A stretch of 64,000 bases of DNA from Watersipora subatra. Its lineage: Eukaryota; Bryozoa; Gymnolaemata; Cheilostomatida; Watersiporidae. Below, one piece after another: positions 1-64,000 of the stretch (positions are counted from its first letter, which is position 1; each line of letters starts with the position of its first letter). The stretch lies in NCBI RefSeq assembly GCF_963576615.1, contig NC_088717.1:707001-771000 (forward strand). The letters are read 5' to 3'. A program made the translations under genes and the position numbers. The notes under the pieces are model-generated. The model was given only the letters and a program-made list of their open reading frames with translations, was not told the origin of the DNA and did not search any database.

Positions 1-289
1 TCATTAATTATAGCTGATTATTTATTCAACATCTTCTGAAGTCTCAAAAATCAACTGACAAATATCTCAATTTCATATTTTACCCCAATATATTCTTAAA
101 AATTAATTCAAGTGTCTGGCATTTGTTAATTGGCCTTCTTTGAAAATTTGGTTTCAGACTTTCTGCCGCTCTAATCTTTCTACTAGGCCTCATCATGTTT
201 TAATAGCCGTTCAACTATTTCTATGGCCAGTTCATCTTGTTACTTCAATCTGATCGTGAGTAACATCGTTGTCATCTCATCGTGTACAG
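1..289 (+). other. LARS1 intron (partial)
   Basis: AT-rich intron ending in a standard acceptor. Nothing else is visible. Confidence 0.8.
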
Positions 290-438
290 GTACCTCAAAT
301 ATGGAGAGGAAAAGTGGCTTGCAGAGACTACCAAAGCTCTTAATCAATGCGAAACCTACACTGATTCAGTGAGAGACAATTTCCTTGCCACCCTCGACTG
401 GCTGCATGAGCACGCCTGCTCACGTTCATATGGTCTCG
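290..438 (+). CDS. LARS1: LARS1 exon a
   Basis: The acceptor is TGTACAG at 283-289. The exon starts with the last base of a split codon and reads YLKYGEEKW...[10 protein letters not shown], the conserved end of the catalytic-domain insertion. It ends in the first base of a Gly codon at the GTATGT donor (439). Confidence 0.93.
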
Positions 439-3400
439 GTATGTAACCCTAACTACGCAGACACTTGTCACTATAGTTGATGCTCTTTATTTTGTTACGG
501 AAGGACATATGCCACGAGCTTATGCCAAAACATCTGTCATCCTTCTTATATTGTATTTCGCGCATCACTGTTTGTCTTGCATTACTGAAATCTCTATCAT
601 TAGCCCTCTTCCAGTTTGTTCCTTATTTCTTTTTTTACTCAAATCATTTTACCGTCGAACCTCTACATATGAGCTATATCCATTCCAGGACTCGCTGCAT
701 ATGTCACAATTGTCACAAGTTGAGTCAAATATTTCAATAAGAGTACTCTGCAATTAATTTAATTGCTTTTATTGCCTATAAAACTTGCATAATTATTCAG
801 CGTTTGTTGTTGATAATTACAAGGGATAATAAACAAGTATATGAAAGCAAGAAAAAAGGGATGAATAAAAAAGTTGATTAAATAAAAAAAATTATATTGT
901 TACTTTTTCTTAGAGACAACTTAACCGGAAGTATAGGCTTGTCCATGTTTAAGTGCGGAAGTAAGGGTGCTGGTAGAAACTTACAGTTTAACAAAGACTG
1001 GGTAAAATTTAAAATAGCCTGGTTGTTTGTTATTATTCTACTTTTGTTACATTCTTCTACCAAGAAAGTTGTAATAGTGAGAAAAACTTCGAGCATCGTA
1101 TGGTATAAGTTATTTCAGGCGCCAGAGTCAAATATTCGCTCAAATGTGAAGTCACATGTTGAAAAGTTCATCTCTTAATGCAATTACATATGTAATTGCA
1201 ATGTATAAGTAGGCGTTTGATGTTATATATTATATTGTAGGCACAAGACTCCCATGGGATCCACAGTACTTGATTGAGTCACTCTCTGATTCAACCATAT
1301 ATAATGCCTACTACACAGTCTCACACCTCCTTCAGGCTCCTGGCAGCTTTGATGGCTCCATTGTAGGCCCTCTCGGCATCGCCGCTGACCAGCTCACTCC
1401 TCAGGTTGATTTCCTGTCAAGCCTTATTATGTTCCATTCTTCTGAAAATCTGAATACATCTTTAGACATCTGACTTCATCTTTAGACATCTGACTTCATC
1501 TTTAGACATCTGACTGCATCTTTAGACATCTGACTGCATCTTTAGACATCTGACTGCATCTTTAGACATCTGACTTTATCTTTAGACATCTGACTGCATC
1601 TTTAGACATCTGACTTCATCTTTAGACATCTGACTGCATCTTTAGACATCTGACTTCATCTTTAGATATCTGACTGCATCTTTTGACATCTGATTGCATC
1701 TCAGAAAGCGGAATTTTCAAAGATTATTTTATTTTTAGATTGTCTAACGTTTAGATTGTTTAGAGTTTTTATGGTTGTCTGTGTGTAGGCTGACTTACGA
1801 GCAGATAACCCTAAAGGCGTGGTCACACGAGCACCGAACCGACGTAGGATCGGTTCGGTTCGGAGGCTGGTTCGGTTCGTGGCACATGTCACACGGCCAC
1901 CGAAGTAACTTCGCTTCCTAGATACCATACGTATAGAGACAGGACACGGTTTCATTAGTAGTTGTTATGTATTTGAGTTAAATATTTCTATTGTAAACAA
2001 AAAAAACTTTGAGGAACAATTATAAATTATAATTACACAGCAGATTTATCAGAAGATCGTTCGGCTGCTCAAAATAAATCACTCGATACAAATATTTTGC
2101 TAACCCTTCCCATCAACATAATTATATTTTTTATTAACATATGAATGTTTTTCTATGCTGAGTACATAACAAACAAAAGCAGTCTTTATCATAGTACTGT
2201 GGTTTTACATAAATAAATCAGTCAACGATAGTTCATCAGGATGAATATGACACATTACTTATATTCTACACGAAAGAAAATCACAACCATTCCCTTAAAT
2301 TTATGCAAAACTTAAGTGCAACATCTTACATTTATGCAACCCAATCACAAGTCCGGGTGAACCTTGTCGTAAATTGCTTCATGTTGTTTATTTAACGAAA
2401 TAAAAGTATCGTACCATTTCTTTTTTAACTTTACTCACGTGCACGTAAGAAGAAATGTGACGCGTGCTCGCTAGAATTTTAGAAATTTAACCAGCCAATA
2501 AGAGCAAGGGTTCGGCACGAAATTTCGAGCAGTACCAAAATAGTTCGTTTCGGCCAGAAATGTCCTCAGCCGAACTTTTTAGAGCTGAAAACGACGTCGT
2601 TTTGCGGCATTTAGTTCGGTTCGGCGCCCGTGTGACCACGGCTTAACTCTACTGATTCTCTGCAGGTCTGGGACTACATCTTCTGTCAGACTGAGGTGCT
2701 CCCTTCCTGTTCAATAGAGGTTAACAAGTTGAAGCAGCTTCGTCAGGAATTTCAATACTGGTACCCTGTCGACCTGAGGACTTCTGGGAAGGACCTCGTC
2801 CCTAACCATCTCACCTACTATCTCTATAATCATGTGGCTATGTGGCCAAATGATATGAGCAAATGGCCTAAAGGAATCAGAGCTAATGGCCATCTACTCC
2901 TCAACAGCAAAAAGGTTTCGGCTTATTTAAGGTTTCTTTAGGGCACTCATTTACAGGGTGGACAACTCTTCATAGATTATGGTGGCCCGCTAGAGCAGGC
3001 CAATGTAGTATAGGCTTTGGTTTTATATTTTGACAACCAAAAGCAACTGCTAAATCATGTAGCAAGATGTGTCATGGCAATTGACTAACTGCATTGCTGA
3101 CTACATGGCCAACTACATGCATATACCTGGCATAGTAACTAGAGCAGCAGCTTCTCACCGATCACCAAAATGGGTGCTCGTATCCATACTTTCTGATAAA
3201 AGTGTTATCGTCAGGTTCTGGCATAAGCAGATAGGGGTCAATGGGTTGTCAACCTGTAGCATATTCACTATTGCTATTTTATAGTTGTCTGTTTTTGCTC
3301 TTTTGGTGAGAAACTGCTGAGCTAATTTCAAATCGCTACTGGAGCTACATTAATTGATTTTTACTGCTGCTTGCTATACATATTGACTGCTGCTTGCTAC

Positions 3401-6400
3401 TCAGCTTTCATAACCGTACTGTATAGTGCAAGGAATATTGTCACTGCAAATAGGAGGTCTTGCCTGAAAATAGGTCTTGCCTGACAATAGGAGGTCTTGC
3501 CTGAAAATAGGAGGTCTTGCCTGAAAATAGGAGGTCTTGCCTGAAAATAGGGGGTCTTGCTTGCTTTGTTCTCATGGTACTCTCGACTCCCATTAAAACC
3601 GACTAATAGGAGTGGTAGGTGGTCGGGTTTAGTCGATTATCTGGTTTAACCGGTCTGCCTATAGATCTATATATATACTGGAGAAATCAGATTAATAATG
3701 CCTATATACATACATTATAAGATATACCGTACACTATAATACTATATATATGTGTCATGATCACAGAAACCATGGTTAAGTCAGGATTATAAGATTTAGA
3801 GTTATCTACACTGGCAGAAGGAGAAATTTCTCACAGCTATTTTGCAAAAAAAATTTGGATTCTAGCTTAATTACAGCAGATTCTATGGTCAAAAAACTGA
3901 ATGCACGTTTACCATTAGTGCGAAAACATAGTTCCGAGAAAACTGGCTTTAAATTTTGAGAAACGAAAACCGATGCACAATTTTGTTTACATTTCAAAAC
4001 GTCATAGCAACAAATATCAAGAAGTTGTGATATTTATCTGGATTTCTGTATTTATATTCAAAATATTATGCTAAATTTAAAAATTTAAACAGATTTTAGC
4101 TGGTTGTCAAAGAAATAGCTTTATATTTATAAAAAAAACGTATTACTTAATTTTGCAAATATTAAAAACGGCTTGGCAATATCGTGATATTGGGCACAGC
4201 CAAATCATCAACAAAATCTTTAGAAAAATAACAACAGTAACATATTGCACACCATCGATCACTATATACTTCGATCTTGTAAACTCGAATGATTGTTCTT
4301 AAAATTAAATCTGAAAAGAATCTGTTAAAATCGAGTAATTATTCTTACAATTAAATATTGTAATAAGCTTGTAAGATATGTTAGGAAAATATCATCGTAA
4401 TTCCCTTTACTTTTACTGCTTTTGACATCAGTTGGAATACCAATGTACTCATTATAAGTGTCCAAAATGTCAAAGTTATCTTTAAAATCGGCAAAAAGAA
4501 AAAGATTATATTTATCGAACGCTATTTTTCAGTACTTCCTGTTTAGCATAGCAACGGTTTTAAGGGGGTTTTCCGAGGGTTAAAGACTTCTATTGGCTAA
4601 ACTGACTTCAGATTCAGACAGATCACTCATTGATTGGTCCAGATGCACGTGTTACAAAAATCGTTACCAATATTATAAAGTCAGTTAGTGCCACTTCAAA
4701 GTCGGATAACTCAACTTCGTGATTTGCGACTTAACCATTGTTTCTGTGACCACGACCCAATTATACTGTAAAGGATCTGTAGTTCCTTTTCCTCGTACTA
4801 GCAAGAAGAATCAAGTAAGAATCAGCCGCTTCGAGCTCGTGAATAGTAACTATATTTGAATAATACTAACATTATGTCAAAGTGTTTATACTGTAAGTGA
4901 TATACTCCGGTGATGAGTTGGTTGGCTTCATGTTAATGATACCTTATATAATGGAGGTTACCATCTAGGACCAGCCAGTCACTTCCTGTGCAAACAGAAG
5001 CCATCTTGTTCATCAACGTCCCATCTAATGTACGGCGCTTTTGTGATGGCTGCGATTAACTGTTCGTATTTGAGCTTTTAAGAGCTTGTAATCACATTTC
5101 CACATATTTTGCACCTGCAACACAGCAGAGTAAGACATGGTGAATCTTTTGATACCAAATAACAGTAATGTGAATTTTGTTGCAAGTCAACCTTTAACAT
5201 ACAGTCAAACCCTGACATACAATAAAACCTTAACATACAGTCAAACCCTGACATACAGTCAAACCTTAACATACAGTCAAACCCTGACATACAGTCAAAC
5301 CCTGACATACAGTCAAACCCTGACATACAGTCAAACCTTAATATTCAGTCAAACCCTGACATACAGTCAAACCCTGACATACAGTCAAACCCTGACATAC
5401 AGTCAAACCCTGACATACAGTCAAACCCTGACATACAGTCAAACCTTAACATACAGTCAAACCCTGACATACAGTCAAACTTTAACCTTTGCTATTCGTG
5501 TAGTGTTTATAATGTAAGTATAACTTTTTACTGGCATTGGTTATGTTCAACTAACTGATATTTTTTATTACATGCCAAAAGAGAGAAAAAAAAACTGAAA
5601 AGACAAATCAAGAAATATTAATTTAATTGAACAAACCCGTTGTAAAAGTTGGTAATCTAATAGTATTGTGGAGGAGTTGGGATAGTGAATTAAAGGTTGC
5701 AGTAACAAAAAGTTCATAAACTGACACATATGATGGTGGATGTAGTATGTTAGTGTCATGGGATAGCTCAATTAATGAGCTTCAAGAATACATTCACAAG
5801 TAAACAACTAATAAACTATCATATGCTCTGTTGAGTTATCATAGAGACACGACATCAGAAGAGTAGGTATAGCAATGGATGGGTCTAGAGAAAAAGACAC
5901 ACTTACTCTAACATAAAGTTAACTTACTCTAACATAGAGTTAACTTACTCTTACATAGATTTAACTTACTTTTACATGGAATTAACTTACTCTTACATAG
6001 AGTTAACTTACTCTTACATAAAGTTAACTTACTCTTACATTGAGTTAACTTACTCTTACATTGAGTTAACTTACTCTTACATTGAGTTAACTTACTCTTA
6101 CATAAAGTTAACTTACTATTACATTAAGGTAACTTATCCTAACATAGAGTTAACTTACTGTTACGTAGACTAAGTTTAAACTTAGCTGAAGTAAATTTTT
6201 TCATTCTCAATTTTTTCAAATTTTTTATTGTCTTTACATTTTCATATTTCCACACAAAGCCATGATGTTTTGAGAAACTAAGGTTTTTGCTTTTTAGATG
6301 TTATTTCAGGAGTAAAGTCAACTATTTACTGGTTTCAGGTTTTAAGTTGGTTTCCTTTCATTTCTAGATGTCCAAGGGTGAAGGAAACTTCTTGACTCTT

Positions 6401-9400
6401 TATGAGGCGACCCGCAAATTCTCAGCAGACGGTAAGTATTTGGTCTCGCTTACTCTTTATCTGTCAATCGTGCCTCATATAGCAGCCTTCTGCTCACACA
6501 TATTACTAGAGTTGTATCGTTCTTTATTATATGTATTTAATCATTAATAATCATGAACCTGAGCTGTTTATACTCTCCCACTCCTAGCCCTCAATATTCC
6601 TGTTTCATACGCTTACACTTAGTGGTCAGTAGATGTACTTTTATTTAAAATTACAAACATATTTACATGGCGCAAAGGGTATAAATGGTCTTTCTAACCA
6701 GCTATTCTGGTTTTTCCATAATTGCATAAAACATGTTCTCTAACCCTTGTTTTATTACTGAATGCTTTCTGACCTTTGGCAATATTATCATGAACATTGT
6801 TCTGAAGGTTCATTTACTCATCTACTGGTATTGTGGTGATTTACGGACACTGGAGGGTTTGCTAAAGTGCCGTGGAAACCTTTCGCACTCGATTGTTTGT
6901 TGAGAATCTGATATTCGTAAAACAAATGCGATGAGCTGTCGAGTACAAGACTATCCATTAGTCCAGCTGTTGGTCTAGCTGTGCACGTTGCCTAAAGGAT
7001 AATCTCGTTACCAGGTTCCTAGTAGATAAAAGCGATCTCACTCGCTACTATAATCATACCTCATTCTACGATCAGAGCCAAGTATCTTCATGAACATCTA
7101 AAGTAATATCTCAAGTCTCGCTAAGTATCACAGTTTCACAGGTAAACATGAAAACAGTAGTAAAAATTCAACTTGAAAAAGTAATGAAGAGTACATTAGG
7201 TAAGTCACTTTAGACTTGATTTAGTGCAAATTGAGTAAGTTATACATGTTCCTCTAAAGTGAAGTGACAACAAAGGCTTCCTTTTAATTATTTGTTAATA
7301 TAATTGTTTCATGATATAACTTTGTTTTTTGACATTTCACGGTTTCATATAATAATACTAAGAATTCATTTGTTTTAATGTTTTGTATAATTATGTAAAG
7401 TATTTGTCATCAGATTTTTAGCCGATTGCATTTTACAAATTGTTTGTGTTTGTCGCATTCTGCTGTTTACATTAGATGATGTTTTAGTGTTTTAAAAAGC
7501 AGATTTTTTTCCTAAAAACATCGAAAATTGCTGGAGTTTCACTGCACTTTTGTGTTTAAATTATCAAATCACCATTTATTGTAGCTGTTTTTGTCTATAC
7601 ATATATACTGCATTTGCATAACTTTGCAAGTATTATGATTGCATTACTGCTTACTCGAAATACATATCGATTTCTCAGTTGGTGTTTGAATAAGGACAAT
7701 ATTTGACTAAACCAATTGCTTGCGTATTTATAAATTATATGTTTGCAGATTATTTTACATTTCACACAAGAGAGCCATTGGTCACTTGTATTGCTTGTCA
7801 GAAACCATTGGTCACTTGCATTGCTTGTCAGAAACCATTGGTCACTTGCATTGCTTGTCAGAAACCATTGGTCACTTGTATTGCTTGTCAGAAACCTCAA
7901 GTTCTACATTTGTGGCTGAACCTTCTGTTATCACTCATGCATCGGTTTATGATGCACAACCAAACTAAACAACTCCCAGACATCTGGATGATCAAATAAT
8001 ATCTGTTTTCAGCCAATTATATGTCGCCAGCTAAGCTACCATAACAATAGTTTGTTCATCTGAGAACCAGTAGGAGTTATCTGCTCTCGTTCATTTGAAT
8101 GATTCGCTTATAATTCTCCATCTGGTGTTGCTTTTACAGGAACTCGTCTTTCCTTGGCCGATGCTGGAGATTCAGTGGAAGATGCAAATTTTGTGGAGGA
8201 AATGGCCGAGGCAGGGCTACTTCGGCTCTATAATTTAGTTGATTGGGTCAAGGAAATGCTCGCCTCTCTCGACTCCATGAGAACTGGGCCTACCGATTCA
8301 CTCACTGATAAGGTTTTCATTAGGTGCGATCTTGACTGGTTGTTACTTGCTTGATTTAGATAAAATTCTGATTTATTTATTGTTTACTAATTAGCTTAAA
8401 CAGCAGTTGAAGACCTCTTGACTATATTGTATCAGTAATTTACATCGACAGAAAATGATATTTATACCCGATTGTAACAGCTCATGTTGCCAGCAGACTG
8501 ATCTGAACCCTACTTGAGGTTAATATAGTGTGTCCTTGACCCAAAAATTAAACAAACAATAGTGCAACAAAATGATGCTGTGCAGGCAAGGTCGATAATA
8601 TGATTGCCAGAGGTTTTGTATAATCATGTCGTCAAGCAAATTACAAAATTGGTCATTAACTATACTGAGTTTAGCTTAAGCACCTTGCTACATAGTAGAG
8701 GTACCCCAATTTAAAACACTGAAAACACACCAGCGTAACCAGATACTGGTCTGCAGATTTCTATTTGTTGTTATTTAAAATAGAAAAAATATGTTATTCC
8801 GTTCTGTAATGCTAACAAATTGAAGCATTGCTCGCTCGTTCGATTGTGGTTGGATGTACTTTTCTATCCCTGTAAATGGATAATATTACACATATTTGCA
8901 TTCTGATCCAATAAAAAAAATTTAATTCAGTAGTGGTATAAATAAAGTTAGTTTGCCAGGATCAGAATTCGCTAAATGGTTATATTTGAATTGTAAAGCT
9001 TCAGTGTATGATATTTGTCAGCTAATCTGAGATACTATTACAGTGATAAATAGCAAGCAAGTTTGTAAAAAACATGAAATTTCAGACCTATTCAAGACAA
9101 GATCTGGAATACTTGATTTGCGGTACCCGGTATACCGGTATGCTGAAATCAGGGTAAATATAATTGTAAGTGCTTTCGTACTTCAGTGAGATCAACCACG
9201 GAATAACGGAAACAAAGGCCCACTACGAAAAGATGCTTTTTAAGGAAGCTTTAAAAACTGGATTCTTCGAGTTTCAAGCGGCGAGAGACAAGTACAGAGA
9301 TCTTTCCCAGAATGACATGCACAGAGATCTCGTGATTAGGTTCATAGAATCTCAAGCGGTTATCCTCTCTCCCATCTGTCCGCACATCACCGAGCATATC

Positions 9401-12400
9401 TGGAGCCTCCTCGGCAAGGTATTGCAATATACTTGAAGTTATAGTTGATAACTATGGTAGGAGGGCACATCTGTCTGTCTGAGATGTCTCGGTTTGATTT
9501 ATGTTGTCAGTATATGTTTAGCAGTTTATTAACATTGCCTAATGTAAATGTATATGCATTTCAATCTGCAGCCCGTCAAAACAGGAAATAGAAAATTCTT
9601 ATTCTAGGTTGTCGCATTGTTAGATGCTAGAGTAATCCGAACACCAATGCTGTCTGTCTATCAACCTTCCAAGTTCTATGTATTAGTTGCTATAGCTCTC
9701 TCTCTCTCTCTTATCATGAATACGATCGGTATTTAGTTGTAGCAAGTATATGAAACATCATTAACTACAGGTCAACTACAGGTCACTGCATATTTGAAGG
9801 AGAGTTGGCATGTGGCCATCAGAACAACGGTGAAAACGTTCATATTAGACCAATTTTTAGTTGAAGTAGTCTTGTTGGCTATATTCAGTTAAAGGGGTCC
9901 TGTTGGGCTATATTCAGGTGAAGGGGTCTTGTTGGCTATATTCAGTTGAAGGGGTCCTGTTGGGCTATATTCAGTTGAAGGGGTCCTGTTGGGCTATATT
10001 CAGTTGAAGGGGTCCTGTTGGGTTATATTCAGTTGAAGGGGTCCTGTTGGGTTATATTCAGTTGAAGGGGTCCTGTTGGGCTATATTCAGATGAAGGGGT
10101 CCTGTTGGGCTATATTCAGATGAAGGGGTCCTGTTGGGCTATATTCAGTTGAAGGGGTCCTGTTGGGTTATATTCAGTTGAAGGGGTCCTGTTGGGCTAT
10201 ATTCAGATGAAGGGGTCTGGTTGGGCTACATTCAGATTAAGGGGTCCTATTGGGTTATATTCAGTTGAAGGGTCCTGGTGGGCTATATTCAGATGAAGGG
10301 GTCCTGTTGGGCTATATTCAGATGAAGGGGTCCTGTTGGGTTATATTCAGTTGAAGGGGTCCTGTTGGGTTATATTCAGTTGAAGGGGTCCTGTTGGGTT
10401 ATATTCAGATGAAGGGGTCCGGTTGGGCTATAGGGTCCTGTTGGGTTATATTCAGTTGAAGGGGTCCTGTTGGGTTATATTCAGTTGAAGGGGTCCTATT
10501 GGGTTATATTCAGTTGAAGGGGTCCTGTTGGGCTATATTCAGATGAAGGGGTCCTGTTGGGCTATATTCAGATGAAGGGGTCCAGTCGGGCTACATTCAG
10601 ATGAAGGGGTCCTATTGGGTTATATTCAGTTGAAGGGGTCCTGTTGGGTTATATTCAGTTGAAGGGGTCCTGTTGGGCTATATTCAGATGAAGGGGTCCT
10701 GTTGGGTTATATTCAGTTGAAGGGGTCCTGTTGGGTTATATTCAGTTGAAGGGGTCCTATTGGGTTATATTCAGTTGAAGGGGTCCTGTTGGGTTATATT
10801 CAGTTGAAGGGGTCCTGTTGAACTATATTCAGGTGAAGGGGTCCTGTTGGGTTATATTCAGATGAAGGGGTCCGGTCGGGCTACATTCAGATGAAGGGGT
10901 CCTATTGGGTTATATTCAGTTGAAGGGGTCCTGTTGAGTTATATTCAGTTGAAGGGGTCCTGTTGGGCTATATTCAGATGAAGGGGTCCTGTTGGGTTAT
11001 ATTCAGTTGAAGGGGTCCTGTTGGGTTATATTCAGTTGAAGGGGTCCAATTGGGTTATATTCAGTTGAAGGGGTCCTGTTGGGTTATATTCAGTTGAAGG
11101 GGTCCTGTTGAACTATATTCAGGTGAAGGGGTCCTGTTGGGTTATATTCAGTTGAAGGGGTCCTGTTGGGTTATATTCAGTTGAAGGGGTCCTGTTGGGC
11201 TATATTCAGATGAAGGGGTCCTGTTGGGTTATATTCAGATGAAGGGGTCCGGTTGGGCTACATTCAGATTAAGGGGTCCTCTTGGGTTATATTCAGTTGA
11301 AGGGGTCCTGTTGGGTTATATTCAGATGAAGGGGTCCGGTTGGGCTATATTCAGATTAAGGGGTCCTGTTGGGTTATATTCAGTTGAAGGGGTCCTGTTG
11401 AGTTATATTCAGATGAAGGGGTCCTGTTGGGTTATATTCAGTTGGAGGGGTCCTGTTGGGTTATATTCAGTTGAAGGGGTCCTATTGGGTTATATTCAAT
11501 TGAAGGGGTCCTGTTGGGTTATTTTCAGTTGAAGGGGTCCTGTTGGGCTATATTCAGATGTAGGGGTCCTGTTGGGTTATATTCAGTTGAAGGGGTCCTG
11601 TTGGGTTATATTCAGTTGAAGGGGTCCTATTGTGTTATATTCAGTTGAAGGGGTCCTGTTGGGTTATATTCAGTTGAAGGGGTCCTGTTGAACTATATTC
11701 AGTTGAAACAATCTGTTACCATGTTGTTAAGCGAAGGATTTTATGGAAATTACCAAATTTCTGGTCACTTGATTGTAACTGGCTAAAGCGTACAAGCATA
11801 TTTTGCTGTAAAAGACGTAAAAGACAGCCATGGTTTCAACCAATGAGTTGATGTGTTATTGTTGTAAAAAATGGTGTCACATCTTGTTTTGACATCACAC
11901 AGAGTAGAGTGCAGTAGTAGTACCCTTATGAGCAGTACTATCAGTAGTACTAGTAATAGTAGTAGTACTAGTAGCAGTTGTTGTAGTAGTAGTAATAGTA
12001 GTATTATTAATAGTAGTAGTAGTAATAGTAGTAGTTATAGTAGTAGTATTTGTAGTAGTAGTAGTTATAGTAGTAGTAGTTATAGTAGTAGTAGTTATAG
12101 TAGTTGTAGTAGTAGTAGTAATAGTAGTAGTAGTTATAGTAGTAGTAGTTATAGTAGTAGTAGTTATAGTAGTAGTAGTTGTAGTAGTAGTAGTTATAGT
12201 AGTAGTAGTTATAGTAGTAGTAGTTATAGTAGTAGTAGTTATAATTAAAGATGAGTTGAAGAAAGACGATTTGGCAGTTTATTGATAGGATAACTGTAAA
12301 CAAAATTTATAAAGTGTATTCAAATCAGAAAATAAAATTGTTGTAGATTAATAAACGAATATTGTTAGTGTCTCAGTCCCAAACTTTAAAAATGTTCAAC

Positions 12401-15400
12401 TCCAGTGTAATTAATTGTTGGGAGGACACTCATATATTAAGGGTGTGTCTCCTTCACTTCCACATGTGATGTTGAATAAATGACCGAGTCTCCTGGCTCT
12501 TCCAAATTCATGCATGTCTTGCTTATATTTTTTACTGTTCATAATGGTTTGTATGTCAGGAGTCGTCTATCATGAATGCACGCTGGCCAAGCACCCAACC
12601 TGTTGATGAGCTCTTGCTCAAGTCCTCCAACTATTTCATAGACTCTTGCCACGAGTTTAGACTGAGATACAAGCTATATATGGCCCCATCCAAAACTAAA
12701 GGTAAATCTCGTTGATGTAGTACTGAATGGTTTCACCACTTAGTGAAGCGCTAACGTTTTAGCCAAATCATAGACATAGAAAATAGTTAGAGGAGTGTTA
12801 AACGTATGGGTAGTAGGTTTGCGAGGCTATTCCACATCGGTTGCTCCCCCTAGCGATCAGTACATAGCCATTCATACCCCAACTTTTTCCCCAGCTATTC
12901 TGGCATATCCAGTAGGGTTTACCTTGCATCATCCCGTAACCAATAATTAGTATAGCGTGATCCAGCATCGAACTGCTACACTTCTCATCGTCATACACTC
13001 CTCCTCGGTAGAGCTGGAATGACGGCCGAGATGCGTCTATGTAAGCGACTACCGGATTCTTGAGGAGTGCCTTTTGTAGTTGTTTCTCATCTCCTGCTGT
13101 CGGTGCATGAAAGCCTGTGATGGTAATAGCTGGAGTGCAGAGAGACTTTTTGCATGCGCCAGCCGCGGTCGGATAGTCTGCTTCGGAACATAGTCCCTTA
13201 AGTTTGCCGATGCACGTGGGAGCATCATCAATTGTCTGGCAGCAGTCCTCCATCTCAGCAGTACTAAGTGAGACCAGTTTACCTCTTCGGATAAAGTTGA
13301 GGCTTTCAATCGACCCCAATGTGGCTAGCCAATCGGATTTGCCAAGTTCTCCCTGGTTTTTGACTGGGCTCACGGCATTGTGCTGTCTCCAGTCAAAGGA
13401 GGCTGGTAAAGACTGCGCAAAATGAAGTAAAACGGTTGCTAGACAGAATACGCTCAGGTTCATTTTCTCTCTTAGTTGATGGAGAAGATCCAGCACTTGA
13501 CGCTCTGGCTGTGCTCTATTAGAAATTGCTTTAGCTTTGATGACTGCTGATGGAATAGCACATTTACAGGAGTGTAGACAGGCTATTTTATTGACTATCC
13601 CCTATAATTGTGCAAGTGCTTCCGTTATATCATTTGTGTTTCCGATCAAACTGCTTCGTTAACAAAGCTGACCACTGCCGTTAATAAATTCTAGCTAAAT
13701 TACAACTAGCTAGGCTTATAATTATATATATTTATTATATAGTTATATGTATTTAACTGCCACTGACACGCTCGGTCGAGTACTATCCACTCCTGGCTAG
13801 TGTGCGAATGAACAGCTTTGTTTATTACTGTCATGGGGCTCAGCCTATCGGCATGACAAGCTCTGACATATCCTTCAATGGTCAGAGGCTCTTATTTCCG
13901 TCATGTTGATAGTTTCTCTCTATATTTGTCTACCAAGAACACTCGTGGTTATGTATTTAACACTGTATACCACTAATAGGAGGGGTTTTTGTCTATAAAT
14001 TATTGCAAAATATTAATAGAGTTTATTGCAAATACACTGACTGAGGAAGTATATTTTACTTTAAAGGTTAACTTGCACTAAATTTAGTAGATTCTATCAG
14101 AAAGTATCAGTATGTCTTTACCATGTATATCATTTGCAATTGTTTTTGATGTTTGAGCTGATCTAACTGCCAGGATGTTTGATCATTACAATTGATAAAA
14201 CTTGATCGCAGTTGAAATGCTTAAAAGAAAAATACTGTAAAACCTCTTTTTGAGTGCCATGTTTGAGCTGATCTAACTGCCAGGATATTTGATGATTACA
14301 ATCGATTAAACTTGATCGCAGTTAAAATGCTTAGAAGAAAAATACTGTAAAACCTCTATTTGAGCGCCATGGCGCTCTATTTTTCAACCCTTCTCACTTA
14401 GTGGCAGTCAAATGAAGATGGCGTTCAAATAGAGGCTGGCGTTGTATTTTTCAAATAGCTCGCCAGAATTTGAGAATATAAATTTAACTATTTTACCAGC
14501 GAATGTCCTTTAGGATGCCATAAATCTGCTAACTTGTCAAGGATCTTTAAGTAACCATGCATTGAGAAGCTGAGAAATATCGCCATCAGTTGATATCTCT
14601 CGCTTACAATTAACCTGCGATGAGATTATAGCCTGTGGCCCTAAACCGTGCCTTGCAATTTCTTGTGCTTTCAATTTGTTTATTTCATTTTTTCAAATTT
14701 GAAGATGTATTTTCATTTTATAATTATATTTAACGATGTTGTATCAAAGGTCATTGCACTCATTGATATGTTTGCTACAGTTTGCAGCCTAAACTTTTTG
14801 CTTTTTATATGCGATGGAAAAGGAATTATGAGCGTTGACCCATTGTAAGCCATGTTAAGATAACTGCAGGGATGCTATCAAATAATATGCTGTAAGTCTG
14901 CAATTTTATAAGTTATATTAATATTCTATCAAAGGCTACAAATATATGTATTCAAAAACAAGTGATATAAATTTTTTTCCAAACCATTTTTGAGCAGAGC
15001 AAAACTTTTACACCTTGCATTTAGCCCAAACGCAACTCGCAAAAGTTTGCTCACAAGCGATAAACTTTTAGCAGCACAACTTTCAGCCTAAAACTAGTCA
15101 TCCATATACCATCGTGACCATTTTACCACCGTTTTTCACATACCCTAAAACACTTTTATTTCGCTAGTATTTAGTTTCGTGAGTAGCACACAGAGTAAAA
15201 TTTAGCTGCAACTTAATTTCGCGGTTCTGATGAGTACGAAAATATAGTGATGTGAAAATAAATGCAGTGGAAAAAACAGATTACATTCCTCAGGTCCAGT
15301 TCGCTAATAAGAAAAAAATTCAATTTGGTACTAGTTCGTATTTGTAAACCGCAGGTTGAAATGTGTGGGTGAGATCGACAATTCAATTTGATCACTTGCT

Positions 15401-18400
15401 GCCATTTTTTTCTTGGACTATCAATGACGTCTAAGTCCCTCCCGCCGCGACTTTCACACTCGAATCCCAAGAAGAAGAAAATAGATAGGTAACAACCAAC
15501 TTCACAACCAAAACTGTATAACCCTTTCGTTACCATAAACGCATTTATGCGTTTTTTTAGGTGCCACTGCCATAAACGCATTTTTGGACTTTCTCAGCAA
15601 TTGCATGGTAACCAGATTGTATTATTCGTTGACCACAGAACCCACGGTCTTTACGGGTTTTATGAAATTGACTGTGTTGTCCGAAGATTTCTCTATAAAA
15701 TCAGCCTAAAACAACGAAGCAATTTTAAACTTTTGTTTGAGAATTTCTAATCTAAAAACGAACATTTTTCTGTGAGTTCATTAACTACCGCACGAGTCAT
15801 GAAACAGGTAATTAGTTGTTGATGACATTATAGCCAATTAAGATTTAGATTTTCGTGATTAATACAGATAATTAAAGTAGCAGCACTGTCTCTGACAGTG
15901 GTGAAAGTAATAGTTTTGTAAGAGTAAGGAACATTGTGGGGGATCGTTTTAGCTTCGGATCGATCATAGCTTCACATAGCTTTATCATCACGCACAAGTA
16001 GAGATACATTGAATTTTTGCATAGCAACATTGGTTAAAATTTTGGCAAAATAAAATATGTAGCAAAAATGTTCTAGATAGAGATTGAACTTGAAAAAATA
16101 CTGTGTAGATATCATGAAGCAATATCGGCAATTTCGGTAAAATAGCTGGCACTAGGCCGATAGCGAATTTGTACATGGTTGGCAGTGAAAGAGATAATGT
16201 GGTTGGATCTGATGAGGGTTGATATTGTTTTTGGTTGGTAATAAAATTCATCACTACAATAATTATTCTTCAATTTTATGACTTCACCTACCAGACTTTC
16301 ATCCTCATCAGTTACAAATTCGGTGACTAAACTGATATCATCTTAATTTGCTTTGTCATGCTGCTCAGTCGGTGTATTAGCTATAATGAGTTCATCAGAA
16401 ATTTCCCATTGAGCCCAACCACAGACGAAAATTGTCTGCATTTCTAATATGACGATTTTATTGTGGATATCAATGAACAAAGCTATTTAACTTCGCGTTC
16501 TCGCTCATTCGTTATGATAGTTTAGTTTTGCTCATGAAATTTTCGCGAGAGGATGACACCGCGAAAATGCGAAAGTTAGATGCCGCGAATACATAAGTGT
16601 CCTAGGGTATGTCAAAGTGTTAAAACCGCGCTAAACAAGGAATTACTATTAGCCCGATACAGTTATTAATTATTTTTATAGTGTTGCTTTCAAAGTTTTA
16701 CCGGGAAAAAATAAAAAAAATTGGAATTGGAAAACGAACATTGGTATGAACAGAAACAACAAAAGAATCGAGTGTTATTAATGTAACCAAGTCAATATTG
16801 GTACGATTTTATGGACACTTTTCTACTGATCACTTGATATTGTGGGTTCATAAAGATCGAAGATTGTCAACTTGGAGATTGGAGGTGGTGTTTAAATAGA
16901 AGGATGCGCTCTATTTTTCAACCCTGTTCCCGTAGTGGCGGTCAAATAGAGTTGGCATTCAAATAGAGGTGGTGTTCAAATAGAGGTGGCGTTCAAATAG
17001 AGGTGGTGTTCAAATAGAGGTGGTGTTCAAATAGAGGTGGTGTTCAAATAGAGGTGGCGTTCAAATAGAGGTGGTGTTCAATTAGAGGTTTTACGACTAG
17101 TCGCTCAGCTACTTGTCCCTTTCTCTCTCGTTGTTGATATCTGCTATTGAGTTCAAGTTGCAACTACAGACATCATAATCACACTTGCGCTTGATTTGAT
17201 CTTGGTTCTCATTCACTATGTTTCCATGGTGCGCAGTACTGCGAAGCAGCCCCCTCCGAAGTCGAGGGGATTGTACGTTTCCATGCTGCGCAGTGGTTTT
17301 CAGCAAATACCGCAAATTAGCCAGAGAAGAGAAATTGTATAAATCGAATCACCTGATGGAGAAATAGAATCGATCACGGATACCGAACGTCATAAACAGT
17401 CTTTTTTATTATTCTGTCGTCATTATACTTTTATTTACAATACACATTCACAAGGTTTTACAAACCTTAACACACTTTTTACATAGTAATATATTTTTAA
17501 TAAGTATTTTTAAGTAATATATTATTTAAACGTTAATTTAGGACTTGCCACCTATTTTTCGAAGTGTTGGCATCGATAACAAAGTCCAGGAAAGTAATCA
17601 CCTCATCATCCTCGTGAATGCAGACTATAATTAAATTTATGTGAAAGAAGATCGGAAGAATAGTGAAAAAACAAGATTAGCAGGACAACCTTTGTACTAG
17701 TTTATGGCCATCGAAAAATCTGTCTCCACGGCATGAGAGCTATGCGCAGCCACTGCGCAGTCGCTGTTTCCTTGCTGCGAATTTGCACTGGCTTCGCACT
17801 GATCAGTGCGCAGTGATTTCAGTGCGAAGACGCCGTTTCCATGATTCGGAGATAGCGCAACTCCGAAGCACTTCGCATCATGGAAACAGTGATTATAGCA
17901 CAGACTATAATGAAAACTTAGCCTTTGTAGCTACCTAGGAGTCACCTCCCCTACCAAACATCTTTTTTAAATACCGCTTTGTGTAGCCTTAATTCAACAC
18001 TAGTTTTCTCTGCTATAATCTTCACTACAGTTTTTAATACTGCCGTGTCAGTCGCTAAGGTTGGAGAAAAGAGCACATCATACAGGATTCGAACTCGTGA
18101 CATTTTGCTTACTAGTCATTACTGCTTACTATCATCTGTTCTAATTGTTCTCATTCCATTATTTTAAGATCACTCTGCTTGTACTTATTCTGTGTTTTAT
18201 TGACACACAGAATAAGTGTGATGATCTCTCATGCTACAGTAGACTCCTAGGGTACTGGTAATCTTTACTACTAGTATCCTTATTTTCTGTGTTTTATTGA
18301 CATACCTGATGATCTCTCATGCTACAGTAGACTCCTAGGGTACTGGTAATCTTTACTACTAGTATCCTTATTCTCTGTGTTTTATTAACATACCTGATAA

Positions 18401-21400
18401 TCTCTCATGGTACAGCAGACTCCTAGGGTACTGGTAATCCTTACTACTAGCTTATTGAACTTTATAAAGGCATCGATATCACAGTTCGATATCGACAGTT
18501 CAAAGTCATTTTCACCTCTAGAAAGAGGAGAGTCCTCGGTTCGATTCTTTCATGAAGTGTATAGTTCATATTTGTCTGCTCCTGCTTAGTGTCTGTCTCC
18601 TGTCACTCTTAGTGACTGTCTCCTGCCTCTCTTAGTGACTGCTATGTTCTCGTGTCAGGTACGAAGAACACTGTCAAGAGGAAACCGTCACATGCCGTTG
18701 TCTGGGTAGCGAAGAGCTTTCCTCCATGGCAGGCACTTATATTGAGCACCCTCCAACGGCTGCACAAGGAGAACGGAGGCATGCTGCCAGAAAACAGCAT
18801 AATTGCAGCAAACCTCAAAGCTGAAAAGTCTCTTTCCAAATATATGAAAAGGGTGATGCCTTTCGTAGCCTTGCTGAAGGTCAGTATTGGGCAGTCTTTA
18901 TCTGCTGCGTTACCTTGTATTGCCGTGATGGGTTGCATATTCACTCATTCATATAGTATCATTAGTTGGTAGAGGTGCAACGGCCCTGCTAGAAGACCCT
19001 CTATGTTGCCATCTACAACTCGTGTTTCTGGCAACATGTTTGTTCAACTTAGTGATGGTGTATTTTGCGATTCTCGGACTATTTCTGTGTGGAATCTATT
19101 TGGTAAATATACAGCCGGACCTCTACTTATGAAAGATTCCATCTACAAAATTTTCAAGTTTCGAACTGCATCTTGGTAGAAATTTTGTTTCGACTCACGA
19201 AAGATATTTGTAGTTTGTAAGAAAAGCCTTTTGTACTTTGGCTCATTTGTTAGTTTCATTCCTTGGCTCGTTTGCTTCGCGTCTGGAGTTATCATGTCTT
19301 GCATATATCATATACATGGTAAGACAACTTTCGTTTTTTGCAATTCAAGTTCTGCGTTTTTTGCATGATCACAGTTTTCAGTTCGTGCCAATGTGAAATC
19401 TTTCTATTTACGTTTGTAAAAACATTTATTCCGAACAAAACAATACAACCCCCACTTCATCTGACTGCCATTCACCAACTTCCCATTTTTTTAGTCTTGT
19501 CTAGACGACGAACACGAGAGGTAAACAAACATATCGTTCATAGTTTTTACTACTTATATCTCTGTAGCTTCTTTTTTCGGCTTTGTACATAGTCTATTAT
19601 GAAGTAATATAATTCTAGCATGTGTTTTTCACAGGTGTTGACCATTACATGTATTTATAAATTATACAAATGTTATGTCTGTACATATATTAACTTTATC
19701 ATTTGTTAACCTTTGGTTCATATCTCTGTCTTGGCATCCCTCGAGTCATTGTAGTTGTACAGAATCCAAAGTGACTCATCATATTTTTCCAAAGCCAATT
19801 GTCTTGCAGGAGAACTTAGCTAAACAGGGTCTCTCTGCCCTCCAGACGTCTTCTGAGCTTGACGAACTTGCTATACTGCAGAGCTATGAGGAGTATATCA
19901 CCAATACACTTGATGTATGTACATGCCTTTTCCAATTTCGTAAGGGTTCCTCATTTTAATTACAAATTTCTGTGTTTTTTAGAGTGAATGAATTTACTAA
20001 AATTGGCAGGATACAAGAAGGGATTTTTGTGTTATCAATAACTCTGAAAACTCTTGGTGTTATCTCCACATTGACTTTTTTCTTGGCTTATAAATGCAAA
20101 GACTTATACTCATAAATCTTTGCATTTTTAAAGTTTTAATTGAGATATGTTTCCTAATAACTTAATTTCTTAGTTTACCTGTTTCAAGTCAATCTGTCAC
20201 TCATCTCTAGTACTTCTAGGTCAGAACCTTTAGGTAGTTATCTCCTCTTTCAACAGCTCATTCATCTTTGTGAAGTTATGTAGTTGTCTCATCCTCTAGT
20301 AGTTGTCTACTCTTCATGCAGTCATTTCATCTCATTGCTTTGATCAAAAAGGTTTTAATCTTTTGGCTCCAAACCTAGTGCTGTACAAGGATATGGCATG
20401 CGCTGCAGGTGCCTGTAGTCATATACATATCCTTTGGTTATGCTTACATCCACTATTTCTATTTATATCGGCTGAGTCTACTAATAGGTATAACTGTTAA
20501 AGTATTCAATCATGCAGTCTAGAGCATACTCAAGAAATTAGTAAGTTTGGTTCTTCTTGATGGAGAGTTTCTGAAAATGTTAAGCTTAGTTGCTATTTTT
20601 TATATGGATAAAGGTTACATTTTGCTATATTTCAGTTCAAAGCTTTTTAAAAATACTAAAAATTACTCGATTCTGGAGTTTTCTGCGTTTGATCTTATTG
20701 CATGACAGTTTTATTGGAACCTTTGTTATTGTAGATGTAAATGGGTTTTTATTTAAACAAATTTGGAACAAAATTATTTTCACAGCTTTCTTGACGTCAG
20801 CTGTCATTTTGGCATTGATTCAGCATGTTTGCAGCTATCAGGCAGCAATATTTATTTTGACAGCCATTATTAAAATATTTTTTAGGTTTGTATCATTTTA
20901 ATCATTAAAATTTGAGCTTCACTGAAGTAGATTTTTCTGATCAATTGCTCATCATGTTGTTAGAGCGGCAGCAGCAATAATATAATAGTAATATATTATA
21001 TGGATGTTATTTATTCGTATTAATTACCAGATAAGTTTTACATATTTGTCTCAAGTGCAGCACCTAGAAGTCCTAACTTGAAGAACACAGTTTTCATAGA
21101 TGATCGACTGCTAATAAAAGTTTAATCCTTCACCACTTTTTAGGCTTATCAGCTATCACTTACATTTTACCTTTCAAGACCTGATTATGATTTTTTAATC
21201 TGCTGCTCTAGTTGGAAGAAATACAAGTTCGCTACTCCGACTCTCCTGAAGCGGACAGCAGAATTCAGGAAGAATGCTGCCCTGAGAAGCCATTTATCGA
21301 GTTTGTGTCTGTGCCATCTGCCACGGTTTACCTCGCCAATCCACAAAGTTGCAACGCTACTTTCGGTTTGGAGCTGAGCCTCTATAAAAACGATACACCT

Positions 21401-24400
21401 GCCAAGATAGTACGGAGGATGCGTCGATCTGATAAACTCCTTAAAGGTATGGTACATGTACTTTGGAGTTGCTTTCTCTTTTCAGCCAGAATTTTAATGT
21501 TAAAGATGTAGTTGCGTCAAAATTTAAGTTGATCTTAAAAGAAAGCATTTTTTTTTTCTCTATCAGTTGATATGTTGTTTGTTGTGTTACGCGATCGCAT
21601 TGCCAAGATATTTGAAGATTAAAACCGAAAAAATCTGATCACCGTAAAAACGCTCAGGCCACAAAAACGTGCCCAGCCTCGCCAAAAATGATGTCACACG
21701 TTTGGCAACCTCTCTCTATCTCTCGTATTCACATCGGCTATTTGCGATAAAAGTCTAGTCTTGCGCGGCTCTATTGGCATATATCTTATTTTGTATTTGC
21801 TCGTGTTGGCTAGAATAAAATTTTAAATCCTGCTACAGATGCATTATTATGAATGTTTAAAAGGCCTCAAATAACGAAAATTGAAAGTTTGTTCTACTCA
21901 CTTTCTCCAAATCTTGTGTAAACATTTGGGTACCGACTACCAATTCTACCGGTCTATGGTAATTCTGTCTAGTCACTTTATGTAGAACGTGGTCTTTGTA
22001 TCAGCACAGTTCTGCAGCTACCCATATAAACGATATACAGCCTCCCATAAGCCCCGCCCACATTATGTCGCCTATTACCTATTGCCTACGTACTAGTTTC
22101 TTACCGAATACTAAGTAATTGAAATAAGCAAGCCACCTCTTTGAAAAGAATATAGACAGGGATAGAGTTTTAAGGATGAGAAGTCTGCTGCAAACTGGAT
22201 TTGAACTCACATTCTCCAGTTCTGCGGACACCCATATACCATATCCGATTCACTACAATATTCTGCAAATCATGTTTTGCATTATCTTCAACAATATTAT
22301 TTTATTATATAATTTTTACAAGCAAAAATATTTTCATCTCGGCATAAAGCTTTTATTAAAAATATTCATCAAGTCGTGGCCACTCACATAGTATTAGCTG
22401 ATACAATAAGACAAATTCATCTACTGCAACAAACTCAAACAAAACATCATCCAGCACGCATTCAAGTCTCGCTTTCTCCTTTATGACAGTTTTCACACTG
22501 ACAAAGCTTCTTCGGCTGGTGGGACGACATAAACATTCTGTAATCAGTAAAACAAGTAAATGTAAACAAATTAGATGCAATAAATATGTCATTCATAGAT
22601 ATGTCATTCTAAAGCGTATCTATTGACAGCTTCCAAATTGGGAGTTAAATAGATTGCGAGTGTAATTTTAAAAACGAATAAACATTTAATAAAGGCACAA
22701 GTACGCCAAGCCAACGATTCGAAGCATTGGTTCTGGAAATTAAAGATTTGCAATGATCAATCGATTTTACCCACTTCCTACGTGTGAAAATAATTTGTAA
22801 TCATGACTCTAATTTATCAAAGAAAATTCGAAAAAAATATTATAGCTAGGTAAAACGGCAGATAAGCTATGAAACGATGATTGGAGATAGCAAAGAATTA
22901 TCATTTTATTAATTACTATATGTATTTATGACTATAAAAAATATTACATTTACTAAAGTATAGAAGACTCTAAGTTAATTTACCTCCATTCTGTCTTCTT
23001 CTGCAGCAAAACGCTGCTGACGCCTGTCAGCTTTGGCCATAGGCTGTCTACTCTAATCTTTTACTAAACGTTACTCAGATAACTCTGAGTAGCGGTCGCT
23101 CGAACTTGAAGCCATTTTAAAACTATGTATAACTTAGTAATTGTTGAAATGCGTTGAATCAGTAACGATGAGCATGAATTCTTTAGCGATGAGAATCTTC
23201 GATATCACAGACAATGCGTTTTACGAGTGATAACATTTATTACGGTCTATATAAAAATTTCGCAATCGTGATTGGCTAACGAAGCGACCTCATATTTATC
23301 GCTCGTGGTTTCGTTTCAGAAAACAAGCTAGTGATGTCACGAAATTGGCACCCGCTGGAACGTGAGCTTTTTAAAAGAGGGCCTCATTCAAACGCATATA
23401 TCTCTGGACAGGGTTGGTCTACAAAGACAAAAATGGCATCAAATTGTAGCTGATGTTTTAGCCTTTTATGGGTCCTAATTTCATTTTTGACGCAACTACA
23501 TCTTTAAAGGTTGACTTGCAGCAAAATTCACATTACCGTTATTTGATATGAAAAGATTCACCATGTCTTACTCTGTTGTGTTGTCGGTGTAAAATATGTG
23601 GAAAGGTGATTATAAGCTCTTAAAAGCTCAAAAACGAACAGAAAATCGTAGCCATACGAGACCGCCGTAATTTGGATTCCCTTTCCAAAGCGGCTCAAAT
23701 GTGATGTAGTTGTGAGAGATGGTTTCTGTTTACACTTTCTTGCAACCTTATTCGTCAAAATATTTTCACAAATATACTTCACGCATTCAATAAAACTATG
23801 TCTATTGTTCTTACACGTCTGTTTTATCGTCATTGTAATGCTGTCACTTTTAGCACTGATATCTTATAACTTACCGTAAAAAATCGTTAAACTTTTTAAC
23901 CTTAGCTCGAAGGAGTAAATATCATTGTCTGATAATCATGACGAGTTTGTTGGTCACCTGTGATAATCAAAAAGTGCTGCAAAAATTATTTGCGAAGTAT
24001 TGGGTCACGTGAACAGATTATGACTTGACGATTGAATAATGCCGAAACAAAACTGTAAAGTAGTGAGCATCTATATTTGATACGGGGTCTTCAGTGAAAC
24101 CCAAAGTGTTTGTCATAAACTAGTACTACGATAAGTTTTATATTGAGCTTTGTATTGGCCTTTCAATTCACGTGAGAACATACGTGACAAGACGATAACC
24201 AAATTTCATGGCTACATCATCGAAATAAAGAGATTCCAATCTACGGCTGCTTTTCGTTTTTGAGCTTTTAAGAGCTTGTAATCACATTTCCACATATTTT
24301 GCACCTACAACACAGTAGAGTAAAACATGGTGAATCTTTTGATACCAAATAACTGTAATGTGAATTTTGTTGCAAGTCAACCTTTAATTATTCATGTTTA

Positions 24401-26314
24401 AAATACTCCTTTTTGAATGGCTTTATCATTGGCAATCGAAGTTCTCATTGCTTAGAGAAATTTTGAGAGTTATGAGAATGTTTTTAAACACATTGTGGAC
24501 AATAGTTGTGTTGAAAAACGTTCGGCTCCCTGTGTCAGGCCGTAATAATGTCTGATGTACTTTTTAACATTCATTAGCCTTTGACTATAATCAGTAGGAT
24601 CCTATCGAGTTATTGCAGATCTCTATATTTATGTAAATATTAAAGGTCATGAACCTGTCAGATTTTATTACAAACATTTATTTTTATTACCAAAAACAAA
24701 TTAATAAATTATTTGTTGATTTTTACTATGAGGATGTCCGCATATATTTTATCTAAAAAGTCAGTTGCAGAAAGAAATTTTGTTAAAGACCTGATTGGCA
24801 GATCATTTACGATTATCGGCCAACCACAACCTAGCTAAATAAACGGGTTATTTCTTGAGTGTAAGCCTCTGACAATTAATCCGTTACAAGAACCAATCAG
24901 AAAAGACCAGCCACTGTGTAGCCTGGGCATGGCTCTCGTGGGAATTGAGAGAGAGCCTGGGACACATAGCAACACGCGGGGAAGACAACTCTAAGTCGAC
25001 TTCTGAAGTCGCTAATATCACCATCATTATTTCCGAAGGAGTATCGTGTGACGGTCTTATTTATGATCTACACGAGTATTATGTATTATTGTTAATCTGA
25101 ATTGGCAGCAAACAAACGCTGGTTAGTAAGTATGAAATGTTGGTTGCATAATAAATCAATCACGAGAGTTATATTATTTCATATGTTCAATTCATTATAT
25201 TTTAATATGATTTAATAAAAAATTAAATCGATTGAATAAAAAAATTCACAATAACAATACAAACATAGCAAACGAATAGCAATAGAACAACAAAAATGAA
25301 TCGCACGCTGCTAGTAAAGAAAAGTTTGTCTAGTAAAAAGTAATCTCAGTTTTATTTTACTCACGAGTATTATGATTACTCGCGACAGTTATTATGAACA
25401 ACTCGGACCTAACACTGCAAAACGGTGCCATCTGAAAGCAAATACTCTTTTCCAAAGCCAGTAGGAAGAACTATAAATTGGTCGAAACCTGCGATAATAT
25501 GTTGTAAAGCTTGAAACTGTTCTGGTCTCAGTGTGACAATGCCTAGCTTTGATAGTAATTTTTGAATCGCTCCATTTTGTATCAGTATAGGAAATGAAAC
25601 TGCTAACGTGAAAACGCAAGAGAATAGTAACCTATGGTTCTTATCGTTTTATTATCAAACGGGGTGTTACGTAACCACCCAGTCTATCAAAAATACAGGG
25701 CTTTTTACTAGATCAAGTCACGTGACCGTGACACTAGGCTTTTAAACGCGCCACATCTAATACATCGTGAGATCCGAATCTAACGACACGCTTCCATTAG
25801 TATCAGTCTGAGCGTCATATGTAACATATGTCGCTAGTTTTGCAGAAGTTATCTTACCTTTTTTTCGCTATGTGTCTCAGGCTCTCTCTCCCAATCCCCC
25901 ACGAGGGCCATGCCCAGGCTAGCCACTGTGGTTATCACTAACAATAGTCAGTTTCACTTTGAAGACCCTAAAACATTGCTTGTCTCCTTCCCTTATTCAT
26001 GAATCCTTATTCATATTGGTAAATATGAATTGGTAAATAAGGATGGTATGTGGCTGTATTCATGAATCCTTGAATTTTATATCCTTTCAGCGCACTACAC
26101 CATTGAGCTCTACAGTTATGATGACCCGGTCAGCGGACCGCGGAAGATTCCTAAAGCAAACAACCTTTTGGCTGGACTCAGTCCTCTTCCAGATAGTGCG
26201 ACCTTCACCCTTACCAAGAATACTAACATTATTCAATTGGTTTCGAATGGTGTTCAGTCATCTGGTGAGATAAGCAAATTGGTCTACATGGTTGACAAGC
26301 ACGAGACTCGGTGA
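290..26314 (+). CDS. LARS1: Leucyl-tRNA synthetase, cytosolic (3' half, 11 exons)
   Basis: This gene charges tRNA-Leu with leucine in the cytosol; animal LARS1 is also known as a leucine sensor in the multi-synthetase complex. Coding exons are 290-438, 1241-1404, 2666-2914, 6368-6431, 8140-8323, 9187-9418, 12560-12701, 18659-18879, 19810-19914, 21212-21446 and 26091-26314. All junctions are AG/GT with matching phase, giving 655 residues and a TGA stop. The product runs collinearly with the C-terminal part of animal LARS1 (about 1,180 residues in total), from the late catalytic core through the KMSKS loop, anticodon-binding helices and C-terminal extension. Family landmarks are [43 protein letters not shown] and MKRVMPFVA. 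The N-terminal half, with the HIGH motif and editing domain, lies to the left. Introns carry large minisatellites, DNA elements and an antisense protease gene. Identity is very secure. Confidence 0.97.
439..1240 (+). other. LARS1 intron
   Basis: AT-rich sequence with no repeat array or convincing coding stretch. Confidence 0.8.
1241..1404 (+). CDS. LARS1: LARS1 exon b
   Basis: It begins after TATATTGTAG and completes the split Gly, then reads [18 protein letters not shown] and ends LTPQ at CAG|GTTGAT. The PWD and [12 protein letters not shown] blocks are diagnostic of eukaryotic LARS. A 20-bp minisatellite starts about 50 bases after the donor. Confidence 0.95.
1457..1699. repeat. 20-bp minisatellite, about 12 copies
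   Basis: The unit is CATCTTTAGACATCTGACTT with a T/G variant near the end (ACTTCATC or ACTGCATC). It lies in the LARS1 intron, about 50 bases after the exon b donor. Confidence 0.95.
1815..2643. mobile_element. 829-bp MITE with TAA target duplication
   Basis: The ends are inverted: the left begins AGGCGTGGTCACACG, and the reverse complement of the right end is AGCCGTGGTCACACG. Similarity (GTTCGGT-rich) continues about 30 bases inward. TAA flanks both sides (1812-1814, 2644-2646), as in PIF/Harbinger-type elements. No transposase frame is present. The right end lies 22 bases before LARS1 exon c. Confidence 0.8.
2666..2914 (+). CDS. LARS1: LARS1 exon c
   Basis: The acceptor TCTCTGCAG lies only 19 bases after a MITE insertion ends. 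The exon encodes VWDYIF...[18 protein letters not shown]...[12 protein letters not shown] and ends in the Lys that starts the KMSKS-type signature, at AAG|GTTTCG. Confidence 0.96.
3450..3556. repeat. 20-bp minisatellite, about 5 copies
   Basis: Unit AGGAGGTCTTGCCTGAAAAT, one copy shortened. It lies in the 3.4-kb LARS1 intron; the rest of 3560-5030 is AT-rich with no gene seen. Confidence 0.9.
5035..5197. mobile_element. Solo end of a TTAA element
   Basis: About 160 bases match the right end of the element at 23508-24383: the same GAGCTTTTAAGAGCTTG start, ending TTGCAAGTCAACCTTTAA. It ends in TTAA at 5194-5197. No matching left end is visible upstream, so this copy looks truncated. A minisatellite starts at the TTAA. 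Confidence 0.7.
5195..5490. repeat. 18-bp minisatellite, about 16 copies
   Basis: Unit ACATACAGTCAAACCCTG with CCTGAC/CTTAAC variants. It begins at the terminal TTAA of the truncated element, so it may have grown from that end. Confidence 0.93.
5905..6170. repeat. 21-bp minisatellite, about 12 copies
   Basis: The unit contains GAGTTAACTTACTCTTACAT. It is intronic, ending about 200 bases before LARS1 exon d. Confidence 0.93.
6368..6431 (+). CDS. LARS1: LARS1 exon d (KMSKS loop)
   Basis: This 64-base exon begins [21 protein letters not shown], so the class I signature K-M-S-K-S is split by a phase-0 intron and reads KMSKG here. The acceptor is TTTCTAG and the donor is G|GTAAGT. Confidence 0.95.
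6432..7773 (+). other. LARS1 intron, unique part
   Basis: AT-rich intronic DNA with no gene, hairpin or array recognised. Confidence 0.7.
7774..7897. repeat. 30-bp minisatellite, 4 copies
   Basis: Each unit contains CCATTGGTCACTTG and ATTGCTTGTCAGAAA. Copies are nearly identical. It is intronic, 240 bases before LARS1 exon e; open frames across it come from the 30-bp (10-codon) periodicity. Confidence 0.93.
8140..8323 (+). CDS. LARS1: LARS1 exon e
   Basis: Reads [20 protein letters not shown] and on through [19 protein letters not shown] to DKVFI. It ends in AG of a split Ser codon at AG|GTGCGA. The [14 protein letters not shown] block is strongly conserved in cytosolic LARS. Confidence 0.95.
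8324..9186 (+). other. LARS1 intron
   Basis: AT-rich intron; nothing further seen. Confidence 0.75.
9187..9418 (+). CDS. LARS1: LARS1 exon f
   Basis: It completes the split Ser, then reads [20 protein letters not shown]...[14 protein letters not shown]: the anticodon-binding helical domain. The acceptor is CGTACTTCAG and the donor is AAG|GTATTG. Confidence 0.95.
9866..11710. repeat. 29-bp minisatellite, about 63 copies
   Basis: The unit contains TATATTCAGTTGAAGGGG then TCCTGTTGGG. Variants are TTGAAG/ATGAAG, GGGTTA/GGGCTA and occasional AACTATA. The order of variants repeats in blocks (for example around 10560-10850 and 10860-11130), so higher-order duplication has occurred. It fills most of the LARS1 intron between exons f and g. 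Confidence 0.96.
11915..12245. repeat. (AGT)n-type microsatellite/minisatellite
   Basis: A trinucleotide AGT tract that matures into a 12-bp unit TAGTAGTAGTTA. Long Ser-rich or Tyr-rich open frames here are artefacts of the triplet period. Confidence 0.95.
12560..12701 (+). CDS. LARS1: LARS1 exon g
   Basis: Reads [20 protein letters not shown] and on through [18 protein letters not shown]. The M.A.WP and RLR.K blocks match LARS1. Acceptor GTATGTCAG, donor G|GTAAAT. Confidence 0.93.
12798..13463 (-). CDS. Papain-family cysteine-protease homologue without catalytic Cys
   Basis: This is an intact 221-residue frame with no intron, antisense inside a LARS1 intron. The first in-frame ATG (13463, A at -3) starts a signal peptide, [18 protein letters not shown]. 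It is joined directly to LPASFDWR, the usual N-terminus of a mature C1A domain; the roughly 90-residue inhibitory propeptide is absent. Gln37 (oxyanion), His169 (LDHAI) and Asn189 (QNSWGKSWG) are present. The QGQCGSCW block reads QGELGKSDW, so both the nucleophile and its disulfide partner are missing and one residue is inserted. The GCNGG segment is also missing (CIGKLKGLC instead). The likely product is a secreted pseudoprotease, perhaps a decoy or inhibitor. A decaying retrocopy is possible, but 221 codons without a stop and an intact signal peptide argue for function. Confidence 0.8.
   Translation of the reverse strand: MNLSVFCLATVLLHFAQSLPASFDWRQHNAVSPVKNQGELGKSDWLATLGSIESLNFIRRGKLVSLSTAEMEDCCQTIDDAPTCIGKLKGLCSEADYPTAAGACKKSLCTPAITITGFHAPTAGDEKQLQKALLKNPVVAYIDASRPSFQLYRGGVYDDEKCSSSMLDHAILIIGYGMMQGKPYWICQNSWGKSWGMNGYVLIARGSNRCGIASQTYYPYV
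14060..14345. repeat. Interspersed repeat end with 111-bp tandem duplication
   Basis: It starts with TTTAAAGGTTAACTTGCA and contains GAGCTGATCTAACTGCCAGG twice, about 111 bases apart. The same sequence occurs at 31034-31470 (both ends, inverted) and 33782-33935. Confidence 0.75.
14347..17094. mobile_element. Inverted-repeat-bounded element, about 2.75 kb
   Basis: The left end GTAAAACCTCTATTTGA is mirrored by TCAATTAGAGGTTTTAC at the right. Inner sequence just inside each end is related (CGCTCTATTTTTCAACCC near both). No transposase frame is visible. A short copy of the same family lies at 44715-44811. Whether this is one element or two short copies flanking unrelated DNA cannot be decided here. 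Confidence 0.5.
16925..17090. repeat. 18/19-bp minisatellite inside the element end
   Basis: Unit TTCAAATAGAGGTGGTG(T/C), about 8 copies, clearly grown from the terminal sequence of the 14347-17094 element. Confidence 0.85.
17214..17891. mobile_element. MITE-like inverted repeat, about 680 bp
   Basis: The left end CACTATGTTTCCATGGTGCG is mirrored at the right by CGCATCATGGAAACAGTG. The interior repeats TGCGCAGT motifs. A related copy is at 42170-42622. The target duplication is not clear. Confidence 0.6.
18060..18120 (-). repeat. tRNA-like (SINE) fragment
   Basis: On the minus strand it reads GAGTTCGAATCCTGT, a good pol III box B. No complete tRNA fold was found. Confidence 0.35.
18215..18450. 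repeat. 89-bp tandem repeat, about 2.7 copies
   Basis: Copies share GATGATCTCTCATGCTACAG and GACTCCTAGGGTACTGGTAA. A 12-bp-arm hairpin (CTTATTCTGTGT) precedes it at 18180. It ends about 200 bases before LARS1 exon h. Confidence 0.85.
18659..18879 (+). CDS. LARS1: LARS1 exon h
   Basis: Reads [20 protein letters not shown], then FPPWQ and [12 protein letters not shown]: start of the C-terminal extension. Acceptor CTCGTGTCAG, donor AAG|GTCAGT. Confidence 0.94.
18880..19809 (+). other. LARS1 intron
   Basis: AT-rich intron with no array or element recognised. Confidence 0.75.
19810..19914 (+). CDS. LARS1: LARS1 exon i
   Basis: Encodes [20 protein letters not shown] through YITNTLD in phase 0 on both sides. 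Acceptor GTCTTGCAG, donor GAT|GTATGT. Confidence 0.92.
19915..21211 (+). other. LARS1 intron
   Basis: AT-rich intron; no supported feature. Confidence 0.75.
21212..21446 (+). CDS. LARS1: LARS1 exon j
   Basis: Reads [20 protein letters not shown] then ECCPEKPF...VYLANPQ, matching the LARS1 C-terminal extension (the family has an I.V.F....D.I.E.CCPGKP block). Acceptor TGCTCTAG, donor G|GTATGG. A 2-kb TTAA element sits 50 bases downstream. Confidence 0.94.
21504..23503. mobile_element. 2.0-kb non-autonomous element with TTAA flanks
   Basis: The left end AGATGTAGTTGCGTCAAAA is perfectly inverted at the right end (TTTTGACGCAACTACATCT). TTAA lies at 21500-21503 and 23504-23507, as for piggyBac-type insertion. 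No transposase frame is seen; a tRNA-like segment lies inside near 22.2 kb. Confidence 0.75.
22175..22260 (-). repeat. tRNA-like (SINE) candidate
   Basis: The minus strand carries GAGTTCAAATCCAGT, a good box B, about 50 bases after GGATATGGTATATGGG. Similar box B sequences recur through the window. Confidence 0.4.
23508..24383. mobile_element. 876-bp element with about 150-bp terminal inverted repeats, TTAA flanks
   Basis: The left arm starts AGGTTGACTTGCAGCAAAAT; its reverse complement forms the right arm ending TTGCAAGTCAACCT. TTAA is at 23504-23507 (shared with the neighbouring 2-kb element) and 24384-24387. A truncated copy is at 5035-5197. Confidence 0.8.
24919..25921. mobile_element. 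1003-bp MITE with long TIRs and 9-bp target duplication
   Basis: The left TIR begins TAGCCTGGGCATGGCTCTCG; the right is its imperfect inverse over about 55 bases. The 9-bp direct repeat GCCACTGTG flanks it at 24910-24918 and 25922-25930. Long TIRs plus 9-bp duplication are typical of Mutator-like elements. There is no transposase. Confidence 0.85.
26091..26314 (+). CDS. LARS1: LARS1 terminal exon k
   Basis: The acceptor is ATCCTTTCAG. After completing a split Ala, the exon encodes [20 protein letters not shown] and ends [14 protein letters not shown]. The DDP..GPRKIP block matches the LARS1 end; the last residues diverge from vertebrates. Confidence 0.93.
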
Positions 26315-26389
26315 AAGTTCACAGAGTTTTACACAAACTCTGCTAGATGCATATCTTACTGAATGGTCGCAAAAGTTGTTTGAGGCTTC

Positions 26390-26395
26390 TTTATT
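26390..26395 (-). promoter_or_regulatory. Candidate poly(A) signal of the Cys-rich gene
   Basis: AATAAA on the minus strand, about 250 bases after the stop at 26642 and only 76 bases from the LARS1 stop. The two 3' UTRs would overlap. Confidence 0.45.
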
Positions 26396-26425
26396 CTAAT
26401 TGAATAATTCTGCATTTATATAAAA

Positions 26426-26431
26426 ATTAAA
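26426..26431 (+). promoter_or_regulatory. Candidate poly(A) signal of LARS1
   Basis: ATTAAA lies 112 bases after the LARS1 stop. It is the best match before 27.1 kb. It lies antisense to the expected 3' end of the convergent gene. Confidence 0.45.
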
Positions 26432-26641
26432 TGTCATCAAAAGGAATGTATTTATAGGTGTAATTAAACTTTGATTATCTCTTTGATTGGCAGTAAAAGA
26501 ATGAGCAGTACACTGAAAATTCAGTTCATCAAAAAGAAATGTTTGATGAATTGAATACAATAACAATAATGTAGTCGTGTTAAAAATATTCATATGTTGA
26601 GCTGCATAGAAAGTGCGCAGTCTGATAGTGTGGCTTTTGCA

Positions 26642-26767
26642 CTATGTCATTAAGAAGACAACAGCTGGAATCAGTGCAAACAATATGTTGGAGGGCGCTT
26701 TTGAAGTGGCAGCGTTATCATCTCTGACAATCGCTATGTGGTCATCAATGTCATAATATGTCTCTCT
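26642..26767 (-). CDS. Cys-rich gene terminal exon 9 (GPI-type tail)
   Basis: The acceptor is TTGATTGTAG, phase 0. It reads RETYYDIDDHIAIVRDDNAA, then TSKAPSN and ILFALIPAVVFLMT-TAG. Small residues followed by a short spacer and a 14-residue hydrophobic end are typical of GPI-attachment signals. Confidence 0.68.
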   Translation of the reverse strand, partial: RETYYDIDDHIAIVRDDNAATSKAPSNILFALIPAVVFLMT

Positions 26768-29700
26768 CTACAATCAAACAGGATTTAAATTTAGTAATCA
26801 ATTTCAGATTGCTCAGTGAGTCCCTGTATGTCTTTAACATCATCTATTCACAGTATTAGATAGTAAATGCTTTCACAAGTGCCCTGTGTGCTGGTAACAC
26901 TTTCTATAAATACATAGCATTCACAAGACAGCTTCTATTCTGATGTAATCTGTTTTAGTCACGCCAATGTCTGTCATGTCAATTCAGTGTTCAAATGTTA
27001 CATCGGCGCATTGTAGATTAACTACCATCTGTGGAACATTTGATATTTTAACCATGCAAGTATTATAAGGTTTTAACAAGCATGTCAACTATCAGATGCA
27101 TCATCCACTTTAACCTTTCACGTTACCTGATATATCTGTAAAAATAAACGAGAGCGATGTTGTCTGCACTATCAGGGCAGGCAAACTATTCGATACGTCG
27201 TTTGTGACTTGGGCCCACATTTTACATGAGTTATATAGTTTTGGTTTTTTGCCCACGTCTTTAGCCAGACAATGTTCACATAATTCTGGTCCACATGAAA
27301 CAACGCGCTTGCATGACATCATTTTATTGTTATACAAAGATGTTTGTTCTCAGGGGAAGCATGGTCCATGAAGTTAAAACTGGCGAGAACATTTGCACAT
27401 ATGCATTTGGCCATAGTATATATAGAATTAACTAGCAGTAAGCGCGCAACATTTATTCTTCTGCTCGGAATGTCTATAATTTATCAACACAAAATGCTAC
27501 ACTGCTTTCATGACAACAATGCATGAGCATGATTATTGAACGCAATTGTCCATAATGCATGCAAAGGCACATTCTGGAGTTTATATACTAGCGGAATGAC
27601 CAGCGTTGCACGGGTATTAAAAATCAGTTTATAAACAGTGATAGGTAATGTAGGAGCAATCCACTTGCCATTAGCCTGGCACATTGCCAATCGCTAATTT
27701 GAGTAAGCTTACTAATGAGCTGTAAGAGCAAGCATAAAATTATGTTGCACCATAACGGAGAGCGGTTTACATATTTTCACCCACATAGCGACATATGTCG
27801 CCAAATGAATCCATCGATCTCATGTACCATAGTTGGTAAGGTATTGCTCCCACCTGGTGAGCAGGAGGTTCTGGGATCAAATCTTCTGCGATACAAATTT
27901 TTCATTGCTAGATGTTAATCGCTATAGCTGGACAAACAGACAGACACCGAACGATAGACAAACACCGAACAACAACGCTGACTAACTATGAGATTTACGA
28001 GAACGATTTCGTATATACATGTATATATAGATGGAAAACGAAAGTGCTAAGATAGCCAATCAAGCCCAACATTGCTTGGAGTGGGCCTGGTTTTTCACAT
28101 TGAACCAGCTGTAGGTCAAGTTATACTGCTCTTATTATAGTAAAGAATATTCTGTAAATGTTGGAGGTCAGATTGGCGCGGTTACTAGGGTGGTTAGTAA
28201 GGCATCGGATATGTAAAGCCGAAGGTCGAGTGTTCAATTACGGTGCACACCTTTATGGAAGCACTTCATTTACTGCCTTCTTATAAGTATTTTTATGAGT
28301 TTTATAAGTATATGGATAGATTAAGAAACAACAAAAATTATTTAGAAAATATACAGTACTATCATAAAAAGTTATTTATAAAAATAAATCTATCGCTGGT
28401 TGTTTGGAATAGCATCACTCAGCCCATGCTGATTTTCAGCACTTAACACTTCCAAGATGGCTGGTTCACTCAAACTAATGGAGAACTCACACGGTTCTGG
28501 TTCTAGCAAGTTAGGCTGTTATGTATAGTTCTTGATCAGACATGCATTTTAGTGGCGAATGCTGTCACTTAGGCAAGTATCAATGACCAGAACAAGAAGC
28601 ATCCTTGTCTATTCATGTTCTCAACGTAGTTTGACAGATACGTTATTTGAGTGAAAAATGAGTTTTGGGTTGTCATCTTGGATTTTCCAGGCACAAGGAC
28701 CAAGAAATTCCGCTATAACTGACAAGCAGGCCCGTATTTCCTGGCCGGCTGAGCCGCCCCAACTTTTTAGGATTTTTCAGCGACTAAGTACAGTCAAACT
28801 CGGATAACTCACATTCGAGACAAAATGTAAAATTTTATCTCAAACACATGGTTAACTCGAACGGATTTGTTTGGTCCGTTCCCACGCAATGATAAATTGC
28901 TTTAGATAACTCGATAATACTATAGGCTATACTAGCCATTGCAGCAAAAAATATGATAACTACAATCAGTAATGTGTAACATAGGAACTTTATGAAATGA
29001 TTATAATATGGTATATAATCAGCTACAGTAAGTGATATTATTTCACTTACGTATTCTGTGACACCGTATGTACAATCATATGCGCATTCATCTACATATG
29101 CTGAGTTCAACTTGGGAGAATCATAGGAACAAGACGTTCTGCAAGCGTCACTCACATCTGCTTCAAAATCTATCACCAAAAACAAACACTACACAATGTC
29201 ACTACAGTTCTATCACAATGTCACTACAGTTCTATCACAATGTCACTACAGTTCTATCACAATGTCACTACAGTTCTATCACAATGTCACTACAGTTCTA
29301 TCACAATGTCACTACAGTTCTATCACAATGTCACTACAGTTCTATCACAATGTCACTACAGTTCTATCACAATGTCACTACAGTTCTATCACAATGTCAC
29401 TACAGTTCTATCACAATGTCACTACAGTTCTATCACAATGTTCTAGCAATATCAATTGTTTTACCAAAGTCCCTAAACAGACAATAATAATAAGGAAACG
29501 TATTTAACACAAGATGAGCAGGTGTGTCAAAAAGAGTACATCTGGAGACGTAATGGCATTACAGTATATTCAAGTAGTAGGGTGGGTTATCGCCTCAATC
29601 GGAGAGGTACGTAGCGATAAAGCGTGGTAATGAAGTACTGTTGGTCGATTATACACAAATACTTACCCTCTATGACATTAGCTCCAAATGTCTCACACCC

Positions 29701-32700
29701 TTCAACTAATATGCCAAGCGTCTCTAATTTGACAATTTCTTCAGGCAAGCTGACGATCACACTGAGTCCCTGTCCAGACATGCTGACAGCGACATTAGTA
29801 TGGATATCTGTAATCAGCAAGAACAACAGTGATAACAGTGGTAATGGATTAGATTGTTCTCTTTGTCATTGCGCAGGCAAATTGACTAATAGTTATGCGT
29901 CATGGCGGCTGTGGACATAAGCAATGAGTCACCATGAATCATCATATAGAAATGCTAATAGCGGAGTTCGTGTAACCACCTCATGATCATGATTTACATG
30001 TTCAAAATTTAATAGTTTTCTGTTTATCATCGACTATAAGCAATATTCAGCCAATGTGAGTCACTTTTGTCATTCGTGTTCCGATGAGTAAGTTAGTGTC
30101 AGTTGGTTTAGTCCTCTCGCTGAGGTAGCGCTTGTTTGACATCATAATTTGAGCATAATTTTGACATTTGTTTAACCAAGGAATAAACAGAATATTTGAT
30201 AAGAATATGATTCAGAGTAGGCAGCCAGATGAAAACTAAAATATGACACATTTCTCTTCTCAGGGGACATTCAACCCAAAGCAGTTCCAGGGGTTTGTCA
30301 AGTAATAGAGCTAGCCAATAGAAACTTATTAAGCAGTAGAGTTAGCCAATAGAAACTTATCAACTAATGGAGTTAGCCAATAGAAACTATCAACTAATAG
30401 AGTTAGCCAATAGAAACTATCAACTAGTAGAGTTAGCCAATAAAAACTATCAACTAATAAAGTTAACCAATAGAAACTATCAACTAATAGAGTTAGCGAA
30501 TAAAAACAAGACTCTTTTAGATGTATATATAATGAATAGGAGAATTATAATTTTACCGGAGTAAGATAGGACCAACAAATTAGAGCTCGTCTCTGTTTTT
30601 ATGTTTGCTGTCTGAAGAAGGGTTTGTGTGGCTAAACTCCCATCCGATATTCTGGTTGTATAACTATCAAGCACCCGACCGACTTTGTCAAAAAACTGAA
30701 TAAAAACCTACAACAAAGCGATTGAGATGTGTGTAGCTTTACTTATTTGCGCAGTAAATGGAACTCCTATTCAAGTTAGTTACTGCTAAAGAAAAAGCGT
30801 CTCATATTTCACCACTCCTTAATTTGTCCCACGATGTCAGCTATGGGAGGAAGTAAGACACCTACAAGCAATCTATTGATAATATATTGAGTTAGAACTG
30901 TGGCACTTGTCCTTGCTTGTCAATAAACTGTGTGCGCTAAACAGTGAGCTTTTGCTAGACGGCATTGCTTCAAGGGTGTCTAGGCATGACTAAACCTTCC
31001 AATGCTTCAGAAAACACTCCACAGCGAACAAGCTTTATTGATAAACCTGCACAGAATTTTAGCAGAAAGTATCGATATCTCTCTATCATTTGCATTCATT
31101 TTTTATGTTTGAAGTAATCTGACTGCCAGGATGTTTCTAGATTAAAACATATAAAGCTTCATCACGATTAAAATGCTCAAATCAACTGAAAGTGTGATTA
31201 TGACATCTAAGATTGTAAAGAGACCGACAAAGTAGAGACGCGTAATGCGGCAACTTGAACACAACAGACGATATCAACTATAGCAACTAGTGACATCATT
31301 TCGCACGGATTTTTCTTCAGAGTGTTTTAACCGCGATCAAGTTTTGTCGTTTTTAATCTTGTAACATCCTGGCAGTCAGATCACCTAAATCATCAAAAAC
31401 AATTGCAAATGATAGAAAAATACTGATACTTTCTGATAATACTGAACTTTTTGTGTAGGTTCATCTTTAACAGTGCAAGGATATTGAAAGTAGTCTTAAC
31501 ATATTCTAAAATATATATTAACAATAATATCTCTTGCAGAATGCAGGTGTCGTTCGATTGACAAGTAGACGCAGTGATTGTATAAATATTTGATCTACTT
31601 AACCACATCAAACTTGTTAATGTGATATTCAATGAAGCATTCCAAGAGATAACAATTCCAAGAGATAACAATTTACTGTTAAAAGCAGTTTCGAGAATAG
31701 CAATTAAAATATAACATTTGGAGTAGCTTCGAGTGTTTTGGTGACAAATCTGCAAACGGTCAATTTTTTCACAAATTATTTCAAAAGTATTCAAATTAAA
31801 ATTTCATATTCAGAAGGTTGATTTAGTTGAACAGGTTCACATGGTCACATAAACTGGTTGAAAATGTCGGAATAATTAACGCATCAGTTTGGCCAGTGGA
31901 CCTTATTTAGCAAGCTTTCAATAGATGGCTTCACGGCTATATAAACTGAAGCATCCACTCAGCACTTCAGCCAATGTCAAACTACGTGAGATGTTTGAAA
32001 AATGAAAATGAGTAGTTAATTATTGTGGCGCACAAAAACCTTTTGTTATTGTTATCATGTTTGAAGACGTGTAAAAAGGCAGCCACAATTCCTAGTACTC
32101 CTACTTACACTAGTTAGAATAATCCGGCCAGACATGGGCACCAGCTCACTGCCTGTACCATCCACTCTCAAGTATGTATTCCATAGCAGAACATTGGACG
32201 CTTCCAGACCTGCGCATGTTTCAACATGGCTGCCATCTTTGTAGAAATGCATGAAGCCACGTACAGATCTCGTCGTTTGGTCAGACATTAGTTCTGTCGT
32301 CTGCAACAGTGTCACAATTTTGGTCAGAGACTTATGAAGGTGCGATATCTTCTCATTCACACCGCGTGACTACAGGTGATCACCGCATGACTACAGGTGA
32401 TCACCGCATGACTACAGGTGATCACCACACGACTACATGTGGTATTAAAATTTAGAATGTTTGAACACCTGGTGTGTGATTCTATTTCTAACAGTTACGT
32501 ATGCACTGCAGTTCAAACAATATCTTTTTAATATAATTGCTCAAATTTGATACTCGTGCACCTAACATGAACGATATTCAACTAACAGTTGAATTTCCTG
32601 TCGCTAGAGAACTGGACAATTTAGAGGAACTCAGATCACGAAGGTTTCAGTCGACAATGAAAACTGTTGTGTACATGCTTGTAATTTGAATGTTTCATGT

Positions 32701-35700
32701 CGGTCGCATTTAACTGTTTAGAATCTTGTATTTACTTGCTAACTTCCTGCTATAGCTGGTCAAAATATTTTTCGTACATTTTGGTGAAGGACACCGCTGG
32801 GTACATCAGCCGATGGCCAGTTATTAGTGTTCGTTTGATTTTTGTGACCGGCAATTCGCCTCCTAAATGACTACCTATCTGACCTACGCAGGCGGTTGAT
32901 ATTTGACGTGTACAAATATATTTGTCATTCTTTCTGACTAGTAATAAACGTTGGCTTGTTCTGTGAGAGAAAATGAAGTGACACTGGATCTGTTTCGATT
33001 TGTTGTAATTAGACAAGCATTTGTAAATTAAACAAATACACACTGCAGTTAGGCCGACTTATTGAAGCATACTTTAGACTTTTGGAAAAACCTGCCCAAA
33101 TAGTGGGAAGTGTACCTGCAGGTTCATTCCAACTAATTCTTGTCACAGAGCATTTTAGAGACATTGGCCAACTACAGATGTTCATTGAATCTGATTTAGT
33201 CATGAAAACTATTATGTAAGAAGTGAAAACAAAGTGCATTTCCCTGCCAAGCAAACACTACATGTCAGGCAGACACTTGCAGTTAAATGTCTTGCAGACA
33301 CTTGTCTGGGTTACTCAGGGCAACATGTGGACAAAATGATAAGCAGCTCTATAATATGATCAACTGTCTAACTGCAGTTTCAAACCAGCGTAAGTAATGC
33401 ACAAAATTTGTATCCTGTTGCACGACCCGATGGATGATTTACAATACGCTAAATGATTGTAACCCATTGGGAGAGAGTCCTTATCACATATGAAAGCTCC
33501 CAATCGGCTTCAGCTACTTATACGTTTACACAGCATTTAGAGGAAAGATTCGGACAATTTTTAACCAACCTAACCTATATTTAAATTGTTTGAAACAATT
33601 ATAGAAATGTATCTGAAGATGTTTTATTGTATTAGTTTAACGATCAAAAGCAAATACAAAATATAATATACATCAATAGGGATGTGTAACACTGCAGCTT
33701 GAACCCGGATGTAGCTTATGTCCCAACAAGAAGGACAAAAAGGAAACATGACTGATGATGTTATTTATGGAAACGTATCTTCGTTCTGAGCATTTGATCG
33801 CAGTTAAGTTTTATCGATATTAATCTTGAAACATCCTTGCAGTCAGACCACCTCAAACATCAAAAACAATCGCCAATGATAGAAAAGTCCGATACTCTGA
33901 TAAAATCTACTAAAACTTTGTGAAGATCATCTGTCAAACTTAAACGTATGTCGGAGTTGTCGACTATGTGCGCCGGAACCGATAGCATCGATGAAACAAC
34001 GCCGATATATTGAGAAAGTTTGAAGCTACAAACTTTGCCAATATTTTGACGGATCATCAACGATGCTATCGGTGCGACCGCCTGTACAATGTGTACCATT
34101 TCAGCGATAGTGATGCGCAGTTGCGGATAGCGTGATTTATTTACTTTCGTTTATGATAGTTGCTGCGAGCCTAGTATTTGATTCAAGCGCGTGAAAACAA
34201 ATGAGATTTCTTCGCGAAGAATTAAAAAGAAAAATGAGAACACTACATCACGAAGTATTCGCTGATGTGAACGCGGATGGATTTGTGATAGTGTGGACAT
34301 TGTTATCATCGACGATCACCAAAGTATTGTGGCATCAACACCGAGATATAGTGTGAACCAGGTAACTTAGAACAGCTCATAGGAGAGTGCATGCAGCCCA
34401 TAGGAGAGTGCATGCAGCCCATAGGAGAGTGCATGCAGCTCATAGGAGAGTGCATGCAGCTCATAGGAGAGTGCATGCAGTTCATAGGAGAGTGCATGCA
34501 GCTCATAGGAGAGTGCATGCAGCTCATAATAGAGTGCATGCAGCTCATAGGAGAGTGAATGCAGCTCATAGGAGAGTGCATGCAGCTCATAGGAGAGTGC
34601 ATGCAGCTCATAGGAGAGTGCATGCAGCTCATAGGAGAGTGCATGCAGCTCATAGGAGAGTGCATGCAGCTCATAGGAGAGTGCTTGCAGCTCAGGGCAC
34701 ACTGATTAGATAATGTTGGTATTAGGAGCATAAATGGACCTACAGGAGTCTGGTATTTAGTATAGGGGTCAAAGGAAGCTCCAATTTTCTCAAGAGGAAG
34801 ACTGGCAGCGGTGATAGTAGCTAAAGCAGCGATTACTTTGCTCGAGCAAGATCCTTGTTCCTCCGTGTATCTGGACATGCAGCGACTGATGGCAGCATCC
34901 TTTCTAGATAACAAGAATATCAACATTATTAATCATGGTGTATCAGTTACAAATGTTGTTTATTTGGTTGACTAAAACTGCTTGCAGTGGATCATGATGA
35001 AAGCTTTTGATATATACAGCAAGTGTCATGATTAAGTAAACACTAGTGGAGACTCGTTAACATGTTGCCATGGCTACCTCAAAAATCTTCCAGTTTAGCG
35101 ACGCTTGACAAGAGGAACCATTTCACAAGCCATTGATTTGGCGCCAACACCTGTACCGATCTGTTCCATGTATGCTTTTCCGTACAGCACTGTGATGGTT
35201 AGTACAGAATACTTTTGTACAACACACAGTTGATTGGGTTATTATTTTTACATTATAACAGTTATGGGGGTCCTCCCATGTTTTGTGACGATTCTGACGA
35301 CCCGACGACAGGGATATTTAAAAAGTGACAGACGAGACGACCATTTACCAATGTAGGTGACGAGGATTGCGTAAATAGGATTACTAAAGGTACGGCTGCA
35401 CGTAACGAATTTTTCGTTTGTTCGGAGTTCTGGCCGAAATCACGAAAAACGCAGAATCAATCGGTCAAAATTCACAGAATAATTTGAGCTGTGCATGCCC
35501 ACCGAGTTCGTCGACGAAAGGCCTTTAACAGATTAAACAAATTATTAGCGAGCACGATTCTAGCAGCTTTAGCAATTAGTATAGTCCAAGACATATACCG
35601 TGACACACAATAAAAATACAGAAGCATTTCAACAAAGAACACACGATGTAACTGTCTAAGTCGCGCTATTATTAGTTAGCAAACACGACTTTAGCAAATT

Positions 35701-38700
35701 TTAAGATATACGTAGTCCGAAAACATAATGCGACACACAAGAAAATTATCACAGAAAGTTATGATAGTAAATACGATGCAACCGACTTGTTTGCGCTAGA
35801 GATGTCGACATTCTCTACCACAAAACTTTTGCTGCTAAAAAGGAAATATAATTAAAAAATAAACAAATTGTAGCTATAGCGTCCAAACAATAACTACATT
35901 CAATAACGCAATTTAAGCAATTGCATCGTGTGTACTATGTTGATTTGCACTTATACTTTTACTATTGTGTGTCATTATACGTCTCTTTGACTATACTAAT
36001 TGCAAAAGCTGCTGAGATCGTGCTCGTTAGCACGATTCTAGCAGCGCAGAATAATTCTGTGTGTTTCAATCATTTCGTGATTTTGGTTAGAACCAACGGA
36101 AATTTTGTTACGTGTTGCCGTACCGTTAGTAACTTATTATTTGTTCATAAATCACCACGGTCAACCGAAACTTCACTAGTTTTGGTTTGAAGCATCTGGC
36201 CCAGCATTTATAGACTGCCAAATAATTAAAGCAATGAAATGCCACGACATTGACAGCAAATCCGTTTCCAAGTCTGTGACTGACAGTGATTATTAAAGGC
36301 AATCTCGGTCTATTTTCCGTACAAGAAATATAGCTCTAAAAACCTAAGACGGCTCAGAGCCATCGAGTGTGGCTCTGAGACGGCTGTCACTCTTCGCGGA
36401 GTAATCAGCAACGCTCCCAAACATCACTAATATGTTTGTGAAGGTCGCTGGTTGAGCCATGCTTTTGGTTAGCAGAAGTTCAAACCTAGCGAGTTTCAGA
36501 TTTTTAACGCAACCCAGTGCCACCAGTATAGATATTTGTATTAAAATAACGAATGTGAAGAAAGAGGTTGTTTTGGTTACCAATTTGAAAAAGGTGACAG
36601 TGATTTTAAAAGTGACGACAGTGATTTTAAAAGTGACGACAGTGATTTTAAAAGTGACTATTCTGACGACAGCTTTGTGTGGTAGGACCCCCAGTTATTA
36701 AAAATAATAAAAACAGTTTTTCTCTAGACTAAATATAAAAAGGATTATTAGAAGTAGGTTTAAAGATGAAACTTCATATTGTCAGCGGGGCGGGGTGTTA
36801 ACAACAGTGTTAACAGCAGTGTTAACAACAGTGTTAACAACAGTGTTAACAGCAGTGTTAACAACAGTGTTAACAACAGTGTTAACAGTAGTGTTAACAA
36901 TAGTGTTAACAACAGTGTTAACAACAGTGTTAACAGCAGTGTTACAGCACGGACACACTCACATACTCCCCATTACCATTCGGGTATCAGCCCGACTTCT
37001 CTTGCTCTACATGAAGATGTCTAACTGTGGCTTATTCATAACTTATGTAACTTATGTAACCGTGATCTTAATTCATAACTTAACTAACTATGATTGGTTA
37101 GTCGAAACAGTCTTTCTATAACTCTCTCATTTCATCCCTAGCGGACAGATAACAAAGACATACTTGTTCTTTCGCTGCACTCCTGCTAAGTATGTTGTCG
37201 GTCTCGCGTTGTCGTTAGCGAGAAGGCAACCATCCGGTGGTAGGCCAGTCGGCTCTGGATACAAGACGCATGGATTCTCTGACAGGGTATTTATTGCACC
37301 CTGTATTGCTGCAGGAAAACAGAAAGAACACTTCATCATAAAAAATATGTATTGCTAAATTTAGAGTGGCACTGAAGCAGCCTCTGTTAATAATGTGGGA
37401 TAGCCCACCCTTGGGGCTTGCTTGCTGATTTTCAGGCACAGCACCTTAATTAGCAATGCTATTGTGTATTGGGGTCAGCTCCACTACTTTCACGGCACAA
37501 ATTGATTAAATATTTACATATGTATTTTTTCTTTTTTTCATTATTACTAATTTCATATTGTTTATCGTCGATGCAAATAAAACAACAACGCGAAAACAAA
37601 CAAGCTTCATAGCTCATCTACTTGAAATAGCCTCACTATTCTCACGGCGCATATCTCTAAAAATCAAAAATACTAATTACATGTATTTTCTTGTTTAGCT
37701 AGTAAAAAGCTCGCTGGTTAAAAGTATTGTAACAAAAGAAAAACATAACACTTCTTTTTTAAATATTATCTGCTAACCCAACCAAAAAGAATGCTTTATC
37801 AAGTCTGTTAGGAATATTTAATATTTATATAAAATTTAATATCTTCTCAAAACAAACAATCTGTAAGCCGAACAACATTTTAGAAAACAAGGTTGAAAGG
37901 TCGACAGAGCTGGTAGCCTAATTGAAAGCAGAAGTAATTCTCTCATGAAGTTGACGGGCGGGCAGTTTAGTCAGAGAGGTTTAGTCAGAGAGGTTTAGTC
38001 AGAGAGGTTTAGTCAGGCCGGTTTAGTCAGGGCGGTATAGTCAGGGCGGTATAGTCAGGGCGGTATAGTCAGGGCGGTATAGTCAGGGCGGTATAGTCAG
38101 GGCGGTTTAGTCAGGGCAGTTTAGTCAGGACAGTTTAGTCAGGGCAGTTTAGTCAGGACAGTTTAGTCAGGCCGGTATAGTCAGGGCGGTATAGTCAGGG
38201 CGGTATAGTCAGGGCGGTTTAGTCAGGGCGGTATAGTCAGGGCGGTATAGTCAGGGCGGTATAGTCAGGGCGGTATAGTCAGGGCGGTTTAGTCAGGACA
38301 GTTTAGTCAGGGCGGTATAGTCAGGACAGTTTAGTCAGGGCAGTTTAGTCAGGGCAGTTTAGTCAGGGCAGTTTAGTCAGGACAGTTTAGTCAGGGCAGT
38401 TTAGTCAGGGCGGTATAGTCAGGGCAGTTTAGTCAGGGCAGTTTAGTCAGGACAGTTTAGTCAGGACAGTTTAGTCAGGACAGTTTAGTCAGGGCGGTAT
38501 AGTCAGGGCGGTATAGTCAGGGCGGTATAGTCAGGGCGGTTTAGTCAGGACAGTTTAGTCAGGACAGTTTAGTCAGGACAGTTTAGTCAGGACAGTTTAG
38601 TCAGGGCGGTATAGTCAGGGCAGTTTAGTCAGGGCGGTTTAGTCAGGGCGGTTTAGTCAGAGAGGTTTAGTCAGGACAGTTTAGTCAGGACAGTTTAGTC

Positions 38701-41700
38701 AGGGCGGTATAGTCAGGGCGGTATAGTCAGGGTGGTATAGTCAGGGCGGTATAGTCAGGGCGGTTTAGTCAGGACAGTTTAGTCAGGACAGTTTAGTCAG
38801 GACAGTTTAGTCAGGACAGTTTAGTCAGGGCGGTATAGTCAGGGCGGTATAGTCAGGGCGGTATAGTCAGGGCGGTATAGTCAGGGCGGTATAGTCAGGG
38901 CGGTATAGTCAGGACAGTTTAGTCAGGACGGTTTAGTCAGGACGGTTTAGTCAGGACGGTTTAGTCAGGACGGTTTAGTCAGGGCGGTTTAGTCAGGACA
39001 GTTTAGTCAGGACAGTTTAGTCAGGACAGTTTAGTCAGGACAGTTTAGTCAGGACAGTTTAGTCAGGACAGTTTAGTCAGGACAGTTTAGTCAGGACAGT
39101 TTAGTCAGGGCGGTTTAGTCAGGGCGGTTTAGTCAGGGCGGTATAGTCAGGGCGGTATAGTCAGGGCGGTTTAGTCAGGACAGTTTAGTCAGGGCAGTTT
39201 AGTCAGGGCGGTTAGGTAAAGAAAGGCATTATAGCATTTAGTGCCAGGTGCAACTGATTCATAACAAATGTAATAGCATATGAATTGACGTATAATTGCT
39301 GCTCATGAAAAGCTTTTAGTAATGAATTGTTATGGCAGGTAGCTGCCCTGATCATCGAGTTTAGTAATGTAATCAACGCTGTATAACTTTAAAATGTACC
39401 GAATGTGAAAGTTGGCGTGAGATGATAGCCAGTCAGAAATTGGTTCAATAGCGAATGGAATGAGGCAAGCGCTACAGAGTTTTGACTGAGCGCATAGAAA
39501 GCTACAATATATTGATCAGTGTGTCATGGCTTACACACCCATAGAATAAGTTGGATGCTAAAACTGCTATACGATTGATCACAGGCCATGTTTCGACAGT
39601 GCAAAGACAATTGTGTGAGTACGGCTACTGGATAGCTTTGTCAACATTGATCAAGTGACTTCCCTGGAAACCTATTCAAGTAGCAATCGCCCTGCAATCA
39701 TAAAACAGTTCCCTTACACAGACCAAAAGCAAAAGGGTGTACAGAGCTGTTATGTGGGTGGTCTTCAGCAAAGAGATAATCTAATCTACAATTTATATTT
39801 GTAATGTTGACTTTGATGGATTAAACAGGAATTCATAAATATAGCTCATTACCTTCCTGAGGCTGGGCATCCTTACACAGGGCGCTGCCAGCTGCCTTCA
39901 CGAAATCATTGAGTTGACTATCACGACAGGAGATTTTCTCCTTGCACTCATTCACTTGGCTGCAATTTAAAGCCATAATAATATAACAATAAGATAGGTA
40001 ACTATTGTGGTGCCTGGTGGTGGGAGAGTAGAAGGGCAATAAAATGAAAAGAGAGATATATATACCAAAAAGGAATTGGAGAGATAGGAAACAGTAGAAG
40101 ACATGGGTGAATGTGCTACCTGTTGTGATCGGAACACTAGGGGTGGTGGCAGATCTAAGATAAGAATTAGACAGAAAATAGGCAAGGAAATAGGCAGAGC
40201 ACAGTTTTCTGCTCTGTTGGTATCCGCAAGAATATCAGAGAAAGTACTCGATATCTAAGGAAAGGAGACCTACCAGATACTAGTATGTTCCAGACAAAAA
40301 GCTGAGAAAAATCAACAACAACAAGATAGAATAAGATAACATAGTCTGTATCAGATAAACAGACAGCTGAGTATATTGTCCTGTTTTAAAGCACAAAGCC
40401 TTCATGGAGTTACTCCATGATTAAATGAATGATTGACTCAAGAATAACAATAGATGTATAATTCTACAGAGTCCGTACGATTCATCGAACTGCAACCAAT
40501 AAATGTTCCTATAATGTTGTCAGCTCACTCTTAGCATAATTATATTAGACATTTAATGGGCCAATCTAGGTCATGAGTCATACAAGGGAGGAGAGGCAGC
40601 ATCTCTTTGATGCTAATGGCTGCCTTTCATGGACGGCGAAAGAAACTATCTGACTAGGAAGCATACTGAGGAATAGGAATCTTTATGATACTCTTGTTTT
40701 CCACGCAAAATGAACAAGAGCTGTGTCCGCTATAAAACTTTCGTAAGTCACTCCGAGATGCGTCATGTAACAGTTAACTGAACACTACACACAACAACTA
40801 CTTTTACAACATCTCAATCAAGCAATGACCAACTACAAACACAAGTCTTTGTAGTTGGTCATCATACAAAAAATGGGGCATATATTAGTCACTCTAATAA
40901 AAGGTTATAGCACTCCTAGCTATAGCCTGCTATAGCACTCCCAGCTATAGCAGGCTATAGCTAGGAGTGCTATAACAGGCTAGGCTTCAATTAGTTGGAA
41001 AAAATTTAATAGCTGTCAAAATGAAAGCGCATCAGCCATTGGCAGACTTGAGGAAATCTCATGAAAGTCAAGCATAGAGAGATTCATACCGATTTAAAAA
41101 GTTATTGATAGATTCGAGAGTTTCCACGCTATTTGAGGTGTCGTCAGGTTTGATTGTCGTTTACTTTCTAAATGGTTTTCTCATTCTTAAAGCAGGGAGA
41201 GAAGATTGAGACAAACAGACGTGAGACAAACAGACAGACTTGCAGACAGGAGACAAACATACAGACAAACAGACGGACTTGCGGACAAGAGACAAACAGA
41301 CAGACTTGCATACAGGAGACAAACAGACAGACATTGAGTGGTAGATGCTTGATTGAATATGATTGTTCTTTCCAGCTAGTTATTTACCTATTTAGTTATT
41401 TATGTACGTAGTCAAATGCACCAAAAACAAATTTATTAAAAAGCTGTCAGCAATTGGAACAAAATACATGAGCAAGAATATTGTTGGCTGATAAATGCGT
41501 TGGTTTGTTTAAAGAGACAACAAAACATCGATAAGTGTGCAACTGGTTCACGGCAAGTGACTTGTACTTACGAGCAGTACGTAGACAGTAAAGGGGCATC
41601 AAAGTTGTCTTTGTTGAATACTCCGTCAAAATCTATAACCTGATTGATGATTTGTATCTCATCTTCAAAAACTGTTCCACCGTTAGATTGGCATTCTGAG

Positions 41701-44592
41701 AATGTGCGTATGTAAGATAGGAACTCGTCCCTTGTGTTACGTGTTGAGCATTGGCTATTACAGACTACAAGAGTGAAAGGAACGAGAAAATCAAAACACT
41801 GAACAGCTTGAGACCAAAGACTGCCATTATTAAGCGGTGGAGCTGTAATACTCTCTGATCTATAATAGAATTTACTCAAAAGTGAATACACATATTTAAA
41901 AATTTATAACAACAAGTGGAACGATATTTCTAGACCAGTTAAGCTAAGAAATAACATTTTTTCTGGCTGGCATTTTGGTAAAGTGATAAAAATTATCAGT
42001 AACAAATGTGACAAAATACCCCTATATTAATATAACACTATCTGTTAACATCTGGGTCAAGGCACAATTGTAGACCCAAATTCTTTAGTAAAAATCTTTA
42101 GCTTAGTTGATAATCAATAATCGATAATAATAGTTGTTAATCAGCAGTTTGTGATATTTGGCAGACATACACTATGTTTCCATGGCGAGGATGAAGCAGA
42201 TTTAGAATTGTCTGCACATTGAGTTGCCGTGTGATAAACGTTTCATCTAACATTCCATGTTGAGGATTAACACAGACGCTTTGTTAACAACAATAAGGAA
42301 TTTTAGAGGTCACACAGACGCACCCGTGACTCGTCTAATCGAAATAGAATTGACTGAAGAGTATAAAACGCTTGAAATAGAATAGCTAGCGCGACATTTT
42401 CCTGCACATCATTCGCAAGTGCCGTTTCTATCATTCATGAAATATTCAATAAAAACTTACAATTAACAAAATTCACTTGACTCGCTATTCTTTGCCGTTT
42501 CCATCGTGCAGACGAAACTCACTGATTAACTGCATCATGGAAACTCGCTGATTAACTGCATCATGGAAACTCGCTGACTAACTGCATCATGGAAACTCGC
42601 TGATTAACTGCATCATGGAAACATCGTGACTTCATGAAAATATTACGTAATAAAAACTGCAGCCCGCCTGCCGTTTAATATAAGTTAACTGTTGCACATC
42701 AATGCAAAGTTGTCTCCTCTGTAATCAGTTTTACATCTGCCTAGCACTGCAGCTGAATGTGTTGACAGCAGATGATATTAGCGGATGCAAGTTTGAAGGG
42801 AATGAAAACTTAATGAACTGGAAAGCTCCAATGAGATTTAGTTTAAGTCAATGAATGTTCAAACGCTTTGACAACTCACAACAGATTGTAGTTATTGTAA
42901 AATGAAATGGTTGACAAGCCAGCTTCCCAGCTAACAACTTATTAATTCATTTTGTGTCTGTCACTTAATTCATTTTGTGTCTGTCACTTGATGGAAGTTT
43001 AAATACATAACACACTGAGACAGGTGGTTAGACCAAGATCACACTACACATGTTTCAATATAGGGAGGCGTGTCAATAATGCTAGCAAATGTAAATTGAG
43101 CTAGAACTTTGCTAATTTAATTTTCAATGAATATAAATATCATGAGTATCAATGGGTATCAATGGGTATCAATGGGTATCAATGAGTATCAATGGGTATC
43201 AATGGGTATCAATGAGTATCAATGGGTATCAATGAGTATCAATGAGTATCAATGGGTATCAATGAGTATCAATGAGTATCAATGAGTATCAATGGGTATC
43301 AATGAGTATCAATGGGTATCAATGAGTATCAATGGGTATCAATGAGTATCAATGGGTATCAATGAGTATCAATGGGTAATGTCCAATTTTGTTTTATTGT
43401 GTTTGAAATGTTTTTTTTGTAGACACTACTATAATCCTATGAGACATGTAGACACTACTATAGTCCTATGAGACATGTAGACACTACTATAGTCCTATGA
43501 GACATGTAGACACTACTATAGTCCTATGAGACATGTAGATACTACTATAGTCCTATGAGACATGTAGACATTACTATAGTCCTATGAGACATGTAGACAC
43601 TACTATAGTCCTATGAGACGTGTAGACACTACTATAGTCCTATGAGACGTGTAGACACTACTATAGTCCTATGAGACGTGTAGACACTACTATAGTCCTA
43701 TGAGACGTGTAGACACTACTATAGTCCTATGAGACATGTAGACACTACTATAGTCCTATGAGACATGTAGACACTACTATAGTCCTATGAGACATGTAGA
43801 CACTACTATAGTCCTATGAGACATGTAGACACTACTATAGTCCTATGAGATTTGTGCCTATTTGAAAATGCGAAAGTATATCAACAGAATTAGCCAATGA
43901 TACACGAGTATCACGGAAGGATTCTAAATTTCTTCCACTCCAAATCATATGAAAGATAAAATCTGAATGCGTTGGACGCTATTTCGTTGCGCTAAATTAG
44001 TACACAGTCATCCCGTGTGATATTACTTTGGCATCATAGAAACACTTACAGCTGAAGGATCCGAACCAAAACACTCAACTAAGCTCTCCCCAGTGGAGGT
44101 AAACAAATTCAGCACTCAACAATGCAGGTCTCCGCTACGAAGACGCTTCACTGCTACTCTCTACTACTTCTGCTTGACTTGTGCCTTTACATTAACATTT
44201 ACATGCCAAGGATTGGTTGATCGTTCAAAGATGATGAAATGATTTCATTTTTAGTACAACTATTTGACTTCCGTGCATTGAGAAGTGGTCTGAAAGTGAG
44301 TCTACTGAAAAGAGTTTGGTTTTGAGGTATTCATCACAAATCCTGGAACGGTCTGCAATGTGCAACTCCAAATCGTTGAACCTGTAGGAGCTAATTCGTC
44401 GACAGCAGGCCCCCATTCCAAACAAGTGAACAATTGTTCATGTAATTGGCATACTTCAATGAGTGAGCCAGTCGATCATTAACTCCTATTTCCTCGTCAA
44501 TATTGTCTTCATAAACCAGCTTACTAACCTGAGAGCAAATATGTGAGGCAAAGAGAAACAACTGATAAAAAGTTCTCCTTTAGAAATCTCAT
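26642..44592 (-). CDS. Cysteine-rich secreted protein with GPI-type C-terminus (9 exons)
   Basis: I do not recognise the family. Exons, in transcript order, are 44592-44529, 41842-41572, 39959-39853, 37308-37164, 34903-34744, 32300-32111, 29807-29667, 29169-29051 and 26767-26642. Phases fit throughout and give 440 residues. Residues 1-22 form a signal peptide (MRFLKENFLSVVSLCLTYLL). The ectodomain holds about 20 Cys; residues 250-359 look beta-rich. A tail of about 39 residues ends SNILFALIPAVVFLMT-stop, a GPI-attachment-like signal. The gene is convergent with LARS1. Weakest junction: exon 6 must use A|GTGTAAGT rather than the stronger AGT|GTAAGT two bases later to keep phase with exon 7, or an exon is missing there. 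It is likely a cell-surface protein; function is unknown. Confidence 0.72.
27815..27950 (+). repeat. tRNA-derived SINE candidate
   Basis: A tRNA-like head (TAGTTGGTAAGG, box B GGATCAAATCTT about 50 bases later) is followed by a CTATAGCTGGACAAACAGAC tail also seen near 56.3 and 61.08 kb. Confidence 0.5.
28180..28255 (+). repeat. tRNA-like (SINE) candidate
   Basis: TGGTTAGTAAGG followed about 35 bases later by GTGTTCAATTACGG, close to box A and box B. Confidence 0.4.
29051..29169 (-). CDS. Cys-rich gene exon 8
   Basis: The acceptor is TTTTTGGTGATAG. It reads DFEADVSDACRTSCSYDSPK, then DECAYDCTYGVTEY with four Cys in pairs; donor TAC|GTAAGT. A 22-bp minisatellite begins about 20 bases upstream of the acceptor. 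Confidence 0.75.
29186..29441. repeat. 22-bp minisatellite, about 12 copies
   Basis: Unit CACTACAGTTCTATCACAAT plus GT, nearly identical copies. On the transcript strand each unit ends GTGATAG, resembling the nearby exon 8 acceptor GGTGATAG. Confidence 0.95.
29667..29807 (-). CDS. Cys-rich gene exon 7
   Basis: The acceptor is GCTGATTACAG. It reads IHTNVAVSMSGQGLSVIVSL and on to GILVEGCETFGANVIE; donor G|GTAAGT. Confidence 0.75.
30300..30515. repeat. 30-bp minisatellite, about 7 copies
   Basis: The unit contains AGTTAGCCAATAGAAACT and ATCAACTAATAG. It is intronic in the Cys-rich gene. Confidence 0.92.
31034..31470. mobile_element. Inverted-repeat element, about 440 bp
   Basis: The left arm (CAGAAAGTATCGATATC..., CTGACTGCCAGGATGTTTC) is inverted in the right arm (GAAACATCC-like block CATCCTGGCAGTCAG, GATACTTTCTG), ending TCTTTAA. 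Arms are about 150 bases and roughly three-quarters identical. Half copies lie at 14060 and 33782. Confidence 0.7.
32111..32300 (-). CDS. Cys-rich gene exon 6
   Basis: The acceptor is CTGTTGCAG. It reads TTELMSDQTTRSVRGFMHFY, then KDGSHVETCAGLE and LVPMSGRIILT. Two overlapping donors exist, A|GTGTAA (phase 1, fits exon 7) and AGT|GTAAGT (phase 0). Confidence 0.72.
32350..32430. repeat. 21-bp minisatellite, about 4 copies
   Basis: Unit TGACTACAGGTGATCACCGCA. It lies just upstream (transcript sense) of Cys-rich gene exon 6. Confidence 0.85.
33782..33940. repeat. Half copy of the 31034-31470 element
   Basis: Contains TTGATCGCAGTTAAG, CATCCTTGCAGTCAGACCACC and GATACTCTGATAAAATCTAC, matching the right arm of that family. 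Confidence 0.65.
34370..34700. repeat. 21-bp minisatellite, about 15 copies
   Basis: Unit CATAGGAGAGTGCATGCAGC plus T. It begins about 45 bases after the exon 5 donor. On the transcript strand it is open in frame with exon 5 and encodes (HSPMSCM)n. Confidence 0.95.
34744..34903 (-). CDS. Cys-rich gene exon 5
   Basis: The acceptor is TTATCTAG. It reads KKDAAISRCMSRYTEEQGSC...FDPYTKYQTP; donor CCT|GTAGGT. The frame stays open past the donor into a 21-bp array, so a longer retained-intron form is possible. Confidence 0.75.
35266..36692. mobile_element. 1427-bp DNA element with AGTTAT target duplication
   Basis: The ends are inverted (left GGGGGTCCTCCCATG, right GTGGTAGGACCCCC), extending to a shared TCTGACGA block. 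AGTTAT flanks it at 35260-35265 and 36693-36698. A second inverted pair inside (from 35398 and to 36125, both with GGTACGGC and ACGTAAC blocks) suggests a nested element. No transposase was found. Confidence 0.7.
36797..36948. repeat. 12-bp minisatellite, about 12 copies
   Basis: Unit TTAACAACAGTG with AACAGCAGTG variants, 100 bases after the DNA element. Confidence 0.93.
37164..37308 (-). CDS. Cys-rich gene exon 4
   Basis: A strong acceptor TTTTCCTGCAG. It reads AIQGAINTLSENPCVLYPEP...GCLLAND...AGVQRKN; donor AA|GTATGT. Phase 1 in and phase 2 out match both neighbours. Open frames on the + strand here are shadows. Confidence 0.78.
37965..39212. repeat. 14-bp minisatellite, about 89 copies
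   Basis: Units TTTAGTCAGGGCGG, TATAGTCAGGGCGG and TTTAGTCAGGACAG are interspersed in runs. It fills much of the intron between Cys-rich gene exons 3 and 4. Confidence 0.96.
39853..39959 (-). CDS. Cys-rich gene exon 3
   Basis: The acceptor is AAATTGCAG. It reads QVNECKEKISCRDSQLNDFV and on to CKDAQPQE; donor G|GTAATG. It contains three Cys, two of them closely spaced. Confidence 0.78.
40825..40862. repeat. 15-bp perfect hairpin
   Basis: Arms ATGACCAACTACAAA and TTTGTAGTTGGTCAT with an 8-base loop. Confidence 0.85.
40904..40976. repeat. 33-bp perfect hairpin
   Basis: The arms begin GTTATAGCACTCCTAGC and end with the exact inverse (GCTAGGAGTGCTATAAC); the loop is 7 bases (ACTCCCA). It lies in intron 2 of the Cys-rich gene. 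Confidence 0.92.
41190..41337. repeat. Degenerate AGACAAACAGAC minisatellite
   Basis: Irregular copies of GAGACAAACAGACAGACTTG and shorter forms. Confidence 0.85.
41572..41842 (-). CDS. Cys-rich gene exon 2
   Basis: The acceptor is GTATTACAG. It reads PPLNNGSLWSQAVQCFDFLV... and ends LLSTYC-Ser at TC|GTAAGT. It contains five Cys. A second AG sixteen bases upstream is out of phase with exon 1. Confidence 0.78.
42170..42622. mobile_element. MITE-like copy of the 17214 family
   Basis: The left end CACTATGTTTCCATGG is mirrored by CATCATGGAAAC at the right. The right end has expanded into about four 25-bp copies containing TGATTAACTGCATCATGGAA. Confidence 0.55.
43139..43377. repeat. 10-bp minisatellite, about 24 copies
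   Basis: Unit GTATCAATGG alternating with GTATCAATGA. Confidence 0.95.
43427..43852. repeat. 29-bp minisatellite, about 15 copies
   Basis: The unit contains GTAGACACTACTATAGTCCT and ATGAGACAT. It lies 50 bases after the 10-bp array, in intron 1 of the Cys-rich gene. Confidence 0.95.
44529..44592 (-). CDS. Cys-rich gene exon 1 (signal peptide)
   Basis: The ATG at 44592 opens 21 codons, MRFLKENFLSVVSLCLTYLL-S, ending G|GTTAGT (phase 1). The hydrophobic core and the Ala-Pro-Pro that follows splicing fit a cleavable signal peptide. Confidence 0.7.
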
Positions 44593-44714
44593 GCTGGGAA
44601 AGCTTTCACTCTGAAGGAAAATCTAAAACAAAAAATGTTCATGTGAAGTAGAGGTAAATACACAATGCTAGGCTGATATGTAGAAGCATTCATTTTCAAG
44701 TCATAAGTTAGCAT

Positions 44715-44811
44715 ATAACCTCTAATTTAACGACACCTCTATTTGACCGCCACCATAGAGGAAGGGTTAAAAAATAGAACACCATGGCATTCAATTAGAG
44801 GTTTTACGGTA
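44715..44811. mobile_element. Short (about 97-bp) inverted-repeat MITE
   Basis: The ends AACCTCTAATTTAACG and CAATTAGAGGTTTTACG are inverted; the middle has CACCTCTATTTGACCGCCAC. It belongs to the same family as the 14347-17094 ends. It lies just upstream of the Cys-rich gene start. Confidence 0.65.
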
Positions 44812-45228
44812 TATGTTACTATTAAAAGTCAGGTGTCTTTTTGTAAACCTGTGCAGCCGTTAGAAGATCATGGCATACTTCAGGTCTGCAGTTATTAAGG
44901 TTTTATATATACATTCAGCACTGAATCTGGATCCAGTTCATCGGCTAGTTTCAGTCTAACGTCTAAGATAGTTACAGGCATAAAAATGATTTGTGTCATT
45001 GGCTACATCAAACTGCATGTTTGAGTGATCATCTGAGGAACGGCCTTTAACCAACAAGTTTTTGCTTTCTACTACTAGGCTCAGTAAGGAAGGGTACCAA
45101 CTACCTCTAGCTACATTCAACAGCTGCTGAAATATTTAAAAGAATATGCAATTGCGAGCAAGTTGTGGCGTCAACTCGGTGCTCAAAGATAAAACACCTG
45201 CTGTGAAAACTGATTGATCATTGATAGG

Positions 45229-45272
45229 ATCAATGATATACAGCCCCCCTTGGGGGGCTGTATATCATTGAT
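45229..45272. repeat. 21-bp perfect hairpin with 2-base loop
   Basis: The arms start ATCAATGATATACAG, continue with six C and six G, and close with the exact inverse. The surrounding 44.8-45.9 kb is intergenic with no gene seen. Confidence 0.92.
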
Positions 45273-45947
45273 AGGATATTGCTGTTGCGCTTTTTAGAAA
45301 AGACGTACATCCTCCAAATGATTTGTAAAGACTGGATAGAAGCTAGTACGACCATTCATCAGTTGCTAAAGTTTGAATGAAAACTGGGCTGACATATGCT
45401 AGAAAAAAATAAATACACAATCGCGCTCTACTCAGCTTTGAATGTTACAATTAAGCTAGTTTACCAAAAAACATCTTTGGTTTCTTTGCAATAGCAATGT
45501 TTTTGATAAACCAACTTACCTGCTTTTAGTATATACCCGGTAATGTATTTCCTTTGATGTACCAGTTTTTTCCTGTAGGACTCGCTTAACTTTCAGCGTA
45601 GTGACTGTCTGCGGTATGCTTAGTCACGGGCAAATGCTTCATTTTATACTCACTCGATTAGTGAAATCAGAACCAATGATCTTGAGGGACGACTAGGCTC
45701 CGCCTACTGTCTGAGTCATACTTGTTGAGCAGTCCGAGATGCAGTGGTGGCAAGGTGGAGGGGTAGCAGCAATGAGACAGCAAGATAGAGCTTTTTTGCT
45801 CATATTCATGATCACAAAGTGGAAATCCTTAATGCAATGTGTAGTAAATTTTTAGCAAGGTATTGTGGTATATGACGTTCACTATCCCAAAGTTGTAAAA
45901 AACCACCATTGTGCTCATTTTGTATTTTATATGATTATGCCTTATAT

Positions 45948-46777
45948 GGTAGACGCTCCTATAACATAAATAATCCGTTCCAGGAATGTTTCCGTTATAG
46001 AGAATTTACGTTATACGAACAGTAAAATACATGTAAATTGCCTAATCCGTTCCAATATCTTTCCAAACTCTCCTCTTTGGCCATGCAAAAAGAAAAATTT
46101 TGACTTTTAATTTGTGGGCTGTACTGTAACTGCAGAATTATTGGTTTGCATCAACCACTTTTCTCCTTTTTATGATCAATCTCACTGGTTTTGTACACCA
46201 TGATTGAGGTAATTTTACAACAAGTTGAGGGGGATTGAACTTGTTCAACGTTCATTTCCAGTGATTTGCTTTTTTAATCTAAACGGAAAAGTCCATTCTG
46301 TAAAGTAGAGCTTTTTGTACACCACAATAAGGCAAAACAAGAAAATCTTTTTGGTATAAAAAGCAGTTCTACCTTTTCGTCGCATCACTATCCAAGGGTC
46401 AAGGTTAGGATAAAGAAGATTTTCAACAATACTCCAACTCGCGACATTAAGAGTGGTAGACCGGCGCTGTAACATCTGCACCAATCAATCGCCTTTGTAT
46501 TTATAGACAATTGCACAGCTACCCTATTCGCCTTTTTGTCGGCACATTTAACTATCCATTCCGGCGAACTAGAATGGCGTGAAAGTTACCTATATATAAT
46601 AGATATAATGCTAAGCGCGCTGTGTTTTTTCTTTCGCCAGTAGGCCTACGGCGAAATAAACTAATATTCAAATCGATTTGGAAAACTTGCCCGACTTGAC
46701 ACTTTACGTTATATGAATTTTTACGTTGTAGGAAACATAAACTTAACATAAATTTTTTACGTTATAGGAGGTCTACG
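45948..46777. mobile_element. MITE-like element, about 830 bp
   Basis: The ends TAGACGCTCCTATAACATAAA and TTACGTTATAGGAGGTCTA are inverted, with ACGTTATA-type repeats inside both ends. It sits immediately beyond the 3' end of the CUB-TIR gene. Confidence 0.65.
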
Positions 46778-46804
46778 TTTGATTTTCGTGTACACTAAAA
46801 TAAT

Positions 46805-46810
46805 TTTATT
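46805..46810 (-). promoter_or_regulatory. Candidate poly(A) signal of the CUB-TIR gene
   Basis: AATAAA on the minus strand about 180 bases after the stop at 46988. Confidence 0.55.
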
Positions 46811-46987
46811 GAAAAAAACAATGTTATAATTACATGAATTGAATATATTACCTATAGACAAATGGCAACAAACACACCAATGCTGTCAAAGACAAGTCAC
46901 CAAGCAGATGTTACCAAAGTGACCTTAAAAGTGACCTTAAAGTTAAAGATATAAAGACAAAAGGAAGTTGAGGACAAATGATAATAT

Positions 46988-47241
46988 TTAGTTTTTTTTG
47001 CTCGATTTTCTACCTTCTTCTTCGTCTCCACCTTCATCGTCCTGTTTTTCTTTCGCTGACGCTGCCTTGACAGCGAGAGCATTCAGACAATTCTGTAGCT
47101 CTTCTGCGTACCTTTTTCTGCTATGTAGCTCGTATGCAGGATTCGCACCGATAAGAAATTCCAGCCACGGCGCCAGCTCAAATTGCTCCTGGAGGCATAT
47201 TGGAACTAGGGGCTTCTTGCGTTTATCAGCGAACTCAATCT
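46988..47241 (-). CDS. CUB-TIR exon 9 (TIR end and charged tail)
   Basis: The acceptor is GATGTTACAG. It reads EIEFADKRKKPLVPICLQEQ, WLEFLIGANPAYELH and YAEELQNCLNAL, then a charged tail (DDEGGDEEEGRKSSKKN) and TAA at 46988-46990. The frame is also open upstream to 47353, so an in-frame longer form from AG at 47320 is possible. Confidence 0.82.
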
Positions 47242-50200
47242 CTGTAACATCATGGCTAGGATTACAAAGACTATATACATCGCTTTCCTGTACCATTGCT
47301 GTCCGACTAGAACTTTCAACTGCAATCAGCCTCAGAAATATGTTTGAGTGCAATCTGTCCCAGAAGGCTATTCAAATGCAATCATACCCAATAGTCTGTT
47401 CGACAAGCAGTCTGTTCGTGAAGTCTGTTCAAAGGGCAATTTGTTCAACATTTTAAAAAATTAACCATTATAAATAATATCAATTATTTGATACTGTTTC
47501 AAAAATAGGAAAAGATTTTCAACTTATAAGACATAAATATCTTTAAAAGATAAATGGTATTAAAATTTAACCAGCTGATGAATATACTACCCAATAAAAT
47601 ATCACAATGAAGTAGTGTAAAGGATTTTCCCTAATACCTACGTATTAATACACCTTCAAAAACTCCCGGGCTATAGTTTAAATGCTGTCAGACTAATATT
47701 AACCCTAATATTTAAATAGGCCTAGATAACTACTTAAAACTGTGACGAACAGTGTTAGTGTAACCCCATAACCTTGAAAGGATGACTTTCTGGCTATTGA
47801 TAATGCTCACCGCTACACTAAACTGTGACGAACAGTGTTAGTGTAACCCCATAACCTTGAAAGGATGACTTTCTGGCTATTGATAATGCTCACCGCTACA
47901 CTAAACTGTGACGAACAGTGTTAGTGTAACCCCATAACCCCGAAAGGATGACTTTCGTGCTATAATTGCCACTTCAATAACGTAGTCCTATGTAATTGAG
48001 ACAATCAATTGACATAGGATAATCAACTTGACATAGTGATATGATGATTATGGAAAGTTGTACAAACTCAAACAATCTCTGAGATAATCAGATTTGATAG
48101 AACACCGCTGTTCGGTGATAAGCCGTTACAGCCTAGAATAGCATAGCATGCAACTAAAATCTCTTATCCACAATTTAGATTGATAGATATAACAACAAGC
48201 CTAATTTCACAGGTTATAATTCCTTTTATTTACTAATTCAGACTAAGACATATCTTGAATATAGAATAAGACTTAGAATGATATTCAGATAAGAGCAGGA
48301 AAAAAGACTGAGTAAAAACAAGGTAACACATTATTTTATACCTTCTAAACATAAATGGTAGACCAATAAACTTAAAGTCTCTATATACTTGGTCCAATCA
48401 TTATCCTTTCATGTGTAGGCTATTTACTCTGTAGTTCCGGAGTCAGCAGAAATAGCAAGCTGACCACCGTTCTTAGCAAACAACATGATTCACCATTTTG
48501 TAATTTCAGTCTACCGGTTGTTTGTCATGAAGAAGGCAAAATGCTCAGCCAAACAAAAATGGCCAACATATCACATACATAATATATGCTATAAATCCAT
48601 CACAGTAGACAATCACTGGTAATACTCACAGAGGTCAGTCATCAGTTATCAGTCTATAGTTGATAGTCTAGCAGCTAATTTACCTCCATGCTATATCAAT
48701 CATTTGAAAATGGCTGGCTAGGACGAAGCAGATTGCATTTATATGAAAAAATCCTGCATCATATTTGTACATTATTCAGTTGTTTGCTAGTAGTGGTTAT
48801 AAAATAACACTACTCCTCTTGCAGTTCACAAGGATTAGTTATATTTGTGAGTTGCAAGAGAACCAAACTCTTCTTTTAAACAGACTGAAAATAAAAAAAG
48901 GAGGTAGGAAAAGAGGTAAGGGGAAGGAAAGGGAGAAAGGGAAGAAGAGAAGGAAGTGCAGGGGAGGAAGAGAAAGAAAGAGAGAGAAAGAGAGAGAAAG
49001 AGAAAGAAAAAAGGATGAGGGGAGAGAATGAAAAGGAGGGAGATGGCGAGGAAGACGTCTCAGTTACACTATATATAGTAACCCGAGTTTGTATGGTGGA
49101 ACGACAACTACAAACTAGATGAAGTAAAAAGAAATGACGAAAGTTGTTTATGATTAAAAGTAATCAAGATATTTGAACGAAATGTGATTTAGGAGTTTTC
49201 TGTTTTAGCATAAATCATTTTAGTTATTTAATATAACTAGCCAAACGAAACAGCTTGAGCATTTATGTGCTTGAAAATTCATTTTTAATGTCATTATGCT
49301 TCAACTGATGAGTTGTTGTGTAAAATGTAAATATTTCCAGAAATATTTTGATTTAACTATTAACTTACACAAGGGCTAACTTTTTCATGTTTTTTAAAAT
49401 ATTATATGCACATCATATATGTTACAAATACTTAAAAATGAAAGAAAAGCCTAATTATTTTAACACGATTTCATTATATTGCAACATGACCTTAGTAACA
49501 TGAAGGTGTTGATAGCTCCTTCTTTGTTATTGACCAACTGCTTGCATTTTCTCACTATTAGTATTAAGCATGTATTTATCATTTCTAACATAAAATAAAT
49601 TTGAAATAAAGCAATTTTTGTCCATAAAATTTGTGCTGCGCAGCTTTAAAATTTATGTGGGGGTGTAAGTCTACCACTTGGATTGTATTTCATGATGAGT
49701 GCATGAAAAGACAACTCTAGCAAAGCCCAGTATAGCCCTCCCATTACAAAACCGTCTATTGAATAGCAAGAAGCATGTTGAAGTTGTTTACAGTAGACAA
49801 GTTAGAAGTTGGCTGCTTTTCTATCATACTTTTCACACCTCTAATTCGCATGCTGAATGTTGTCAAACAATGAGTATATACACACTTACCTTTCCTAACA
49901 ATGAGTATATACACACTTACCCTTCCTGCAATTAATACTCTGCTGGTACTTCTCAGTCAGCACAGGAATGACAGCGGCTGAGTTGTCCACAGCGCTGCCA
50001 TAGAGTCAAACGTAGAGTTGCCTAAATACAAAAAATTGAGCTTGAACAGATAACTCCAAGAAGACTAAGCAAGGATCAGCTACAAGAAGTCCGGATGGCG
50101 AAAGAACATTTGTGAAACAATAGAATTGTGGTAATGTGGTCACTGCACTCTACATATCTGATTTGACAAGAAAGAATAACTATTCGAGCTAATCGACAAT

Positions 50201-53200
50201 ATACTGTTGTTGGTAGAAGTTTGGAAGAGTTGAGAGATAGCATTTTATTTCGAGTAGTAATCTTCAAACCTTTGTGCATTTGTTCGACGTCTATCCATAC
50301 TCTGTATCCAGCTTTACGTAATTCCTTTCTGAATTTCAGCACATTTTTCTTCACATCCCATTGGTAGCTGATCATAATATGGGGTAGTACTGTAATTATA
50401 AATGGTAGCTGATCATAATATGGGGCAGTACTGTAATTATAAATGGTAGCTGATCATAATATGGGGTAGTACTGTAATTATAATTGGTAGCTGATCATAA
50501 TGTGGGGTAGTACTGTAATTATAATTGGTAGCTGATCATAATATGGGGTAGTACTGTAATTATAAATGGTAGCTGATCATAATGTGGGGTAGTACTGTAA
50601 TTATAATTGGTAGCTGATCATAATATGGGGTAGTACTGTAATTATAATTGGTAGCTGATCATAATATGGGGCAGTACTGTAATTATAATTGGTAGCTGAT
50701 CATAATATGGGGTAGTACTGTAATTATAATTGGTAGCTGATCATAATATGGGGTAGTACTGTAATTATAATTGGTAGCTGATCATAATATGGGGTAGTAC
50801 TGTAATTATAAATGGTAGCTGATCATAATATGGGGTAGTACTGTAATTATAATTGGTAGCTGATCATAATATGGGGCAGTACTGTAATTATAAATGGTAG
50901 CTGATCATAATATGGGGTAGTACTGTAATTATAATTGGTAGCTGATCATAATATGGGGCAGTACTGTAATTATAATTGGTAGCTGATCATAATATGGGGT
51001 AGTACTGTAATTATAATTGGTAGCTGATCATAATATGGGGTAGTACTGTAATTATAATTGGTAGCTGATCATAATATGGGGTAGTACTGTAATTATAATT
51101 GGTAGCTGATCATAATATGGGGTAGTACTGTAATTATAATTGGTAGCTGATCATAATATGGGGTAGTACTGTAATTATAAATGGTAGCTGATCATAATAT
51201 GGGGCAGTACTGTAATTATAAATGGTAGCTGATCATAATATGGGGCAGTACTGTAATTATAATTGGTAGCTGATCATAATATGGGGCAGTACTGTAATTA
51301 TAAATGGTAGCTGATCATAATATGGGGCAGTACTGTAATTATAAATAGTAGCTGATCATAATATGGGGTAGTACTGTGATTATAAATGGTAGCTGATCAT
51401 AATTTGGGGCAGTACTGTAATTATAAATGGTAGCTGATCATAATATGGGGCAGTACTGTAATTATAATTGGTAGCTGATCATAATATGGGGTAGTACTGT
51501 AATTATAATTGGTAGCTGATCATAATATGGAGCAGTACTGTAATTATAAATGGTAGCTGATCATAATATGGGGCAGTACTGTAATTATAAATGGTAGCTG
51601 ATCATAATATGGGGTAGTACTGTAATTATAATTGGTAGCTGATCATAATATGGGGTAGTACTGTAATTATAATTGGTAGCTGATCATAATATGGGGTAGT
51701 ACTGTAATTATAATTGGTAGCTGATCATAATATGGGGTAGTACCGTAATTATAAATTGTAGCTGATCATAATATGGGGTAGTACTGTAATTATAATTGGT
51801 AGCTGATCATAATATGGGGTAGTACCGTAATTATAAATTGTAGCTGATCATAATATGGGGTAGTACTGTAATTATAATTGGTAGCTGATCATAATATGGG
51901 GTAGTACTGTAATTATAATTGGTAGCTGATCATAATATGGGGTAGTACCGTAATTATAATTGGTAGCTGATCATAATATGGGGTAGTACTGTAATTATAA
52001 ATGGTAGCTGATCATAATATGGGGCAGTACTGTAATTATAAATGGTAGCTGATCATAATATGGGGTAGTACTGTAATTATAATTGGTAGCTGATCATAAT
52101 ATGGGGCAGTACTGTAATTATAATTGGTAGCTGATCATAATATGGGGTAGTACTGTAATTATAAATGGTAGCTGATCATAATATGGGGCAGTACTGTAAT
52201 TATAAATGGTAGCTGATCATAATATGGGGTAGTACTGTAATTATAATTGGTAGCTGATCATAATATGGGGTAGTACTGTAATTATAATTGGTAGCTGATC
52301 ATAATATGGGGTAGTACTGTAATTATAAATGGTAGCTGATCATAATATGGGGTAGTACTGTAATTATAATTGGTAGCTGATCATAATATGGGGCAGTACT
52401 GTAATTATAAATGGTAGCTGATCATAATATGGGGTAGTACTGTAATTATAATTGGTAGCTGATCATAATATGGGGCAGTACTGTAATTATAATTGGTAGC
52501 TGATCATAATATGGGGTAGTACTGTAATTATAATTGGTAGCTGATCATAATATGGGGTAGTACTGTAATTATAATTGGTAGCTGATCATAATATGGGGCA
52601 GTACTGTAATTATAATTGGTAGCTGATCATAATATGGGGTAGTACTGTAATTATAATTGGTAGCTGATCATAATATGGGGTAGTACTGTAATTATAAATG
52701 GTAGCTGATCATAATATGGGGCAGTACTGTAATTATAAATGGTAGCTGATCATAATATGGGGCAGTACTGTAATTATAATTGGTAGCTGATCATAATATG
52801 GGGCAGTACTGTAATTATAAATGGTAGCTGATCATAATATGGGGCAGTACTGTAATTATAAATGGTAGCTGATCATAATATGGGGTAGTACTGTGATTAT
52901 AAATGGTAGCTGATCATAATTTGGGGCAGTACTGTAATTATAAATGGTAGCTGATCATAATATGGGGCAGTACTGTAATTATAATTGGTAGCTGATCATA
53001 ATATGGGGTAGTACTGTAATTATAAATGGTAGCTGATCATAATATGGGGCAGTACTGTAATTATAAATGGTAGCTGATCATAATATGGGGTAGTACTGTA
53101 ATTATAAATGGTAGCTGATCATAATATGGGGCAGTACTGTAATTATAATTGGTAGCTGATCATAATATGGGGTAGTACTGTAATTATAAATGGTAGCTGA

Positions 53201-56200
53201 TCATAATATGGGGTAGTACTGTAATTATAATTGGTAGCTGATCATAATATGGGGTAGTACCGTAATTATAATTGGTAGCTGATCATAATATGGGGCAGTA
53301 CTGTAATTATAAATGGTAGCTGATCATAATATGGGGTAGTACTGTAATTATAAATGGTAGCTGATCATAATATGGGGCAGTACTGTAATTATAATTGGTA
53401 GCTGATCATAATATGGGGTAGTACTGTAATTATAAATGGTAGCTGATCATAATATGGGGTAGTACTGTAATTATAAATGGTAGCTGATCATAATATGGGG
53501 CAGTACTGTAATTATAATTGGTAGCTGATCATAATATGGGGTAGTACTGTAATTATAAATGGTAGCTGATCATAATATGGGGTAGTACTGTAATTATAAT
53601 TGGTAGCTGATCATAATATGGGGTAGTACCGTAATTATAATTGGTAGCTGATCATAATATGGGGTAGTACTGTAATTATAAATGGTAGCTGATCATAATA
53701 TGGGGTAGTACTGTAATTATAATTGGTAGCTGATCATAATATGGGGTAGTACTGTAATTATAATTGGTAGCTGATCATAATATGGGGTAGTACTGTAATT
53801 ATAATTGGTAGCTGATCATAATATGGGGTAGTACTGTAATTATAATTGGTAGCTGATCATAATATGGGGTAGTACTGTAATTATAATTGGTGGCTGATCA
53901 TAATATGGGGTAGTACTGTAATTATAATTGGTAGCTGATCATAATATGGGGTAGTACTGTAATTATAATTGGTAGCTGATCATAATATGGGGCAGTACTG
54001 TAATTATAAAATACTGTCTATCTTTAAATTCAATTGGTATTATCATATATGCTCTGGGAAAGTAGGAAATACTTGCAAATGTTTTGGATTTATTTGATAA
54101 AGAAGTAATTTGATTGGCCTTTGAGTAAACTCTCATAGGCTAAAATGTTAAACGTCTAGTTTTACTTCTAATGAAGCGATATCATTCTTAACTCCATTTT
54201 TTTGTTCACATAAATGACTGCCTCAGACTCAAAGCTCCTGTTGGAAAATCTACAAAACTAGATTTTTTTCTAATTTCAGATGAAAGCCTTTTAATTAAGA
54301 TCAGCTATAGACTTGAGCAAGGGTTAGCAACTCTAAAAAAGCAAGGGTTAGCAACTCTGAAAAAGCAAGGGTTAGCAACTCTGAAAAAGCAAGGGTTAGC
54401 AACTCTGAAAAAGCAAGGGTTAGCAACTCTGAAAAAGCAAGGGTTAGCAACTCTGAAAAAGCAAGGGTCAGCAACTCTGAAAAAGCAAGGGTTAGCAACT
54501 CTGAAAAAGCAAGGGTTAGCAACTCTGAAAAAGCAAGGGTTAGCAACTCTGAAAAAGAAATAGCAAAGTGGCATCAGTGAAAGAGTTACAATACTCTGGG
54601 CAATAAAGCAGTGATAGAAACATTGAAAAGAAGAGGTCTGAGGATAGTGTCTTGTAGTACTCCCATTTCCATATGTTCAGAATAACTTTTTTCTACTTAA
54701 AAAATCTGTTTCGTTGTGAAAGATAGGATGACAACAAAGATAAAACAGATTCATTGAGTTGATAAATTTTTTAGTTTCTTTTGTAACAAATCATGGTTCA
54801 CAAGGTTTAAGCATAACAAGCATACGAGTCATCTAATTTCATTTGCCAATCATCTGAAAAACGCAAAGTCATTTACTCAAACGATTGATTCGTTCTAAAG
54901 CCAGACTGTCTGTCATAGAAAAAACCACCAAAATCAAGGTGAGCCGAGAATTATTTAATTATGTTCATCTCAAATATGTTTAATAAAATCGGAAGCAAGA
55001 AAGTAGAGCGATAATCAGTTTTGTTTTACTTTTGTAAATTGGTGATTACAACGCATGTTTCAGACATTGAGGTAAATATCATATCTATAGACTGTCATTC
55101 ACACGTACGAAATGAGGTAAATATCATATCTATAGACTGTCATTCACACGTACGGAATGAGCGATGCCATGAAATTCACTAGCAACTGCTTCATCGTTGT
55201 AGGATTTTATTTCTTCCTCCTTTCAGCTGACAAAGTTACAGTTTGTTTTCTACTTGTCTCAACCGATATTCTGATACATGTGTTGAGGAGAATATATCAT
55301 ACTGCTGTGAATATGCAGCCGTATGATATATTTTCCTTAACATATTCTCCTTAACATATTCATGTGATATGATATGTCACCTTTAGCTGTGGAGGTTCCG
55401 AGATTGGATCCAGTGCTGCGGAGATTTTTCCCTGCTAGATTTTAACAAAGGTTTGACAAAAGGACAAATCCTGAAATATGTTTATATAGATATAAGATAG
55501 AGATATATATGTAAAATATATATTTGAAATATATATATGTGCTGTCATGTTTTTAATATCTAATTTTGATTTGAAATTTTCTGTAGCTACTCTAAGTGTA
55601 CTTTAACGAAACAGTCTAATAAGGCTTCTATTTAAACCCTGCAGAAGGTGTTGAATATCTATAGATGTGATAGATTATCTATAACAATCATCTACAGTAA
55701 AGTTGAAGTAGATTTGTTTGTATACTTACTCTTCTTTACTGCTTTGACTTGAGGTTTAACCGGCTCTTTAGGTTTCATTGGAGCGGGTGCAAGATCCATG
55801 CCTGAAATATTTAAGATCTCAAGCAACTTCAAGATCTTACAAATTTGTAGTAAGTTTTTTGGCTTAAGCCTAAGGCTAGTAATCCAAAGGCTAGTTAGAC
55901 ACATATTAAGGCTAAGACTACTAAGGTTAGCTAGACACATATTAGTTGTTTATCAGTGCTGCCACAGGTGATGTTCAGGCACAGTTTATCCTTACCAGGT
56001 GTCCATGCGGCAGCAGTGGGAGCGGACGGTCGAGAATTGACAGAAGATGGTGGAGAAAAACTTGATGGGGCTACAGAAGAAGGGGGAGGAAAGTTTGCTG
56101 GTGCTCGGGTAGAAACTAAAGGATACTTTGATGGATAGGCTTGCTGATGCGTTGGTTTAGATGCTATCGCTAATGATTCGGCCATGACCCTGTAATAGTA

Positions 56201-59200
56201 GTGGAATGCAGAAAAAGTCAAACACCATAACACTCACTGTGCAATAGTAATCTATATATATTTCTCAAAATATGTCGTATATCTGTCTGTCATTCCGGCT
56301 ATAGCTATTATTAGAATAGCTGTAGCCGGACAACAATGCAGACGCAAAGTCATGGCTTACCGCCATTAGAAGCCTATCTTATTAAGCAGCTTACTAGAAT
56401 TTTCCATTGGCAATGTGCCTGGCTAACAGATTGAAAGTTACAGTTGTTTGACAAAGTTTTAAAACCTTTACAGTTGTTTTTATTTTTCTCTTAATTTATT
56501 TCAACTACACAAAACACTTCTCTCATGATATGTAGTTTAAAAGTTAGAATTGGAAATGTTGTTATATATTAAATACAAATAAATTTTCTGTCCAAAGACT
56601 TTTTTATTACCCGGGCAACGCTGGGGAGCGCAGCTATTAGTAATATATAACTCAATACTTGTGCTGTAAATCTAGCTTTTTCATTAAAATGTTAACACTG
56701 CTGGTGTCAATCAAAAGTAGCTAGAAACCTGTAGCTATACACGATTGTTAGATATGACATAAAGTCTTATTGCTACACCCTTCTTTAAATGGTTCATCGC
56801 AACTCTAATATTCCTGAAGGAATACCTGCTTGTGTTGTCAGAGCTCTTACAGCAGCCGCAGCATTTCACCATTGCGTATATAATAGGAATCAGCACCACC
56901 TTGGAAAAAAGTTATTAGGTAAAATATTTTTGACAAGGTCACTGTCCGGTCAAACCAATTTACATCTGAGACAATCACTTGAAGCTTCAATACTATAACT
57001 TTATCATAATATATTTGTTTGCATAACTAAAAACTGTAAGTTTATTTCCCTGTTTTATTGAAAAGTTTACACTGATAGGATGAGTAGTAAGTTTACATTG
57101 ACAAAATAGGTTATAAAGTTATACTGACAAAATAGGTTATAAAGTTATACTGACAAAATAGGTTATAAAGTTATACTGACAGATTTAGATATAAAGCTAT
57201 ATTGATAGAATAAGCTATAAAGCTTTACTCACAGAAAGACTTATAAAATAAATATACTCACAGACCTACGGCAGCCACGATAATTATAATGTACACCAAT
57301 TCAAGTGTTCCTCCACTGCTAGCTGAGGAAGTGGAGGTATCTGCCAATACAAGTAGACATGTGCATGTTAAATGCATAAGACTGCTCTGTTATCACCTTT
57401 CAATCGCCCATTCACCTAAGCTGAAATTTCTCTGAGTTAAAAATTCTTTTCTGCGTCTTCGCAGAACTTTTTTATTCACTATTTTTTCGAACTTTTGATA
57501 TGCGCTATAATTTATACAAAAAACACAAAGTTAAATCGTTCTTTCAGTCTCATACTTTGTGTAGTAGTTGTTGAGCCACTCGCATATGGATCAACATCTG
57601 TGAACGATATGACGAAACCTTTTCCACCATCTCCAGAACTTGAAGAGTTGAAATAGACTTTGGCAGCATCTGACGAGCCAATATATTCAAAAGGATCTGT
57701 ACCGCACAGGTAGTCAGCCCACACATCTGATTCATCGCGATAGTTGACAATCTGGAAGAGCATTAATGTCTGTTTGTCTGTTTGTCTATTTGTCTCAAAA
57801 TACAAACATGTTTCACGTGTGACTTTTCTATTAAATGAATAAGAGAGGAAAATATCAGCGTGTCAATAAATGACTCTGCCGTCAACAAAGCAGGTTCCCA
57901 AAAAACACAGGGTCAGTGTTTTTCTAAAGTAACAGCTTTTTTCTATCAACGCTATTTTCTACTTTTCTCATTTTATATTTTTTTCCTGATATCTTCTCTC
58001 ACCCGCTCTCACTAGAAACCTTTCTCTGTTTGCCGTCTTTGTTCTATACTTAATTTCTTGCATTTATATTTTTATATTTACTTTTTCGATTTTTTCTCAA
58101 CTTCATTGTTTAAAAAAAGCCTTCATTTTAGTTTTAAGCGAGTTCTATTAGCTTTATAAGTGTGTCATCCTACCCAGGTCTCTTAAATATATTAGGTTTG
58201 AACATATTCATAGCCCAAGATGAAGGGAGGCTTCAGGACTCACCCGTAAATAATCATAGTCTTCACACGGTAAACTGGGATGTTTGTAAATATCCATGGT
58301 AATGGACAAGGATATCACCTGCCCTTCTCCATAAATGCCGAGACCCCATATGCAGTTCCTGTCTGGCCCATAATTCGTCTGGAAAAAGAATGTAATTTGT
58401 CCACTCTTCACCTGAAGCCATGTTTCACCGTTACAATCTAAAAATGTCCCAAGACATTGCTAAAAAGAGACTTGACTCACTGCATTACCACTAGTCAGTC
58501 ACTAAAGCCTCAGGCAAAAGCCAACATAGTTGAAACCAAGTTCAAGGTGAAAAAACATCTGTCTAAAAACTCGTTGTTATATCTTTTGAAACAGCTCCAT
58601 ATTGTAGTCACTGTAACATTGATTTGTAGCAACAAGTTTAACAATTCTTTTTGTGTAACTTTCTCAGTGTAGGAAAGAGTTTACTCTAGATGTCTAGGTT
58701 TACTCTATATGTCTAGGAAGTCTGTAAATAAGTATGATGAGTGTAGGAAAGGGATTACTCTATGTTTACTCTATATGTCTAGGAAGTCTGTAAATAAGTG
58801 TGATGAGTCAGAATAATTCATCCTAAATTGGGTAGTCTTTGCTGATCACACGCATTTATGCATTTAGGTATGTACTGTCTGAATTCCCGGTGTTACACGA
58901 GTAATAAAAAACTTTTTGCGTAGAAAATATATTTTTATATATACAACATTTCCTATTCTAATATTTTAATAAAGGAGTTGGTTAATTTCTGTGTGTGTTT
59001 GGTCAATGCATAATTCAAATATTAAAAAGCTCAAGGCATTGTTGAAAAAACAGATTGTTGAAAAACATTTCTTACTTCTTATGCTACACATTCATTCAAG
59101 ATTTAAAACATCTTATAAACAGTGGCAGGTAATCTAGTTGCCATTAGCTAAGTTTCTTTACCTAATAAATTTGAGTAACTTAAGCTAATATTTCAATCTT

Positions 59201-60368
59201 TATTATAATGAGAGTCGTGCCTATCCAAGGCCAGCTAAGAGAGTTAGGAAAAGAATTGCACAGGACTTGAACCTGAGCATTCAGATGCACACATGTGAAA
59301 CCGAGCGTACTACCACCAAACCATGCGACCACCATGCCACAGCTTGGAATAACATTGCATATTTATTATATATATAATCATTACATAACATGATCCCTCA
59401 GGGTATACTAAACTTGTAGCGTGCGTCCAGACATGTGTATTTTAACCAATTGCTATTAACTGGGCATACAAAAGACGGCAGACAAACACTTGATTTCATA
59501 TAAACAGTGGATCTCCGGAATACGGCGTACCTGCCTTACAGTTTTTTCGCATTTTGATGTGGAACTCAAATTCTTTCCGGCCTCTCATTATGGCATTTTC
59601 TCCACCTTACGACATCAACATGTCGTTCTGAAATTCAAACTTGAGCAGCATTGTTTGGTTCTTTTGTCGAATTATCTTGGAAAAAGTTTTAATAAGGTCT
59701 GCTAAAAGTTATAGTGATTGTGAGGCAAAAAGCGCCAAGCCGGAAACAGATAGTAAAAAATAAGACGATGACAAAATTAAAGTTAAGTTTAGTAAAATAT
59801 TAAAACTTAGCTTCAAGTATGTGTTTAATAAGCTAAATTTATTCAGGTAAATAAAAAGTTTATGTTACGTGATGTCACAAAAGTCTACTGTACCGAATTC
59901 GTTGCTGTCAAGTCTCTCTCACACTGCAGTGAGCCACTACGTCTGTCTCAAAGGTAATAACTACATGCAGTATTATACATAGTAATGTTTCATTTTATTG
60001 CAGATAATAACCACTGAATAGGTAATTATAGTTACAAAGGTTACTTTACTATTTTGTTACTGATTGTTAATATGTACAGCAGGTATATAAAGTTCTCATG
60101 TTTTTATTGGGGTTTGCATTAGATAATTACTATGGGCTGCTACACCCCTCTATACAACATTTTCGCCTTTCAATCCCAACTGCAAAACGAATTAATGTCG
60201 CATAGCTGGGGTCTACTTCATAGATTGTTAGAAATATGAATATATGCGGATGCATGTATATAAATGTAAATACATTGTACTAGCTGAATACTCGGCTCTG
60301 CGCAGGTAATAAAATAATAACCCAATGCGTTTGAGTAACTCAAGCTAATAATAATAGTAATAATTATT

Positions 60369-60412
<44 letters not shown>

Positions 60413-60706
60413 TAACAAATACTGAAACAGTACTGTCTGTAGCATGAGTATATTCTCCCTCACTTCGGTTTGGTTGAGCAGTTTGTGAGAGGTGCGACAC
60501 TATTAGCCTTTTGGCACAGCTCATCACATTTGTGATTTGAGCACTCTGGTGTCAGCACATTGACTTTCTTAAAGTCTGTGATGCAACTTAGTTGTTTCGT
60601 GGCAGGAAGTCAACTCTCATTGATAATGGGATTTGTGTCCCTTGCCTAAGCTCTGAGCTGCACTGATGAGGCTTCAATAGCCGAAACAGTACTGTCTGTA
60701 GCATGA

Positions 60707-60784
<78 letters not shown>

Positions 60785-61587
60785 GTGTATATATATATAT
60801 ACCGATATATATATATTTTTATACCACATATACACTGTATATGTGGTATATATATGGTATATATATACCACATATATAAAGGCCATGACGCTATATGAAA
60901 ACATATCTTTACAAAATCGGAGTTCATTAAGTATAAGGATATATGCATGTGCATATTTTTATGTTACACACATATATATGTACATGTATACAGATTTTGT
61001 ACAAATATGTGCCCATAGATGTATACATGATCATATATATTTCTCAAAAGTTGGTCATCTGTTTTCAGTATGTCCAGCTATAGCTATTATTAGAAACTGT
61101 ATCAAAAAAGATTTGATCTCAGACCATCCTGTTCATCAGTCCAACACTGTACCAATTAGGCCACAGAAATTGATATGTTAGCTGGCCAATATATGTCGCT
61201 ATATGGGAGCACATATGCAATGGTTTTGCGTACTACGCAGGGTAATTGCAAACGTCACGAAGATGAATAACTCTCGTTAGTAACCTTACTCAAAAATTTC
61301 ATTGGTAATTTGCCAGGCTAATAGCAAGTGACAGGCAACTCCCATTACTTCTCATTGTTTATAAGCTGATTTTTAATACTTGGGCAACGCTGAGAAGCAC
61401 AGCTAGTTTTCATATATAAAAGTATATTTGTGCATATCTCTACATACATGCGAACAAAGATATAAAATGATGTGTAAGCTAAACCTGTCAAAAGTATTTA
61501 TAAAGAAATATATTAGTGGTTACTTACCAGCCAAAACTCTTCTTTGCAGCAAAATATAAAACTACAACACAAATGTAGCATTTTCAT
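46988..61587 (-). CDS. CUB-transmembrane-TIR receptor (9 exons)
   Basis: Exons in transcript order: 61587-61528, 58459-58244, 57751-57556, 57340-57262, 56189-55996, 55801-55730, 50389-50270, 50021-49921, 47241-46988. Phases fit everywhere except that exon 8 is one base short; with that base the product is about 430 residues. Layout: signal peptide 1-20; CUB domain about 21-150; one membrane helix about 171-192 (LELVYIIIIVAAVGLVM); Pro/Ser-rich linker 193-272; TIR domain about 274-410 (LPHIMISYQWD box 1, AGYRVWIDVEQM, NCRKE with the Glu that is catalytic in NADase TIRs, KKPLVPI); Lys/Glu/Asp tail. By family it is an innate-immune-type signalling receptor. The CUB-TM-TIR order is not a standard one I know. 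Intron 6 contains a 3.65-kb array built from the TIR exon junction. Confidence 0.8.
47738..47958. repeat. 83-bp tandem repeat, about 2.7 copies
   Basis: Copies share AACTGTGACGAACAGTGTTA and CTATTGATAATGCTCACC. It lies in CUB-TIR intron 8; the rest of 47.96-48.88 kb shows nothing further. Confidence 0.88.
48893..49040 (+). repeat. Polypurine GA-rich tract
   Basis: About 145 bases almost wholly A and G (GGAAAG, GAGAGAAAG repeats). The Lys/Arg/Glu frame over it is an artefact. Confidence 0.85.
49869..49930 (-). repeat. 31-bp direct repeat of the exon 8 donor
   Basis: Two adjacent copies on the transcript strand: AGGAAGGGTAAGTGTGTATA and AGGAAAGGTAAGTGTGTATA, each followed by TACTCATTGTT. Each copy has the last exonic bases plus a GTAAGTG donor. 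Confidence 0.85.
49921..50021 (-). CDS. CUB-TIR exon 8 (central TIR, frame broken by one base)
   Basis: The acceptor is TGTATTTAG. It begins GNSTFDSMA in the frame set by exon 7. From about 49992 on, the TIR sequence AVDNSAAVIPVLTEKYQQS-INCRK continues in another frame. The exon is 101 bases where 102 are needed for phase. It ends G|GTAAGT, which joins exon 9 to make the expected NCRKE. Confidence 0.75.
50270..50389 (-). CDS. CUB-TIR exon 7 (TIR boxes)
   Basis: The acceptor is TATAATTACAG at the proximal edge of the 41-bp array. It reads ILPHIMISYQWDVKKNVLKF, RKELRKAGYRVWIDVEQMHK; donor G|GTTTGA. It is strongly TIR-like. The first 28 bases are the exonic part of the array unit. Confidence 0.88.
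50362..54009 (-). repeat. 41-bp minisatellite, about 89 copies, built from a splice acceptor junction
   Basis: On the transcript strand each unit is 13 intronic bases, ATTATAATTACAG, followed by 28 exonic bases (TACTACCCCATATTATGATC then AGCTACCA). The proximal unit is the real intron 6/exon 7 junction. Variation is almost confined to two sites (TAC/TGC after CAGTAC, and A/T before the intronic part). The array is 3.65 kb and near-homogeneous, implying recent expansion or homogenisation. Confidence 0.97.
54314..54559 (-). repeat. 24-bp minisatellite, about 10 copies, acceptor-like
   Basis: On the transcript strand the unit is TTGCTAACCCTTGCTTTTTC plus AGAG: a branch-point-like CTAAC, a pyrimidine run and CAG. 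It stays open as (ELLTLAFS)n in the phase left by exon 6 and stops at 54301. Confidence 0.93.
55058..55155. repeat. 45-bp direct repeat, 2 copies
   Basis: Both copies contain GAGGTAAATATCATATCTAT and CATTCACACGTACG. It lies in CUB-TIR intron 6. A hairpin (ATATATCATAC arms) follows at 55288-55335. Confidence 0.85.
55730..55801 (-). CDS. CUB-TIR exon 6 (Lys/Pro linker)
   Basis: The acceptor is ATATTTCAG. It reads GMDLAPAPMKPKEPVKPQVK then AVKK; donor A|GTAAGT. Confidence 0.8.
55996..56189 (-). CDS. CUB-TIR exon 5 (Pro/Ser-rich linker)
   Basis: The acceptor is CTATTACAG. It completes Leu, then VMAESLAIASKPTHQQAYPS, FPPPSSVAPSSFSPPSSV and PTAAAWTP; donor G|GTAAGG. The PxxP content could bind SH3-type partners (inference). 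Confidence 0.83.
56285..56340. repeat. Hairpin and SINE-like tail
   Basis: Arms CCGGCTATAGCTATT and AATAGCTGTAGCCGG. The same CTATAGCTATTATTAGAA occurs at 61078. The flanking 56.34-56.65 kb shares the GCAACGCTGGGGAGCGCAGC repeat. Confidence 0.7.
57090..57265 (-). repeat. 26-29-bp tandem repeat including the exon 4 donor
   Basis: Transcript-strand copies start CTGTGAGTATATTTATTTTA (the true donor), CTGTGAGTAAAGCTTTATAG, CTATCAATATAGCTTTATAT and then CTGTCAGTATAACTTTATAA three times. The second copy keeps a full GTGAGT donor; later ones lose it. Confidence 0.82.
57262..57340 (-). CDS. CUB-TIR exon 4 (membrane segment)
   Basis: Reads NTSTSSASSGGTLELVYIII and IVAAVG-Leu; donor CT|GTGAGT. The donor region is repeated downstream in 26-29-bp units. 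Confidence 0.83.
57556..57751 (-). CDS. CUB-TIR exon 3 (CUB, second half)
   Basis: The acceptor is GCTCTTCCAG. It reads IVNYRDESDVWADYLCGTDP, then SSDAAKVYFNSSSSGDGGKG and FVISF, the usual LCG...V.F.SD....GF end of CUB, then a Thr/Ser stalk; donor A|GTATGA. Confidence 0.85.
58244..58459 (-). CDS. CUB-TIR exon 2 (CUB, first half)
   Basis: The acceptor is TCTCTTTTTAG. It reads QCLGTFLDCNGETWLQVKSG, then NCIWGLGIYGEGQVISL and PCEDYDYLR; donor CGG|GTGAGT. The spacing of NC.W, the I.L....... strand and C.DYD.L is that of a CUB domain. Confidence 0.85.
58676..58815. repeat. Imperfect tandem duplication, about 65 bp
   Basis: GAGTGTAGGAAAG...TTTACTCTATATGTCTAGGA and TCTGTAAATAAGT(A/G)TGATGAGT occur twice. 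It lies in CUB-TIR intron 1. Confidence 0.8.
59228..59345 (-). repeat. tRNA-derived SINE candidate
   Basis: The minus strand has GGTTTGGTGGTAGTACG and, about 45 bases on, CAGGTTCAAGTCCTGTG, a near-consensus box B. Flanks share the 27.6-kb and 61.3-kb interspersed repeat. Confidence 0.55.
60372..60412. repeat. (AT)n microsatellite
   Basis: About 40 bases of alternating A and T after a degenerate AATAATTATT tract. Confidence 0.95.
60706..60800. repeat. (TA)n microsatellite
   Basis: About 80 bases of TA, followed by ACCACATATA inverted repeats to 60880. GAAACAGTACTGTCTGTAGC-ATGAGTA precedes both this and the 60372 tract (60421, 60683), so the two are linked copies. Confidence 0.95.
61075..61170 (-). 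repeat. tRNA-like (SINE) candidate
   Basis: The minus strand has CTAATTGGTACAGTGTTGG then GAGATCAAATCTTT, box A and B-like, with the CTATAGCT tail shared with 27.9 and 56.3 kb. Confidence 0.5.
61528..61587 (-). CDS. CUB-TIR exon 1 (signal peptide)
   Basis: The ATG at 61587 opens 20 codons, MKMLHLCCSFIFCCKEEFWL, ending CTG|GTAAGT in phase 0, matching phase-0 exon 2. The hydrophobic core is short but signal-like; an alternative first exon cannot be excluded. Confidence 0.6.
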
Positions 61588-61619
61588 TGAGAAGTTAAAG
61601 TGATATTGTATGTTATAGT

Positions 61620-62060
61620 GTAGTAACATGTCGTATCACATCAAGGAATAATTACAATTCTCTATTATATTGTGTCATATTCTACCATCTCATAGCAGAT
61701 CTGTTACACTGTATCAAGCAGTTTTATATCGCTCAGTATCAGATCATATAACATCATGTCATGTAATATCACGGTATGTCATACCACATCATATTTCATT
61801 ATAAGATATTGTCGCATATCATAATGAATAACATAGTTCCACATTTTGTGTTGAATTGCATGATATTGTATGCTACCACAATGTATACTATCATATTAGA
61901 ACGTGATATCATTTGTATGATTATGCATCGTATACTATCATATCTGTCACCTGATATCAGGTCAAGTTGTAACGAATTACAACATATCAAATGATTTCAT
62001 ATCAGGTCATATCGTACCATGTTGTATCATCTCTTGTCATAGGATATCACAGCATATGCC
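61620..62060. repeat. Degenerate ATATCAT-rich tract
   Basis: Loosely repeated words (CATATCA, ATCATGTCAT, TGATATC) make up the DNA just upstream of the CUB-TIR start codon. No TATA box can be singled out. Confidence 0.6.
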
Positions 62061-62074
62061 AGTAAGTAGGCTAA

Positions 62075-62945
62075 GTAAAGCTAGGTATATATGTTAGCTT
62101 GTATAGTCAAGGTATACTAGGTATATATATTAACTTGTATAGTCAAGGTATACTAGGTATATATATTAACTTGTATAGTCAAGGTATACTAAGTATATAA
62201 GTTAGCTTGTATAGTCAAGGTATACTAGGTATATATATTAACTTGTATAGTCAAGGTATACTAGGTATATATATTAACTTGTATAGTCAAGGTATACTAG
62301 GTATATATATTAACTTGTATAGTCAAGGTATACTAAGTATATATATTAACTTGTATAGTCAAGGTATACTAGGTATATATATTAACTTGTATAGTCAAGG
62401 TATACTAGGTATATATATTAACTTGTATAGTCAAGGTATACTAGGTATATATATTAACTTGTATAGTCAAGGTATACTAGGTATATATATTAACTTGTAT
62501 AGTCAAGGTATACTAAGTATATAAGTTAGCTTGTATAGTCAAGGTATACTAGGTATATATATTAACTTGTATAGTCAAGGTATACTAAGTATATATGTTA
62601 GCTTGTATAGTCAAGGTATACTAGGTATACATATTAACTTGTATAGTCAAGGTATACTAGGTATATATATTAACTTGTATAGTCAAGGTATACTAAGTAT
62701 ATAAGTTAGCTTGTATAGTCAAGGTATACTAGGTATATATATTAACTTGTATAGTCAAGGTATACTAAGTATATATGTTAGCTTGTATAGTCAAGGTATA
62801 CTAGGTATACATATTAACTTGTATAGTCAAGGTATACTAGGTATATATGTTAGCTTGTATAGTCAAGGTATACTAAGTATATATGTTAGCTTGTATAGTC
62901 AAGGTATACTAGGTATATATATTAACTTGTATAGTCAAGGCACAT
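62075..62945. repeat. 36-bp minisatellite, about 24 copies
   Basis: The unit contains TATACTAGGTATATATATTA and ACTTGTATAGTCAAGG. Variants (AAGTATATAAGTTAGC, GTATACATATTAAC) recur in blocks. It lies 0.5 kb upstream of the CUB-TIR start codon. The long frame over it is a 36-bp (12-codon) artefact. Confidence 0.96.
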
Positions 62946-64000
62946 TAGGTCTGTCTACTCGCTGTCACAGTGCTGCCATTGCTCACTTCAATACAAGTTT
63001 TGGTATGAAACAAGAGCTCATTTTTGGCTCGCTCTTTACTTACTCGCTTTAAAGTTTCAGTCTGTTATAAAAGGGGGCATTTGCATTTCCTGTATACGCC
63101 TAAACTGTATCTCATCTCGGTGTGTCAATCTCTATCTTCTACTAGTGGTGGCTTTTGTTAATGCAAGCTATAGAACTATACAAACCAAATAGAACGCGTT
63201 GCGACTTTCATCAAAGGTTGAACACCCAAGGTTGAACACCTTTCATCAAAGATTGAGTTGAACACCCAAGGTTGAACACCTTTCATCAAAGGTTGAACGG
63301 TATTCAAGGTTAGACCCCCTAGCACTCACTCCATTGCATACTCACAAAGAGCAGAAAAACCTCAACTCCCTTCTTCATTGCTCCGGCGCTCTAGTTAGCC
63401 AAAGCGAACGGTAGACATTTTAGTAGATTTCCTGTATGCATCAAGGTCACTAGTAGGTTTGAAGAAGACAGTGGAGAGCTGGTGTTGCAATGAACAAACA
63501 AAACCTGATATTGATTTTTGTATTGACTGGCTGAATGAGATTGTTTAAAAATGGTTTAAAATATTTGTTCCTTTTCATTTGCTCAATGAATGTTATACAT
63601 CAATGGCGCGGTGCAGTTTTCGTAATAGGTAGCCCTTAGCAACATCACAACAAATGGGAAATTGTTTTTCTATCATTGTTGATAAACGGCTTGCAGTTTT
63701 GTTCACTGTATTCGATATAAAGGCTAATAATGGTAATATAATGAACTATGGCTTGTGGGAGCTAGAAAGGGTACATTTGAAAATCCGAGTATAGTACAGT
63801 CAAAGCCTTAATACTGTAGCACAAAACCAATATTTGAATACTGCAGTGGCAGACTGTACTACCTCTAGCTTGGTTGTTATATTTACTATTAATAATTGCA
63901 AGCGTAGAGGCTAGCCAGTAAGATATTTACTGTCTATACGCACGATGGCTCATACAGATCTGCAATCAGCACATGGAGGAATATTCTGACTCATTTGAAA
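62946..64000. other. Upstream flank, no gene seen
   Basis: It contains a small tandem repeat (CACCTTTCATCAAAGGTTGAA words, 63205-63300) and otherwise unique AT-rich DNA. No exon with good splice sites was found. Confidence 0.6.

Follow-up and report, generated by a model that had tools for sequence, protein, structure and literature searches.

In the human gene IFI6 (6-16), a minisatellite composed of splice donor sites has reportedly been described. The IFI6 array is reported to repeat donor sites in a unit of about 12 bp and to run to some tens of copies. Competition among 3' splice sites is also familiar from tandem acceptors (NAGNAG) and from poison exons coupled to nonsense-mediated decay, in which competing sites give rise to unproductive products carrying stop codons, and to our knowledge the choice among equal 3' splice sites is usually tested by small engineered duplications. 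Here we describe a 41-bp minisatellite, within the 64,000-base stretch of DNA analysed (the window), whose unit carries the acceptor side of a splice junction within the coding sequence of a CUB-TIR receptor-like gene. As in IFI6, the repeated unit holds a splice site of its host gene, lies at an exon/intron border, offers many alternative sites and belongs to an immune-related gene. In contrast to the donor sites, ~12-bp unit and tens of copies of IFI6, the unit here joins an acceptor to the start of coding sequence, measures 41 bp and is repeated 89 times over 3.65 kb. Relative to IFI6, what would be new is the acceptor side, the presence of coding sequence in the unit and the greater length; the statement in the first-pass annotation that it knew of no described case of a coding splice junction amplified to this extent is, in light of IFI6, probably too strong. 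Intronic minisatellites (VNTRs) in general share the head-to-tail units, block duplications, high identity and variant repeats observed at this locus and differ from it in that the unit here includes a coding splice junction. Likewise, NAGNAG acceptors and poison exons resemble this locus in their competing 3' splice sites and stop-carrying products, whereas here dozens of near-identical putative sites follow one another at 41-nt steps. The array and its exon-proximal copy are placed as follows.

50362..54010, minus strand: minisatellite of 89 x 41 bp, unit made of 13 nt of intron 3' end and the first 28 nt of exon 7 (TRF and phased units)
50362..50402, minus strand: proximal copy, read as the coding intron/exon junction with the exon start at 50389 (in-frame join; of the 89 copies, this one alone keeps the frame open across exon 7)

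TRF reports this array at 50360-54009 with 89.0 copies, 96% match and 0% indels, and independent phasing on the minus strand resolves 89 units of exactly 41 bp each, from 54010 down to 50362, in agreement with the copy number and period originally proposed. Because all 88 unit-to-unit intervals are exactly 41 bp, the array is not a chance arrangement, and its many head-to-tail units, free of indels, fall within the roughly 10-100 bp range of minisatellites. The 89 units comprise 13 sequence types with a mean pairwise identity of 96.8%. Each consists of a 13-nt acceptor forming the 3' end of the intron (consensus ATTATAATTACAG) followed by the 28-nt start of an exon (TACTACCCCATATTATGATCAGCTACCA), a make-up that the annotation had read correctly, and the last, proximal unit runs directly into the exon sequence ATGGGATGTG. 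An acceptor had been assigned to every unit; the AG is present in 84 of the 89, and the other five read ACGG instead. Units begin with A in 51 copies and with T in 38, and the working-junction copy is one of those with T. A 35-base portion of the unit had no exact match in virus and prokaryote contig collections, which says little for an animal repeat.

The host gene was modelled from reading frames and domain evidence as nine minus-strand exons, which join to a protein containing a CUB domain, a hydrophobic helix and a TIR domain.

58244..58437, minus strand: exon 1 of those found, first half of the CUB domain (Pfam CUB 0.013 for its ORF alone, under the family cut-off, and 1.9e-7 once joined)
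57556..57751, minus strand: exon 2, second half of the CUB domain (Pfam match in the joined protein, none alone)
57270..57340, minus strand: exon 3, first half of the hydrophobic helix, donor GTAGGT (score -0.22)
56826..56899, minus strand: exon 4, second half of the hydrophobic helix (exon joins; hydrophobicity by eye)
55996..56189, minus strand: exon 5, proline-rich stretch (exon joins; no Pfam match on its ORF)
55730..55801, minus strand: exon 6, donor AGA|GTAAGT, phase 1 (exon joins)
50270..50389, minus strand: exon 7, 120 nt, start of the TIR domain, donor GTTTGA (TIR_2 2.1e-6 on its ORF)
49921..50021, minus strand: exon 8, 101 nt, middle of the TIR domain (frame changes inside; stop in all three frames)
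46988..47241, minus strand: exon 9, end of the TIR domain and stop codon (AATAAA at 46810)

Together the exons total 1,276 nt and encode 424 residues, with an X at the position where the frame changes in exon 8. Against Pfam, the joined protein matches CUB at 1.9e-7 (residues 1-114), TIR_2 at 1.6e-19 (residues 271-361) and TIR at 1.8e-5, and the helix LVYIIIIVAAVVLIPIIYAMV, read by eye, lies between the CUB and TIR domains. The end of exon 3 was shifted by hand from 57262 to 57270 to keep the helix in frame, and all later counts use 57270. The Pfam searches of the window covered 10 of 151 ORFs in one set and 10 of 115 in another. The joined protein matched no PDB sequence at 0.001, and tblastn at E values up to 10 found no paralogue of the gene within the window, its matches being the gene's own exons and the array units. 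The designations "intron 6" and "exon 7" count from the first exon that could be placed; the gene's own numbering probably runs higher, as the N-terminal exon or exons were not found in the window, where one weak signal-peptide exon candidate (63378-63330) was seen.

The proposal that the array unit is an acceptor/exon junction of this TIR gene is supported at the level of sequence by two observations: exon 6 ends in phase 1, so that its donor at 55730 joins in frame to 50389, and the TIR_2 score strengthens from 2.1e-6 for the ORF holding exon 7 alone to 1.6e-19 for the joined protein. The reading of the unit as a coding splice junction, with the proximal copy as the predicted acceptor of exon 7, thus holds, and the array both contains a splice site of its host gene and adjoins an exon. 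Since the coding sequence specifies the beginning of the TIR domain, we take it to be the older part of the unit, and the converse scenario, in which a pre-existing minisatellite was later turned into an exon, was rejected on the same ground. When exon 6 was joined in silico to each copy in turn, only the proximal one (1 of 89) left the frame open; the other 88 all ran into a stop 11 codons past the junction. Use of the proximal copy yields a 120-nt exon with a donor at 50270, and every step upstream lengthens that exon by 41 nt. Of the roughly 88 extra 3' splice sites that the annotation gives, 83 upstream copies keep the AG and would be candidate sites; five have lost it, and all 88 lead to stops. 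The junction does not have the AG|GT of a recursive splicing site, since it reads CAG|TACT and the overlapping GT scores -6.75.

We favour, with moderate confidence, an account in which a duplication spanning a splice junction grew into a minisatellite that has been tolerated through exon definition or through decay of the gene. A 41-bp segment across the intron/exon junction of the CUB-TIR receptor-like gene would, judging from the unit, have been duplicated in tandem and then expanded to 89 copies by ordinary minisatellite turnover, whole-block duplication included. The copy adjoining the exon would remain the coding junction, as frame and domain evidence suggest, while the other 88 would be intronic decoys that yield only premature stops in silico and whose products, if used, would presumably be cleared by nonsense-mediated decay. 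Any productive splicing would most likely proceed by exon definition, with only the proximal copy giving a 120-nt exon with a downstream donor, because what lies upstream of that copy is 3.6 kb of further copies without unique sequence, so that the choice would have to come mainly from the downstream exon and its donor. The array would on this account be a passenger in a minisatellite-rich genome, its presence tolerated either through a proximal site that continues to function or through a gene copy whose function is already being lost.

The same in silico joins bear on a different and, in our estimation, improbable reading, in which the near-identical acceptors compete with the productive one and the length of the array sets the share of transcripts lost to stops, thereby tuning the dose of receptor. 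Such a role would draw on the retention of AG in 83 of the 88 upstream copies and on the stops reached from all of them, yet the copies show no excess conservation of either the AG or the exon part, and other arrays in the window, for example one in an intron of a leucyl-tRNA synthetase gene, have no such relation to an assigned junction. We likewise found no sign of selection on the non-proximal copies, in which AG is lost in 5 of 88 and residues are changed in the exon part of some. Variation among copies that protects neither the AG nor the coding meaning is as expected for what appear to be functionless copies.

The order of the unit types suggests how the favoured tandem expansion may have proceeded. 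When the array is compared with itself 37 units along, a block of 20 consecutive units, chosen after looking, meets identical units at 17 positions and units one base different at the remaining three. The longest identical run in the string of types is 9, whereas 200 shuffles never gave more than 7. Adjacent units resemble each other no more than they do in shuffled order (P 0.57), which argues that single-unit slippage was not the main mode. This pattern fits growth by the copying of blocks rather than of one unit at a time. It also bears on whether the length of the array could be an artefact of assembly, through a collapsed or expanded repeat: units about 97% alike invite such errors, but 13 unit types in non-periodic order together with an imperfect 20-unit block copy are unlike the simple duplication of one contig end, and we regard an artefact as very unlikely.

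A second array, overlooked by the first-pass annotation, lies in the same intron.

54316..54557, minus strand: array of 24 bp x 10.1 copies, unit GCTAACCCTTGCTTTTTCAG (TRF; acceptor scores)

Its unit contains a branch-site-like CTAAC, a pyrimidine tract and CAG. Acceptors and donors were scored with generic matrices, built from general-knowledge frequencies, and acceptors also with a local matrix built from the 17 other acceptors assigned in the window. Under the local matrix, none of the 18 assigned acceptors exceeds 7.67, whereas eight of the ten AG sites of the 24-bp array reach 8.44; the remaining pair score 7.3 and 6.2. With the generic matrix, those eight score 5.63, above 16 of the 18 assigned acceptors (the highest being 6.17 and 5.95), and the remaining two 4.62 and 3.8. 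The acceptor of exon 7 is by comparison the lowest of the 18 with the generic matrix (-1.81; next -1.78) and ninth lowest with the leave-one-out local matrix (2.2), and 17 of the 104 AG sites that lie elsewhere in the intron equal or exceed the best array copy. The array acceptor is plain rather than strong. Exon 6 joined to any of the ten 24-bp sites reaches a stop after 10-82 codons, which would add to the unproductive products if competition among acceptors regulated this gene. If the gene is expressed, the 84 AG-bearing acceptors and the ten acceptor-like sites upstream could act as a length-dependent throttle, with the choice among them made by distance from the downstream donor, although we consider this doubtful. 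The same ten sites count against the tolerated-duplication account that we prefer, as all of them would need to be skipped, and so does the bottom rank of the exon 7 acceptor under the generic matrix, although the local matrix places it higher. With the donor cut-off set to 2, a scan of the intron for cassette exons gave two short candidates, 51 and 54 nt long, that overlap each other, and predicted RNA folding of the last copies together with exon 7 was no better than that of shuffled sequences (z -0.53; 57 of 200 shuffles at least as good).

Two features of exon 8, also missed at first pass, concern the state of the gene. The TIR frame switches within this exon, its first part being read in one frame and its second in another, so that tblastn places the pieces 50031-49996 and 49993-49922 in different frames and stops occur in all three; the reading frame through the TIR domain is thus not intact in this sequence. 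In addition, a short duplication spans the donor of the exon.

49866..49927, minus strand: duplication of 31 bp x 2.0 across the exon 8 donor, comprising 7 nt of exon and 24 nt of intron (TRF; sequence and donor scores)

The first copy of this donor scores 6.2 and the second (AAG|GTAAGT) 7.69, and splicing at the second copy would lengthen the exon by 31 nt and bring in a stop in the frame that the latter half of exon 8 uses. A sequence error, a null allele or a young pseudogene would each account for the frame change, which is more in keeping with a dead gene than with a working one and in that respect counts against our preferred account. Another reading, which overlaps the final part of that account, takes this copy of the gene for a young pseudogene or a null allele that gathered splice-site repeats because nothing counter-selected them. 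Along with the frame change and its stops in all three frames, the duplicated exon 8 donor points in this direction, as does the rank of exon 7 under the generic matrices, which place its acceptor lowest of 18 and its donor second lowest of 8. Against this, a single lesion was found in the 1,276 nt of exons, the other joins are in frame (with the exon 3 donor selected to that end), the last exon stays open up to its stop codon and is followed by AATAAA, and a one-base sequence error would look identical. On balance we judge a gene that was already dead to be a rather unlikely explanation, albeit one that deserves more weight than regulation by acceptor competition. Either state of the gene would make the locus informative. 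With 84 near-identical AG-bearing acceptors at 41-nt steps, one donor, one productive outcome and little difference in upstream sequence, it could serve as a natural test case for the choice among 3' splice sites: if the gene is transcribed, reads across its junctions would give a direct measure of distance dependence and exon definition, and if it is dead, the locus would illustrate that a minisatellite can take over a splice junction after selection lapses.

Turning from the duplicated junction to its surroundings, tandem repeats cover 13,285 of the 64,000 bases of the window (20.8%), and 16.0% of the rest when the 41-bp array is set aside. They include a 14 bp x 89.6 array at 37960-39213 and a 29-bp array of about 64 copies at 9859-11707 (two TRF rows, 19.9 + 44.0). 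The latter sits within the intron 9418-12560 of a plus-strand leucyl-tRNA synthetase (LARS) gene (Pfam Anticodon_1 4.7e-14; Leucine--tRNA ligase ubiquitin-like domain 2.3e-12), away from both junctions of that intron. In surroundings so rich in repeats, the structure at the TIR gene has most probably arisen by accident. Two of the 17 junctions of the TIR gene lie in a repeat (acceptor 7 and donor 8) and none of the 17 in LARS, for which exon edges were set by eye and GT/AG checked. The two genes together thus have 2 of 34 junctions in repeats, fewer than the roughly five that repeats placed without regard to junctions would include, which indicates that junctions are not targeted. Scanning the window with Rfam at gathering scores and with ARAGORN returned no hits.

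We also considered the possibility that minisatellites of the window are, as a class, made of splice acceptors. For this comparison, 22 arrays with at least 3 copies and a period of at least 12 were picked by hand from 63 TRF rows, leaving out two-copy rows and the rows at 40906 and 63228 (70% and 57% matches), and were set against same-length non-repeat segments of the window. For acceptors, the KS test gave p 0.16 and Fisher's p 0.026, and only two arrays fell below 0.02 (those at 3444 and 54316), the 41-bp array itself having p 0.75. For donors, KS gave p 0.0085, which stems from a shortage of high p-values, and Fisher's p was 0.22. We accordingly rejected the candidate class as showing no convincing effect, although two of the four nominal p-values lie below 0.05 and would fit a weak one. 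Among the 22 arrays, with exons assigned in two genes only, no array other than the 41-bp one is known to contain an assigned junction.

The intron between exons 6 and 7 of the TIR gene (a CUB, hydrophobic helix and TIR receptor-like gene) contains a second array beside the 41-bp acceptor minisatellite, and exon 8 of this gene carries two features of its own:

54316-54557, minus strand: ten-copy array of a 24-bp unit, sharing its intron with the 41-bp array
49866-49927, minus strand: 31-bp duplication, two copies, spanning the donor of exon 8
49921-50021, minus strand: exon 8, within which the TIR reading changes frame

Each 24-bp unit is a full acceptor-like motif consisting of CTAAC, a pyrimidine tract and CAG, and on the local acceptor score, whose matrix was built from this window, 8 of the 10 copies exceed every one of the 18 acceptors assigned in the TIR and leucyl-tRNA synthetase (LARS) genes. 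The 31-bp duplication is possibly a first step, on the donor side, of the process behind the 41-bp array. Stops are present in all three frames of exon 8, and its frame change represents either a sequence error, a null allele or a young pseudogene.

Elsewhere in the window are the following:

1241-26314, plus strand: LARS gene, nine exons assigned from 1241 onward, edges placed by eye
18585-18641, plus strand: 23-bp x 2.5 repeat, upstream of a LARS exon acceptor
12801-13601, minus strand: papain-family protease ORF (Peptidase_C1, 1.1e-51)
37960-39213: array of a 14-bp unit in 89.6 copies, its plus strand rich in G

Minisatellites are numerous in LARS introns. The end of the 23-bp repeat (18641) is separated by 17 bp from the AG end of the LARS acceptor (18659), in whose likely branch-site/pyrimidine region the repeat sits. 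The papain-family ORF, single and uninterrupted, lies inside a LARS intron on the opposite strand, and its predicted protein is probably inactive because GELGKSDW stands in place of the usual catalytic-cysteine motif. The copy number of the 14-bp array is close to that of the 41-bp array (89), which is surely a coincidence.
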